Positions 1 through 64,000 of a stretch of DNA of 64,000 nt are shown here, piece by piece. This stretch comes from Lepisosteus oculatus. Taxonomy: Eukaryota > Chordata > Actinopteri > Semionotiformes > Lepisosteidae. A model generated the notes under the pieces. It worked only from the letters and a program-made list of their open reading frames with translations, made no database searches and was not told the origin of the DNA. Made by a program: the position numbers and the translations under genes. The stretch lies in the NCBI RefSeq assembly GCF_040954835.1, contig NC_090714.1, positions 2,964,501 through 3,028,500 on the forward strand, given 5' to 3'. Positions within the stretch are counted from its first letter, which is position 1. Every line of letters starts with the position of its first letter.

Positions 1-1560
1 GGAAAGTAATTCAATAGTTCAATGCACCAATAAGTGTAAATCTCGAATAGAATACTGTATTTCAGTATATTTTCCTCAAGAAAGAGATCAAACGCAAGCT
101 GCTAAATTAGGAACATTACGAAGGTTACAAAAAAGAGGAGGTACTTAATCATAAATAGTAAATAGTAGCGAATTGATTTTGAAGATCTCATCCAGTTGTT
201 TGTTGAAAGAAACCTGGGAGTTAACTGAATACGTTGCTTGGTGGTTCATTCCTACTTCCAACACCTTTTGCGTAAAAGTGTCTCCTCTTCATTTTAAATT
301 GACTTCCCCACAGTTTTTCAAGCGTTTCGTATGAACCCATGTGTCATTTCATCTGCGTAATTTGAGAAGGCCGATGCAAAAGAGCTGTGATACCAGCTGC
401 TGTCGCAAGAGGGCCTCAAAGCCCTCTCTAGTTAACAAGGGCAAAGTCCTGCTTGAAAGAATTCGAGAAGAGTCGACTCGCGTGGAAATGCCAGTAAAAC
501 AGGAGAGCAGGGCGGACCAGTGCAATAGTGTAGCTTTCCGGAAGGAAACTAATTATGCGACTTAAAAGGAGTAAATAGCGGGGTTTTGCGCAGGTGAACG
601 AACGGTGGTTGAGGCAGTTTCCACGAATATCCTATTATTTTTCGCCTCAAGAAAAGCACTCAGATCCAATGTCGGTCAGTGCGCAAAGGACTATCAGACG
701 TGCTCCACACACACGCACAAAAAAAATAGATTCCGTCTTTGCAAAGGTTTCTGTGAGAGAAATACGATCCCCAAACCAAAAAGGACCAATATAGCGAACT
801 TTTAGATGCAGGTTTTGCTGAAGAGATAGCTTGTAAAAATGTTTCGGTAAAATTCAGAATTCTTTCGTCTGCTGCTATCATTCGTTACAATATCAGTAAT
901 GATGAGTGTCTCGGACACTGCTAGGAAAGCACAGACTGCCTCAGAAATACAGATCGAGTGACTCAAGAGTTACAGTATAGATGTGGGAGTGTAAGAATGT
1001 TGCGACGTCACCCTAACCTACTGTTCTGGTGCAGAAACATCAGGAGTTAGACATAAGTTCATTTTTTTTCGAATGCCATTACTGTTTCAGGTGTTAACTG
1101 TGCTCTTCAGTCTTGCGTGCAGGAATAAATTAAAGTGACAGAACATAATAAAACGTTTTATAATAAAACGATACGTTTTGCACCTCAGTTCCAGTTAAGG
1201 GGGGTCTGCGTAACATCTGGAATGTCCTAGTTTCCCTGCTTTTTCTGTTTGAATTTTTATATATCCACCCTGATTTAAATAACTTGTATAACTAACCATT
1301 CCAAGCAGCTTCTTCGATTACTCTTCCTATGCTGGTTTTAGGGCCGACTAGCAATGCGTGTTCACAAAATTGCAGCTCTGAAAAGCAACAATAATTACAA
1401 ATAATGTCAGAAAAAATACAGAAAAAGAAGAGCAGCTCACAAAACACAAGCAAGTAGATAGCAAGACCCACAGGACATAGACAGGGCTGCCACAAATTGT
1501 AAACTGCCCCTCTGAGAAAATTGTACTTCTGTTCAGGAAACAAGAATCAGTTTTTCTAAC
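1..1560. other. Intergenic, no gene seen
   Basis: AT-rich intergenic DNA. The segment around 340-560 is somewhat richer in CpG and has a short open frame, but it shows no recognisable domain, no convincing splice sites and no codon bias. A+T runs such as the AATAAAACG repeats near 1146-1170 are composition, not evidence of a gene. Confidence 0.6.
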
Positions 1561-1570
1561 TGCTTTGTCT

Positions 1571-2040
1571 GGTACGGGGTTGCAGGGGAGCTGGAGCCTA
1601 TCCAAGCAAGCTACAGGCACAAGGCAGGGTACATCCTGGATGGGACACCAGTCCACCACAGGGCACACACAGACACAGACACACACTCACACCAAGGCTA
1701 GTTTTCCCAGAACCCAATTAGCCTGCTCTGCTGGGCCCCTGAGCAAGGCCCTTAACCCCAGCTGCTCCAGGGGTGCCGTACGACGGCAGACCCTGCGCTC
1801 TGACCCCAGGCTCTCCCCTGTGTCTCATGGAGAGCAAGCTGGGGTGTGCGAAAAGATAATTCCCAATGCAAGAAATTGTAAAGGGTTAATAAAGTGATGT
1901 TAAAAAAAAAGCACCAGCATGTTTGGACTGTGGGAGGAAACTAGAGCATGCAGAGGAAACCCACATGAATATGGGGAGAACATACAAACTCCCCACAGAT
2001 AGTAACCCAGGGTCTGATGCTAACCAGTGCACCCCCATGC
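1571..2040 (-). mobile_element. tRNA-derived SINE, reverse orientation, interrupted
   Basis: This copy reads in reverse the family seen repeatedly in this window: a head with a tRNA-like B box (GGGTTCAATTC), a middle with GTGGAGTTTG and GTTTCCTCC, a tail with GATGGACTGG, CTTGCTGGGATAGGCTCC and GGATGG repeats. Here the tail half is at 1571-1725 and the head half at 1915-2040. A second element separates them. The family name cannot be fixed without a repeat library. Confidence 0.75.
1730..1909 (+). mobile_element. Short retroelement nested in the SINE, with poly-A tail
   Basis: A roughly 180-bp segment beginning CCCTGAGCAAGGCCCTTAAC and ending in AATAAAGTGATGTT plus nine A residues splits the reverse SINE. 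A poly-A end and insertion inside another element suggest a retroposed element. The opening words resemble a dispersed repeat common in fish DNA; that is recollection, not a search result. The exact left edge and any target-site duplication are not clear. Confidence 0.55.
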
Positions 2041-2199
2041 TGGGTCATGGAAGGGTTTCAGGTGAGAATTTTAGGCACAGGGAAAGTATTTTTTTTTCCT
2101 GGGGATTAAAATGCAGTGGCATATCCTCATGCAGCCCTGAGGTTAAGAGCGTTCAAACCCTGTTTTTTTTTAGGACCTCAGGAGCTCCTTCATCATGAC

Positions 2200-2700
2200 T
2201 GTCCGTAGACAAGGGTGCTGGCAAATATAACCTGTTTTACTGGGGTGCTGAAAGGGACACCCCTGTAGTTTTTCCGGCCTTGCAGCTGGTTGCCATGGCG
2301 CGCTCCTCGGAGACCTCGCGCTTCTTCCAAAAAGCCTCCGGCTTTGTCCCCTTTCTCTCCGTTTCCATCAGCGGAGCAGATTAAGCCTGGTGTCTGTGGG
2401 AGGACAGCCTTCCTTCCTTTCTCTGGCCCCGGTCCTGCACCCCGCTGTCACCCCAATTCGCTCTCCTGGGTCACCGGCCGGTGGAGAGGTGGGGCAAGAG
2501 ACGCGCTCGTCAGTGAGGGGCCAACGGACACAGGGGGGCCCTCTGGTTACCTCTCTGTGGCTCGACTGGCGAGTTCGTGCGGGTCTTTCTGCGCTCAGCT
2601 GGGACACAGAGATCCTTGTTGTCAGCTCTGCGGGGTTTTTTTAGAGGCATCTTTTCTGGAGGGTCCCCGAGACCTCTAATCCAGCAGGTTCTCAATTAAA
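2200..2700. other. CpG-rich block without recognised gene
   Basis: GC- and CpG-rich relative to flanks. An ATG in a fair context at 2295 opens a 29-codon frame ending at a TAA near 2382, and longer frames overlap on both strands, but none resembles a known domain and no consensus donor follows the ATG. It could be a decayed exon or an isolated promoter-type island; I cannot choose. Confidence 0.3.
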
Positions 2701-2827
2701 CCAGTGATTTCTTAAGTTAAGTGATTTTAAAGATCATTTAGAACTGAAATCTCAGTGCTTTTAGGCAGAACAGTGCGCACTGTTGGCAGTGCTGCCTCTC
2801 AGCGCTGGAGAGGGGAGAAGGTGGAGT

Positions 2828-3139
2828 TTCTGTGTTTGTGTGGGTTTCCTCCCCTGGTCCAAAGACACCCCAGTAGGTTAATTGCTTAAACGTACTTACA
2901 TTTTAGATCTTTTAAATGACTGAATGTAACAAATCGATTGTTCAAATGATAAGAAGTTTTTTTCTCTATCTTTAGAAGCTGGTGTTTTAATTGCCCCTGG
3001 TGTGGGAGTGTGTCCTGTGATGGACTGGCGTCTTGCCCGGGTTGTACCCTGCCTTGCGCCCATTGCTTGCTGGGATAGACTCCAGCACCCCCTCAACCCT
3101 GAAATGGGCGAAGCGATTCGACATTGGATGGATGGATCA
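2828..3139 (+). mobile_element. tRNA-derived SINE with internal insertion
   Basis: GTGGGTTTCCTCC and the TTAATTG box are followed, after about 108 bp of unrelated AT-rich DNA, by GTCCTGTGATGGACTGG, TTGCTTGCTGGGATAGACTC and a GGATGGATGG tail. The word TTAATTGC appears on both sides of the inserted stretch (about 2879 and 2988), which would fit a small insertion with a duplicated target. Confidence 0.75.
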
Positions 3140-3539
3140 AAGTCCTCTTCAGCCTTCAAGGATCACAGTTCTTTTAATTGAGCTGATCGCTTCTTTGATT
3201 TCATCAAGAGCTGACAGGTGTTGTCAATCTTGAGGAACAGGTGACCTGTCAGACAAACTGGACTGCGGCTCCCCAGGAACAGCAATGGAGACTCCCTGAA
3301 ATCCTGTATTATTGCAATGCAGTATGTTGAAGAAAACTAATTTTATAAGGTGACGTACTGGAGAGAGATCAGCAGTCATTGGTATTAATACAGGGCTGTT
3401 AAGTTCAACATGCAGAGAACCTTATAGATGGTAGTAGCATGATATATCAGTGGTGTGAAACCACTAGTAATGGTAAGTTCACCACCTGGGTTTGAACTGT
3501 TAATACAGAACCGACAACTATTTTTAGCGTTTGATTATC

Positions 3540-4110
3540 CTGCGGTGGAGAGCTTAAATAGAAGAGTGTAATGACCCCGGACCGTCCACGAGAGGACGCC
3601 AAAACTACCTCAAGCCTAGAGATCAGAGACGAGCGTCTGATGTTGGGATGTGAGTAGTTGAGTGGATGTGCGGTATAACAAACTGAAGAATATTTCTATA
3701 TATAGAATATAAATATATATATTATATTATATGTATATAAAAGACAGAGTATAATTGTTTTTTAGTGTAAAAAGAGGCGTTAAAATGTGAGCTGTTATGC
3801 ACATCTCTGTGTTTCGCAAAAGTCTCTTTGAGACCCTGAGCTGGTCGTGGCATTCTTCCGCTGTTCTGACGTCGGGGATTGACAATCCCGCACCCGGGAA
3901 GTTGCAGAAAATGACCGGACGGAAAAGGCGAGTTTCGACTTTGCCGTGTTTGAGTTCGCGGTGCAGGTTGGTGTGCCGCCTGCAGCTGAGCACAGGGCGT
4001 GTAAAGTCGGAGGAACCGAGGCCGAAGTCTCGGGCCTGGGGTGCATCTCGTTTTGTAAGTAATCAAAAGGCTTGTGGGTCACTTTATTGCACAATGCATA
4101 CCTGAACGTA
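3540..4110. other. CpG-rich block with donor-like site
   Basis: A local rise in CpG over 3580-4050 follows a TA-rich tract at 3700-3740. A donor-like TTTTGTAAGT sits at about 4051-4060 on the plus strand after an open frame of about 85 codons. This could be a first exon of an unannotated transcript, but there is no partner acceptor I can link to it and the translation is not recognisable. Confidence 0.25.
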
Positions 4111-5370
4111 CCTGTTCAAGATTTGTAAACATATCACACAGAATGTCAAACAGGAGAAATATATTGTTTCTCTTGTTCAAAATGTGACTCTTCTATCTGT
4201 GCAGTACACTTGTGGTGACACACCATGTAAGTGTGTCCTTTAGTGTTAGTGTGACCTTATGGAAACAATTGGCTGTAGTAAGTGCATAGCATACATTTGG
4301 CCAAAGAACTGCTTTGGTTGCATAGATGAAAGCCAGCTGGGAAATTCCTAATTTGTCAAGCATCAGCAGCCCTTGTTGGTTTGGTTATATATCCACATCC
4401 TCCTGGTGACTTGAAAGGTCAATTGTTTTTTACTTGGGGTCTGCAAGGCTAATAGAACTGATCACTCAGGAAGGCGCTGTTATTTTTAGAAGATTTGATT
4501 CAGAACTTATGAGCTCTCCCTCTAAGGTCTACCAACTCAAACCCACCCTCTCCCTTCCAGAGCTTCTATTCCTGACGGAAGGCCAGTTGGGTTGTATGCA
4601 GTGCCCAGAGTACAGCCCCCCCCCCCAATCCTTCGATCCATCGATCTGGCTGCTATTCAGTTGTTTCCTTCTTAAAAGATGGAGAAAAAGTTATTCTGGT
4701 CCCAATCTCTCTCCTCCAGGACCTCACTGAAGCGACAGGCCTATCTCTTCCAGACACTTTCTATGGCTCTTATCCAGGCGTTCAGCTGCAGAGCGAACAG
4801 TCACATGACTGAGCCCACTGTGGCAAACAGCATCACTTTCCAGCCATGCTAATTGTGCAGACCCATGAAAACAGCCTCATTGCTCTCTCTCGGCAGAATC
4901 CCATAGTCATCTAACAAACTGCTGCATGCTATGTTACTGTAAGGAACTGTTGTGTTCTGATGCATTTACAGACAATGGATTAATATTATATGATCGGTCA
5001 TATGAGATATAATAAAAATTACAAATGAGAGGAAAGCATGTGCTTAATTCTTTGCTACTAGCTAAATGAGCCGAGGATCTTCAGTCACTCCAGGGCTGTC
5101 CAGGAAGTGGGCTTCCACAGCAGGGCTTGGTATTTTGTTCCACACCCCCACCACTCTGTGTACCTAGGATGACCTTCTGTTTCCAGCCATCACTGCTGTT
5201 ACTTATCCAAATACAAAATTCATATTCTTTTAAAAATAAGAGGATCACCCTCTATTAAAAAATGACAATCCCCCTAACCATAGAAAATGAGGAATAATCT
5301 TTATCCACAGTATGTATATTTGTGGGTTTATTGCTACTGTATTGTTAATTGCCTTACGATGTTGGCTATG

Positions 5371-5685
5371 AGACCTGGGCAGCCCAGTGGTACTAGGGTT
5401 AGCATTGCTACCTCGGCGCACTAGGGGCCTGGGTTCATTTTGGGAGCTGTCTGTGAGGAGTTTGTATGTTCCTCACATATTTATATAGGCTCCCTGTGGG
5501 CATATCAGTTTTCTCTCACAGTCTAAAAACATGCTGATAGGAAAATTGGCCCTGGTGCGATTGTGTGCACATGCATGTACTGTGTATGCATTTCCTGCAA
5601 TGGACTGGTGTCTTGTACAAGGTGTACCCTGCTAGGATAGGCTACAGGTCCCTGTCTTGAAAGAGTTAGGGAATGAATGAATAAT
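5371..5685 (+). mobile_element. tRNA-derived SINE, diverged
   Basis: The order of SINE parts is preserved: head with GCAGCCCAGTGG and CCTGGGTTCA (A and B box-like), GAGGAGTTTGTATG, AAAATTGGCCCTGGT, CAATGGACTGGTGTC, GCTAGGATAGGCT and a GAATGAATGAAT tail. It is an older copy with several lost segments. Confidence 0.7.
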
Positions 5686-5689
5686 GATT

Positions 5690-7315
5690 AAGAAACTTAC
5701 TGTAAACGTACAAGCAGGGAATTTAGGATGAAGTAGAGTACCTTGTTCAGTTTTACAAGAACCCAGGAATTAAGCCTACAGCTTGTGCAGGCCCCTAAGT
5801 GCCATCAAGTATAAATCATGGGTGTTCAAGCCCCACTGTCTACACGTGGAAATGCAATCAAATTAAGAACTAAATGAAAACACTTGTCAGCAAAAAAAAA
5901 ATGTGGTTTTGATACAGCTAATTGAGGAGTGCATAGCCTGCCTGCACTGAGCCCCCTTTGTGATTGAACCCCTGACAAGCATGTGGTGGTTGGGATAGCT
6001 ATACAGGGTTCTCTTGAACACAGGCCAGAGTCTTCTCAGAATCAACTTAAAAATAGCACAGGAACCCAACAGTACTTTCCTCAGGTAACCAGAGCTACCA
6101 GGCCACCAGCCCAGGCTGTGAAAGGTGGAACAGATGAAGTGAGGATAATCTCCTCCTATACTTAGTCATTAGTCAATTACAGCCTCAGTAAGTCAGCAGT
6201 TTCTCTAGGAAAAAAAAAATGTTAAGAGGCTATTGGCAAAACAAGTGGTCATTATTTCCTCCCAAGGAGAAAAAGCACTGCCATTTAGGTCTCAACTAAA
6301 CACCATTCATCCCTTGTGCAATTGTCAAGGGTTTACAGGACTATTATGAGCAATGAAATAGTGTTGACTGTTCCACCAATAGACTGGACATCTTTTTGGG
6401 AAAGAAAAAATGCTTCAAGTGAAAGTGAAAAGAACATGTTCCGAGGTTGATTGCTTTGCTGAATTGAAGGTCATTGTATTTTATTCATAATTAAGACCAC
6501 TAAAACATTTGAAAATCAGGCTTGTAAACATTTTAAACTTTAGAATCCTTAGGAGGCATCACAGTTAAGAAATGCAATTATTGACAAAGGGACATAGTTT
6601 ATCACATCATTTACTCACATTTCTGCCAGTTAAAACTGTTTGGATTTTACATGCAGATCAGATTGAACAGCTTTTTGAACACTTTCTACAGGAGAAGATT
6701 GAATTTATTAATGGAATGCATTGACAATATCAGGATGAGGATAGAAAGTATTAGAACTAGGGAAAAAATGTTTGAACCCTCATTGTCTAAATTATATTAC
6801 CAAGACAGGATGACCGGTGCTGCGCTTCCTCCCACTTGCAGCTTGGGTTCCATTGTGGACTGGGGTATGTTCTTGCGGACCCTAGATGTATCTGCAATGC
6901 AAGACTTCGTCAGGGTTAACTGGTGTCTTTAATTTTCGCTATATAAGCAGCTTTTTGATGTTGAATGAATGGATGGATGGATAGATAAGGCCGCTTTTAA
7001 AACCTACAGCACAAGTAACAATGTTTATTTAGCAAAGAAATTCTACTGTATACTCTTGAACCTTACCCCGTCTCCCTCAGAATTATGGAGACATCTGGCA
7101 TTCCTAGCCTTGAAGCAGAGGTTACACAACTCATTTGAGAGATCTGAGATGAATATAACACTGTGGTAATAGCTCATTTAGCCTAATTAGAACTGAAGAC
7201 TTCACAGTGAGCAAAATGTGAGCAACAGGGCTTTTTCTGCAGGTAGGAAAGGAAAGAGGTTACGTGACCAAGTCCCGATACTTTGTTGCTCATTGTGGCA
7301 TGGTCTCAATAGTTC
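5690..7315. other. Intergenic, no gene seen
   Basis: AT-rich sequence. A short GAATGGATGGATGGATAG tract at about 6966-6984 could be the tail of a very diverged SINE beginning near 6830, but its body has too few diagnostic words to call. Confidence 0.5.
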
Positions 7316-7319
7316 AATA

Positions 7320-8480
7320 CCAACATTCCTACCCAGAACAGGAACTGTCTGGACTCCTCAAACTCTTTATTTTACACAGATCATGAACAGTCATTGAAGG
7401 ACTTCCACACCATCCCACAGACTTGTCCAGTGAATATGCTGCCATGAGGAAGCTCCCTTTTGCACAAAGGGACTGGAGTTTCAGACCAATGCTTTTATCC
7501 AGAGTACCTTCAATTGCTACCCTTATATCCAAGCCACATACAGCAGTGCCCTACCTGGGATCTCTCTTCACTGGCTGTGCAGCAGGGTCAGTCTGGGTTT
7601 CCATGTCCTAAAGATAGAAACACACTTGGCTCCTCCTGGTATACGACTTCCCTCAAGAGCCTACAAACCTAATCCCTTGGAATGGAGCTCTTGTGGAATG
7701 CTGTTCTGGCAGATCAGATACTCCCCAGACATACAAAAATGGATCAGTGCAAGGTAGTTTATATACCCATGAAGTCTCAGTTCTACAGAGGCTCAGTCCT
7801 GTGCTTAAGGCTATACTGCCTACAGAGCAAATACTGAAGAGAAGCCAGCTCTTCCATCTAAAGCACATCTTTAAAATACATTAAGCAATGTGGACAAGCT
7901 CAGCTTGTTTTTGCATGCAACACCATGCACATTTACATTCAACATCACCCACTAGGAATTCTGCAATGGTAATCCACATCACAGCTTCAACTCACCCATG
8001 ACCTGGCACAAACATTCTCTCCACACATCTCAGGACAGCATCACTCACAGCATTTCCAAACCACAGCATAGCTTGTCAAGTCACACAGAGCATCAGCTGG
8101 CTTCAGGAACACTGAGCTGGTTGAATTTTCCAAGCCAGTGACATCTTGCTCTTCTCCCCAAACAGATCCCAGTACTTCCAAGCCACAGGAACATTAGCAA
8201 TACACCTCAAAGTGATTGATTCTCCTGTTCTTCTCCACCTCCAACCATAGTCTAAATGTTTTTTTTTACCCAGGCTTCCTTTTTATAAGCCTCTCATTAA
8301 TTACAGGGGCTTGGCTAATTCCATGGGAACCTATCGCAAAAGCTCTAAGATCCTCATGTGAAATGGCCAGGTGTGTCCAGCTCAATAATGCACACCTGCT
8401 TCCAGATCCTTCATGGCTAACAGAAGCATCACAGCCTGGACTTGAGCCAAAATGCAAGGTGCCTACAGAAGCCTTCTAGG
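7320..8480. repeat. CpG-depleted repeat-like region
   Basis: About 1.1 kb almost free of CpG and rich in CCA, ACA and CAG. It includes GCTTTTATCCAGAGTACCTTC then AATTGCTACCC and CCTACCTGGGATC (about 7490-7562), which resembles a dispersed element I associate with fish genomes. Strong CpG loss suggests a long-methylated repeat. No reverse transcriptase or transposase frame is visible. Confidence 0.4.
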
Positions 8481-8489
8481 GACAATATA

Positions 8490-9310
8490 ATATTGCTTTA
8501 ATAAATTATCCTTCAGCATTATTGGAACTGTATTTTTTCTAAACCTTTCAGCATACTTTATCCTATTTCAGAATTGAATTAAGAGAGAGATGATGATTTC
8601 ATTGTAGTTTATATATATTGATTTATACATATACAGATTTCAGCACCCAATATTATTTATCTTCCTACATCAGACTACTTGTCGATGCCTTCTATGATTG
8701 GAAGGGTGTTCTCAGTTGATGTATCACAAAGGAGAAACTAAGTGCTGCAGACTCATTGTGAAAACATGTTTTACTAGTAGAGTCCTCTGTTTTTAAAAAT
8801 AATAATGATTGATAAGAGTGTTGTAATTTCGGTTAACTAATGAGATTGAGGCATTACTTTGAGACAGAGACTTTGCCTTCCAATATTCTTGATGCTCTTT
8901 GTTGGCTGCCAATGTTTTAACTGTTTTTTCCTGTTGAACAGCCTCCTTCCCTTTTCACTGAGAATTGGTGGTTTTGGTAAGTAGGTATTTAATGAAACTA
9001 GCAGGGTGACTTTTTTGAATCATCACTAGAGTCTGAATGTTCTGAAAGAACATTTTATTTGTTTCTGCTTGTGGTTTTGGTTTTTCCTCATGCACTTAAA
9101 CAACTTCATCACCTCTGAGTTCTCATTTTCACCCCTTGATTTCTGTAAATCCTTTCTTTCCCTAAAAATGTGTCATCATCACTGTTTCCTCCTGGTTTCC
9201 CCTTCATAGACACAACCCATTATTAATGAATTATTATTAAAGAACTGCTCTTACTGCTTCTACCAGTTTGAAAAGTACAGGGATGGGAAATGGAACATGA
9301 ACATCTGCCT
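8490..9310. other. Intergenic, no gene seen
   Basis: AT-rich DNA with no supported exon, RNA gene or element edge. Confidence 0.5.
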
Positions 9311-9312
9311 TC

Positions 9313-9876
9313 AAAAATAATAATAACAATTTCTTACACTTATATAGCACTTTTCTAGACACTCCACTCAAAGCACTTTACAGGTAATGGGGATCTCCTC
9401 CACCACCACCAGTGTGCAGCCCCACCTGGATGATGTGACAGCAGCCAGAGTACATCAGTACTCTCCCCACACACCAGCTCTCGGTGGGGAGGAGAACAGA
9501 GTGATGAAGCCAGTTCATAGATGGGGATTATTAGGAGGTCATGATTGGTAAAGGCCAATGGAAACTTTGGCCAGGATGTCTGGGTTACACCCCTACTCTT
9601 TTCAAAACGTGCCCTGGAATTTTTAATTACCGCAGAAAGTCAGGACCTCGGTTTTATGTCTCATCCAAAGGACAGTACCTTTTTACAGTATAGTGTCCCC
9701 GGTGCTATATTGGGGCATTAGGACCCACACAGACTGCAGGGTGAGCGCCCCCTTCTGGCCCCACCAACACCTCTTCCAGCAGCAGCTTTAGTTTTTCCCA
9801 GGAGTTCTCCCATCACGGATCTGACCAGGCTCACACCTGTGAGCTCCAGGGGGCTGCCAGATGCGAGTTGCAGAGT
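9313..9876 (+). repeat. Dispersed repeat, about 560 bp
   Basis: Begins with AATAATAATAACAATTTC and ACTTATATAGCACTTTTC, then CACTCAAAGCACTTTACAG, and closes near CAGGGGGCTGCCAG. A second, partial copy at about 21,604-21,727 shares GAGAACAGAGTGATGAAGCC-like and GGGATTATTAGGAGG words. It has no coding potential. I take it to be a non-autonomous interspersed repeat; it resembles a repeat seen widely in ray-finned fishes, from memory only. Confidence 0.65.
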
Positions 9877-10599
9877 AACATGGCTGCTGGCACTTATATC
9901 CCTTCTTATAGGGGCCAGAAACTCACAGGAGACAGCTTGTTCGTGTTATCCCTCTCAGAGGAATATTTGTAATAAACTAACACAGAGGTGTGAAGACACA
10001 TGTCCCTCATTTTCCTTATGTTGTTTCTCTTGTCTATGTAGGTCAGCTCACGTCCGTCTCCTTACAGGTTGCTTTAGTTTGTCAAAGCTCGTTCCTTGTC
10101 ATCCAGATCCATCTGGATACTGCATTTGCTTGCTTACTGATCTTGGCCACTGACTTTCTCTTTGCTGCTTGTTTGATACGAAGCAGCCCCAGGCCTCTCC
10201 AAAGTGACTGTCCTGCAAATCCGTTACAGCTGGGAGAATCTATTCTCTCCATCCGGATGAAGGACTGATATTTCATGAGCATTTGCTTATGTACCTTCTC
10301 TTTCCTCTTCCCCCGTTAATTCAATGAGATCTCCCTGCTTTGGTCTCGAAGCAAAGCAAGTACAGCACTGAGATAAATCAGGTTATAGAACAATAAACGT
10401 CCTGCAAAGAACTTCAGACCCCACAGCTCCACTGCATATTGCTAAATCCTTTCATTCACACTCCTGTGGCTCTCAAATACTAATAAGGATTTAATGTACT
10501 TATGTAAAGTGATGACTCAGATGGCCATGGGAAAAAAAAAATTAGACACTTGTAACTCATGGGGGCTTCTGTAAACAGGCTCGATATCTTTAATAAGTT

Positions 10600-10740
10600 T
10601 TCACGTGGAGCCAAGAAAAAAGCTGCCTGCACCGTCAGTCTGTAGCCACGCCCACTCGAATGACATCTCTCGCAGGCCACGCCCAGCGCACCTGTGCGCC
10701 AGGTTCTGCTGGAGAGAGTGGAGCTGAGTGCGTTTGTTCC
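10600..10740 (+). promoter_or_regulatory. GC-rich 5' end of the plus-strand small-exon unit
   Basis: A CpG- and GC-rich patch in otherwise AT-rich DNA, with GC-box-like CCACGCCC words repeated at about 10,646 and 10,678. It lies just upstream of the first donor (GAGCTGA then GTGCGT, GT at 10,728). Role as a promoter is inferred from position and composition; there is no TATA box at a suitable distance. Confidence 0.4.
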
Positions 10741-11065
10741 GCGTCTTTTATGATTATTTTTATTTTTGTTTTATTTGAATATAGATAAAGTTTAACTCAT
10801 GTAATTATGTAGTCTAAATCTCACATAAGAGAGTTTAAAACAGGAATTTACGTTGGGAGCTAAATAGCATTTTGTTATTTTTATTTATCTTTGTTCACAC
10901 AATCAAGGGTGTGCATGTTTCCAAACCGAAATAGCTTACTTAGATTTGTAAAGTTTTTTTTTGCATTACTTTAAAGAGCATTTTGTGTGTTTGTGCTCTT
11001 ATATTTGTGGTTAAAAAAAAGCTTGCAACAAATACTACTTTAAATGGTTTTTTAATTCAAAATTC

Positions 11066-11380
11066 TGCATTTTTGTGTTTTCAGTTTAGTGTCTTCGGGA
11101 AGGACATGCTTGGCTCAGCTGCTGCAATTATCCAAGTAAGTATAAACGTTTTATTCATTTCTTTACACATATCGCATTGACATATTTTCGGCGCTATCTA
11201 CCCTGGTGAAAACGTCGTTTGCTACTAAGAAACCTTGCTTTCAATTATCTTTAAATAATCGTCTGAATACGTGTGTTCTTGTGTTTTCAGTTTGGTGTTT
11301 TCGGGCAGGACACGCTTGGAATTACCGATGTAAGTATAAACCTTTTTTTCGTTTACACGTATCATATTGAAGTACATAAT
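11066..11380 (+). repeat. Tandem exon-plus-intron duplication
   Basis: The segment GTGTTTTCAG-exon-GTAAGTATAAAC is present twice, 206 bp apart (exons 11,085-11,135 and 11,291-11,329). Both exons share TTT.GTGT.TTCGGG.AGGACA.GCTTGG. The second lacks 12 nt (CTCAGCTGCTGC) of the first, which keeps the frame. Similarity continues into the downstream introns (TTTACAC.TATC.ATTGA). Confidence 0.8.
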
Positions 11381-12142
11381 GTATCTCCCGAGAATTCAAA
11401 AGAAGACTCAGACTAGGAGATACTAGATTTCTCTCGGGCAGAAATGGTTTTGACCCGACAATATTGTAGGCCTGCTGTTTATAGAAACGTTTTCTGCTTT
11501 CTGCTTATTTTATGCGTCTAATAGAATATTCAGAAACCGTTTAGGCTTTCGAATTGCATCACAACAATTAAAACAACGGAGCCTATAAAGATATGGATTA
11601 ATAATTTGTGTTAACTAAATTGTTTCAGAAAAAGAATGCTAAAAAGAATGTGAGTCTGCAATCGACACCCCGTAGCTGTATTGTGCTTTGGATATTCACA
11701 CTTGAAATGTAACTGCTTCAATACCCTCTTTAAACAGGAGCATTTTCGGTTACACCAGACTAGGCGCTTTATTCTTGTAAATCTTCTGAATATGCCAGTC
11801 AATAGAAGCTCGATCTAACTAGCTGGGATCTTTTCGAGATTGATTGTAACCGAAAGTTAATACCGATTTTTGTTTTTTTGCAGGAAATGCAACGAAGTTC
11901 CAGTCTTCATTCCGGTCGCTGCCTCGACTGATAACTCGGAGAAACAGTAACGTGCTGTGTGTTTCTGTATCTTTGCTTGTAGTTGTTTGCAAATGTTTTC
12001 TTACTCTGTTGACTTGTAACACTATTTAGCGTTAATGTAGCCGTGCTTTGACACTTTGTAATTGAAATGCATGTTTATTTCCACTTTGAAGCCTGTGCAT
12101 CCGACGTATTGTAATGCTTTGTTTTGTATGCCATTTTCGCTC

Positions 12143-12148
12143 AATAAA
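12143..12148 (+). terminator. Polyadenylation signal of the plus-strand unit
   Basis: AATAAA in CGCTCAATAAATTG followed within 25 bp by a T/GT-rich stretch (CTTTTGTTCTTTG), the usual arrangement for cleavage and polyadenylation. Confidence 0.6.
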
Positions 12149-12211
12149 TTGTTGATTGAACCTTGCTTTTGTTCTTTGATTTCTTGTGCAGTTCTGTACC
12201 CCCTTGGCCCT

Positions 12212-12376
12212 GAAAAACCCCGGTGTTGGTGAGTTTTTTGGCGGAGAGATTTTGCTTACAGTTTGTGGCCGCAAGGGGACCCCCTATCGCTTTTTGACTT
12301 AAAAAGGTCAAAGGCTACCCCCTTTTTAAGCGTGTCCAGATTTTCCCGCCAAAAAACTTAGTATCTGGGGTTTCTC
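12212..12376. repeat. Nested inverted repeat between convergent 3' ends
   Basis: A perfect 13-bp pair, AGTTTTTTGGCGG at 12,232-12,244 and its complement at 12,346-12,358, is enclosed by a second imperfect pair, GAAAAACCCC at 12,212-12,221 with GGGGTTTCTC at 12,367-12,376. A small hairpin (TTTGAC at 12,293 with GTCAAA at 12,307) lies inside. Transcribed from either side it could fold into a branched structure. It may also be a foldback-type element; no target duplication was identified. Confidence 0.6.
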
Positions 12377-12840
12377 TCGGGGTGTGGTAGCAATCAAGCC
12401 GAGCCTCGCCCACCCCCCCTCATTGGAGAGGGGTAGGCGGGGGCTGGCTGATTGACCGCAGCTCTAGCCAGGCCCACTCGCTCCCGGCAGGAGAGGATGG
12501 CAGGTTGGTGGTGGCTTTGGTCCCTGCAGAGAGGCAGGTCTCCTGGGGTGTGGACTTAGAAATCTGTCAGTTGCAACTGTGACTGATGGGCTGAGTCCGC
12601 CCTGGGTGCCTCCTCTCTCTCGGGCCGAGGCCACCTCCAGCCTGCCTTCCCCTCCTGCTGGGAGTGAGGGGGCTTGGCTAGAGCTAGCCTCCCTTCTCCT
12701 CCCCCCAGGGCTAGACCCACGCTCCCTCCTAGGGACCCTATTCCCCCCCAGACTATCTAAAAAGGCGGGCGTCCTCGCACTTTTCCAGGTCAGTGCGATG
12801 GGGTGTCGCCTTGCGGTGCGTGGCGCACGCGCAAGACAAC
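12377..12840. other. GC-rich spacer without recognised gene
   Basis: A GC-rich block with several overlapping open frames on both strands (up to 139 codons), as expected from composition. It contains CAATCAAGCC and GGCTGATTG as a possible inverted pair near 12,391 and 12,442. It ends just beyond the 3' end of the minus-strand unit. No domain or splice logic supports coding. Confidence 0.45.
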
Positions 12841-12869
12841 ACTTCACACCTTCGAAAATACAGGACAAT

Positions 12870-14156
12870 GCAGACAATGAAATGAGTTTTTATTGCAGAA
12901 TTCACAGCACATACAATAGCAGCAATCAACAGAAAACATGCAGGTCAAGAAAAAAATACAGCACTGAATCGGGATATTACAGATCAAGCCACTGGTAACA
13001 AAAATCAAATGTAACAAAAAGCACACATTGTCGAGAAGAACTTGGCCAACGGTCGTCGAGTTGCTGGAGTGGAGCTGGAAAGGAGATCGCCGGAGCGCAG
13101 AGAACCAGGAGCCGCAGAACTGAAGGCAAAAGAAAAAGGATCAAGTTAACAGGATATCGGACTTGTAGAATCGATTCACTTGAAGTTCTGAAGCCTATTA
13201 ACTGTTTAAATAAAATGCCGGAATAAAGAAATATTAAAACACTCAAATTGAACAATAAACCATGGAAAATCACCAATACATCTCAGTCCTACGAGTCCAA
13301 TATTTACAAAATACGTTCAGCCACATTGAAATTCGAAGCTACTTGTCAATACAAGACCAGGTATCACAGCGTGTATAATATATGAATAAACTCTGCTTTG
13401 AAAACCATCGAAAAAATTCGTCGGTATTATCCATCTTTACACAGTGAATTCAATAGACAAATAAAAGTATCATAAAAAAGAACCAGCGCCTTAAAGTTTA
13501 CTCTACAAAAGCACAATGAAACGAAAACTGTTCTTTTGTAAAAATGCTGGGAAATACGTGTTGTTTTATCGAGTGTTAGCGGAAGTTAGGAATAGAACTT
13601 ACCTTGGAAAAACACTTTCATAAGAGGTCCATTCTTGAAATCATTTTTAATCACCTGGAGAAATAAAGAAAAACGAATCAATTTCATCTTTACAACACCC
13701 GAAAAGGAGAGATTACACAGCTACTGACTTTATACAGCAAGTGTTTGAAAATAAATTACAGCCTTTTTTCGTTAAAGGAAACAGAGTAAGAGATACCATA
13801 TCTTAAATAAAACATACTTACATGAAAGGTAGTATAAGAACGCTGAAACCAGACTTTTAAAACTTCGAGAGCACGCTCAAACGGACTCTTTAGACTCTTC
13901 TCGGCGTCCTTAAACACAAATTAAACAAGAACAAACGCAATTAACAAAAGTTGCAACAACAATACATTTTTGTCTAACTTTCCTCAAAGTGAAATTTGAG
14001 TTTTTGTCTTTAAAATAATAAAATTAGAAATAAAACGCAAACGCACCTCACTCTGCAGAAACTCTCCCCGCCGCCATCTTGCCGGGCGCACCTGTGGAAC
14101 AGGTGGACGGGGCGTGTCCGCTGAGGAAGGTCACTCTGGGGGCGGGCTCGGCTCAT
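12870..14156 (-). ncRNA. Compact four-exon transcription unit (lncRNA or short-peptide gene)
   Basis: Not recognised. On the minus strand the exons are: first exon ending at 14,052 (donor GTGAGG), 13,908-13,822 (donor GTAAGT), 13,654-13,603 (acceptor TTTCTCCAG, donor GTAAGT) and a last exon from 13,119 (acceptor TTTTGCCTTCAG) to about 12,870, with AATAAA at 12,894-12,889. Only one frame is open in each of exons 2 and 3, and the two join in frame. If transcription starts far enough upstream, an ATG at 14,156 gives a 128-codon frame with stop at 12,979-12,977. A shorter 53-codon frame starts at the ATG at 13,621; it begins MKVFFQVLRLLVLCA, which looks like a signal peptide. The unit converges on its plus-strand neighbour, with about 700 bp between 3' ends. 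Coding remains unproven. Confidence 0.45.
12889..12894 (-). terminator. Polyadenylation signal of the minus-strand unit
   Basis: AATAAA on the minus strand (TTTATT on plus), about 85 bp beyond the last in-frame stop. Confidence 0.55.
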
Positions 14157-14200
14157 GAACGACAGCTGTGCACTCGGTTACAAGGATATTCACGATACTG
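14040..14200 (-). promoter_or_regulatory. CpG-rich promoter with YY1-type motif
   Basis: CpG-dense block at the 5' end of the minus-strand unit. On the minus strand it holds CAAGATGGCGGC (14,071-14,082), the classic YY1 site that often lies just downstream of a transcription start. If the start is here, the ATG within the motif would open only nine codons, and the longer frame from 14,156 would not be transcribed. Also present are GGGGGCGGG (GC box) and an ACCTGTGGAACAGGT inverted repeat (14,091-14,105). Confidence 0.5.
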
Positions 14201-15780
14201 AAGATAAAAAGAAACTTGAACTCACTAAATCATACATAAAGATTTAACGGCGAAGGATTTTCAGAGAACCTAATTCAGTGACATTCTCCTACAAAGCTGT
14301 TCGCCGGACTCGTTTATCTTGCGGCCAGCTGGTCGAATCAAGAGAAATGTACTGGAGAGAGACCCCTGTCGCTCCTAGTTAGGACTGCACCTCTCTCTCA
14401 CTGCAAGTGCCACACCCATCCTGCAGGTGTCTCAGTGGTATAAGGGGCTGCTTTTTCGAATTGAATTCCGATCTATGCATTTATAAAGGACTTAAACCCC
14501 CCATTTGCCCTGTTTTGGAAGGCCCCGAAAATGGAGCCCCCCAAAACGGCCGGCGTGGTAGAGAACAGCCACTTCGACAAACTCACCCCGACAGCATGAG
14601 AGCTTCACCCGGGGATTAGGTCTCAGACCGGGAATTAGGTCTCAGACTGACGGGAAGGCTCGGGGCTCGACTTCAACTCAAGACTCTCCGGGAGCCGATC
14701 TGCTCTCTGAACTTTAGACGTGTCCGATGGTTCAGCCCGCGGAGCCACCAGGCCGGCCACGCAAAATACCGGCCATGTAGATCTCTTATTCAGCCTAAAA
14801 TCAAGTCATAGTTCCGAGATGAGGCGGTTCGCCTGTTTGCTCTCTTTTCACGCATTAAAGCTACTGGGATGGCTTTGTAATGCGCTTTCTTAGCCGTTTT
14901 TGCGACTGGACATGACTTTTTGTATTGAAATGAAAACAAATTTTTAATGTTCAATTCAAGTTTCAACAAGGTTACTTCATCAACACGTCAATGCAAAGAT
15001 AATGAGTTTTTTTTAAATAAAAAAATATGATGAATTATGTTATGTGGAAATAAAACTAGTTTCAAATATTTACGAGGTCTGTTCGTGTGAGACACTGAGA
15101 GTTTCCAAGATGCTGTTTTGTAGATGTGTTATGAACTACCTAGGTCAACTTGGTATATAGTGTCCCTTAAGAAAAAATCCGAATTTGCTTTGCATAAAAT
15201 ACATAATAGAACCAACGTCACGTACTACACGAAGTAGCTAATTCTAGTATTTCTGAGTACTTGGCTCGAAAAACGTGTCGAATCTTTAAACATCCCTTCA
15301 TTTGCATATTTAAAACACAATGAGAAACTGATTACTTCAGATTTAAAGACCTCCCCCAGGGCAAACAAAGAAACAAAACTGCAATCACACTTACCCTCCC
15401 ACCAGTTATATACTGTAGTGTTTCAGCTTTCCTGACGGGGTTGCTCGCGGTCAAAGACGCCGTGCAGGGTCACGGAGGAAGAAGGCGATATATCTGGGGA
15501 CCGAAAGCAGCACTAAGGTAACGAATGTGGTGGATTTCATCGTTTGTGCCGTTTGTAGGAGGGCTAAATTCACAGAGCTGACAGATTGCATTAATGTCTA
15601 CTTAGAACTGGCACCGAATTTCCATTCGTGTGCATCATCATTGGTTTATTTGTGCTGGCATATTCTTGTGGGTCATCTGAAAGTTCAATTCCATAATCTC
15701 TGAAAGTTCCTGGCTGCAGAAGCTCTAGTTTCGAGGTCTTCTGAGCGTTTTTGGAAACGTTTCTGAAAAATTAGTGCATT
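14200..15780. other. Intergenic, no gene seen
   Basis: Mixed composition with scattered CpG. A 70-codon frame near 14,407 has no recognisable features. GGGATTAGGTCTCAGAC and GGAATTAGGTCTCAGAC form a short direct repeat at about 14,613-14,649. Nothing else supported. Confidence 0.5.
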
Positions 15781-15781
15781 C

Positions 15782-15880
15782 AATCTGTGGTTCTTAATCC
15801 TGGTCCTGGTTAGCCGGTGTCTGCTGGTTTCTGTTCCAGCACGGTACCTAATCACCGCTGATGCTGCAGGCCGTGCCTGG
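15782..15880 (+). mobile_element. Fragment of the hAT-MITE family
   Basis: CTGCTGGTTTCTGTTCCA matches the inner arm of the better preserved element at 26,633-26,945. The outer terminal repeats are not clear here, so this is a truncated or diverged copy. Confidence 0.4.
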
Positions 15881-17010
15881 ATCTGATTTGCCTGCTGGGA
15901 TAAATGATTTCTGCACTCAGTCCTTGGTTTCCAGCAACGCCCTCACTCCTACCTCGAAGCAGTCTCTCCTCATTTGACTCATTTCTCATTTCACTAGCTT
16001 CTGAGGAAACACCTTTTGCAGGAGGGCAGTCCCGACACTCACTGATGTGCACAAGGTACACACAGACGACAAATCTCAGTCGTTTTTTAAGAGCAGGAAA
16101 CGTTTTTTTCTTTCAATCAATGCCTCGGGCTGAACATTAAAATACATTGCCCTGCAATGAAGAACTCGTACAGAGCGAAAAACAGACCACACAATCTACC
16201 ACTCTCTTGGTATATTGGACACCAAGGCCTAAGTGCAGAAAAAAAGTTGAAACAAGCCACTAGTTACAGACTCCAATCAACACTGGTGTATAAGAGCCAA
16301 GATGCAACAAAAAATAAATAAAAACAGACCCCGAACCAAGACTGAGAATCACAACCTATGGGACCCGAATCTGGCACCTCTGACTACCTGTATGGGTTTT
16401 GACTCCCCAGGTGTCAGTTCCCCATAAATAAGGCAAGGAGTCTCGCCTGTTGCTTTTCGTTTCTGCCTCTGGAAGCTTTTTCGTTTTTTTTTTTCTTCTG
16501 CCAGAGAAAAGAATCTCCTTCTTGACTCATCACATATTTGACACCCATCCTCCTTCCTGTCGCTTCCTCATCGTGCAACTGTCGGATTATGGGTCTGTGT
16601 TTCTGTGCTGCCCGGTCCGAGTAATCGAACGGGACTGGCTGTCAGGGCGCATGCGCGTCGCAGTGGCCTGCTGGCACTGCCCGGTTCCAGCACTGTGCGT
16701 GAGCGCTGCGTCAGCCGAATAGACCACGTACAGGTCAAGTGTACTGAAAAGTAAAAGGGGGAAAATTTTGGACTGTTTGGCCTCTTCAGGCGTCACACTT
16801 AAGACCTGAAGATGGCTCAACAGCGGCATTGCGACTCGTTACTTCTATTTGTCAATGTGGAATACGTTTTTTAATGTTGCTTTTAATATTCTGTAGGGGA
16901 TTTAACTTCATTATTTCAATAACTATTCCGCAGTCCAGGGGGTTAACGGGGCTTCGGGATGAACAGCAGTACAGTGCAGACTATACTGTTATTAAGGAAC
17001 GAGTAATAGT
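15880..17010. other. Intergenic, CpG-bearing, no gene seen
   Basis: Contains short open frames only. The part around 16,560-16,740 is CpG-rich on both strands (CTGTCAGGGCGCATGCGCGT), with an NRF1-like GCGCATGCGC at about 16,646-16,655, but no exon can be tied to it. Confidence 0.4.
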
Positions 17011-17011
17011 T

Positions 17012-17076
17012 TTATTCCATGCTGAAAAGAGAAGAAAAAAAACACAACGTTTCGGCTGTGGAACCTTCTTCGGGGT
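17012..17076 (-). mobile_element. Foldback element fragment (CAACGTTTCGGCTGTG family)
   Basis: TTATTCCATGCTGAAAAGAG then CACAACGTTTCGGCTGTGG and CCTTCTTCGGGG. It is the reverse orientation of the palindromic element at 56,050-56,166, with the same GTTTATTCCATGCTGAAA arm. Confidence 0.55.
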
Positions 17077-17779
17077 AACGATAGGATCATTAATAGTAAT
17101 GGTTAAAAACCTGTCGTCAACTGGGACATAAAATTCAAATATTTTCAATACAGGTTTAATACTCTCAGGAATAACCGCCGCGCTCCAGGTACAGTAATCT
17201 ATTAAAGTCTGAAAGATAAATGGATTAAAAAAAGTTTTCACTGCTATTTCATGTGAAATGTTCTCATTTGCGTCGTTCTTTTTATGTTTTGATGGTGAAA
17301 AGGCGTAAAGTATTTCTCGATTTAACATCGAGGACGTTGTGTCACCTGTGTGTGTCCCCCTTTGAGGCTCATTGTGTAGAGCTTTGTGTTATTTTTATAA
17401 CCCCTTCTCTCCTCATTACAACATAACATGCAGCATTGAAATACCAACAACGTCCTAAAATGATACAAATTATTAATATTCGAAAGGCTGTTGGTTTTCG
17501 AATTGCAGCCTACGCCATAGAGCCACAGTGCCTTCTATCGCATTCCTGTCAACACGATTATTTAGTTCCAATAAAAAAAAAATCGACAGGGGTGGATAAG
17601 TTTGAAAAAAACGGGAAAACCGATAGCTCCTTTCGATGCACAAATCTACGATTTTGGCAGCTCGGGAGTCTTTTAACACTGTCGGGCAGCTTCAAGCGCA
17701 GTGAATCGTTTAGTAAGATTACACGGGCGTTTGGCCTGGGAAAATAAATACCCCGTCTGTCACCCACATAATCCTGACA

Positions 17780-18720
17780 GACACAATCCAGACACACACA
17801 CACTCCCCTCATCGCGGACACTCGCTCAGCCGAGCACTGTCCGGGGCGGGACCTGTGTCGCTGACGCCTTGTTGTGAAGTGATGGAGTTGGACAGCTGGG
17901 GAAACGTGCGCTCAGACAGTCGGCAACACCACACTGGGAATCACAACATCCTACCCCGGGGAGCCTCGGCGGTGCAGAAGGAGAGCGTTCGTCTCATCGC
18001 TGCTGCAGCAGAATCACACAGCGGACTTAAAAGCCCCCCAATGCAGACAGGTTTAATACAAAGCGCCACTGACCAGACAATAGAGCCGCTCAACGCCGTG
18101 TCTCCGGGGGGACAAAGGCAGTGAAAGACAGGGGACTGATCCCGGCAGCCACCCACCGGGAGCTATTTCTGGGATACCGGGGGGGAGCACGATCGAGGGG
18201 AACAGTGGATGCCCCAAAGCTGACATCTCATCTCCTTCCGCGGTGAAGAATGCGGCTTGTGCGGAGGGCTTTGCGGCGACACACGCGAACGATTGGATCT
18301 GGACCGAAACAGACACCGGGGATAGACTTGATGTCGTCTAACTTTGTGAACAGCGAGATTTGACGCTGGCGAGACATTTTTATTCTTCAAATCCGTATTC
18401 CTCGGGAGGGGTTAATTGCACCACTTCGGTCAACAGAATTGAAAGGCAAACGGCGGGGGGAACAATAGTCTGAAATCCATTCTCAGTAAAACCCCGGAGC
18501 AGCGACTGGCTCAAGCGCACTACCTATAGCAGGACCGATCCAGCCCAGGAGCGTGACCGACCCAGATCCGGAGAGATCCCGAAAAACAGCCCGGTTAGCG
18601 GCGTGCTCATTACAGCCGAGATCGATGCGAGGAGTCCCGGTGATCTCATACTGTCAGCAGGGGGTTTAAACCGAAATGTGACTCTATTTACCTCCAATAC
18701 ACACACACACACACGTGATT
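17780..18720. promoter_or_regulatory. CpG-island-like region, orphan promoter candidate
   Basis: The densest CpG stretch outside gprc5c (for example CACTCGCTCAGCCGAGCAC near 17,820 and GGGGCGGG near 17,843). Open frames on both strands are short and unrecognised. It lies 15-16 kb upstream of the first coding exon of gprc5c, which must have upstream non-coding exon(s), so it is a candidate promoter for that gene; the link is inference. A (CA) tract closes it at 18,698-18,714. Confidence 0.4.
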
Positions 18721-21600
18721 CAGTATTCTGGAGTCGGAGATTTGATTAGAAGGTAGGTGTCGAAGCCGTGTGTTGAATTGAGTTTTCCCTCCTATGGAAA
18801 TAATCAAGTAAAAATACGACGGATGTTTAATTTTTGTAAAGTTGCATGTATAGCTTTGAAAATATTAAGGGCTTTTAATATGAACTACCCTTTCTACCTC
18901 ACGGAATGTAAATTGGACGGCGTGTATTTGTTGTGCCAGTAGACTGTGGATTCTCGCTCATTCTCTATGTGGTTTTCTTCAGCGCTTGTTAACCAGCTTC
19001 TCTACAGAAGGATACAGAAGCTCCCGGTGAATTTTAAACTGACCTCTGAGCCTGCTAAAGGGACCGTCTTGTTAATTCCCTTTTCACAGACTCGCGGAGA
19101 AGTGCCGGTATAAATTAAGGAGTCGTGTTTGTCCACTCGGTCCTCACCCTGATCTTCAACTCCGGCTGGAAAGGTTACTCGCCTGACTTTCCTCAGAGCA
19201 AGGAGGTCTCTGATCCCGGCTCTGCAATTGTCTGGTGTCCCTGTGACAGCATCAAAATACACGATGCATATTTTAATTTCTTCGAATCTTTTCTTAGGAT
19301 AAGAACATGCGCAACTGACATATTCGTGCCAAGGTATAAAAGGCTGTATTCCTGAGTTCGTTTAACAAAGCGAGGTTGTGGTAGGTAAGAGTGTAAAACA
19401 GTTCATCTGTCAAAGAAGGAAATCGATTTTTCCCCCCGAAGAGAGTCAATAGGACACCGCAACTCATTTTCGAATTCACCTGACAGATAATGGAATAGTT
19501 TCTCCCTGATCTTTTTGATCAGTCTCAAGGCAACCTCATACGTACCGTAGTGTGTGGACAAAGCTTCGAGGTTGTGTATTTAGCAAATGTCTTTTTTATC
19601 ACCCCATGGTATAAATAGACCACACGTGTTCTAAAATGGCTTGACAGTCTTAGCACCCCCCAATAAAACGTTTGATTGATGTGCGAGGTCTAAATCCACC
19701 GCACATCATTACAACCCTCTCTAAAAAAAAGTCAATGCCCTATGCTTTACGCCAGAGCGTCCGTACTGTACATGCTGAGCGACGGACGCACATTGTTGCG
19801 AGAGAGCTGTGTGAGATCGGGCACGCACTGTGAATGTTCAGCTATGTGAATTCCCCTGCTGTCTCTCCCCAGCAGCTGGGCTCTATACACGTGATTGCTG
19901 TCAATTGAAGTTGTTTTCACCGTTAGTGCGGGCTTTCAACATTTCGCTTGAGTTTAAACCCCCTCCCTGCTTTTATCGTTCAAAAGGAGTCAGTGTGGAC
20001 GAAAGCGCCGTACTCTTTACCAATTTCCCCCGTGTTCCGTAGCCACTTTTCCTGTTAGCTTTCGTTCCCCAAAGGTGTTTTCGGGAACATTTTTGTTCTC
20101 TTGGAACGCGAAGAAAACTGTATCATTAGGACAAACTCTTCATAACTGATTGCATGTAGACTCCCCATAAAGATCTGAAGGACAGTCTTTAAGGGACTCC
20201 TGCACCCATTGCCAACTCGCAGGTTACACCATTTCACATAATGTGAAGGTGTAACTCGTAAGGGCCACTCCTTGCACAAAATCCGTATTATGGTGGCCTA
20301 TGGCAGTGGATAGACTCGCATGGTGCGCAGTTGGCAGTTCAGGCACAAGTGCTGCCCAGGTTATAGCTGAGCTGCGGCTTCTCGGATGGCTTTTCTTTCC
20401 CTCTTTGCCTACGATGGGAGTCTGGGCTCTTCCATTATGAAGTACAGACATCTCTTCCTAAACACATCTGAAAAGAACAAGACGGTTTTTCATTTCTCCA
20501 CGCCAGTTGTCAGCCCTCCAAATAAAGCACTAGCAAAGTCGAGCAAGGGCATCGTGGTTGAATTAAAGGTGCCAGGCAAAGAGGGGAGACAGGTGCGCAG
20601 TCACAGTTTAGAGCCTAATTAATCTGTCGTACGTATGTCAGATCGGCACAACGCTTTCAATCGGCTACTTGAAGCTGACTGTCGCTTGTGGAGATTAAGA
20701 GTTTTAGGTTAATCTGTTAGACGCACTCCTTCGTTTTGTGTGAATCGGAGTTTCTAAATAAAAGCACTCAGTCACAACGGTACAGAAAGGTATTAAACAT
20801 ACCTCACTGACTCTATGTGTGCGTTAATAATTCTTGAAAGGGTATTGCACTTCAGACATTTTGTACTCTACGTTTACCAATACGTAGCTCTTCACAAGTA
20901 CTCAAAGATCTTCCCAAGTTTTTTTTGAATGCTCAAAGATTATGCTATAATATTCCACTGAGCCACTTCAGAGTGCTCACTTCTGAAGAAGACTCTAGAC
21001 TCGAGGTGGGACCCCCACATTAGGTGTTGTGTGTTAACACTGTGTGTGGGGATTTTGAAACCTTTGAAACGCAGAGTGTCTATCAACATTACACATGGAT
21101 ATGTTTTCCCTAAATGGACATCATCAAACTATTTTACACTTTAATGTAAATTTATTTTTTTCCCGTTCCTTTATGTATAGCATTTAAATTGTCGCGTCGT
21201 ATTTTTCGTCTTTATAGTGAAATAACAGCTTTGTTTTCTATGACGCCTTTAGAATAAAATACTATGCAACAAAACTCACATTTACAAAATGCGCATTACA
21301 AAATACATGGACTGAAATAAATGAAAATCGATGAGCAACAACACATTTCCACTTCTATGAATAGATCTCTAAGAACGATTAAGATCTTGAACTCCTGTCA
21401 AGCTACTGCGTTATTATCTACAACTACCCTCCTATGCTTATCAGACTATTTTAACAAATCCTTCAGAGTAAACTCGTCTAAAACTGCTTTTTTATAAGAA
21501 GGATATACATATCTCACTGGCAGAGCCGTAACGGAGTTCATCCTAACAAGCTGCTTAAAAACAAGCAGCTTGGAAAAGTAGAGGAAGGGCCTTCGGAATA
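18720..21600. other. Intergenic, moderately CpG-rich, no gene seen
   Basis: CpG frequency stays raised to about 20.6 kb and then drops. TATAA-like words occur (GTATAAAAGGCTG at about 19,335; GGTATAAATAGACC at about 19,609), but no exon or open frame can be tied to either. Possible hypomethylated regulatory domain, unproven. Confidence 0.4.
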
Positions 21601-21603
21601 ACC

Positions 21604-21727
21604 GCAAGCAGCGACACTCTCAGTGAGGAGGAGAGCAGAGTGATGAAGCCAGTTCACAAACAGGGATTATTAGGAGGCCATGATTGGTAAAGGCAAATGG
21701 GAAATTGTCAGGACGCCAGAAACTGAC
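21604..21727 (+). repeat. Partial copy of the 560-bp dispersed repeat
   Basis: GAGCAGAGTGATGAAGCCAG, GGGATTATTAGGAGGC and CATGATTGGTAAAGGC match the middle of the element at 9,313-9,876. Only about 120 bp is retained. Confidence 0.65.
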
Positions 21728-21729
21728 CC

Positions 21730-23870
21730 CGCTAATTCACCGTGAAGAGCACCTGTGATTTAAAAGCTGGGAAAACTACCAGTTGTCGAGAGTCGTTAAC
21801 TAAAACCCTCAAGCGAAATGAAGAACTAGATTCACTTTCTATTCCAGGACGGACCTTTGACATTAAGTAATAATAATACAGATGATAAAAGACACAGAGT
21901 CATTCGGGCGCTCTGGTTGTTTGGCTGTCCCGCGACCGTTTGTGTCAACAGTGCATGTTAGCTTCCAAACGCAATTTCACTAGATTTGCATGTCTGCCCT
22001 CAGAGTCCTGTTTAATTGTCAGTCCTGAAGTAGTCGACAAAGTTTCAGTGCGTCAATTGGCTACCGCTCAATTCACCTCCCCGTATAAAAACGTGTTCGT
22101 CTCCACTTCTTGTCAGATCCAATTAGTCTTCTAGAGTCAATTCTACAGGATTACTTAATTGCCGAATTGAATGTTTTTTATTATTGACGGTCTTGATTAC
22201 ATGTAATATTTCCAAGTCCTGGACAGGACTGAGTTCCTGTGAAAGAGGGAACTGCAGCTACCCAGGATCCTAAAATGAGTTCCTTTATACTGCACATCAT
22301 ATAGATTAATTGTATGAAACTTTATTACGAGCTATATGAATAATTATATATGAACAACGAACATTTGCTTTATTTAAATTGTGGTGCTTTAAACCACTAA
22401 ATATCTTTAGGTGTAGTCTTCCAGTTTGATGATTATGCTCTGATACTTAAAATGTGTATTCTTACTGCTTGCATGTCATACTTAACACTTCAGTTTCATC
22501 TGAATTGCATCTCTGCTGTCCAGAATGTCTAAGCCTATTTATGTATATACAAATCTTGATATATACTGTATATATAAAACACTTGAATGGACCGCCAGTA
22601 TTTGAATGGACCCTTTATTGTTGTGTATGAAAACGTGTAGCAAGTGTGCTAAGTGTCTGATATACCACCACCTTGGACCCTCAAAAACGATTTATCTAGT
22701 CTGGAGGGATTTTATCCATGTCGATGGGGATAACGGTGTAAAGGAAAAACGAATGGAAGGGTTAAATCATATTTAATCAGTATTCTTTATTTAGAGACTA
22801 GCAATTATCTCTACCCCCATTTGAATAATCTCTCTTTGTTTAAGGAGAGTAGTCATGGGGCATGTATTCTATTGTGTCTGGGTGCGCAGACTATAATTTC
22901 TTTGGAGGGGCTCTCTAAAAATAATATTAAAACCCGTCATAAAAAACGAGAACAGCTACAGTAATTCACATAATAGTTGAGCGATATGTAGGGGTCATAA
23001 ATCTTGAGAGCGATCCAGCCAGCCTCTGAGTTCAGAGACCTTTAACCCCTGACTCAAAGTAAAATTTCAGTTGACGTTTGTCAGGCAACTGAACATTAAA
23101 GTGGAGATCTCCGTCCACTTCCGCTGTCAAGAGATTTTTTGTATGCTGCGTTCCAATGGCCTGCTCTGAGCAGCTGAATCTCCAAACCTGTCCTTTATGA
23201 ACTGCACATGAAATACCTGCACCCTGTTATGTTTGTCAGAATTCAGCAGTTATGTAGCATAGCTGTAACTGGCCTGTGTTTTTCTGTTTTCTGGGTGGCT
23301 TAGGCAACAGTTTGCTTCACGACAAATGAATGTGAATTTCCGCGACCGGCGCCAGAAAACCTCAGGACATTCATTTGAATTTTCCGGACCTTTCAAGTTG
23401 TCTTTTATTTTTTAAATAATCTGTCCCTCCTTCCCCCCACATCAGTCTTCGGCCCTCTTTTTTTCTTCCATGTTTTTGTTAAATGCCACAGAACACCAGA
23501 TTTCCTCTTTTTTCAGTTCAACAGTTTGCTGAGCTTTAGAGCAGTTCTGCTGTGCAAAACAAATTTGATGTCTGCCACAGGACAGAATCAGCCTTCATGG
23601 TCTGAACAAAAGAATATCTAGCTTAAGTTGTTACATTGCCTTCAGAGAGAGACCATTGTTTTTCTAAACATAATGTACATTTCATCTCTGCTGTAGGTTT
23701 AGTGCAGGGCATCTGCAGTTACTACTGTAATGTATAGTTTTCACTTCAGGCTATTACAATGAAAAGACTCACAATATGCAACTAGGCAATGCTCGTGGCA
23801 CATGACATTGCCCTTTTCTTTTTATAATCCACACTAGTTTAAGGGTGCAGATGATTATTAAACAGCTAGG
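21730..23870. other. Intergenic, no gene seen
   Basis: AT-rich. A TA-rich simple tract lies at about 22,556-22,577. No supported exon. Confidence 0.5.
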
Positions 23871-23873
23871 GGC

Positions 23874-24165
23874 AGCAGGGAAGAGCAGTGGGTGATATCG
23901 CTGCCTCGCAGTGCTAGGGCCCTGGGTTCAGTTCTGGACCTGGGCTGCTGTCTGTGTGGCATTTGCACAATCTCTCTATGTTTGTGAGGGTTTCCTCGGT
24001 GTGCACCCGTCTCCTTTCACAGTGTAAATACGTGCTGGTAGGATCATTTCCCTGTGGGAGAAATTGGCCCTGGCATGTGTGCTCTATGATGGACTGGCGT
24101 CCCATCCAGGGTGTGCCCTGCCTTGCACCCGTTGCTTGCTGGGATAGGATCCAACTTGACTATAC
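23874..24165 (+). mobile_element. tRNA-derived SINE, near complete
   Basis: One of the best ordered copies. The head carries GAGCAGTGGGTGATATCGCT and CCCTGGGTTCAGTTCTGG, which look like A and B boxes of a tRNA-type pol III promoter. The body has AGGGTTTCCTC, AAATTGGCCCTGGCATG, GATGGACTGGCGTCCC and CTTGCTGGGATAGGATCC. The GGATG tail is missing. Confidence 0.75.
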
Positions 24166-25115
24166 AACTTACTGTAGCAGCTTAATTTGATGACGTGGTA
24201 ATAAAATGGATTAATTTTACAGTTAGGTCACTGATTCCCAGTCTGGGCCCTGGAATCTTCCAAGATTCTGGATATAAAGCAGGAAATCCTCCAGATTTTG
24301 CTCCCAGCTGAGTTCTTAATCACAAGGTAATTGATTTCAGTTTTTCTGTTTGGGGCATATTGGTCATTTCACTTTCCACTCTTTAAAAGTTGAGTGAGGT
24401 TTGTACTTGGTAATCTCTGAGTTTCAGAACTGCCCTCTTTCAAGTGACCTCATTTGCATTTTGAAATCTCCAAACGTGACAATTATTGTCAATATCGTGA
24501 CAAAGCGTTTTTTCTTTTCCTGTAAAACTGTAGCCGGTTCATTTCTGGAATGCTTAGCAGTGTATTTTGACATTTTACCAGCTTTGTCAGCAAAGTGCGA
24601 ACAGCACACCCTGGCCAGATTAAAGTGATTTCCTCCAACTTCATTCAGCACAAAGCTCATGCCCAGAGTGAGCTCAGTCCTTGTTTTTACATTACCAGTC
24701 ATGCGATAACTGTTCCAGCAAAGAATGTGCCAATGCAGGGCCATTTAGGAAGGATTTGAAATTTTATTCAGAATTAGGAATAGATCAGAACTGAACATTT
24801 TTAAATAAATGTTTAAATACACAAAGGAGGTTTAATCTAACATTAATACACACACAGAAACACACCACCCACACACACACACAGGGCTTCAAACTGTACA
24901 GATGTAAAATGCCCCCAAGGGAACTTCAGTTCATTTATGTAATAATTAAATTACGACGTGCTTAGTAACTGGAAACTAATTAGCATAAGTGATATGGATA
25001 GCTCGCATTAAACAGTCCTAATTATCAGTTTTAAATGCTCTCAGTTAATGCTAGGGTGAATCAGACCTTTTGTAATTGGACTTGTTAAAATTTCTGTGCT
25101 TTTCCACAAATTGTA
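24166..25115. other. Intergenic, no gene seen
   Basis: A CA-rich microsatellite lies at 24,847-24,884. Overlapping frames of 75 and 106 codons on opposite strands around 24,400-24,740 have no recognisable features. Confidence 0.5.
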
Positions 25116-25119
25116 TCAA

Positions 25120-25372
25120 GCAGGTGAACCCTGCAATTCTGGACCTGTGGCACTATCTGTGTGGAGTTTGTGTGATCTCTCAGTGTTCGCGTGAGTTTCC
25201 TCCTACACTCCAAAAATATAGTGGTAAATTAATTGACATCTGGGAAACTGGCCCTGGTGTGAGCATGTGTGTGTTTCTGTCTGTGTGTGTCCTGCGATGG
25301 ACTGGCATCCTGCCCAGGGTGTGTCCTGCCTTGAGTCTGTTGCTTGCTGGGATAGGCTCTGGTGGCACAGCT
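25120..25372 (+). mobile_element. tRNA-derived SINE, 5'-truncated
   Basis: Starts inside the head (GTGAACCCTGCAATTCTGG), continues with TGTGTGGAGTTTGTGTG, GAAACTGGCCCTGGTGTGAG, GCGATGGACTGGCATCC and TTGCTTGCTGGGATAGGCTC. It lies about 200 bp from a copy in reverse orientation. Confidence 0.75.
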
Positions 25373-25574
25373 CCCTGCTCAAATCTTTTTAGCTATCCAG
25401 AATATCCCCCCCTGGACAGCAGGCTTTAAACAAGGTTACTGTGCATCTTTTTTTGCAGCTTTGCTTTTTGTTCTTGCTTATGGAGTTGAAATGTAACAGT
25501 TTTTTTCCTAACAAAAGGTTGAACTGCATCACCCGCTGTCCAAGAAAAAGGCTAGGATGTGATGTTCCATCTGT

Positions 25575-25750
25575 CCCTGCTTCATCCAGCTTAGGGTCAC
25601 AGGGAAGCCAGAGCCTATCCCAGCAACCAATGGGCACAAGGCAGGGCACACCCTGGATGGGACACCAGTCCCTCACAGGACACACACAAACATACCTATC
25701 AGCATGTCTTTGGAAAATGGTAGGAAATTCTAACAAACAAGGGGAGAACA
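25575..25750 (-). mobile_element. tRNA-derived SINE, reverse orientation, partial
   Basis: Reverse reading of the tail half: GAGCCTATCCCAGCAACC, CCCTGGATGGGACACCAGTC and CAGCATGTCTTTGGA. With the copy at 25,120-25,372 it forms an inverted pair that could fold if transcribed, and it explains the 154-codon antisense frame here. Confidence 0.7.
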
Positions 25751-25759
25751 CACATACTC

Positions 25760-26630
25760 CATTTAAATGTTTATGAATTTGTGTCTTTGGACTAGTGTGG
25801 ATTATAAGAAGAAAAGACCAAAGTAATGTGCAATGAGCATTGCCCGATTGCATCTAGTGAGTCTTGTCATTGGGGTAGCCTGAAGGGAAAACTATGCATT
25901 GCAGTAATATCAGCAGAACTATGGGCACACTTTGTGAATATGAATCAGTTAAAATCTTTGAGTCTTTTAAGGTTGGGCGTTCATGTGGTTTTGTCTGAAT
26001 ATCCATTGGTCAAATAGTGAATCATTGTAGATGACGCATCGAAAGGCTTTCCAGCTCTTTCCCATCTGCAAATGTCATATTGGCAGCTGAAGAGTTAAAG
26101 ACAGGCAGCAGGAGTGATCGCATGTTGGTTTCAGGGAAGGATGCCGCTGTAGCAGAGAGGCAGCAGCAATGTCAGCAAACTGGCAGGCACTGGTTCCTCT
26201 GCTCTTATGTAAGAGCCTGTGAGTGGCAGTCAAGGGACAGTCCGTATGTGTGCGTGGAGGAGGAAGAGGGGGGCGGTCTGTACGATATTTCAGAAAGGGT
26301 CTCTTTAAAAAACAGAGGAGGCATCTGAGTGTGTTTTGTGATTGGCAAACTTAATCCCGAAAGAAACATATTTAGCCAGAACCAGATATTAAGGCAGAGA
26401 GAAAAAGAGAAAGACAAGAGTGGGCGTTGTATGGAACATGTTATTGAGTCATGTTGGCTGCACAGCTTTTTATTTTTTCAGGAAGCAGCCAAGCTAAAGC
26501 AGCAGGGGGAGTTACTGTGTGATCTGACTCTTGCTGCTAAAATTGATCAGTTCCGTTCATCTTTTCCAGCACAAGTAGCTCACAAAGAGGTGGAGAGGAA
26601 GTTGTGTGGGGGAAGGAAACTAGCAGTGTA
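25760..26630. other. Intergenic, no supported gene
   Basis: A polypyrimidine tract and AG at about 26,480 precede an open stretch of about 50 codons with a faint resemblance to the start of a BTB domain. There is no partner exon, so I do not call it. Confidence 0.35.
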
Positions 26631-26632
26631 GA

Positions 26633-26945
26633 ACAGGGGTTCCCAATTCTGCACCTGAAGACCCACACCTGCTGGTTTCTGTTCCACCTGAGCTGTTATA
26701 TAACTGCATCCTAAACAAACCCAGTAATATGATGAATTTGACCTCTGTAATTGTTTTCAGTTTCTAAATGTGTAGGAGGGCGACTTTTAACTGCTGTGGT
26801 TCTTAAGTAACTTGAAATTTCTAACCTCTGAGCAGAAAAGAAACTTTTAAAGGTTCTAACCAAGTAACTTGTTGGTTCAGTTAAAGATTTATTTAAGTAA
26901 AAAGCTCAGCTGCAATGAAAACCAGGACCTGGTATGGGAACCCCT
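26633..26945. mobile_element. hAT-type MITE with 8-bp target-site duplication
   Basis: The two ends are inverted repeats (CAGGGGTTCCCA near 26,634 against TGGGAACCCCT ending at 26,945). A second paired block lies further in (CTGGTTTCTGTTCCACCTGA near the left, TGCAATGAAAACCAG near the right). The element is flanked on both sides by AGTGTAGA (26,625-26,632 and 26,946-26,953). An 8-bp duplication and CAGGGG ends are typical of hAT transposons. With 313 bp and no transposase it is non-autonomous. Confidence 0.8.
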
Positions 26946-26954
26946 AGTGTAGAG

Positions 26955-29900
26955 GGCACTGCACCCCAGTGATCACGCACAATGAATGGATTCTTGACAT
27001 ACTGTGCTGAAGGCACCCCTGACTGGGCCCTAAGTATTCGATCAGTCTTAATCTGCATTTGCATGCTGCAGTCACTTTGAATGGTAAATCGCAGTCAAAA
27101 CACAGAGAGCAACCACCCAAATAAGAGTCATTGAAGACTCACGAATTTGCATTTGTAATGAGCTAGAAATCAGACAAGAGGCAGAGAACTAGCAGGGAGA
27201 CAGACCTGGGACTGAGAAAGTGTAGGGACCCAGAGGGCCAACTGGCAATGCATGAGTCTAGTCTGGACCGCTGATCTCTTCAAGGTCAAGTGATCCCCCA
27301 GAAGGCAAAAGGTTTGATTTATTAGTTCTCAAACCTACATCTCAGCTTCCACAAGGGCTTTCAGATCTCATGTTGCTTTAAACAACCATTTTGCTGTGGC
27401 TCTCAGTCCAGATCTCAGTTTCTCTATGCACATCTGTGTGAACCGCTTGAAATGCTTTGCTACTGAGAGGCAAGCAAGCACTTTGCTCCCAAAGGATGTG
27501 AGGATATGGCTTGGGGCTCTCTTGGGCCCTGGCTTGCATTGTCAGTGTGGATTTTCCATCATGGTGCTTGATGGGATTGCGCATACATGACCAGGGGTGA
27601 AACTCCTGGTTCTACTATCGTCCTTCAGCAGTGAAGACATTGATTGTAGCTCTTGACAAAGTAATAATTATTTAGGAGCATTTCTCAAAAACGGCAACCC
27701 AAAACACAGTATTTTGCAGACATGGCACAGCACATAATGACATGTTGAATTATACTACTGAACATTCATTATTTGAAAGGTGAAAGGACCTTTTGCCCTT
27801 CACAAACATCTAAGATTGCCCACAAACCAGTGAAGATATATCCAAGTGGTATAATTTAACTTTCATTTATCATAAATAATTGTAGCTTATTATGTCCTTA
27901 GAATTCCACTTGTTTGTTTGGTAGGTCTCTTGTCATCTGTGTCTGCGTTTATGCTGTCTATATTCTGATCTCCTAACTGGAAAGTTCGAAAGCTGAACTG
28001 ATGGTAAATTTTCATTGGATCTACCCATGGGGTTTTGTAGACTTCGATCAAACATCCCCAAACATTCTGAATGTTTAGTTCCTTTCATCAATATTATTTG
28101 ATAACTAATCATGTACTGCACGATAAACCCCCAAAAGCAGCACCCTGCCACACTAAAACTATTAAAAATGAGCTAATTACCCAGTCTATGTCTTCCTGCG
28201 TTAGGCAGTGCAGTATGAACAGTACTGTATATAACAAATTCACCAGATATCAATGTGCTCTGTTTTATGCTTGGTAGTTTGATAAGGCTGACTAATCAGT
28301 ATGTCAAGATTTCTCATTCCAGGTTGGCCAGGCTTTCCTATATTGCTTTTCATGGGCCAGGTATTGATTCAATGGGAGGGGGCGCAATGATTCACTTCTT
28401 ATAACGATTCTTGTTAACACTAGTAGGACAACAATGCAACATACAATAAAAAGGCATTCGCAGTGTTTGCAATTTGCCTGCCAGGCCCATATTAATAATT
28501 TAGTGAACTCTTGGTTCAGTAGCTGTACCAGCACCTATTGACTTTATGAGAATCTGTCTGCCTAGTAGCATTCATATCCTAAAGTCCACTTTCTCGGTTT
28601 TCCTGTTCTGTGATATAGTATTTCCTTGCCAGGGCAACATATAAACTCAAGCTTCATCAGATTTGTGCTGTGTATTTTTGTTTTTCAATTATATTTTATG
28701 TTACGTATCATGTGCTAGCTGTCAGCTATTTAAAGTTTTGAAGAGTGGCCATTGAATATCACTACAAGATACCTGACCACTTGACCACTGTTAAGAAACA
28801 TTTTTGAGTTTTTTCAGTGGAAAAGAAATAGAAAGAGATAGAAAAAAGAATAGGCAGGTACTGTGAAATGGAACAATCAGATGTCAAGTATGGTGTGTGT
28901 TTTCATAATATAAAACAGAAAAGCACACCTGTACATACATCACTACTCCTAATTGATCCTGTACATGTGAGCAGAGATCAAAGAAATCCAACCTTCAATT
29001 AGTATAACATGGGCTGGTGAGGATGGCGAGTGTGGGAAAGGAGGAGCAGAGTAGAAGGGTAGAGAAGGACTTTTTAACTCTGGGAAGAGCTTGTCCCCAC
29101 TTATAGGGCCTCCTAGCGTCTTGCTCAACTTCGCTACAGAGCATGGGAGTCCATTCCACTCAGCAAATGCAGCTTATCCAACGTGACAGCATAGGAATCG
29201 TCCCCTGAAGCAACACTGTGCTGCTGCTGTCAGAACTCTGGACAGATCCCTCTGCTTCCACTCCACTGGATCCTCCTGCTGTTGAGTCTTCAAGGCTACG
29301 GTTTGTTTTTACAAGAGAGATGCATCTAGGAAAATGTAGGAATACAGCTGAGAAGGTGTCTTTTTAATCATTACTTCCTCCTGATCCTCAGTTGGGATGG
29401 ACAGCGCACTTCTTCCACTGTCTTCGCACCAAATGATTTTGAGAAAATAGTTTGTTCAGAAGCAGCTTCCCATAAATCATGGAAAACGTCAGTCCTAACA
29501 AGTAAATACCCGAATTAAACTCAAACACAGGAGCACTAATGAAGGTCACAGATTATATAATTAAATCAGTTCAATCTACTAGCTGAGCCATCACCTGGAA
29601 CCCATGATACAGTCTCTCTGGACTCCGGTGATCATACACTGAGGCGATCCGAGCAGGGTAGGAAAAATATTTGGGCAGGGCTGTAGTGGAAACGGCGGGT
29701 GGCCGTGTCAGCTGACTGATACATTTCGTTCACGTTTTGTTGAACCGTTTCCTGTCCGACATCAAGACATGAGCCTCATATCCTCCAGCTGCTGGAGCAG
29801 GACAAAAGCAGGAGTTTCCTCTCCTCCTCAGCTGCAGAGGGGAAACTGCTATCAGACAGCAGCCAAAGTTCATCTTCACTGTTTCCAATCTCCTGTCTGT

Positions 29901-30355
29901 CAGACTTCCTTTGTCTTTCAGCGGTTCTCCTGCTGACAGATATTCACTTCCACATAGGAAAGGATGGCTGATTAAACCATGATTTCTGATTTCGTGCTCC
30001 CTCTTCTCTACTGGCACAGCAATGTAACATTACACAAGACGCTGGACAGGGAAGCACCCGCTCAAGAAAGGGTTTCTATAGCAACAGTACAGGAACAGAA
30101 AGCCACTGGCAGGCAGGAGCCTTGCAGAAAGGCATTGTGGGTGGGGGTCAGCTGGCACAGGTGGGGGGGTTCGGGGGTGTTGGGACCAGTGGAAGAGATC
30201 CACATTTTAAAGGTGCTGGAGTAGTATGAAAAGGCTGTGTTTGGTTCACTTGGAGGAGTACTACAGTACATCTGATGAGAGAGGCACTATCGATTCATCC
30301 CCTCACAGTAGCCCCCACCAGCACTTCAGGCATGACAGGAATGCTCCGTTACTTG
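26955..30355. other. Intergenic, no gene seen
   Basis: No exon supported. The stretch 28,970-30,230 is slightly richer in GC, with frames up to 95 codons, but no motif or splice chain. Confidence 0.45.
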
Positions 30356-30359
30356 TCTT

Positions 30360-31640
30360 TTGAACATCACATTCCTTCTGCCTCGAGCAGAAGAAGGAAA
30401 GTCCATGTACATCATATTAACATGGAAGAGGCAGGAACGCTACACTTAGTAGAAGTGATTGAGATCGAGAGATCTCCGAGGCCAGATGGTATCATACCAA
30501 TTGTACCTAACGAAACAAGAGACGTTTTTCATAGGCCATTAACAAAAATTTGCCCAGCTAGGACAGGGTTAATGCAAATTAACTCTAAAATTGCTAATCT
30601 ACAGCCCATAGACAGACAGGTAAGAAAACTGAAAGTAACAATAAAGCAAATCTTCTCTTAAGGTTAGGGAAAGAATAATTAGAGCTAGAAACTCTTCTGT
30701 ATGTCGAAATGCTTTTAAAGGGAGGTAGAGATGGATTAAAAAGGTACAGTAGATCTTGCTTAACTACCTCGTAAGAGTTCTTTGACTAAATAGTAACTAG
30801 AACAGAGCATTTGATATATTTAGATTTTCAGAGGGCTTCAGATAAAGTTATTCTTTAAGGTTACTTCCTAAATTGCTGGCAGTAGCATTCGAGGTAATGT
30901 GTGTGTTTGGTTTGGGAACTGGTTAATGGTTAGAAAGGAGAGAGGACTGATAAGGAGTGAAAGCTCAAATTGGAGGACATGAATCACCCTGCCCTCTATC
31001 TACACTATAGCATAATTAGCAGATTTACACAAGATTGGGGGAGTAGCGAACACTGAAGAAGCTAACTAAAGATTTAGGTAAATACCTGCTGTAAAAATAA
31101 ATATAGAACCAGAAACACTGGACTTGAAGAGATTAGTTGTAAAAAAGATGTGTTTACTTTATGTCTTCTGGATGAAATAGTAAGATATAATGTTAGTTTA
31201 AGTGCATAACTTAAATCAAATGCTATTAAAGGTATGCAATGCACTAATAACACGTGTTGTAGGATATTGTTCACACTCGTAGTCACCACCTTGCAAAACA
31301 GACACAACTGCTTTGGAATCAGTCTAGAGCAGTGTGATCGGATATATTTCGGGGCTTTTTCATCTTGACCAGAGAAGGATGAGTGGATGTAATTTAGCTA
31401 AATCAATGTGGGCCTTCTCTGAATCAAGTGTGAAACATAAACCGGAGAACGCTAGTGGATACTATGTGGGTGTGCATTTAAAACTGAGAACAGAGAACAG
31501 GGGCACTTCTTTTCACAAGAGCTTGTGGGAGTCGAGAACAAGCTAACCAGCCGCTCTGAAGCTGATACTTTGCCTCTTTTCATGAAACAGCAGCATGAGG
31601 TTCCTTGAATCATTTCAGTAACCACAGTAACCAACAAATG
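30360..31640 (+). mobile_element. Decayed CR1-like LINE reverse transcriptase
   Basis: Translated pieces keep the order of a CR1/L2-type reverse transcriptase. A segment at about 30,470-30,560 reads SPRPDGIIPIV then RPLTKI, like the GPDGI...PLT motif. At about 30,810 YLDFQRASDKV matches the catalytic-region YLDFSKAFDKV pattern. At about 30,920 comes NWLMVRKERG, like WL..RKQRV. Near 31,470 a C-terminal tail reads LKTENRGTSFHKSLW, shared with the LINE piece at 59,682-60,000. Frames are broken by several stops and shifts, so it is inactive. Confidence 0.7.
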
Positions 31641-31649
31641 AGCCCAGCG

Positions 31650-34110
31650 AACCAAGTGGCCCCCTCTCTTTCGTACGCTCTTAAAAGGGGGCAAAGTTGA
31701 GCTAGCTGAAATTCAGGTCACTGATAACCTTTTTTTTTTTCTTTCACGTTGCAGTGCAAAATTAAATACATTCCAAATGTACAGTACCTCAGGTAATATG
31801 CAGCGAAACTACAAAATGTGTTCAAAAACGAGGTAAAAGAAGGACCGATCTATTTGGGGTTTTATTTCTATGTTTAAGGAACAGAATGTAACTATATATC
31901 AAACTCAGAAAATGTTTATCCTGCTGTAGGTGTTTGCTTTCCTGGTCCCTGAGGACGAGTAAGTGGACAGATTTTCCTCCCAACTCATATAACAGCCTAA
32001 ATCAGGTTGTCTCAGCTAAATTGGACTAATATAACCACTTTTATCAGTCCTTCAGGTGTGGGTGACATGCTGGACCATTCAGAAGTTTGTAGACCCTTGC
32101 TTTAACGTGTCAAGAGGACGTTTGTCTGTCAAGGTTGTGACCAGACTAGAGAACCTTAGAAAGTTTACGCCTATGCTTGATAATGAGTTTTTTCCATTCT
32201 TTCACATTCAACTATGAGCTTGTTTTCTCCAGCATGTGATATTTTCCAAAACAGTAAGAGTTCAGGGGTGTTCATCTTTCCCGAATCACCGCGCATGTGC
32301 GGTAGGAAGTTCTGATCTTGATGACCTTGTTCCCTTCAGTCTGCCAGAAAATGTTCTCCTACGCACTTTGCTTCCAGGCACGGTTTTCTCTTGGAAAAGG
32401 GGGAAGAGAGAGTGGGGTGACGAGGAAGGAAGAGATGCAAAGAGAAACACAGAGCCAGCGGAATAATATTTGTGCACCATCTGTCTTTCCAAAGCTAAAT
32501 AATGTAACTCACTGTCATGTTATCACCCTGGAAATCGTGGCAAGGCCTGTCTGAGCATATTCCGCTTGGATTCAACCTCTCTTTTTTCCATTGTGCTGAA
32601 ACCTATTGTGCTACATGTCTGACTTTGGAGTTAATAGGAAAAAGGGTATGAGATAAAATGCACTCCTCCCCTTCATTAATTAAGCAGTCTTTTCAATTGG
32701 CAGAGCCATTTTTAAAATGGCAATGCATGTGTGCCAGTACATTTTAACAGTTCTGTATTATTGGTAGTTGGAAGAATATTATAGCACACTATACCTATAT
32801 TCGTATCTCCTAGATGACAGTAAAATCAATGTAAATTGAAAGATTTAGCATGCAAATTATAGGTGGGCATGCAAAGTGGACAGACATCCAGAATCCCTTG
32901 TGGTGAGGGGTACCTTTCTGCTTGTCAGCCAGCTGATTTGGATGCATTTACATTCATGTGGGCAGCGCCAGTGATGTTGCATGGGTTGCTCACAAGAGTC
33001 TCCCGGAGCTCAAATAGGGGTTACCCCCCCGCCACTCCTGATGTCTAACTCTTGACAGGCAAGGGCAGCGAGAGAGAGCCCATCGTCTACTGCTGTCAGC
33101 AACACCCGGCTCGCTGAAGGCACACACCGTGCGGGTCAGCCGCACACAGGCACATACGGGAGGGGGTCTGTGGCGGCAGGCTGGGTCAGACAGGAGATCC
33201 TGGCAGCTTCCACTGAACGGCCTCAGCTACAGGTCAGAAAATAAGAGGCAAGGGGCACCCCGGCTGGAAAAACGCAAGTCCACAGCTGGCAGGAAAAAAC
33301 AGCCATGAATCTATAGTGGATTCTGATAAAATTCTGAAGAGATGTGTTACAAGCTTACAAGCAAACCTGTGCGTGATGATATTAATCCAGTACTTCACTT
33401 CTGACATAATTATTTCTCATATGCTGGTGTGATATCTCGAGTGATGTTTCAAGTTTTTGGAGCTTGAAATACAGTTTCTCCTTGGTAACTTGAAGGACAG
33501 CTGGCAATACCGGACACCTCTTGTCCTTTATCAGTCCTCCAAAGCAAGGGCATACTGTATACATACATATACACACAACACAGATGGGAAAATAACCTCC
33601 TGCAAACTTGTTCCAGTCATTTCATTCTCTTTCGGAAACAAAGAGCCTTCTACTATAAGCACAGGGTTTTAGGTAATGCCTTCTATACTGTTTATCAATG
33701 AAAGCATCAGACCATGTCTGTGTTATGGATGGAGAAGTGCCTGATAACATGATATTGATTAAAACTACTTACTCGAAACCACGTTTCTTCGGTTCTTTAG
33801 GAAGAGGGAGGCTACAGTATTTCGGCCTGCGCAGAGCCTATGAAGGGCCTTAAATCACCACTGACTCCTTGCTAATGGGTAGCTTGACCATCGCATTAAG
33901 GAGCGAGGTATTGACCTTGACTCTAGACCTCCATACAAACAAGCAGCACCCAGCAATCACTGTAACAGACAGAAACAACACGCTTTTACCTGTTGTCCTC
34001 GAAGGCCGGTCTCAAAGGGGCTCATTTCCCGTTGTGGGCGGCAGCAGGACGTGTTGGCTTCTCTGTTAGAGCGCTGTTCAGACCACAGTGTGACTGGGGT
34101 GCTTCTCGAT
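31650..34110. other. Upstream flank or 5' intron of gprc5c, no exon identified
   Basis: The acceptor at 34,114-34,115 shows that gprc5c has an upstream exon, so this stretch is probably intronic. I cannot place the 5' exon. The part 33,020-33,230 is more CpG-rich and is one candidate; the 17.8-18.7 kb island is another. Confidence 0.35.
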
Positions 34111-34118
34111 CCTAGGTC
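34111..34118 (+). other. gprc5c: Splice acceptor just before the gprc5c start codon
   Basis: TGCTTCTCGATCCTAG ends at 34,115, only three bases before the ATG at 34,119. A pyrimidine-rich tract plus AG here indicates that the 5' UTR lies mostly in one or more upstream exons, as in vertebrate GPRC5 genes. Confidence 0.6.
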
Positions 34119-37100
34119 ATGGCGCGCTGTTCTCAGTGGCTGGCCCTCTTCCTGCTCCTGCTCTCCCTGCTAGGGGGGGGCTCCTCCCAGAATTCCAGCG
34201 CCCCCCGCGGCTGTGGCCTGGGCCTGCCGGCGTCCTACACCCCGCTGTGCGACCTGGAGGCCGTGTGGGGCATCGTCCTGGAGGCGGTGGCCGGGGCCGG
34301 CGTCCTCACCGCCCTGCTGCTGGCCCTGGTGCTGCTGGGACGCCTGCCCTTCATCACGGAGCCGGAGAAGCGCAGCCCCGTGGGGCTGCTGCTGCTGCTG
34401 CTGCTGGGCGTGCTGGGCCTGTTCGGCCTCAGCTTCGCCTACATCATCCGGCCCGACGAGAGGGTGTGCGTCGCCCGCCGCGCCCTCTGGGGGGTGCTCT
34501 TCTCCCTCTGCTTCTCCTGCCTGCTGGCCCAGGGCTGGCGGCTGCGGAGGCTGGCGCGTCAGGGAAAGAGCCCGGGAGCCTGGCAGCTCTGCTGGCTGGC
34601 CATCAGCCTGACCCTGGTGCAGGCCATCATCGCCACCGAGTGGCTGGTGCTCACCGTGGTGCGGGAGGGGCAGCCGGCCTGCGGGTACCTGCCTCTGGAC
34701 TTCACCCTGGCTTCGACCTACGCCCTGGTCCTCCTGCTGGCCTCCCTGGTCCTGGCCGTGCTCTGCCTGTGCGGGAAGTTCTGCAAGTGGAAGCGCAACG
34801 GGGTCTTCCTCGTCCTCGCCTGCCTGCTCTCCCTGCTGCTGTGGGCGGCCTGGTCCGGCTTCTACCTGTACGGCAACCGGGCCCTGGGCCACCCGCCGCT
34901 GTGGGACGAGCCCACCCTGGCCATCGCGCTGGTCTCCCACGGCTGGGCCCTGCTGCTGCTGCACGCCATTCCCGAGGTGCACTGCTGCGTCCGGCCCCCG
35001 CCCCCGCCCAGCGCCCCGGACTACTTCGACACCTCGCAGCCGCCCCCCCGCCTGCGCGAGACCAGCTTCGACGAGGACGTGGCCCTGCCTCACCGGCCCT
35101 ACATGGAGAACCAGGCCTTCTCCTTCGACGAGCACAATGCAGGTACGGGCCGGCGCACGCTGCCCGGGTAGGTTCGGAGGGGAGCCGCACAGCCCTGTCA
35201 AACACTGGCTCCAATCTGAGGGGTCGGCGGGGTGCTGCAGGGGTGAGAACTTGGGGTGTTGTGGTTCTCTCAGGGTGGCCCTCCTGGTGCTCCGGTTTTC
35301 TCCCGCAGCCCAAAGGCAAAGGCTGGCAGGTGGATTGGCTTCTGGGAAAATTGGCCCTGGTGTGAGTGTGTGTGTGTGTCTGTCTCAGCCCTGTGCTGTC
35401 CAGGGTGTGTCCCGTCTTGTGCCTGTGTGTTGCTTGCTGGGATAGGCTCAGGCTCCCCCGTGACCTTTGAATTGGAGGAAGAGGTTAGAAAATGGATGGA
35501 TGGGTAAAATTCATTTGATGCCCCGGGCGCGCCGCAGCATTGCTCGTGCCTAGGTCTGCTGTCAAGAGGTTTACTCGTCAATTAGCTCTCAGCGGAGGTA
35601 GTCTTGAATGGTGACTCACTGAAACGCTCCGCTCCCTTCTGTCACGTGCAACAGCGAACAGCCTATAAGCCTTCTCCTTTCACTGAAAGATTTTTTCTAT
35701 AAAAGCAAAAAAGCAGCTATTTTCTTCTTCCTTTAATTCCGCAAAGAAAAGCCCGAAAGTCTGGCAGGTGTTAAATGGATCAGAACCCTACCACGGCTCA
35801 GGACAGCTGCTGACTCTTTGAATTGTCTTTTTCAGATATTTGTCGGTCTAAAAATGTCTGCATTAATCTGCAGTTCCACCCGGAACACGGAGAACATGTT
35901 CCTGTCTTTGAAGGCGTTCCAAGTTTGTCACACATCGCTTCGCTGCCTCTGCCACACATTTCGCATCCAACTTGCAACTGGGTCGCCTACTTGAAGGCAG
36001 TTGAAAAATTGGCACAGATTATATAAACAGACTTCAGCTAAAGCCTGAGACCCAGATTCGTTCCACACATTAATCCATCCATCCTTCCATTTTCTAAATG
36101 TCTCATCCAATACAGGGTCACTGGGGAGCTGGAGTCTATCCCAGCAAACAATGGGAGGAAGGCAGGATACGCCCTGGATGGGACACCAGTCCATGAGTCC
36201 ACCCAGCCCTGAGGCTGTCAGAAACCCACACACGCGCTGTGCAGCCCCAGTCTTGTTCCACATTGCCTCTGAATATATTTCTCTTCGATTAACATTATCT
36301 GGGATGATTCTCACTGTTTGTCTGCAGTGTCGCCTTTTTAGTAGTGGCTAAAAAGCTTTCTTGGGCTGAGAAAGGTGCTGGTGGCTTGAAAAAAAGCACA
36401 ATACAATTGCTCTGCAAAAGGACAGTTGTATTATTTAAGGGCTGTACAGTATTCTGTAATAAAAATACTGTAATAGTGTCATTGTGTGGAGGGTGTGTGC
36501 AGCATTGTTGTCTTCCAGCGCTGGAGCCCTGAGTTCCATTCCTGGAGTGCTGTCTGCGTGGAGTTTGTATGTTCTGCCCGGATTTCCTCCAAGTGCTTCT
36601 GTTTCCTCCCACAGTGCAAAGACATACCTGCAGATGAATTGGCTTCTGGGGAAACGGACCCTGGTGTGAGTGTGGGTGTCTGCGAGGGGCTGGTTATCCT
36701 GTCCAGGGTGCCTGTTGCTTGCTGGGATAGACTCTGAATTAGTTGAAGAAAACAGAAGGGTGCAAGCTTGTGTAAAGACAACCGACAGTGTGAAGTGCAA
36801 AATATACGAGTGCCTTCCAGCTTGCATGAATTTCAGTTTACAGGAGGGTGTGCGGAATGTATCTGTTGTGTAACTCAGGGAGTGTCTGTACTTTCTCACC
36901 TGTTAGAGGAACTTGGGCAGTAAAATTGTCCTTCAAAGCTCGGAACTGATTGCTTATGCTACTATATAAGTAGCCACGACTTGGATCGAGTGACTTAATG
37001 CCAGTCAGTTGCTAGGCACCAATAGACTATAGGCCCTGTTAGCTGTTGTTGTATCCTGTTGTGAAATCATGAGCTAAGGCGTGTGCTGTGAACAATAAAA

Positions 37101-40100
37101 AAAAGAAGGCGCCTTTTTTCAGAGGTGCGTAGACTTTTAGGAAAAACTCCTTACCTCTTCATAAATTTCAAAACTAGAACTCTAGCTTCAGTGACTCTCT
37201 AGCACAGTTGTTATTGCATTTGTCCTGTTTTGCCCATTAAGAGTGTAGTCTGTGGTGTTTTTTTTAAAGATTGTGGAGGTTCTGTAGCAGCTGAGCTAGT
37301 GAAGACCTGAATCTCTGTCTGATTGAGTTTCCCTGGGTGCTCCTCGTGCTCTTGGTGTGGGGTGGGTCCAGAAATGTCCAGGGGGAATTTTTGCTGTCCA
37401 AGCAACAAAACATCTGTGGGTTCCCCTGCGCCTGTGAGTTTCCACTGTTATCAGTAAATGATTCGTCTCTCTTTCCTTTGGTGCATTTGGGCAGCTGTTT
37501 TCCCTGGAGCCTTGCAGGCTGAAAAGACAGCTGATATTGACCGTGCAAATGTTGAAGGACTGATGTATGTAGCCTGAGACCTCCCAGCACTGGGGCAAGG
37601 GATGGTGCAGTAAGATGAGCTGATTAACAGTTGTCAATTCCAAACCAGGAAGTGAAAATAGGGGTATTCTAATTTTTTCTTAAAAATCCTTGCTGCTCCT
37701 GCAAAATCAATGAGACTATTTACTTCCGGTGGCCACATGTGCTACTAACCTGTGTCTTTCACAGTAGGCCCCCTGTTGACGACACATCAGCTTACCAATG
37801 TCAAGTCTGTTCACCTGAAGGGTGTATCCTGCCATGTGCCCATTGCATGCTGGGATAGGCTCCAGCTCCCCCACGACCCTGTACTGGACAAAGTGGTTAG
37901 GAAATGGATGGATGGATGGAAGTTGGTTCACTTAATTGTCAGAGACCTGTGACACAGTCATTTTCCTGATATTTACTTTGAGAATTCATGAGTTTCTAAG
38001 GAACAGCTTCTTCTGATGCTCAGTTAATCTGTTGAAATTTAAGCTGTGGTGACTTGCGTCGCACAGCCGGACTCCCAGAGGTGATGGAGCAGCAGGGGCC
38101 CGTGCTGCTCAGCCTGAGTCGAGTCCGGGAGAGGGGCTGTGTCGGTGCTGATGTCTGCCCTCCTCTGTGCCCACAGCTCTGCGGGCGGGGGGGTACCGCA
38201 ATGGCAACCTGGGCTCTCGCCCCAGCGTCCCCTTCCGCAGCAATGTGTACCAGCCAACTGAGATGGCAGTGGTGCTCAACGGCGGCACGGTGAGTAAGGC
38301 CAGCACGCCGGGGGTGTTCGCTGTGAAGGACAGAGACGGGTGGTGGTGGACACAGATCTGCGGGGATTTATGAGCCAAGCTACTGTTCTGTAACCAGGGC
38401 CAACATGGCTAATGAACTATAAGCTCTGAACGAAATACAGAGATACAGAGATACAGCTTTGCTTTGGAAGCTGCTTATCCAATCACCTCATTATTACAGC
38501 AGTTTACCTGGCATCCGAATCACTGTAAGAAAAGGGTGGCCACAAGGCAACACTCTCTGTTCTAATGCAATGCATTAATGCAATGATCTCAGATATAGTC
38601 GTGCCTAAAAGTCTGTATTTGATCTGTTTTGGTTTTTGCTTACAGACGTATAAGCGTCTTTTTAAAGGCAGTCAGAATCAAACAGTGGAAAAGAAGAGCT
38701 ATCCTTCTCAGAGAGATTTTCACTGCACCAGCTATTTTATGTTCAAGGGATCTGCATGACTATAAGCATCTCTGACAGCAGTGGTCCCTGGTGTTTCCTA
38801 TATTTGGCAAAGAACTTTTCAAGTCCACGTTGTTTATGTTACACAGTGTATACAACTGTCCCAGCCAACATTCTGCAAGGGTAAATTGGACTGTAGGTGC
38901 ACAGATGACTTAAAGCCAACTGGAACTAGAATCAGGGATATTATGAAATGTTAAACTACACAGGCTTGTCCAGAAAAAAAAGCTAATTTGCAGTGTGTTC
39001 TTGCCCAGAAAAAAATACTGCAGCAAAACTCTATAGACCAGCTGTGGATTTAAGTAAAATACTTAGACATTGCTTAGACCAATTTTTAAATTTTTAACAT
39101 TCTAAAATGTTAAAATGATACAGATGTCATTCAACTATAATTTTATAATTTTATTTCTTTCAAGAACCAAAATGAGTTCCTTATAAAATGTACCAGCCAG
39201 CACACCTTTCAGGCAAGTCAAAGTGGGTTGTTTTCTTGTTTTATGCTTAAAAATCATTGTTGGACAATATAAAAATGTGTCGCTCAGAGTCAGGCCCCTA
39301 ACGTGCTCAAGATTCGTTTTACATACACAAGATCTGACTCCTCTGCTCAGTGCGCCGCCAGAGTCTGTTGGCTCCCCAGGGTGCACATACCAACTGGGCT
39401 TGGAGTTCCACAAGGTGATGTCGAAGAGTCTGGGCAGGAGGAGGTAGCAGCTGGAGAATGAAAAAGCACTTTGCAGTTTGTCAGTGCCTGTCTGCTGACT
39501 CTTCTGACTGCACGCACACACAGGCACCTCACAGCTCCCTGGTAGCCCAGCCTGGGCTGAGTCTGTTCCAGCAGTCCCAGGATCAGCTGTCAGGCTCTGT
39601 CAGACCGGGATACAAATGCCTTCCCTCTCCAGCCCTGCTCAGATGCTCTCCTGCAGCTGCTGTTGTACAGTACAGCCACCACCTCCCCCTCCCTTCAGAA
39701 ACAGTATTCCTAGATCACTGCACTCTTGTCCGCCAACAGGAGGTCAATACAGCTATTTCGCACCCAAGAGTTACCTTGACCCAGCAAAACGATGATTGGC
39801 AAAGAAAAATGGTTTCAGGAGCTCCCAAATTAGTCATGCATAAAAAACTTCCCACCTGCAGTGCACTATATTAAAATCCAGATGAAGTTACTACCTGGCT
39901 GTGAGCCGGACTACATATGACTAGTAGCACAGCACTGTTCGGACGCCACCAATATTGGGGGGTTGGACTCATCTGAAAAGTCTTCTTGCCTCTTGCACTG
40001 GTGCTGTGAACTGAGATCAATAATGATTAGCGATTCAAAAACAGGGTACGTATAACTCAGACAGTGATACAACATTTGGAGCGGAGCTCAAAACTCACAT

Positions 40101-40517
40101 CCTGGTCATGTGTGTGTGTATCAGGACTCCTGCCTTGACATCTAGACAGCATAAACCACTGCTGCAGAGGAGGACCTGGTCCTGTGACCTGGGGGAGTTA
40201 GCCGCTGTCCAGGGAGCTGAGCTGGGTGTGCCGGGAGATCCGATCAACCGGGATCAAATCCCATGAAATCTGCCCTCGTCACATGTGGATAGCCATCCCA
40301 TGCTGTCCAGCTGTATACTAGTATGAGCTGACCAGCCCAGCCAGCACGTATCTAACCACATGCAGCAGGAGTGTCTAAATAAAGTGAGGTGGGCAGGGAA
40401 GAAGAACCTGTGACGTTCCGGGGGCTGAGAGACTGTGGCTGGCGACTGACTTCCTGTCCATCTCTCTCACAGATCCCTTCTGCGCCCCCCAACTACACAG
40501 GACGGCACCTGTGGTGA
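34119..40517 (+). CDS. gprc5c: G protein-coupled receptor class C group 5 member C
   Basis: Orphan class C receptor of the retinoic-acid-inducible GPRC5 family, a plasma-membrane and vesicle protein with a short N terminus instead of a Venus-flytrap domain; its ligand is not established. Three coding exons join in frame: 34,119-35,142 (phase 1), 38,177-38,289 (phase 0) and 40,473-40,517, giving 393 residues. Residues 1-24 form a signal peptide, followed by a glycosylation site N25-S-S. Seven hydrophobic segments lie at about 50-74, 88-110, 120-141, 155-181, 197-218, 228-250 and 265-284; C117 and C188 could form the usual loop disulfide. The tail has RPYMENQAFSFDEH, then SNVYQPTEMAVVLNGGT and the end GRHLW, which points to member C instead of B. 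It is somewhat shorter than human GPRC5C (about 441). The first exon is very GC-rich, which creates long shadow frames on both strands. Confidence 0.93.
34386..34406 (+). repeat. gprc5c: (CTG)7 run in the TM2 coding region
   Basis: Seven CTG codons in a row encode leucines 90-96 of the second membrane segment. A pure trinucleotide run in a hydrophobic helix is tolerated functionally but prone to length change. Confidence 0.9.
35225..35506 (+). mobile_element. tRNA-derived SINE in gprc5c intron
   Basis: GTTTTCTCCCGCAGCCCAAAG, GATTGGCTTCTGGGAAAATTG, CCTGGTGTGAGTGTG, TTGCTTGCTGGGATAGGCTC, GTTAGAAAATGGATGGATGG. The 5' head is short. It begins only about 80 bp after the exon 1 donor. Confidence 0.8.
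36068..36200 (-). mobile_element. tRNA-derived SINE, reverse, tail half
   Basis: ATCCATCCATCCTTCCATTT at the left end is the complement of the GGATGGATGG tail, followed by GGGTCACTGGGGAGCTGGAG and GATGGGACACCAGTCC. Confidence 0.75.
36486..36745 (+). mobile_element. tRNA-derived SINE in gprc5c intron
   Basis: Head words GCATTGTTGTCTTCCAGCGC and GAGTTCCATTCCTGG, then GTGGAGTTTGTATGTTC, GTTTCCTCCCACAGTGCAAA, GGGGAAACGGACCCTGG and TTGCTTGCTGGGATAGACTC. The tail is lost. It accounts for the several overlapping frames here. Confidence 0.75.
37803..37922 (+). mobile_element. tRNA-derived SINE, 3' end only
   Basis: GGGTGTATCCTGCCATGTGC, GCATGCTGGGATAGGCTCC, ACGACCCTGTACTGGACAAA and a clean (GGAT)n tail. 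A 5'-truncated copy, as expected of target-primed reverse transcription. Confidence 0.8.
38177..38289 (+). CDS. gprc5c: gprc5c exon 2 (cytoplasmic tail)
   Basis: 113 nt, acceptor GTGCCCACAG and donor GTGAGT. With the single base carried over from exon 1 it encodes 38 residues, ALRAGGYRNGNLGS through VVLNGGT. Flanking introns are 3,034 and 2,183 bp. Confidence 0.9.
40473..40517 (+). CDS. gprc5c: gprc5c last coding exon
   Basis: Acceptor TCTCTCTCACAG ends at 40,472. The exon encodes IPSAPPNYTGRHLW and a TGA stop at 40,515-40,517, in phase with exon 2. The GRHLW terminus is a family-member hallmark. Confidence 0.9.
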   Translation: MPSAPPNYTGRHLW

Positions 40518-41053
40518 AGCCAGGAGGAGTGGGGGTGACCAGTCTGCGGGGGACCAGGGGGTGCCAGCGAGTTCCCCGGTGCACTGGAGCTACTTGCAGG
40601 GTTTTCTTTTGGTGGCGATGTGGGGGGGGGGAACGGGGAGAGCCAACAGGATCCTCTGCACCGACCCTGCGGGCCGAACTGTACAGAGAGGGAGCAGGGA
40701 GGCAGAGTGCTGCTGCTTGGCTTCGTAACCGACTTCTAACACATTAACACTGCAGAGGACGGGCGTGTGGAGCCTGGAAGGGAGGGTACTCCGGAACTGC
40801 TCTAGCGCAGTGCTGAATTTGCACCAGTTTCCAATTCGAACCATACAAAGCCGAGTCCTGTTTAATTTCTAAAAGAGAAACTAGCAGATGACCCAAAAAG
40901 CTGACTTCTACCATCTGTGATACCAGAACACAGGACACGAAATGGGACACAGAATTCAATCGCATCGTGAGCTGTGACTCAGTAATGGGGTTACCCCTGG
41001 CTAACACCTACTTCCTGTATAATTCAACGAAAGTAGGGTCGTGAGAATATAGA

Positions 41054-41059
41054 AATAAA
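41054..41059 (+). terminator. gprc5c: Candidate gprc5c polyadenylation signal
   Basis: AATAAA about 540 bp beyond the gprc5c stop. Other AATAAA words occur further on (for example at about 42,186), so the 3' UTR could be longer. Confidence 0.4.
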
Positions 41060-41317
41060 AACATGTACACTTCGTTTACCAAGGTGCATTACACCAGGTT
41101 GTAGAATTTTCCTTTAAAGGGGTGTAATGAGCACAACACTTACTACTTACATATTACTGAGCATTTGAGGACCCAGAAAAAGCGTTATGTTACTATCAAT
41201 GAACCTTGGTAGCCTAACCCCATACTGTACTTTAATCTTTGTTACTGGCAAAGCTGTTTAAGCATTTTTATTTTGCCACAACAGTACTTGCTAAAAGAGA
41301 GTACGCTGAGCTCTAAA

Positions 41318-41590
41318 AACTAGAACATGGTAGTCTGAAGTGGATTTTCCCGAGCAATTAAAAGCGCTCCCCCAGAAAGTAAGCTCTGGTGCAAACTGAG
41401 CAGGCGGCAGAGTTTGACGGAGCGGTCATTGGGTTGGGTTTGCTTTGTTTGAGGTGGCTGGTTGGTTGAAATGTAATGGGCCTGGTCCAGCAGCAAGAGC
41501 TCAGCACAGAAAACAGCCCCAGTGGATTCAGGTCAGAAGCAGAGTCCACCCTCTTTCCCAGATTTGTTATGAAACTGCACCAGCCTCCTC
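41318..41590 (+). repeat. Direct repeat pair, copy 1
   Basis: CTAGAACATGGTAGTCTG, AGTGGATT, CCCCCAGAAAGTAAG, TCTGGTGCAAACTGAG recur in the same order at 42,738-42,835. Looser similarity (TTTGTTATGAAACTGCA against TTTGTTTGCAAAACTGCA) extends both copies downstream. Confidence 0.65.
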
Positions 41591-41895
41591 TTCACCTCAG
41601 TGCTGCTGGACGCAGTTCCATCCCATTTCATGCAGTGGTTGGCACCACTAAATTAAGTGAAGGAAACTGTTGCCTCATTGTATGATCCAGTTGCGGCCCT
41701 GCTGTTAAGGTGAATTCTTGTGAGGATTTTTGAAACGAGAGAAGAAACTTCAGAGAGGTGCTGTCTGGCTGTTTTTAGTGGGGTTCTGCTTTCTCTTGTA
41801 AAAACAAAACCATGTAATTGTTTTTCCTCTGGGATTTCTCTTGCTGCTCATGCAAAGTGCACGTGTTTAAGCTCTTTCTGCACCTTTTACTTCTT

Positions 41896-41950
41896 CCCTC
41901 AGTGAACTTTGAACCCTGTCATCCCTCAGTGAACTTTGAACCCCGTCAAA
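41896..41950 (+). repeat. Two-copy 27-bp direct repeat
   Basis: CCCTCAGTGAACTTTGAACC occurs twice in tandem (start about 41,896 and 41,923), second copy with one change in the tail. Confidence 0.7.
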
Positions 41951-42737
41951 GTACTCCACCTGTCGTTTCTGCTCTTTTGGAATCTCAGCTGTTCTGATGT
42001 TTGGTTTGTTTGTATTTGAGATACATATATTTTCTTTACTAATGGAAAATGGTTCACTTTTGTTCTTTGCACACATCTGTGGTGGATCGATCACCACCAC
42101 AGGAGAATTCCTGAAAATCCCAGGAGTTATCTGGAATGGATGTCACATTTCTTTGAAATCTTCTGGGAGAGAGCCTGGGATCTGGAATAAAAGCAGTGTG
42201 CATGACCGATATGAATGGACTACAAAGAAGGACACCTTTGGAAAAGACTGGAGTAAACTGGATCTCCAAGTCACCGAGTGAAACAGGCTGCCATTTAGCT
42301 CCCTTTCTGTTTTGATAATTTTTATAGATGTTTCTTTTTGTTCTGTTTTTACTGTTTTCTTTTTAATGCCTGTGAGGACTTTGATGTAAGCAGCTGCTGT
42401 GCGTTTGTAGTGTGCGTGGGTGAGTGTGAGGGCACAGCGATAGAATGGGAGGGTGGGGTGTGTCAGTGCAGTCAGAGCTCCTGACTGACCATGAGTGCAG
42501 CAATTTGCCCTTCTCACACAATCAAAAACACATTTATACAGTGCCTTCCCTGGAGCCTCTGATATTAAAAAAAAATAACTTGAACAATGGTACCGTTGAT
42601 TTTTTTAAAAAACAAAACTGAGATCGCTTGATACTGTAGGTAATGCCTGTTTTCGCATTGGCAGATAATATGTGTAGAGTTTTGTATCGTGAAACAGCCA
42701 TATTCAGGTTACCCAGGAAACCAGTGACTGCTTGGCC

Positions 42738-42890
42738 TAGAGCATGGTAGTCTGGAGTGGATTCAAAGTTTTCCCCCAGAAAATAAATTCTGGTGCAAAC
42801 TGAGACCCAGAGAACTGACGAGAGGCAGTGTGCCAGATACTGTATGAAAAAGAGAGAACTCCTAGGTTTGTTTGCAAAACTGCATTTCCT
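42738..42890 (+). repeat. Direct repeat pair, copy 2
   Basis: CTAGAGCATGGTAGTCTG, AGTGGATT, CCCCCAGAAAATAAATTC, TCTGGTGCAAACTGAG match copy 1 about 1.4 kb upstream, same strand. Either a local duplication or two insertions of one dispersed repeat. Confidence 0.65.
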
Positions 42891-43311
42891 TGTTCTAATT
42901 CATGTGTGCTGGGGCTAGAGCTTATTCAGTGTCACTAATCATGGCGGGTGACCCAAGCTTATGAGAAGGGTTGGTCGTTGATAATAGGGAAGTGCTGGTG
43001 TGGCTGATGTTGTACACAGAGACATTAGGAGTGTGAAGAAGATCAGTAGTTTCTTTTACATTTCACCCCATATCTTTTTCTGTAGTGCTCTTTAACCAGT
43101 AGTTGAACAAATGCTGATAAAACATTATGATTGCCTTTTCAGCTGATGTGTTTGTTTTGTGACTGAGCACCCATGATTCTTAAAACACCACAGCAGAACA
43201 TGACGAAAATCGTTCATGTTTCAAAATCGTCGCTTTTTTATTGTGTGCAGTCCCAAAACACAACCTTTATCATTGAAGAAGGAATAATGGACTCGTACTG
43301 TTAGTCACACA

Positions 43312-43390
43312 GAGCTTTGTTAAGTGCCTTGGGGCAACCTTGTGAAAGGTTCTATATAAAAATAAATAGAATTTAATTGAAATTGAATTA
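43312..43390 (+). repeat. Short dispersed repeat tail
   Basis: AAGTGCCTTGGGGCAACCTT then GGTTCTATATAAAAATAAAT resembles the AAGTGCCTTG...CTATATAAATAAA 3' tail of a repeat common in fish genomes (recollection only). Confidence 0.45.
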
Positions 43391-43399
43391 ATCAAAATA

Positions 43400-46300
43400 A
43401 ATCATCTTAACACTAGTTCAAGAGTAAAGGGCAAAAAAAGCATATCTTTAAGAATGAGCTGGTTTTGCACACATGCCCCACAGATATAGATTATTAGTGT
43501 TGCACCTTAGAGTAGATCTATATATACTAACATGCAGCTGTCCAGGAGATGACAAATTAATCCGGCTTGCAGTATCGTTTCAGATAGTCCTTGTGCAAAG
43601 TTTAGGTGGATACATGCCAGTCTGGAAAGAGCTGTCACCCCCACTACACAGGACTGACACACACACGGACAAAGAAAGGACTGAAATGTCACACCAAGCC
43701 TGACCTTTGAAAGCTGACTCTGAGCTAGGCTGCAGGAACTTCCTCAAGTCAAAGTGTAAAACAACAGGCAGATGAAGAGGAGGGCTGCCCATATAAAAGC
43801 TCGGAAAGGGCTGCTGAGCCATTTTATGACACAGCAGACGTGTGTTTGGCCCCATTGTGTTCACTGGAAGTTCCAGTCTTTAACTGTGGTTAAAGCAGAT
43901 GATGCATTTGGACAGTGTTGCATCTGCATAGACATTCGCTTTGTTCGGTAGGTTGTGGGTTTTAGGTGACTGATTGGGTTGTAACCAGTAGGGGCTCATG
44001 GGAGACAGAGTTGCCTGGTGAGCTTTACCCAATGTGATCTGGCAGAGCCAGGCAAGTGGCTGGTTCATTGCTCCTAGCTTATGCTCTGAGGGGTCAGAGG
44101 TGGCGAAAGCATGGTTTCAATGATACCGTGGCCCTTCCAACACTAGCTGCAACAGTTTGGTTGCGGGCCTGGGTCAAGTTTTGCCAAGCAGAACAGAGAC
44201 CTTTTTAATAGCTGTTCATCGACATAAAGAGGAATGCTGAACATAGAATTAATGCACAGAGAAATCTCTTTGCCCAGAATTCATTTTCATTGTCCCATTG
44301 TCCCCGGTGATACTTGGCCTTCTGAACCTCACAATTCAAACCCAGTTGTACTGTCCTGTAATATGAGACAGATGGCCATGTGACTCTTTAGACAGAAAGA
44401 ATCTATGGCACCTTCCAGGACAGGAGTTGTAACCCCAAGGGACAAGGGTGCATAACATCTGACTGCCTTCATCTCCCTGCCTGGATTCAGATTGAAGTCT
44501 CCTCTCTGTGGCTGAATTCCAGCTGGTCCTGTGATCCAAGTGTGCGGTACACCTCTAAGCTGATTCTGCCGAAACTGTTGATTTGCTGAAAATGGCATCA
44601 CAATCCCGGATGAAATCAAAGATGCTCGACAAATGGAAACAGTTATTTTGGCGCCATTGGTGTCCGGACTTGCGAAATAATGTTTTAAGAAAGAAAAAAG
44701 AATTTGTGTAACAAATGACCGGATCTGCAAAAGATCGATACTGCTTTCTGAAATAAAATAACAAAAATAAATATTTATGTTACACTTAAGTGGAGGACAA
44801 ATAATGGCGTATAAAGTGACGAAGCAGATATTAATACAAGTGTATGCGCCTTCACTGTATTGCTAGGCCTCAGGTGTTTCTCCATTACAATCTCCTGTAT
44901 TCTATGCCTTTGGGTTCAGTGGAGCAGAGTGTCTGTTTGCACCCAAGAGATCATGTAAAAACACAGAGAGGCTCAAGGGAAGGAAATGGGAATAAAGACA
45001 GCAGACAGAAGTCAGGGGTATTCGCCTTCTTTTCTCTTTTGCACAAAGACTAGAATTGAGTGCTTGAAAGTGCATTGTATGAGACAAACACCTTTACTGT
45101 CATAATCAGCAGGGGAACGGGAAAATGTTCTTCTTTAATGTGATGTGATTCTTGAGTGGCACTGCGTGCAGGTTCTTAGACCAGAAATGAACATGCCCAT
45201 AGTGAGGTAGTAACGTGCTGTCTCATCATTCTGGTTAAATATTGTACCGTGCCATTCCTTGACCTCTGATGGAGGGTAACTTCTTCTGAAATCTTAATTA
45301 CTTTGTTCTGTGTTCCGCATTATCTGTAGCTGCGGTGCAAAATGGGAATTGTAGAATAAGAAATCTTTTTTACACTAGGAAAATAAATTGATAAAAAAAA
45401 ACTCCAGCCTTGGTATCTTGCTGATACTACATATTACTTTCAACTATATAATTGTAATGGTTCTATATCAAATGTTGCTGTTTTTTTTGTAGAAAGAAAT
45501 GGTCATCCTGGACAAGTTATGGACTGATTTGCGATTTAACAATAATGATGAGCAGAACAACCTGTCAATGGCAGATGTAGTTCACATACAAAACTGTTTT
45601 TGACAGTCTTCTTCTGATTTTCTTTGACAAGCATTTGATGAAAACAAATGCTGATTATCAATATACAGGTCTTCAGGACCTTCTAAGCAACTGACAGCCC
45701 TATGTTCCAGAAAGACTTGTTTTTTACAAAACAAGGTTTTCAATGCCTCAGTCCTGCAGGTTATTTATGCTCCGGTGCAAAGACAGTAGGCACAAAAATC
45801 TGGCATTCACACAGATCACAATCTTCAAGACCCTGATCGCAACTCAAGGCAAACTATATGTAAGCAGACTGTATGAACAGTTGTAGCTTATGCTTCACAA
45901 TTACCATTCACATCCAGATGTCCCATTCAAGGGTGTTCCTCATCATTACCCTCATTCTATCCCCACTAGAAGCCTTTTAAACCTCAAAAAGGCTATTTTT
46001 TTCTACTGTGAAATGCAGATCTATCAGGATAAGCATTCATTTTAAAATGGCTAAAATTCCATGGCATTGTCTTAGAACAGTGTACCAGCATGCAGAGGAA
46101 AATCACCACATGCTTGATATCCTGGGAGCTCGTTAGCTCACTTATGGAATTCACACAGAAAAGAAGAGGGTGTCTGCGCAGAGCAAAACCTCTCAGTGCT
46201 CCAAGCCCATCAGTCCTTGCTACATCTTTTTCATTTGGAGGAGGATTGCTCAGAAGTGTACTGGAGAGTTCCCTGTGATCAAGCACCAGGGACAGAGATG

Positions 46301-46575
46301 CTGCTGAAGCTTACTCGTAATTCGCTGTGCTCCGGGCTGTTTTTATTACTGATGAAGGCAGGAGTTCAGGACTGATAGAAAGAGCTGATTGGATATTTAG
46401 TCCTGGACTGACCCTGGTTCTGTGAATAATCAGCAGCTGTTTAGCTCTGATTACCAAGCTCTCTGGACTTGTATCCTCTAGGAAGAAAAACAACTAAAAT
46501 CCTTAAAAACCAGCATGTAAAGCACAACACCCCAACCATTACTGCACTTTGTTAAGGGATTCTTTAAGACTTTCA
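43400..46575. other. Intergenic, no gene seen
   Basis: Frames up to 133 codons on the minus strand (44,329-44,730) show no motif or splice support. A TTTTTTTTGTAG at 45,481-45,492 precedes 36 open codons, but no partner exon is visible. Confidence 0.4.
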
Positions 46576-46579
46576 AGAG

Positions 46580-46864
46580 TCTTAATGGGGGAGTCGGAGC
46601 CTATCCCAGCAAGCAATGGGTGCGAGGCGGGAAGGCCACTGGACATCCATCATAGGACAGACAGACACACTCACACCAGGCCACTTCTCCTGGAAGCCAA
46701 TTAACTCACTAGTATGTATTTGTATTGTGGGAGGAAACCGGAGCACCTGGAGGAAACCCACTCAAACGCAGAGAGAACATACAAACTCCACACAGACAGA
46801 CCCCCAGGTCTGGAACTGAATCCAGGACCCCAGTGAGGCAGCAGTGCTAAGCTCTGTGCCACCA
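46580..46864 (-). mobile_element. tRNA-derived SINE, reverse, near complete
   Basis: GAGCCTATCCCAGCAAGCAA, CACACTCACACCAGGCC, GGGAGGAAACCGGAGC, ACATACAAACTCCACACAG, CTGAATCCAGGACCC and GAGGCAGCAGTGCTAAGC run in reverse order of the family consensus. Confidence 0.8.
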
Positions 46865-46869
46865 TGTCA

Positions 46870-49830
46870 TCTGCTGCGCTGGACACTTTCAAAATGATCT
46901 CATTACTAAACAAATTGCAAGTGAGTGAATAAATCAAGAGGGCAAATGGAAACCAGTCCTCCTAAAGAATGCTGTACATAGGCTGAAGGAGAGTATACAT
47001 GCATAAATCATTGCAGGGATTGTGAAGTATTTCCCCAGAAGTGCATACACACAGACATGACCCCACACACATCAATCGATCTGTTTTTATTTGGAGAGAT
47101 GCTTTTGGAGCTCTTCCAATGAGCTCTAATAGAGCTACATTAATGTGCGATACTCTGAAAGTACAACAGAGACATGCAGAATCAAATTTAAAGCAAAATC
47201 AAGGCAAACAGCCCTAAATAATTACAGGTGAATCACAAGCCATATGTACTGGATTTTCAAGTGCTTTAACGTTCTGATACATAAAGGTAATGCTGTAGTT
47301 GCACAGACAGGGTCACAGTTGAACAATTAAATTTTAGGTATGCAATTACATAAAACAGCACTACTAAAAAATACACCAGCTACAAGAACACATCATCATG
47401 GTTATAATAAAGATAATATGGGCATCCATAAGAGGCTACTCTAGTCTCAGCCCTGACTATAGGTTTGAATTTGGGCCAGCTGGCAAGAGCACAGCTAGTT
47501 CATTACTTAATTTTTCATAATTAAATTAGTTAGGTTTTTACCTAATTTTTTCCTCTAATATACATTGACTGTTTTTTTCTTATGTATTTGGGTATTTAGT
47601 TTGTTTGATTTGTCTATTTTTCAGTTATTTTGTCTTTAATGTGATCCAAGTGATTATTTGACTGAGCAGTCAGTGTGTAATGTGTATAGACCACTTTATC
47701 TGAGGATAGCCACACGTACCAAGTGCACGGCTGTCACATTTTGATTGGTGGATGTAGATCACATGGTGTGGGCTTTATAAGCCCATCTGTGGTTCAGGTA
47801 ACAGAGAGAAGACAAGGGAAGTAGTGGAAGACAAGACTACAGCCAGAGGGCATTGACTCTGGGCCTTGGGTGGAGATTTAATTCATGCTGTTTGTACTCC
47901 ACAGGGAAAAAGGGTAATATTCTCTGTACTATCCATCAGACACTAAATGTTGTTAATATTTTCTGTGCAGTGATAATTTTCCTTTATCAGTAGTACTCAG
48001 GAGAGATTAACTCACTTACTGTAGGACATAGGCCCGAGTCTCTTCCCAACCTAAAGAAGAGAAATTACTCTTAAAAAGGGCAAAGTACCCAAAATCTAAA
48101 GTGTGAAGTGCTCAATATTAATTTTCTTTTGCTGCAGTTTTGAAGTTGGACAGGCCTTGTAACCCCAGTTTGTGTCTTGCTGGTCATCTCTGAGCTTGCA
48201 GTACTACTTGGTGAGTGATGCCTCGGTCTTCTTCCACTGCTGCAACATGGAGCGTTTTATTAAAACAATAATGAGAGTGAAAAAAGAAGAAATGAAGTTT
48301 TTTTTTTTTCTGTGATCCAAGACCATGAGGTTGATCAATGGCCATTTTCTACTTTGTTTTTCTGCTGGTTAGGTCCTACAGTGTGTACATCTGCTTAGAA
48401 AACACTGCAGGCAAGCTTGTACTCTCCTTAAGCCTATTCTGACCAATACAAACTTCCAGTGTATTTTGTATTGCTCTCCCTCAACTAGATGAAAGCTCCA
48501 CAAAACTCTTTTGTGAACATCAATTTTCTCTCCTACAATAATATCTGTTGTATTTGATGGTAGACTATACAAGACTGGTCATGCAGCACAATTGCATAGA
48601 TACAGATAACATGGCTGGTGTGCTACAGCGCACTGCTCTCCATGGACATGCATGGCATCAGCAAGATGTTTTGAAATCTTTTGTAGCTGGTTGCTAATGT
48701 CGGCTCCCCCATGCAAGGCAATTTTGATCCCTGTCAGGTCTCACAATTTGCAAACAGTGATATAAATAAAGAGCAGCTGCTGGAAATGTCAAGCATGCCG
48801 ATGTTAGCCCCTGGCCTCATGGGTGTTGGTACAACAAAATGGGGTGAGGTCAACATGCCTACATCACTGTAAAACTAATACTTGAGGACACATTGGTAGG
48901 TGCAGTAGGCTTTTATTTTTGTTTGGACCAAAAATACCACCTTAAAGATTTTACTAACTTTTTCATGCTTCGTTTCCGCCACATAACAAACCCCATTTTT
49001 TTTAATGACTTCCAACATCGGTGAATAATGAAAGTTTACAAATTACGATTTTACAAATGTATCTAGCCTTGACACAAATGTTACAGTACTTGAACTGTCT
49101 TCTACAAAGTAAAGATGAATTATTCACTTATATAATGACTTGTAACAGAATGTTTTGACCAATTTGTTCAGAATTGTTTTTCAAAATGACGTCCTGGTCT
49201 GTTTCCTCGTTGTGCTAGTATTCCCTCAAAGCAACCAGTACCTCCAGGGGTTCTGTGTTGACAGAGACTGCGTGAGCCGAGCCCTTGCACAGAGGGCCAT
49301 GGGTCTGCACTTTAATGTTAGGTCACCCCTGGCTTCCTCTTGCACAAATCTGCAAACCAAGAAAACTTCATTACTGAAAATTGGCAATATTAACCATTTA
49401 GACAAACCACGACTGAAGACCTGACTGGCAGCCAACTCGGATAAAGGGGATTGATTTAAAATAACTAATGGGATGGAATATCTTATCTCAGGACACAATG
49501 AGAACTGAGCAGTTGTAATTATAGGTATAGAAGTGATGTGAGTTGCACATAGTTTTCCAAGCCTTTCCTCTCCCCTTTCTTTGCCCTTATAACGACGGGG
49601 TGGCTGATGATGCTGTTGGGGTGCCTTGCAGAAACTTTGAAGTGTGCCGAAGTATGCTTGATCAAATATTGTTTTCTCAAGAGGGCGGGGCTCCTCTAAT
49701 GTTCTGTACTGAATCCACATGACCTTCAATAAAAATCAGTCTGGTAATTTGCAGCATTGGTTTGTATTTGGAGATCAGAGAAAATGTCCTGACAAACACT
49801 GGTAGACCCTTTCGGGGGAGGGGAAGGAAT
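46870..49830. other. Intergenic, no supported gene
   Basis: A CCAAT/TATA-like arrangement occurs at about 47,737-47,782 (GATTGGTGG on plus, then GGGCTTTATAAGCCC, a near palindrome), which could be a core promoter or an LTR relic. A 167-codon antisense frame at 49,729-49,226 has no recognisable domain. Confidence 0.35.
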
Positions 49831-49834
49831 CCTA

Positions 49835-49998
49835 CAGCAGATCTGCATGTATGCTTGGGCCCTGGGTTCAATTCTGGACCTGGGAGAGCTCTCTGTGTGG
49901 AGTTTGCATGTTCACCCTACGTTTGTATGGGTTTCCTCTGGGAGCTCTGGTTTCCTCCCATAGTCCAAAAATGGGTAAATGGCTTCTGGGTGAAAAAG
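49835..49998 (+). mobile_element. tRNA-derived SINE, 5' half
   Basis: GGGCCCTGGGTTCAATTCTG (B box), GTGTGGAGTTTGCATGTTC, GGTTTCCTCCCATAGTCC and AATGGCTTCTGGGTG. It stops at the point where the next fragment, about 970 bp on, resumes. Confidence 0.75.
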
Positions 49999-50969
49999 AC
50001 CATGCCACCCTGTAGTCTAATTATATTTTCCCAAATAATGCCATCATATTCTTCAAACCACCCCTTTACTTCCTCTTTCTTTTCATTGAAATGAGCTTCT
50101 TGTTAAGGCAAAAAGATTTAAAGCCAACTTTCAATGCACATATGATCTCAACAGTAGAATAGCCAGCAGCATCCTTCCTGCCTGGACTGTGTGAAGTGTT
50201 TCTGTTGGGAGTTTAACCGAGTACAGAGTTCCCTTCCTTTCCCCAAGTGATGGCTTTGGCTTAATCGACTTTCTCCTCATTGCCGTTTTCTGGTGTGCCT
50301 TCTGTAACAAAATATTTAACTAAGCATAAATACTGCCTTAAACTGACAGTGTATTTCAAAGTCAGGTTCTCATGATATCGTGGATTACAAATACAGTTCC
50401 ATTTAGAACTCGACAGATGACGGAAAATCCTTAAAGATGATAAGGTAGCTGTGAAACTGTCTCGGAAGTGAGTGATGGAGTCCCTTATAGTTGTGTTAGG
50501 ACAACGTTAAATCTCCCTGCAGCCAGCAGGTGATAAATTGAGCACTACCTGTTGGGAATTAACTGGACAGCTGGCTTGGCAGAGGTTGTACTGTATAAAG
50601 TAGCTGAGAGCAGATATAATTTACCTTTAGGGTCAGGCTCCTGTCAGACAAGAATTTAAACAACAGCTCGCAAAACTTGATAACAAGCATTATGCACACT
50701 GATATAGTTTAGATTGAGTGTGAATGAAAATAAATTTAAATTTGCTAACACAGGCCATTAATTGAGAGATTAATAGATACTGTCTAAACTAACTTTATTT
50801 ATTTATGTAACCCAGCCACTAAATGCTATAAAGTTGTTGAATGTACCCCTCCCGCTTCTATGTAGTGATTACAGATGGTCAGTGCATTAGTTATCTGGGT
50901 AATGCACAGTTTTACAGAATACAGGGCACCGTTCGAGTTGAGGTAAGGGACAACTAGATTCTTTACATA

Positions 50970-51104
50970 TTATTGGGAAAATTGGCCCTGGTTAACTGGG
51001 CTCTTCCAGGGTGAACCCTGCTTTGCTAACGTTGCTTGCCCGGATAGGCTCCAGCTCCCCCATGACCCTGAATTGGATAAAATGGTTAGAAAATGGTTGG
51101 ATGG
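50970..51104 (+). mobile_element. tRNA-derived SINE, 3' half
   Basis: GGGAAAATTGGCCCTGG, GGATAGGCTCCAGCTCCCCC, GACCCTGAATTGGATAAAAT and GGTTGGATGG. It begins where the fragment at 49,835-49,998 ends in consensus order. Confidence 0.75.
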
Positions 51105-51109
51105 AATTT

Positions 51110-52900
51110 GAAACACGATTTCAGGGTTTTGATATGCTTTGAGCAACTATAAGATAGTGGTATAGACTAGTGAGGGTAACTGTTTACAGTTGTCTGACTT
51201 ACTATAATTTTGTCTTTGACAAGTACACAATGACAATTTGAGTTGCATTGCATTTGTCCTTAATAACAATGGGAGTACTTCAGTGAGTCATCTGTCCCCA
51301 GATATGACTGTAGCAAAGTATTGTGAGTAGACAAAAGGGAAAAAAAAGTGAATAGCAAATTGTTTTGGTTAATTTAGCTGATTCAGGAACAATGATCTTG
51401 TCTGATTGACCATCTCGCTTGCTGGCTTTACAAAGTAAATTGATTTGGAGACAAATAGGACAGTAGATACAAAGATCATCTGATGCAGAGATAAACAGAC
51501 TGTACCTTGCAGTTTGCATTCTCTTTTAACTCTTTATAAAGAGACAAGTGCTTGTCTGTTTAAACAACTTCTTGAACTGTCAAACACCTTCTGTCAGAAC
51601 CTTAATTACAGGTCTAAGACAATATCTCAGCTATGCGATTTAAAAGCACATTAAATACAGCAAGTTAAAGCAACATAAATGCTTTTAATGTTTTAATAGA
51701 TTAATGCACAGAAAAATATAAATGCTAAATGTAAGCAAACCTAGATATTAGTTATAATATTTGCACAGGCACAGTGATGACACATTTGGAGTCCTCTTTG
51801 TGTAATTCAATAGATGCTGGACAGATGGTCTGAAACTAGAACATTTTGGCATTTTCGTCTATAGTCTGGTTTATGGTGTAGGGTACAATTACACAGAAAT
51901 ATTGATGTGTACAAATTATTAGTTCTATTTAAAGGTTTTCTAACTATTGTATTTTAATATCCCCCTTTGGTGGACAACTTGTAAGAAAATCTTGGAAGAA
52001 TGAATTCTAGTTGAGTTTTAAGCTGGTCTGCTTTTGTCCTTTGGAGTTCATACTAAACATTTAACCTGACAATGCGTCTGGTTTGTTCTGTAGGATAGCA
52101 GTTGATGGCATGTGATGTGTCACGTTGTAAAACAGGGACTCTCAACCTTTCTTCCCTGTAATCTCCCATTAAAAAATACCTCCAAATATGTACTGTATTC
52201 CTCAATTAAACTGCAGGATCAACATGAAATCCACAGCTGTGACAAAAAAAGCCTTATATACAAACTATACAATCTTAAAAGCAGAATGCAGCACAGTATA
52301 TTACAGGTAGGTTCTGTCAGAGAAGATTCACTATGTGAGACTTTTTACAAACTACTAGACTGGGAGGGGGTCTCCCTCTGTTCCTAGGGAACCCAGTCGT
52401 TGAGGGATCTGCATTCTAAAAAAGAGATTTTACACTTGTTCCTTTGTGTATGCGTTATTTAGCTGTGGGCCTGAAAGACAAAAGCACACCAAACAATCTG
52501 TGAAGACTTACTCTCAGGTAGGTTTATCAAAATCAGACATCACATACATGTCAAAGGGTGGATCGAGAATAGATTCTTTTGAACTCGGAATATGCAATTA
52601 TTATTAATTCTCTTTACACACCAACTCCTGATCAGCTTGACTTTCCATGTGTTCTTGTCAGGCCTTCCACTTTGCACACTACAAGCCCATAGCACAGACA
52701 TACATAGATAAGATAGAGGATCTGACAAAGCACTGCGAACTTACAGGCATCCAGACAACCACAAAGGTTGCTTTTGCACGACAAAATTACATAGTTCTAC
52801 TGTTAATAAAACTCTCAAAAGGTTCCGAGGCAGTCAGATATTGTGCATACTCCTACTCAAAGGTGCAGAGGACAGCATAACAGAGATACGCCATGCAGTG
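51110..52900. other. Flank or 3' UTR of the minus-strand gene, no exon seen
   Basis: Largely AT-rich. The 3' UTR of the gene ending at 52,908 should lie at the right edge, but no AATAAA on the minus strand is obvious within about 900 bp of the stop. Confidence 0.35.
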
Positions 52901-52907
52901 GACAGGC

Positions 52908-55900
52908 TTATACTTCATCAGAGCTCTCCAGAGAAGGGGACAGTGTCGCAGGGTTCGGAGTTGTCGAGGACAGGATGAGGGTGTTCTGTGGGGTAGGTGA
53001 GAGCAAGCGGATGGACACTCCAGAGTAGTTTGGCTGAGCAGCCTCCTCGGGATCCTCAATTTCTCGCCCCACTGAGAGCAAACACACAAAGACAGGTGTA
53101 CAGTATAAAACCACACAGAGCATCATGCTTGTACCTATACTGGCAAATCCCATTATATCACCATAGTTACGTCTGGAACTGGTTAGCACGTAAGACACCA
53201 AAGGAAAATTAGGTGGCTCCTGAGTGTTGACAACAGATAAGAGTTTGTTATTTTTCTGGACCATAAATAACAAATCAACATCTGAGTGTCAATAAGGTCC
53301 AGATTAAGGCTGAAGTTTGTCTTTATGATGAGACATTAAACATACCGTGTTACTGTGTTAACATACAGTGAATGCCACAGTCCAATCCAGAAATGGGTTA
53401 TAAAAAAAAAGGCTTGGTTAGCACTTCAGGCAAAAGTAATAGAAGACAGCTATCAAAAGGAACAAAAGCAAAGGGAAGCAGAAGTTTTATTAACTGCACA
53501 TTTAAATGAATTTTGGTCACCTAATAAAATATGAAATGCTGTTACTGTATTTACAGTACATAACTTTCTCCCATTTCTTTTCATGTTCATTTCTGCTTTT
53601 AAAAACAAAATGCAGAATTTAGCAGAAGTTCCGGGATAGCAAACAAACAATACGGAGAAGTTGGAATCATACTGGTGTTTGTCACATGCAATTCCTCATG
53701 CAAACATACAGTATCAGTATATTGATTCAAAAACACACGCCAGACTCCAAACAGTGGGCTCCAAGGAATGTGATAAAAGCAGCAAAGTTAAGCATCAGAA
53801 GATCTGACCTACCTAAAATGTATTTAATATTGGGTGGAAAAAAGGCCTTTAAATACAGATGAGATGAGAGTTGAGCTATCAGCTACCTAATGTTAAGGTT
53901 ATTCTAAAAACATACTCTCTGCAGCTCTTCCACATTGCCTGAGCCTGTACTGGATTCTGTTCATTAAGCAAAAAAGCAATCTGCTTGCTTCAGCAACACT
54001 GCTCCAGCACCCTCTCTGGCTCTCTTTTAATCTGCAACACAACCTGATCGCACATCTTTATCAGACTACAAATTGTGGCAATCAAGATGGAGACCAATGT
54101 CATCGCTTCAGACTAAGTTGTTCACATGTGATTTTGATTCTGTCTTAATGTAGCTCTACAGGGAGAAGACCAGTAGATTAACCTTTATTCATAAGTGTGT
54201 ACGCGCAATCACAGCCAATGAGCTCTAATTATTTCATAACAAGCCAAGAGAAAACAGTCACATGTATTTCTTTCCCTCTGTCTACTGTATACTGTGAAAG
54301 ACCATTCCTGAAGAACAACAGGGAATTGTGGAAAAAATGGCTCAAAAAAGACTTAAAAAAAGACTTAAAAAGAAACTAAAGCAGGTTCTGCAAGAAAAGA
54401 GGAGTCACCGTTACAATAAACGGTAGCCTTTCTCAGCACAGGGCTGTTTAGTCCTGGTGGTAGAAGGATAGTGTGTCTTCAGGTTTTCTTTGTGTGTTAA
54501 AAAGAAGAAGTACACGAAGAGCTGGGAGAAGCTGTTAAATTAATCAAACTAGGCTAATTTAGGTCATTAAGAGGTGGCTTGGAATGAAAACCTGCTGATA
54601 CACTGGGCCTTCCAGCACCAGAATTGTACGGTCCTATCAGAGGCACCACCTCACGGCATTGCCTGATTGCTTGTGCAAGAACACAGTAATTATTCTGTTC
54701 AGTCAGTCACTGAACACGCCACACTTTCTGAGTGCACAATGTTGGTGTTTATTTTACAGTGCCATTATTTATCATTAATCATTGCCATATGGGGTATATG
54801 ATGGCTTTTATATTTATTAACAATTATTTATTAAAAATGAAGTGCATATTGTAAAGTACATAAATCTCCAATACAATCCAATAAATCTCCAAAAGAATAT
54901 TGTTGGTAAATTGTTGGTGTGAAAATGTCATCAGAGAGTGTTACAATGTCCCAGAGAGGAAGAAACAAACGTGTTGTCTGGGTATAAGGTGTCACTGGTA
55001 CAGCATGCACCTCACTGTCGGACAGATGTTAGTGTATCTTGCATTTCAATCAACTGGCTGCAGGGAATTCATCAGGTTCCCAGTCCTCCACACCACCTCT
55101 GCTCAATCGGAAAATCATCTAATCAAGAACAGTTTTGGATAAAATTATTCGAATCTATTTTTCCCCAGTGGTACTTTGGTTGCTTAGACAGTGAAGAACA
55201 TTTTTTTTCTATGAATAATACACTCTCTCATTTTTTGTCAGTTCACAACTCAATAGTACAAACTGCGCACATGTTAAAATGCAGTGCTCAATGCAAGCTG
55301 CCTCAAAAGAAATGAAAATTGTTACATGTCAGGTATGGATGCGCATGCTGGCTATTTTTTTATTCCCTCAGCTCGCTGAGTCTCTCAGGCACCTGTGTTA
55401 ATGGAATTACTAGATCAGGAGTGAGCAATTTCAGTCCTTGAAAAAGTGGTGAAACAGAATTGGTCAACCCTGTGAAAACCTTTTTATAGGTTTCTTTTCT
55501 GCAGTATCTACAGTATCTCTGTGTGTAGTTTCTGTGTTTTTTCTCTATGCCTACGTCATGCATTTGGGCACGTTACGCACATGTGAGAGGGACGTTGGAT
55601 GCCTATAGATGCGTGTGTGCATTTGCTCTGCTATGCTAGGGAACCGCAGTGTTTACAAGGAGTATGGTCTGGCCTCCCTGCTATTCTGGGAATCACAGCC
55701 ATTCCATCCAGATCCACAGTCCACAGCTGGCTTGTCATTCTCAGCTGTTTTCTTGCAGAGCAAGGGCTGTCTCTGTGGAGAGTGGGGTTACATTATTGCT
55801 CGATATACAAATACAAATTGCTCAATATCACACACAATGATCAAGCTTAATTACACCCATCAGCCTTCATCTCATCACACTCATCAGTTTTCTACAGTAG

Positions 55901-57931
55901 TTTTTTAGAGGATGAATATACTGTAGGATGTGTATCTTAAATTTCCCAGTGTATGCCATCCATTTGAGACCAAAAGGTTTTTTTAATCATCCTGTTACAT
56001 GTGCTGAGTAACTGCCCTCAGTTGAGTATTTAAAACAATTATTCAAATGCAACGTTTCGGCTGTGCAGCCTCCTTCAGGTGTGAGTGTTGCTTGCACCTG
56101 AAGAAGGCTTCACAGGAGAAATGTTGTGTTTCCTTTTGTTTCTTTCAGCATGGAATAAACCCGATACCTTATGCATGCTGACGCAGCTCCCTGCTTGAAT
56201 TATTCAAACGACAGTTTTTGGAAATACTATTCAAAATGAACAAGAGTAAAGGCTGGGGAGGAGAATGAAAGGGCTATGTTTGTGAAGCTCATAGTTTTGG
56301 GCTTTGTAGCATTGCCCCACCTATTTGGATTCCTGGCAATCAAGTGTACAATATCTTTCACAATTAGGAAAGAGTAAAACAGAACACTGTCGCTTTACAT
56401 AGGGAGCCCATCTTTACCTGGATGTAAAAGCCAAGTTGTTTACTGTTTGTTACAATATGATAATATCAATATAAATAACAAAACATATTTATTGCATACA
56501 TTTGAAGTTCTCTAGAATCTTGGTGAAAATGCTTGCAATGAAAAATGTTAAACCTCCTCATTATCTATTGTACTTTGCTCTACACCATCTCACTTTGAGA
56601 TGGTACTCACTGTGAAAATGTAAAATAAAAATAACATCAGATAGATTGATTAACAATGTTTAAAACAGAAACAAGAGTCCAGATAAGGTGTAAGGTTCCT
56701 TCAAAACACATTCCAGGAACCCAAACATCTTTTTACATTACATCATTTGTAAGGATGTTTTTAAAAATCTCAAGGATCTTGGTTCTCAGAGGACCGGAGC
56801 CTACCACGTCAAATTCTTTAAACCTTATCACAGAAGGAGACCCCAAAATACATCAGGGTTTTTTGGAGGAATTCAAAGCATTTGGCAGATTCTCAGTGCT
56901 GTCCCTTTAACTGCGCGGGCTTGACCCCTGCTTCTAACTATATGGGAAGCTGAACGGAATGGCGGATTTGCGTCTGAATGTTAGAAAGGGGGGTTATGGG
57001 ATCCCCCCAACTCAATAGCACACAAAACCCGCTGAGCTGACAGCCTGCTGATGTGTGATGGGAGGGGGGTTGTTCTTTTGTGCTACCGGCTATGGTCACA
57101 CTGAGCTGCTGACCTGTCCCATCAGTTCACATCACGGTGTGGAAGACAAACTAAAGCCTGACCGTTAATTCTACTCCTCTATTTTTTTTAGTTGATCAAT
57201 ATCCAGTATGACAGACACTTGGTTGACACATTACACCGGTGGGGTGGGGTGGTTAATATCAGCATAATTAATTTTTCACCTCTTATACCCTACTGCTGCT
57301 TCCCAAAACCAATTCCCAGTGGTTATTTTGCTTTTTCAGATGGATTCCGGTCGTTTCGCTCTTCCACCATGCCACAGGAAACTCTGCCCTGGTGTGAATT
57401 GAGATATTAGTACAATATCACCATTTGAATTGTTTGATGGAAGTCAGACACTGTGGTATTATTGTGTCTGGCACTCTAGCTGTTTGACTGTTTGCTGTTC
57501 TAAATTCCTTTGCAGATGAATATCTGCTTCTGTAAAAAGTGCAGTTTATGTTTTGAACACAACACCAGATTATGATAATACTGCCATTTAGAATAAATAT
57601 GCATAGAGGTGATGTAGTATAGGTTTTAAAAGAATTTCAATTTGTAAATTTGGGCATTATCTTTGTAAAACTCAGATAAACTCAGATAAACTGAAAAATC
57701 CAAGCAAACTGAGAGTAGGATGAAAGCAAAACGCAGAGGTAAGCCAGAGTAAAAGTGAAAACTTCCCTGCATATTTACCACAGTAACATCTGTCAAGTCT
57801 CGCTCCTGTTTCTCACCTCGGGATTCACGCTGAGCCCAAAACTCCTCCACTCTCTGGCGGATGCTCCTGCTATCCTCCCTCAGCTCTCTCTGCCACTGAC
57901 GCAGCTCTTGCACCTCCCTGTCACAGCGCAC
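52908..57931 (-). CDS. Unidentified protein, C-terminal part with coiled coil
   Basis: Two minus-strand exons join in frame. The upstream exon (57,931-57,817, 115 nt) has acceptor GCTTTTTCAG and donor GTGAGA; it encodes a charged helix, VRCDREVQELRQWQRELRED, continuing to VEEFWAQRESR, with heptad-like spacing typical of a coiled coil. It leaves one base (phase 1). The next exon starts at 53,071 after GTTTGCTCTCAG and completes that codon, reading VGREIEDPEEAAQPNYSGVS, then a Ser/Thr/Pro-rich tail to a stop at 52,910-52,908. The last residues, SSDEV, fit a class III PDZ ligand (D-X-V). Exons further 5' must exist to the right but I could not place them, and exons within the 4.7-kb intron are possible. 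I do not recognise the family; a long cytoskeletal or signalling protein with a C-terminal coiled coil is a guess. Confidence 0.45.
53075..57815 (-). other. Probable intron of the minus-strand gene
   Basis: No further exon with both splice sites and an open frame of suitable phase was found. Contains short A-rich tandem words (AAAAAGACTTAAAAAAAGAC at about 54,345) and a palindromic repeat at 56,050. A diverged hAT-MITE-like piece may lie near 54,545-54,640. Confidence 0.3.
56050..56166 (+). mobile_element. Palindromic foldback element
   Basis: CAACGTTTCGGCTGTGCAGC and CTCCTTCAGGTG form the left arm; CACCTGAAGAAGGCTTCACA and ATGTTGTG form the right arm, with a 13-bp loop. A GCATGGAATAAAC end follows. 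The reverse copy is at 17,012-17,076. Confidence 0.65.
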
Positions 57932-57998
57932 CTGAAAAAGCAAGGCAAGCCAGCTCAGGTCAAGCTGCTGTTCGTGTCCTGCTGCAATAATAACACTC

Positions 57999-58400
57999 TC
58001 CTGTAGTGTGGGGTGTGCATGGTGATCCATGGTCAGGCCATGCCCTGCTCCAGTAACGACACACTCCTGTGCTGCACAGCCTCTGATCCTGTAGTGTGGG
58101 GTGTGCGTGGTGATCCATGGTCAGGCCATGCCCTGCTCCAGTAACGACACACTCCTGTGCTGCACAGCCTCTGATCCTGTAGTGTGGGGTGTGCGTGGTG
58201 ATCCATGGTCAGGCCATGCCCTGCTCCAGTAACGACACACTTCTGTGCTGCACAGCCTCTGATCCTGTAGTGTGGGGTGTGCGTGGTGATCCATGGTCAG
58301 GCCATGCCCTGCTCCAGTAACGACACACTCCTGTGCTGCACAGCCTCTGATCCTGTAGTGTGGGGTGTGCGTGGTGATCCATGGTCAGGCCATGCTGCAG
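57999..58400. repeat. 88-bp tandem repeat (about 4.5 copies)
   Basis: The anchor GGTCAGGCCATGC starts at 58,031, 58,119, 58,207, 58,295 and 58,383, an exact 88-bp period. Units are nearly identical (for example one C/T change in the third), so the expansion is recent or kept uniform by unequal exchange. It lies less than 100 bp beyond the acceptor side of the coiled-coil exon, so it would sit in the preceding intron of that gene. Confidence 0.92.
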
Positions 58401-59059
58401 GCATGGGCTGGACGTTCCAACATTTTAGTAATGTTGTCCTGCAAGGGCAGGATGCTGAAATCCTCAGGAGCCACAGGTCAGCTCATTTATATTCCAGTTC
58501 AAGCTCACAATTAAGCTATTTGACTTATGTGTTGGCTGAGCTAACAGGTGACTTTCCTGAAGATCTCCACTGGCTTGGCTTAGTCCTGGTTTTTGAGAAT
58601 TTTGGAAGCACCTCATAATATGTCTGTGTTTAAGAGATCCTTTAGCCTGTCAGTGTATGGCAGTTCCTTGAAGCCCAGGGCTCCATCCGTATGTGGATTT
58701 TCATTATTAGACCCCACCAAAATGCTAATTAAGCCCAGACAACTCTGCAATCACATTTTCAATTTCCATAACATTTCCGCACAGACAAAGATCAGATTCT
58801 GCCCCATCGCAAGACAGATAGGAAAATTGCTCATTTGCTGGGGGAGGACTTCAGCATTTAGGTCCCCCATACCAATTAACTCATTATTCCTAGCATGCAC
58901 TGCAAAGTGTGATTGCTTTTGTGCCGCAGCCGCCCTCCACTCCCCCCCGGCCAGAGCATGTTGTACAGGGGGGAACCCAAGAGCGGAAGGGCAGAAGGGG
59001 GGAGGGGGCAAACACAACATCTACCCTCCCCAACCCTTTCTGTGAAATGACATGTCTGC

Positions 59060-59640
59060 TGCTGATACTGGGCAAGAAGCAGCAGCACCACAATGGAAGC
59101 CTGTTCGGAATGGCAATGAAGTGGAATCTGTTTTTTAAGTAATTAATGATGGACACCAAAAAGGCCAAATTGCACAGCTTTAAATAATTGTAGATGCAGC
59201 CACGAACACAAAGGGCCTTTGCCTCCAAAATCCCCTGATGTAAGACTGCCATTCCCTGCCTCCCTCTTGCTGGCTGCCTCCCTCCCAGCTCGGCTCTTAT
59301 GTAACAGTCCCGTTTCCTTCCCTGCCACGCTGGGTGATTATTTAATGATAGTGATTGTTAATTTAGTGGCTGTCAAGGAACAGCTGAATTCCCTCCTGGC
59401 AGAGGGAGATACAATAAAAATGTAAATGAAGAGCAAAGCGGACCACACGCTGAGGAGACATTAGCAGTCAGAGCGAGAGCCATCGAGTCAAGAGAGTATG
59501 TGTGCTTCTTTGTGTCTGTTTGCGTGGGTATGCATGTGTGTGAGCGTATTGCTGCCGTTGCAAATGAAGCTTCTAAACTGAGACCTCCTGATTGAAATTG
59601 TTGCCACATCGGGAGGAAATGGACAGAAGTAATGAGCAAG
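59060..59640. promoter_or_regulatory. Possible conserved non-coding element
   Basis: A non-repetitive, non-coding stretch with the texture of vertebrate regulatory elements: homeodomain-type ATTA cores (AAGTAATTAATGATGG; TTATTTAATGATAG; GTTAATTTAG), an E-box CAGCTG, and ACAATAAAAATG (Sox/Cdx-like). Conservation cannot be seen from one sequence; the call is pattern recognition only. Confidence 0.3.
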
Positions 59641-59681
59641 TCCTCAAAATCGAGTAATTCTCACGTGTTGAACACATATGC

Positions 59682-60060
59682 CCTCATTTGGAATATTCTG
59701 TTCAATTCTGGTCTCTGTGTTACAAGAAAGAGATTGCTGCCCTGGGATCAGTCCAGAAAAGAGCAGTCAGATACATTCTAAGCATAAAGTAACGTCTTGT
59801 GCTGACAGCCTAAAAGAACTAAACATTTGTAGTCCTGAACAGAGAAGGCTATGAAGGGTCCTGAATTAAGTATTCAAAATCTTCAAAGGTACTGACAAAG
59901 TGGAAACTATGCAGAAGTGGATTTAAAACTCAAAACAGGAGGCACTTGTTTACACATTATGTTGGAACAAGCTACTCAGCCATGTTGTTGTGGCCAAATC
60001 CCTGTTTTTTTTCCAGGAAACAGCGAGATGTGATCCTTGGATTGATTAGCTGCTAGCAGC
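59682..60060 (+). mobile_element. CR1-like LINE fragment, 3' part of reverse transcriptase
   Basis: Frame starting at 59,682 reads PHLEYSVQFWSLCYKKEI and continues with VQKRAVRYIL, the usual region after the polymerase domain of CR1/L2-type LINEs. Later frames give FKTQNRRHLFTHYVGTSY. A shift and stops break it. Confidence 0.75.
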
Positions 60061-60879
60061 CCAATGAGCAAGACGGACTAAATCGCCAGCCTCCTCTTGC
60101 AATTTTCCTTGTGTACTTGCAAACTGCTCTGTCTCCATAGATAGGATTCAAAAGCAGCCATTTAATGCAAAATGTGCAATTCATTCTCTCAATGCTAAAT
60201 CTCCATGTTTAATTCTTAATACGAATGCCTTTGTAGAATAACTGAAAGGCTAGCATCAAACTGGCAATGTTTTGGTGATTTAACTGTACATAGCATGCTG
60301 TAGGATCATATTTGAGAAATAAATCTGAATTCATGTCGCCATCCATTACAGGCTGAGGTCCAAAATCTATACAATTTTAGTAAAAGCAATTGTGTGGAAA
60401 AAATCTTTACCCCACTTTTCTCAGTTCTGAAAAAATGGAAATGGTGATTTAAAACGCTAATCATTTTTGAAACACAAATTAAACAGCCACCATCCAGTCA
60501 TTTGTAGTCATAGAATCGAAGTCACATCAACATACTATAATTGCAGCAAAAATAGTTCATGGATAAATACATGCTCAGTGGGTCATTAAAGGATTCATGT
60601 GTAATTTCCACACAAGAAAGAGACAAAACATTGACCTAACCCCAGATAAGATTTCATGTTGGTAATTTTTCTTTTCCTCGGATATGAATGATTCTCTGAT
60701 TTTTTTTTTTTTACTGGAAGCATCTTGTGTTCATCAGAACACAAAGAAGAAAGTTTACAAACAAGGTTTGCCCAGCTAGACTGTTTGTTTTTAAACTGAT
60801 CCAAGAATCTCATAAAAACACTTAACTGAGAGAAGCCAGGGTATCAGTTTCAACAAAATGGCTGGGTTAGCTTGTTTTA

Positions 60880-61190
60880 AACCTTTGGGTGAAGAAGTGT
60901 TAACTTCACCTTTGTTTCTCATTCAGTTCCATGGCTTGTGCTTCACTGTTGATTTTGAAGCAGCCCGTTGGGTGGACCTTGTCAGTCCCTTTGAACATTC
61001 TGAGTATCTGAATCGTACTTCTCTGTTCAAGACTAAAAGTTCTTTTTAGAAATGTTTCTGTTAACTCTTCTCTGGATGCATTCCAGGAACAGGAATATTT
61101 TGTATAATGGTTATGACCACAATTGTACAATATACAGTATTCTAAATGAGATCTGATTAGTGCATTGCACAATTTTCATCAAAGTTTATG
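60880..61190 (-). mobile_element. CR1-like LINE fragment, reverse
   Basis: On the minus strand the frame reads LIRSHLEYCIL, then FSLEQRSTIQILRMFKGTDK, matching the same LINE region as 59,682-59,880. It is interrupted and inactive, and it explains the plus-strand frame at 60,858-61,049. Confidence 0.65.
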
Positions 61191-61199
61191 AAAAAGAAG

Positions 61200-62500
61200 T
61201 TTGTAAAAAGTTTGTAAAGCAAGGCCTATGTTTACAAACTCCTTATTGACTATCCCAGAATGATAATGCCATATACAGTACATGAACCTCTTTCATTATT
61301 TGCTTTTTTTTAAAGATTGTTACTGCCTCCCACCAGTCCGAGAAAGAGCAGTAAAACAATATAGGAACTGATCAGAAATCACTTCGCATTTATCCACCTG
61401 AAGTGGCCAGTCTGGAAGGTTTGTGTTAGTAGATGGACTTTAGCGGCACATCGCTGTATGCAACAGAACGGTCTGAGATTACCCCCCACATGCTTAATTG
61501 CTACAGTTGTTCCATGTGTTTGGAAATTGATTATTTAATGGTTTCAATTACCACCTGATTAAGACCTGGAAAGCAATGCTGGTTCCATTTCTTCATCTAC
61601 TCCATTAGTTCAATTTAAGTCATTCAAGTCTAGATGGAATGAAAACCCGACCCAAATGCAGCAGTCCACTCAAGCGTGAGGCTATCCTCCTCCAGGAGTC
61701 AGATTGGCAATAAATGCATTCCAGCTCCAGCTGAATGTGGAAAGATGATAGCAGAAGCATTCTCATCGCCAGAGACTAGTGTACACCATTTCCCACAGGA
61801 CAGACAAAACAATCTTACAACACCTGGGCGCATGCAATACAGGCTTGAGACAAAGCACGTGAAATGCCATTTCCTTTGCTTATGAGCACAACCCGCATAG
61901 TGTGTGGAAAAACAGCTTGAGAAATAAAGCAGCTGGAAATGTTTTGTGTGACATTCCAAAGCACTACACACTTAAGAAATGTATTATGTCTATTTGTATA
62001 TTGTATATTGTATAATGTATATTTAAAATACAACCAAATCATGCAACATACTCAATTTAAATAAATGAAACAACATAAACAATACTCATTTGCATCTTAA
62101 TTAGGATTTGAACCTAAATGGAACAGAATATGCCGAAAATGTGACACTGACAATTCTTTTTCATATAGCTGTTTATATCTCAGTAGTAGAGGAAGAGCCC
62201 AAGATGAAATCTTATCCAGTTTATGTGTAAATTATGGCCAGTTATTGACTGTGCCACGACTTTATTACCCATTTGAGTCTGACAAAATATATTTCTTGAC
62301 GACTGTGAGGTAATGAGAGGTGGATTAGTGAGAAAGCAGCACATTAAATGGGAAAAAAAGAACTTCAAACCGAGGCACAGCTGGTGTATCAGTCTGATTG
62401 AGTAATTAGCACTAGAAATTAGAATTAGTGATAATCTACTTGAAGGATAGGAACAGTTGGGATAGGATCTGAGTGGAATCAGCCACTCCTCTTGGCTAGT
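61200..62500. other. Intergenic, no gene seen
   Basis: AT-rich. A GGTTCCATTTCTTC...GGAATGAAAACCCG segment near 61,578-61,650 may be an eroded copy of the hAT MITE. Confidence 0.4.
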
Positions 62501-62504
62501 TAAT

Positions 62505-63167
62505 AGGCTTATAAGAACAGTCAGGAGGAAAATGGATTCAGTGTGTGTCTAGACTCCAGCCAGGAAGGAAGGAGAGTAAGTGCCCCAGTGCTGTAGTGAG
62601 GGGGGTGTCACATGTCCTGAAGGCTGGGAAAGTTAGTGATGAGAAAAGTTATGGATTGTTAGTGAAGATCTGGTGCTTGAGTAAGAGTTGAGCTGAAGTG
62701 ATTTTAGTCAACACTAAAGTTGGATAATCTAGTGCCTGGAGATTAGTGAACGTGGAGTGTAGAGTTAGTGAATATCTATTGACTAGAACACTGTGAAGAG
62801 CTTCCTGGAAGGGAGACAGCTGTGCCTCAGTATCTTCCCTGCAAGTGAGACATTTTGGAAGTCAGGATCGCAGTCTGCATGAAGAGACGGACTACTTCAA
62901 ATCTGAAAAGCTAAAGTGATGTAGCAGAATTGGGCTTAAGGAAGTTTCAGCAGTTGCCTCCATGAGGTATTGAGCATCTATTTAATCACTAAACTATATC
63001 AATTATTGTAAAACATTTTTAAGAACTAAATTTAATGCATTATTGTCTTGGTTTGAGGGTGTGTCTGAATATACACAAGTTAACTTGATTAAGCAATGAA
63101 AAAAGTCAAACTTATTTCCTCTGTGTATTCAGGATTTATCGGCAAGATGAAATCTACTGAAGCCAAG
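62505..63167 (+). other. Weak candidate 5' end of a plus-strand gene
   Basis: GGCTTATAAGAAC at 62,507 is TATA-like; a strong donor (GGAGA then GTAAGTGCC) has its GT at 62,576. About 560 bp on, an acceptor (CTGTGTATTCAG) ends at 63,132, followed by GATTTATCGGCAAG, an ATG at 63,147, six more codons (KSTEAK) and a possible donor GTGGGA at 63,168. The next exon would lie beyond the window or be unseen. Composition gives no extra support. Confidence 0.2.
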
Positions 63168-63169
63168 GT

Positions 63170-64000
63170 GGGAATCACACACAATTACAAATAGACATCT
63201 CTCCATGTTTTGATACTATGTGACAATGTCTTTATACTGTATACTGTACTTGTCTGGTCATTGAGGACACAAGAATGTGCAAGTCTGTTGGTAGTCATGT
63301 GAGATTGTCTTATGATTGTGTGGATTACTGTATTTGTAAGTCGGGACTTATAGGTACAATATTTTGCAATTACATGGTAGACATTTGAGAAACTATTAAC
63401 AGATAATATTCACAAACAATATATATCTGAACGGATACAAAACTTTGCTAAAATTATCATCTGTAGCACTGTAGTATTAAGTTGGGAAGTATATAATTTC
63501 AATGCACTTTTGATGCTTTTACCATAAGTGGGTTTGCAGTTGAGAATCATCTGTTCTTAACAGTGTACTGACCAGTGTGCTTTCTGTATAGTCTTGAATT
63601 CCATCTACCAGGACCCAACCCCTGACAGGCTAGCAGCTCTGACTCAGTCCCCTGCACTGCCTCCCAGCCTTTCTATTCTAGTACCACTTCATCCTGCCTA
63701 TCAGGTCACATTAGTTGGCTGAGTCACGCCATGTGGAAAATCAGCACTTGTAAAATACCACAGAATCTGATTTCTTAAGAGCACGATCCAATTCCTCCAG
63801 CTTCACTGAAGGATGAGCAAGGCATTTCACTATGCACAAGCTGACAGCTTCAATCAAAATCAGTCCATGGTTATTTTTTCAGGAACCCCAGTTCTTCTAT
63901 ACTGCGTGTATCTATAAGAAATAAGACCAAGTTCATAACTCTTAGAATACGATCAGTTCTCTAACTATAAATCAACAGAGAGGAAACAGAATAATTCGCC
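63170..64000. other. Intergenic or intronic, no gene seen
   Basis: No exon, element edge or RNA gene supported up to the window end. Confidence 0.4.

What the first reader, a model, noticed from the sequence alone, without database searches (positions are those of the whole stretch)
10660..14156. Convergent pair of compact small-exon transcription units
Two units face each other with about 700 bp between 3' ends. Each has a GC-rich 5' end, small internal exons (21-87 nt) with near-consensus splice sites, and a terminal exon with AATAAA. Neither translation is one I recognise. Compact convergent genes with tiny exons inside a gene-poor, CpG-rich domain are unusual and could be overlooked by standard gene finders. 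They may be lncRNAs, a small-RNA host pair, or short secreted/nuclear peptide genes.
Basis: partly seen in the sequence, partly recalled or inferred. Interest (0 to 1): 0.75.

Follow-up and report, generated by a model that had tools for sequence, protein, structure and literature searches.

The report
Repeated convergent noncoding RNA gene pair
Two small spliced genes that point at each other, which look noncoding, turn out to be one copy of a module repeated some sixty times in this fish-like genome, with an almost unchanging promoter and a long RNA-hairpin sequence between the two genes; what the RNAs do is not known.

Summary
The observation largely holds, and there is more to it. Both units carry GT/AG splice sites, poly(A) signals and GC-rich first exons. 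The decisive evidence came from the window's own 1.2-Gb genome: the ~4.5-kb module (about 10371-14860) is repeated, mostly on contig C19. A 27-base core of the unit-2 promoter has 67 matches genome-wide (62 exact, none with two mismatches, control 0). A promoter pattern shared by both units gives 116 matches (control 0); among the 100 listed, 42 pairs lie under 6 kb apart and all 42 are convergent. Neither unit shows coding constraint. The intergenic 12167-12880 is an array of long hairpins (z about -12), 1.9% diverged within C19 against 17-19% for introns. Introns keep CpG (o/e 1.0-1.25 in 22 of 22 rows), which implies lack of germline methylation. Best reading: a multicopy family of co-regulated, convergent noncoding RNA gene pairs. 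The hairpin's role is open: RNA hairpin, 3'-flank terminator or conversion hotspot; covariation support is absent. There is no expression evidence here.

The parts
10371..14860 (.). Repeated module as found in this copy (both units, hairpin block, upstream block)
   Evidence: Alignable to 22 fetched copies, one truncated; few copies align outside about 10.37-14.86 kb. Other copies share further flanks that this copy lacks.
10640..10727 (+). Unit 1 first exon / promoter-proximal segment (true 5' end not known)
   Evidence: 88 nt in 23 of 23 rows (window included), no indels; donor GT in 22/22 copies.
10678..10704 (+). Unit 1 copy of the shared promoter pattern CACGCCC..ACCTGT..CAGGT
   Evidence: Only two matches of a close form in the window, one per unit; genome-wide pattern 116 matches, control 0.
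11085..11135 (+). Unit 1 exon 2 (optional or decaying; tandem relative of exon 3)
   Evidence: Tandem duplication with flanks; acceptor 12/17, donor 17/20 in copies; identity only 0.64.
11291..11329 (+). Unit 1 exon 3
   Evidence: Acceptor 22/22, donor 21/21 in copies; 51 nt in 19 of 23 rows, 39 nt here.
11629..11649 (+).
   Evidence: Donor GT in 1 of 16 copies with letters; identity 0.55.
11884..12165 (+). Unit 1 terminal exon, AATAAA at 12143-12148 (end approximate)
   Evidence: Acceptor 21/21, AATAAA 20/21.
12167..12880 (+). Hairpin block, essentially the stretch between the two poly(A) signals: H1 12213-12371, H2 12383-12458, H3 12458-12687, smaller hairpins about 12760-12860
   Evidence: z -12.2 (+) and -11.8 (-), 20 shuffles each, on 12165-12880; within-C19 divergence of 12200-12860 1.9%; H1 23-mer 47 matches genome-wide.
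12458..12687 (+). H3, an about 100-bp hairpin
   Evidence: 102 pairs on +, 86 on -; stronger on + in 32 of 32 copies folded. No compensatory changes in 31 rows.
12870..13119 (-). Unit 2 terminal exon, AATAAA at 12889-12894 (complement; end approximate)
   Evidence: Acceptor 21/21, AATAAA 21/21 in copies.
13603..13654 (-). Unit 2 exon 3
   Evidence: Acceptor and donor 21/21 each; one of three mini-exons in the window with both sites scoring 6 or more.
13822..13908 (-). Unit 2 exon 2
   Evidence: Acceptor 21/21, donor 17/21.
14047..14156 (-). Unit 2 first exon, two donors (14052 and 14047), both kept; 5' end not known
   Evidence: 14052-14156 is 105 nt in 22 of 23 rows (empty in the truncated L016); both donors 21/21; 14047-14156 diverges 2.9% within C19, 3.2% C19 to C27.
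14090..14116 (-). Near-invariant 27-base core of unit 2 promoter/first exon
   Evidence: 67 matches genome-wide at up to 2 mismatches: 62 exact, 5 with one, none with two; control 0.
14300..14780 (.). Second conserved block upstream of unit 2, not unusually structured
   Evidence: 14300-14800: 84-97% identity in the 39 other scored copies; fold z -1.0 and -1.2.

Best explanation
This is one copy of a multicopy family of noncoding RNA genes that come as convergent pairs. Two co-regulated Pol II-type units (same promoter pattern, GC-rich first exon, small exons, own poly(A) signals) face each other across a 0.7-kb array of long hairpins. The module spread by segmental duplication, mostly within contig C19 and to C26, C27 and C20, and is kept by purifying selection; the central block is probably further homogenised by gene conversion within C19. 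Kept CpGs imply that the units are unmethylated in the germline, hence probably active in germ line or early embryo (inferred). Shown by sequence: pairing, copy number, kept promoters, splice sites and poly(A) signals, lack of coding constraint, hairpins. Inferred: transcription, germline activity, RNA-level function, mode of spread. Most likely role of the block: it is transcribed from the + strand (read-through of unit 1 or a promoter of its own) and acts as RNA hairpin in 3' processing/termination or as a small-RNA source; this step is weakly supported.
For: Repeated module (40 candidates scored each). Promoter 27-mer 62 exact of 67 matches on six contigs. Shared promoter pattern 116 matches, control 0; 42 of 42 pairs under 6 kb apart convergent, 3227-5114 bp spacing (from the 100 places listed). 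Splice and poly(A) signals kept in copies. First exons without indels. Divergence within C19 (17 rows): block 1.9%, unit-2 first exon 2.9%, unit-1 first exon 5.8%, exons 7.6-12.7%, introns 16.9-18.7%. No synonymous excess in the unit-1 frame (30 of 108, 0.278, against 0.282 expected); unit-2 frame not kept. Intron CpG o/e 1.0-1.25 in 22 of 22 rows, window included, against mean 0.27 (0.09-0.64) in the left flanks of 19 copies. Plus-strand bias of H3: arm differences 11 G.U against 1 A.C, p 0.003; changes among 22 copies 11 against 2, p 0.011, partly the same positions; stronger + fold in 32 of 32. Unit-1 introns show no such transition bias (A>G 117, T>C 114, C>T 82, G>A 76); unit-2 introns have C>T 35, G>A 50.
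Against: No transcript evidence of any kind was available. Pair covariation in H3 is absent: 0 pairs with changes on both sides, and neither the paired percentage (95.4) nor the covariation score exceeds shuffles; 12 pair-breaking transversions occur in H3, and H1 and H2 show no clear G.U bias among copies (4 to 3, 4 to 2). Block divergence drops from 8.6% (C19 to C27) to 1.9% (within C19), so part of its likeness may be gene conversion. Small internal exons are not clearly better kept than introns: identities are 0.64 (unit-1 exon 2), 0.77 and 0.80 (unit-2 exons 3 and 2) against 0.65-0.89 in introns, and unit-2 intron 1 (0.89) exceeds both unit-2 exons. Splice scores alone do not recover unit 1 as drawn. 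16 of 100 listed promoter matches have no partner within 6 kb at zero mismatches. The block itself is CpG-poor (o/e 0.49).
Confidence: 0.7

Rival explanations
1. The module is a transposable element or passive segmental duplication, with no function of its own.
For: Forty or more copies in both orientations; some copies are recent duplicates (97% over 17.8 kb).
Against: Divergence is very uneven along the module, most splice sites and the poly(A) signals are kept against decaying neighbours, one 27-mer is exact in 62 of 67 matches, CpG is kept, and no common ends were found because flanks are shared further out.
Confidence: 0.12
2. The hairpin block is the source of hairpin-derived small RNAs (hpRNA-like endo-siRNAs), and the units are its host or partner transcripts.
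For: About 100-bp hairpin kept in 32 of 32 copies folded, stronger on +; G.U against A.C bias. Drosophila hpRNAs are long inverted repeats, some in clusters, and targets of young ones are X-biased (PMC10317233: start of abstract, passages).
Against: No target was found or properly sought; strong endo-siRNA pathways outside mammalian oocytes are not known to me in vertebrates (recalled); no covariation; the block lies outside both units if their poly(A) sites are used.
Confidence: 0.2
3. The block is a DNA-level feature: a break-prone palindrome array that drives gene conversion among copies and gains GC by biased repair; its homogeneity is a by-product.
For: Within-C19 divergence far below C19 to C27 (1.9 against 8.6%), GC 0.586 in the block against 0.32-0.34 in introns, weak correlation of block and unit-1 intron distances (rho 0.14, 136 pairs); identity falls off gradually on both sides; no covariation.
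Against: Plus-strand G.U bias is not expected from DNA palindromes; the arms are not homogenised with each other (88 of 109 aligned positions alike).
Confidence: 0.3
4. Unit 1 encodes a conserved micropeptide of about 60 aa (exons 1-3-5).
For: The frame runs to a stop at the same or nearly the same place (58-62 codons) in 15 of 22 rows.
Against: No synonymous excess (0.278 against 0.282 expected), ATG lost in 5 of 22 rows, earlier or later stop in 7 of 22; no Pfam or credible PDB match for the 81-aa version with exons 2 and 4.
Confidence: 0.06

Closest known systems
Multicopy lncRNA gene families (recalled as a class)
   Same: Spliced, polyadenylation-signal-bearing, no coding constraint, several paralogues.
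   Different: Here two units form a convergent pair with the same promoter pattern and a hairpin array between them, in about 60 copies.
Drosophila hpRNA loci (for example the pncr009 cluster; PMC10317233, passages)
   Same: Long inverted repeats, some clustered.
   Different: The hairpin lies between two convergent units; no target or small RNA is known; vertebrate.
Non-methylated islands of cold-blooded vertebrates (PMC3583005, start of abstract)
   Same: CpG kept without high GC.
   Different: Here a sequence inference only, and the signature covers the small genes but not the hairpin block.

Membership tests
lncRNA gene | Spliced, polyadenylated transcription unit | tested here: inconclusive
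   Sequence signals are kept in copies; transcripts could not be tested.
lncRNA gene | No coding constraint | tested here: met
   no credible family match.
snoRNA/miRNA host gene | Conserved small RNA in an intron | tested here: inconclusive
   No Rfam match at gathering, far sub-threshold ones, no exact C box in the introns; but unit-2 intron 1 is conserved at 0.89. H/ACA and degenerate boxes were tested only through Rfam.
Transposable element family | Even, neutral divergence along the copies | tested here: not met
   Uneven divergence.
Transposable element family | Common ends with target-site duplications | tested here: inconclusive
   Flanks are shared beyond this copy's apparent ends; outermost ends were not reached.
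hpRNA | Long inverted repeat in a transcript | tested here: inconclusive
   Inverted repeat present; transcript unknown.
hpRNA | Dicer-dependent siRNAs and complementary target | not testable with these tools
   No small-RNA data; targets not sought.
Non-methylated island | Absence of DNA methylation in germ line | tested here: inconclusive
   CpG o/e 1.0-1.25 in introns of 22 of 22 rows is indirect.

The most novel reading that the evidence does not exclude
A vertebrate genome carries about sixty copies, concentrated on a few small chromosomes, of a paired RNA gene in which two co-regulated convergent noncoding units flank a closely kept 100-bp RNA hairpin that is processed in the germ line. 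It would be a chromosome-biased RNA system comparable in logic to the hairpin-RNA networks that fight meiotic drive in flies, or to a dosage-type RNA system.
Probability: 0.12. Interest if true: 0.92.

Novelty: new variant of a known kind. Interest (0 to 1): 0.7.

Why it matters
If true, a family of some sixty paired RNA genes has gone unremarked, as far as my searches show, because its exons are tiny and noncoding. A 27-base promoter core that is exact in 62 of 67 matches, beside intron sequence that has drifted by about a fifth, points to strong function. The set gives ready material for asking why a noncoding locus would be amplified as a convergent pair, how gene conversion acts within a small chromosome, and whether long vertebrate hairpins feed a small-RNA pathway.

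Tried and rejected
Protein family and structure searches of the predicted ORFs and six-frame Pfam scans of about 10-25 kb gave nothing credible. Rfam at relaxed E-values gave eight rows, all far below gathering scores, led by MIR1858 at E 1.7e-06 on the GC-rich hairpin H3; treated as chance. The idea that units 1 and 2 are inverted paralogues along their whole length was tested: with the stricter scoring the match is inside the range of shuffles (31 against a maximum of 41 for the promoter stretches and 39 for the whole units); with the looser scoring the promoter stretches score 92 against a shuffle maximum of 75. Only the promoter pattern is claimed. A first splice-chain run used too low a penalty and chained the whole window; for 10500-14400 it gave 1 and 5 of 400 shuffles at or above the plus and minus scores. 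It is superseded. The 128-aa frame of unit 2 looked striking in the window alone (1 of 2000 shuffles; unit 1's 81 aa, 68 of 2000) but is not kept in copies. Covariation support for H3 was sought and not found; in the 22-row block fold only 3 of 240 pairs showed double changes. Exact-pattern scans of viral contigs found nothing. Papers: eight searches, of which five asked for such a family or its neighbourhood and showed none in their listings; some searches were on methylation and hairpin RNAs. Only listings were seen, plus passages of PMC10317233. The tRNA scan used bacterial settings. The species was not identified; gar or a similar ray-finned fish is a guess from recall.
Full report
Observation. 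Scored with simple position weights recalled from general knowledge, a unit-2-like chain (donor 14047, exon 3, terminal exon; exon 2 skipped, an upstream exon added) is the best compact chain of the window at the stricter penalty and second at the looser one. Within 10500-14400 no shuffle of 1000 reaches the minus score at either penalty. The best plus score is reached by 10 and 23 of 1000, and that chain is not unit 1 as drawn. The surrounding 10.5-23.5 kb keeps CpG (o/e mostly 0.6-1.1) at ordinary GC while most of the window outside it does not, apart from stretches in the first 4 kb and the GC-rich gene at 34-36 kb. No Rfam family reaches its gathering score.

What it is. The window lies in a held 1.2-Gb genome (contig C19, 17.9 Mb). 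Unit-1 DNA (11070-11360) has further copies there, at 75-91% identity in the main rows, and unit-2 DNA (13590-14170) at 77-91% (each scored only 40 candidates, so these are lower bounds). The gap between the units, 12165-12880, came back in 40 scored copies including this one: 33 on C19, 5 on C27, 2 on C26, 36 of the 40 at 91-100%. Counting by short patterns gives 47 matches for a 23-mer in hairpin H1 at up to one mismatch (45 exact; C19 36, C27 6, C20 3, C21 1, C26 1) and 67 for the 27-mer in the unit-2 first exon or promoter at up to two (62 exact, 5 with one mismatch, none with two; C19 36, C26 18, C27 8, C20 3, C2 1, C21 1). Controls with the pattern read backwards gave 0 in both. An 18-mer at the foot of H3 gives 117 matches at up to one mismatch, since it also catches the other arm.

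Pairing. The two promoters of this window share CACGCCC, ACCTGT and CAGGT at the same spacing. That pattern with free spacer bases has 116 matches in the genome and 0 in the control. Of the 100 places listed there, 84 form 42 pairs less than 6 kb apart, and in all 42 the two point at each other, 3227-5114 bp apart (29 pairs on C19, 10 on C26, 3 on C20); 16 are single. Two of the singles (C7:5960163, C19:7770202) have other spacer bases and were not followed.

Conservation. Twenty-two further copies were aligned (one truncated; fetched; alignment). First exons have no indels (88 nt in 23 of 23 rows; 105 nt in 22 of 23, the other empty). Splice sites and poly(A) signals are kept as listed in the observation check, against 50-77% on average for other GT or AG in introns. 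Pairwise divergence within C19 (17 rows) is 1.9% in the hairpin block, 2.9% in the unit-2 first exon, 4.9% in block B (14300-14780), 5.8% in the unit-1 first exon, 7.6-12.7% in other exons, and 16.9-18.7% in introns. Between C19 and C27 the unit-2 first exon remains at 3.2% while the block is at 8.6% and introns at about 22%. So the first exon of unit 2 is the most strictly kept part over the longer distance, and the extra likeness of the block within C19 points to conversion there. Small internal exons are not clearly better kept than introns, and unit-2 intron 1 (identity 0.89) is better kept than unit-2 exons 2 and 3 (0.80, 0.77); I have no explanation for that intron. The copies are related and not independent.

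Noncoding. The 128-aa frame of unit 2, striking in the window alone (1 of 2000 shuffles), is not kept: 17 of 22 rows lack the ATG, stops occur, and exon lengths vary out of frame. In unit 1 the frame through exons 1, 3 and 5 ends at the same or nearly the same place in 15 of 22 rows, but synonymous changes are not in excess (30 of 108, against 0.282 expected) and the ATG is lost in 5 of 22 rows. Pfam and PDB searches are empty apart from one noise row.

Hairpins. The block folds with z -12.2 on + and -11.8 on - (20 shuffles each). H3 has 102 pairs on + and 86 on -, with 17 against 1 G.U pairs. Aligning its arms as DNA gives 11 differences of the G.U kind for + and 1 for - (p 0.003); H1 gives 8 and 2; H2 gives 4 and 4; H5 3 and 2. 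Among 22 rows new transitions in H3 pairs are 11 to G.U and 2 to A.C (p 0.011), while H1 (4 to 3) and H2 (4 to 2) show no clear bias, and 12 changes in H3 break pairs by transversion; transition directions in unit-1 introns are balanced. In 32 copies from C19, C26, C27, C20 and C2 the + fold is the stronger in every one. Against this, there is no compensatory change in 31 aligned H3 copies, and neither pairing nor covariation exceeds shuffles of the 3' letters. A plus-strand RNA is therefore plausible but not proven. Block B is not structured.

CpG. Introns of all 22 rows counted (window included) have CpG o/e 1.0-1.25 with TG+CA near 1 on average, the left flanks of 19 copies average 0.27, and the hairpin block 0.49. 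This fits long-standing lack of methylation in the germ line over the two units, an inference in line with work on non-methylated DNA in cold-blooded vertebrates (PMC3583005; start of abstract only).

Not a simple transposon. A family of dead elements should diverge evenly; here neighbouring stretches differ about tenfold. The apparent ends of this copy are not the ends of the repeat, since other copies share flanks further out. Segmental duplication with selection and conversion fits better.

Mechanism. Shown: a multicopy convergent pair with matched promoters, kept processing signals, no coding constraint and a hairpin array. Inferred: transcription in germ line or early embryo and RNA-level function. 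The block is read as a transcribed + strand structure with a role in 3' processing, termination or small-RNA production; the rival that it is mainly a conversion hotspot is nearly as likely.

Context. A GPRC5-family receptor exon lies at 34116-35168 (Pfam 7tm_3; closest PDB chains GPRC5D). Within about 10 kb of two other C19 modules lie a Polycystin-1 exon (L012) and a GLI-like zinc-finger exon (L009), so at least these copies sit among ordinary genes.

Noticed in passing
34116-38370: GPRC5-family receptor gene on the + strand (7tm_3; closest PDB relative GPRC5D), with a likely later exon near 38.2 kb (by eye, from recall of the family).
   Followed up: partly
14860-23500: The CpG-keeping domain continues for over 8 kb beyond the module without Pfam matches; it may be the upstream region of the GPRC5 gene.
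   Followed up: partly
7400-9250: CpG-poor stretch of which parts recur beside other modules at about 68-82% identity; nature unknown.
   Followed up: partly
13909-14046: Unit-2 intron 1 is as well kept (0.89) as the better exons; reason unknown.
   Followed up: no
57999-58395: Tandem repeat of 88 bases, 4.5 copies, 99% alike.
   Followed up: no
12905-13044: Segment of the unit-2 terminal exon that is duplicated in tandem in several other copies; some copies also have a second unit-2 stretch.
   Followed up: no
G000:C19:12825270-12838145: Two modules face each other as a large inverted pair with equal or near-equal match scores, which suggests a recent palindrome.
   Followed up: no
G000:C7:5960163 and G000:C19:7770202: Lone matches to the shared promoter pattern with different spacer bases, possibly relatives outside the family.
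   Followed up: no
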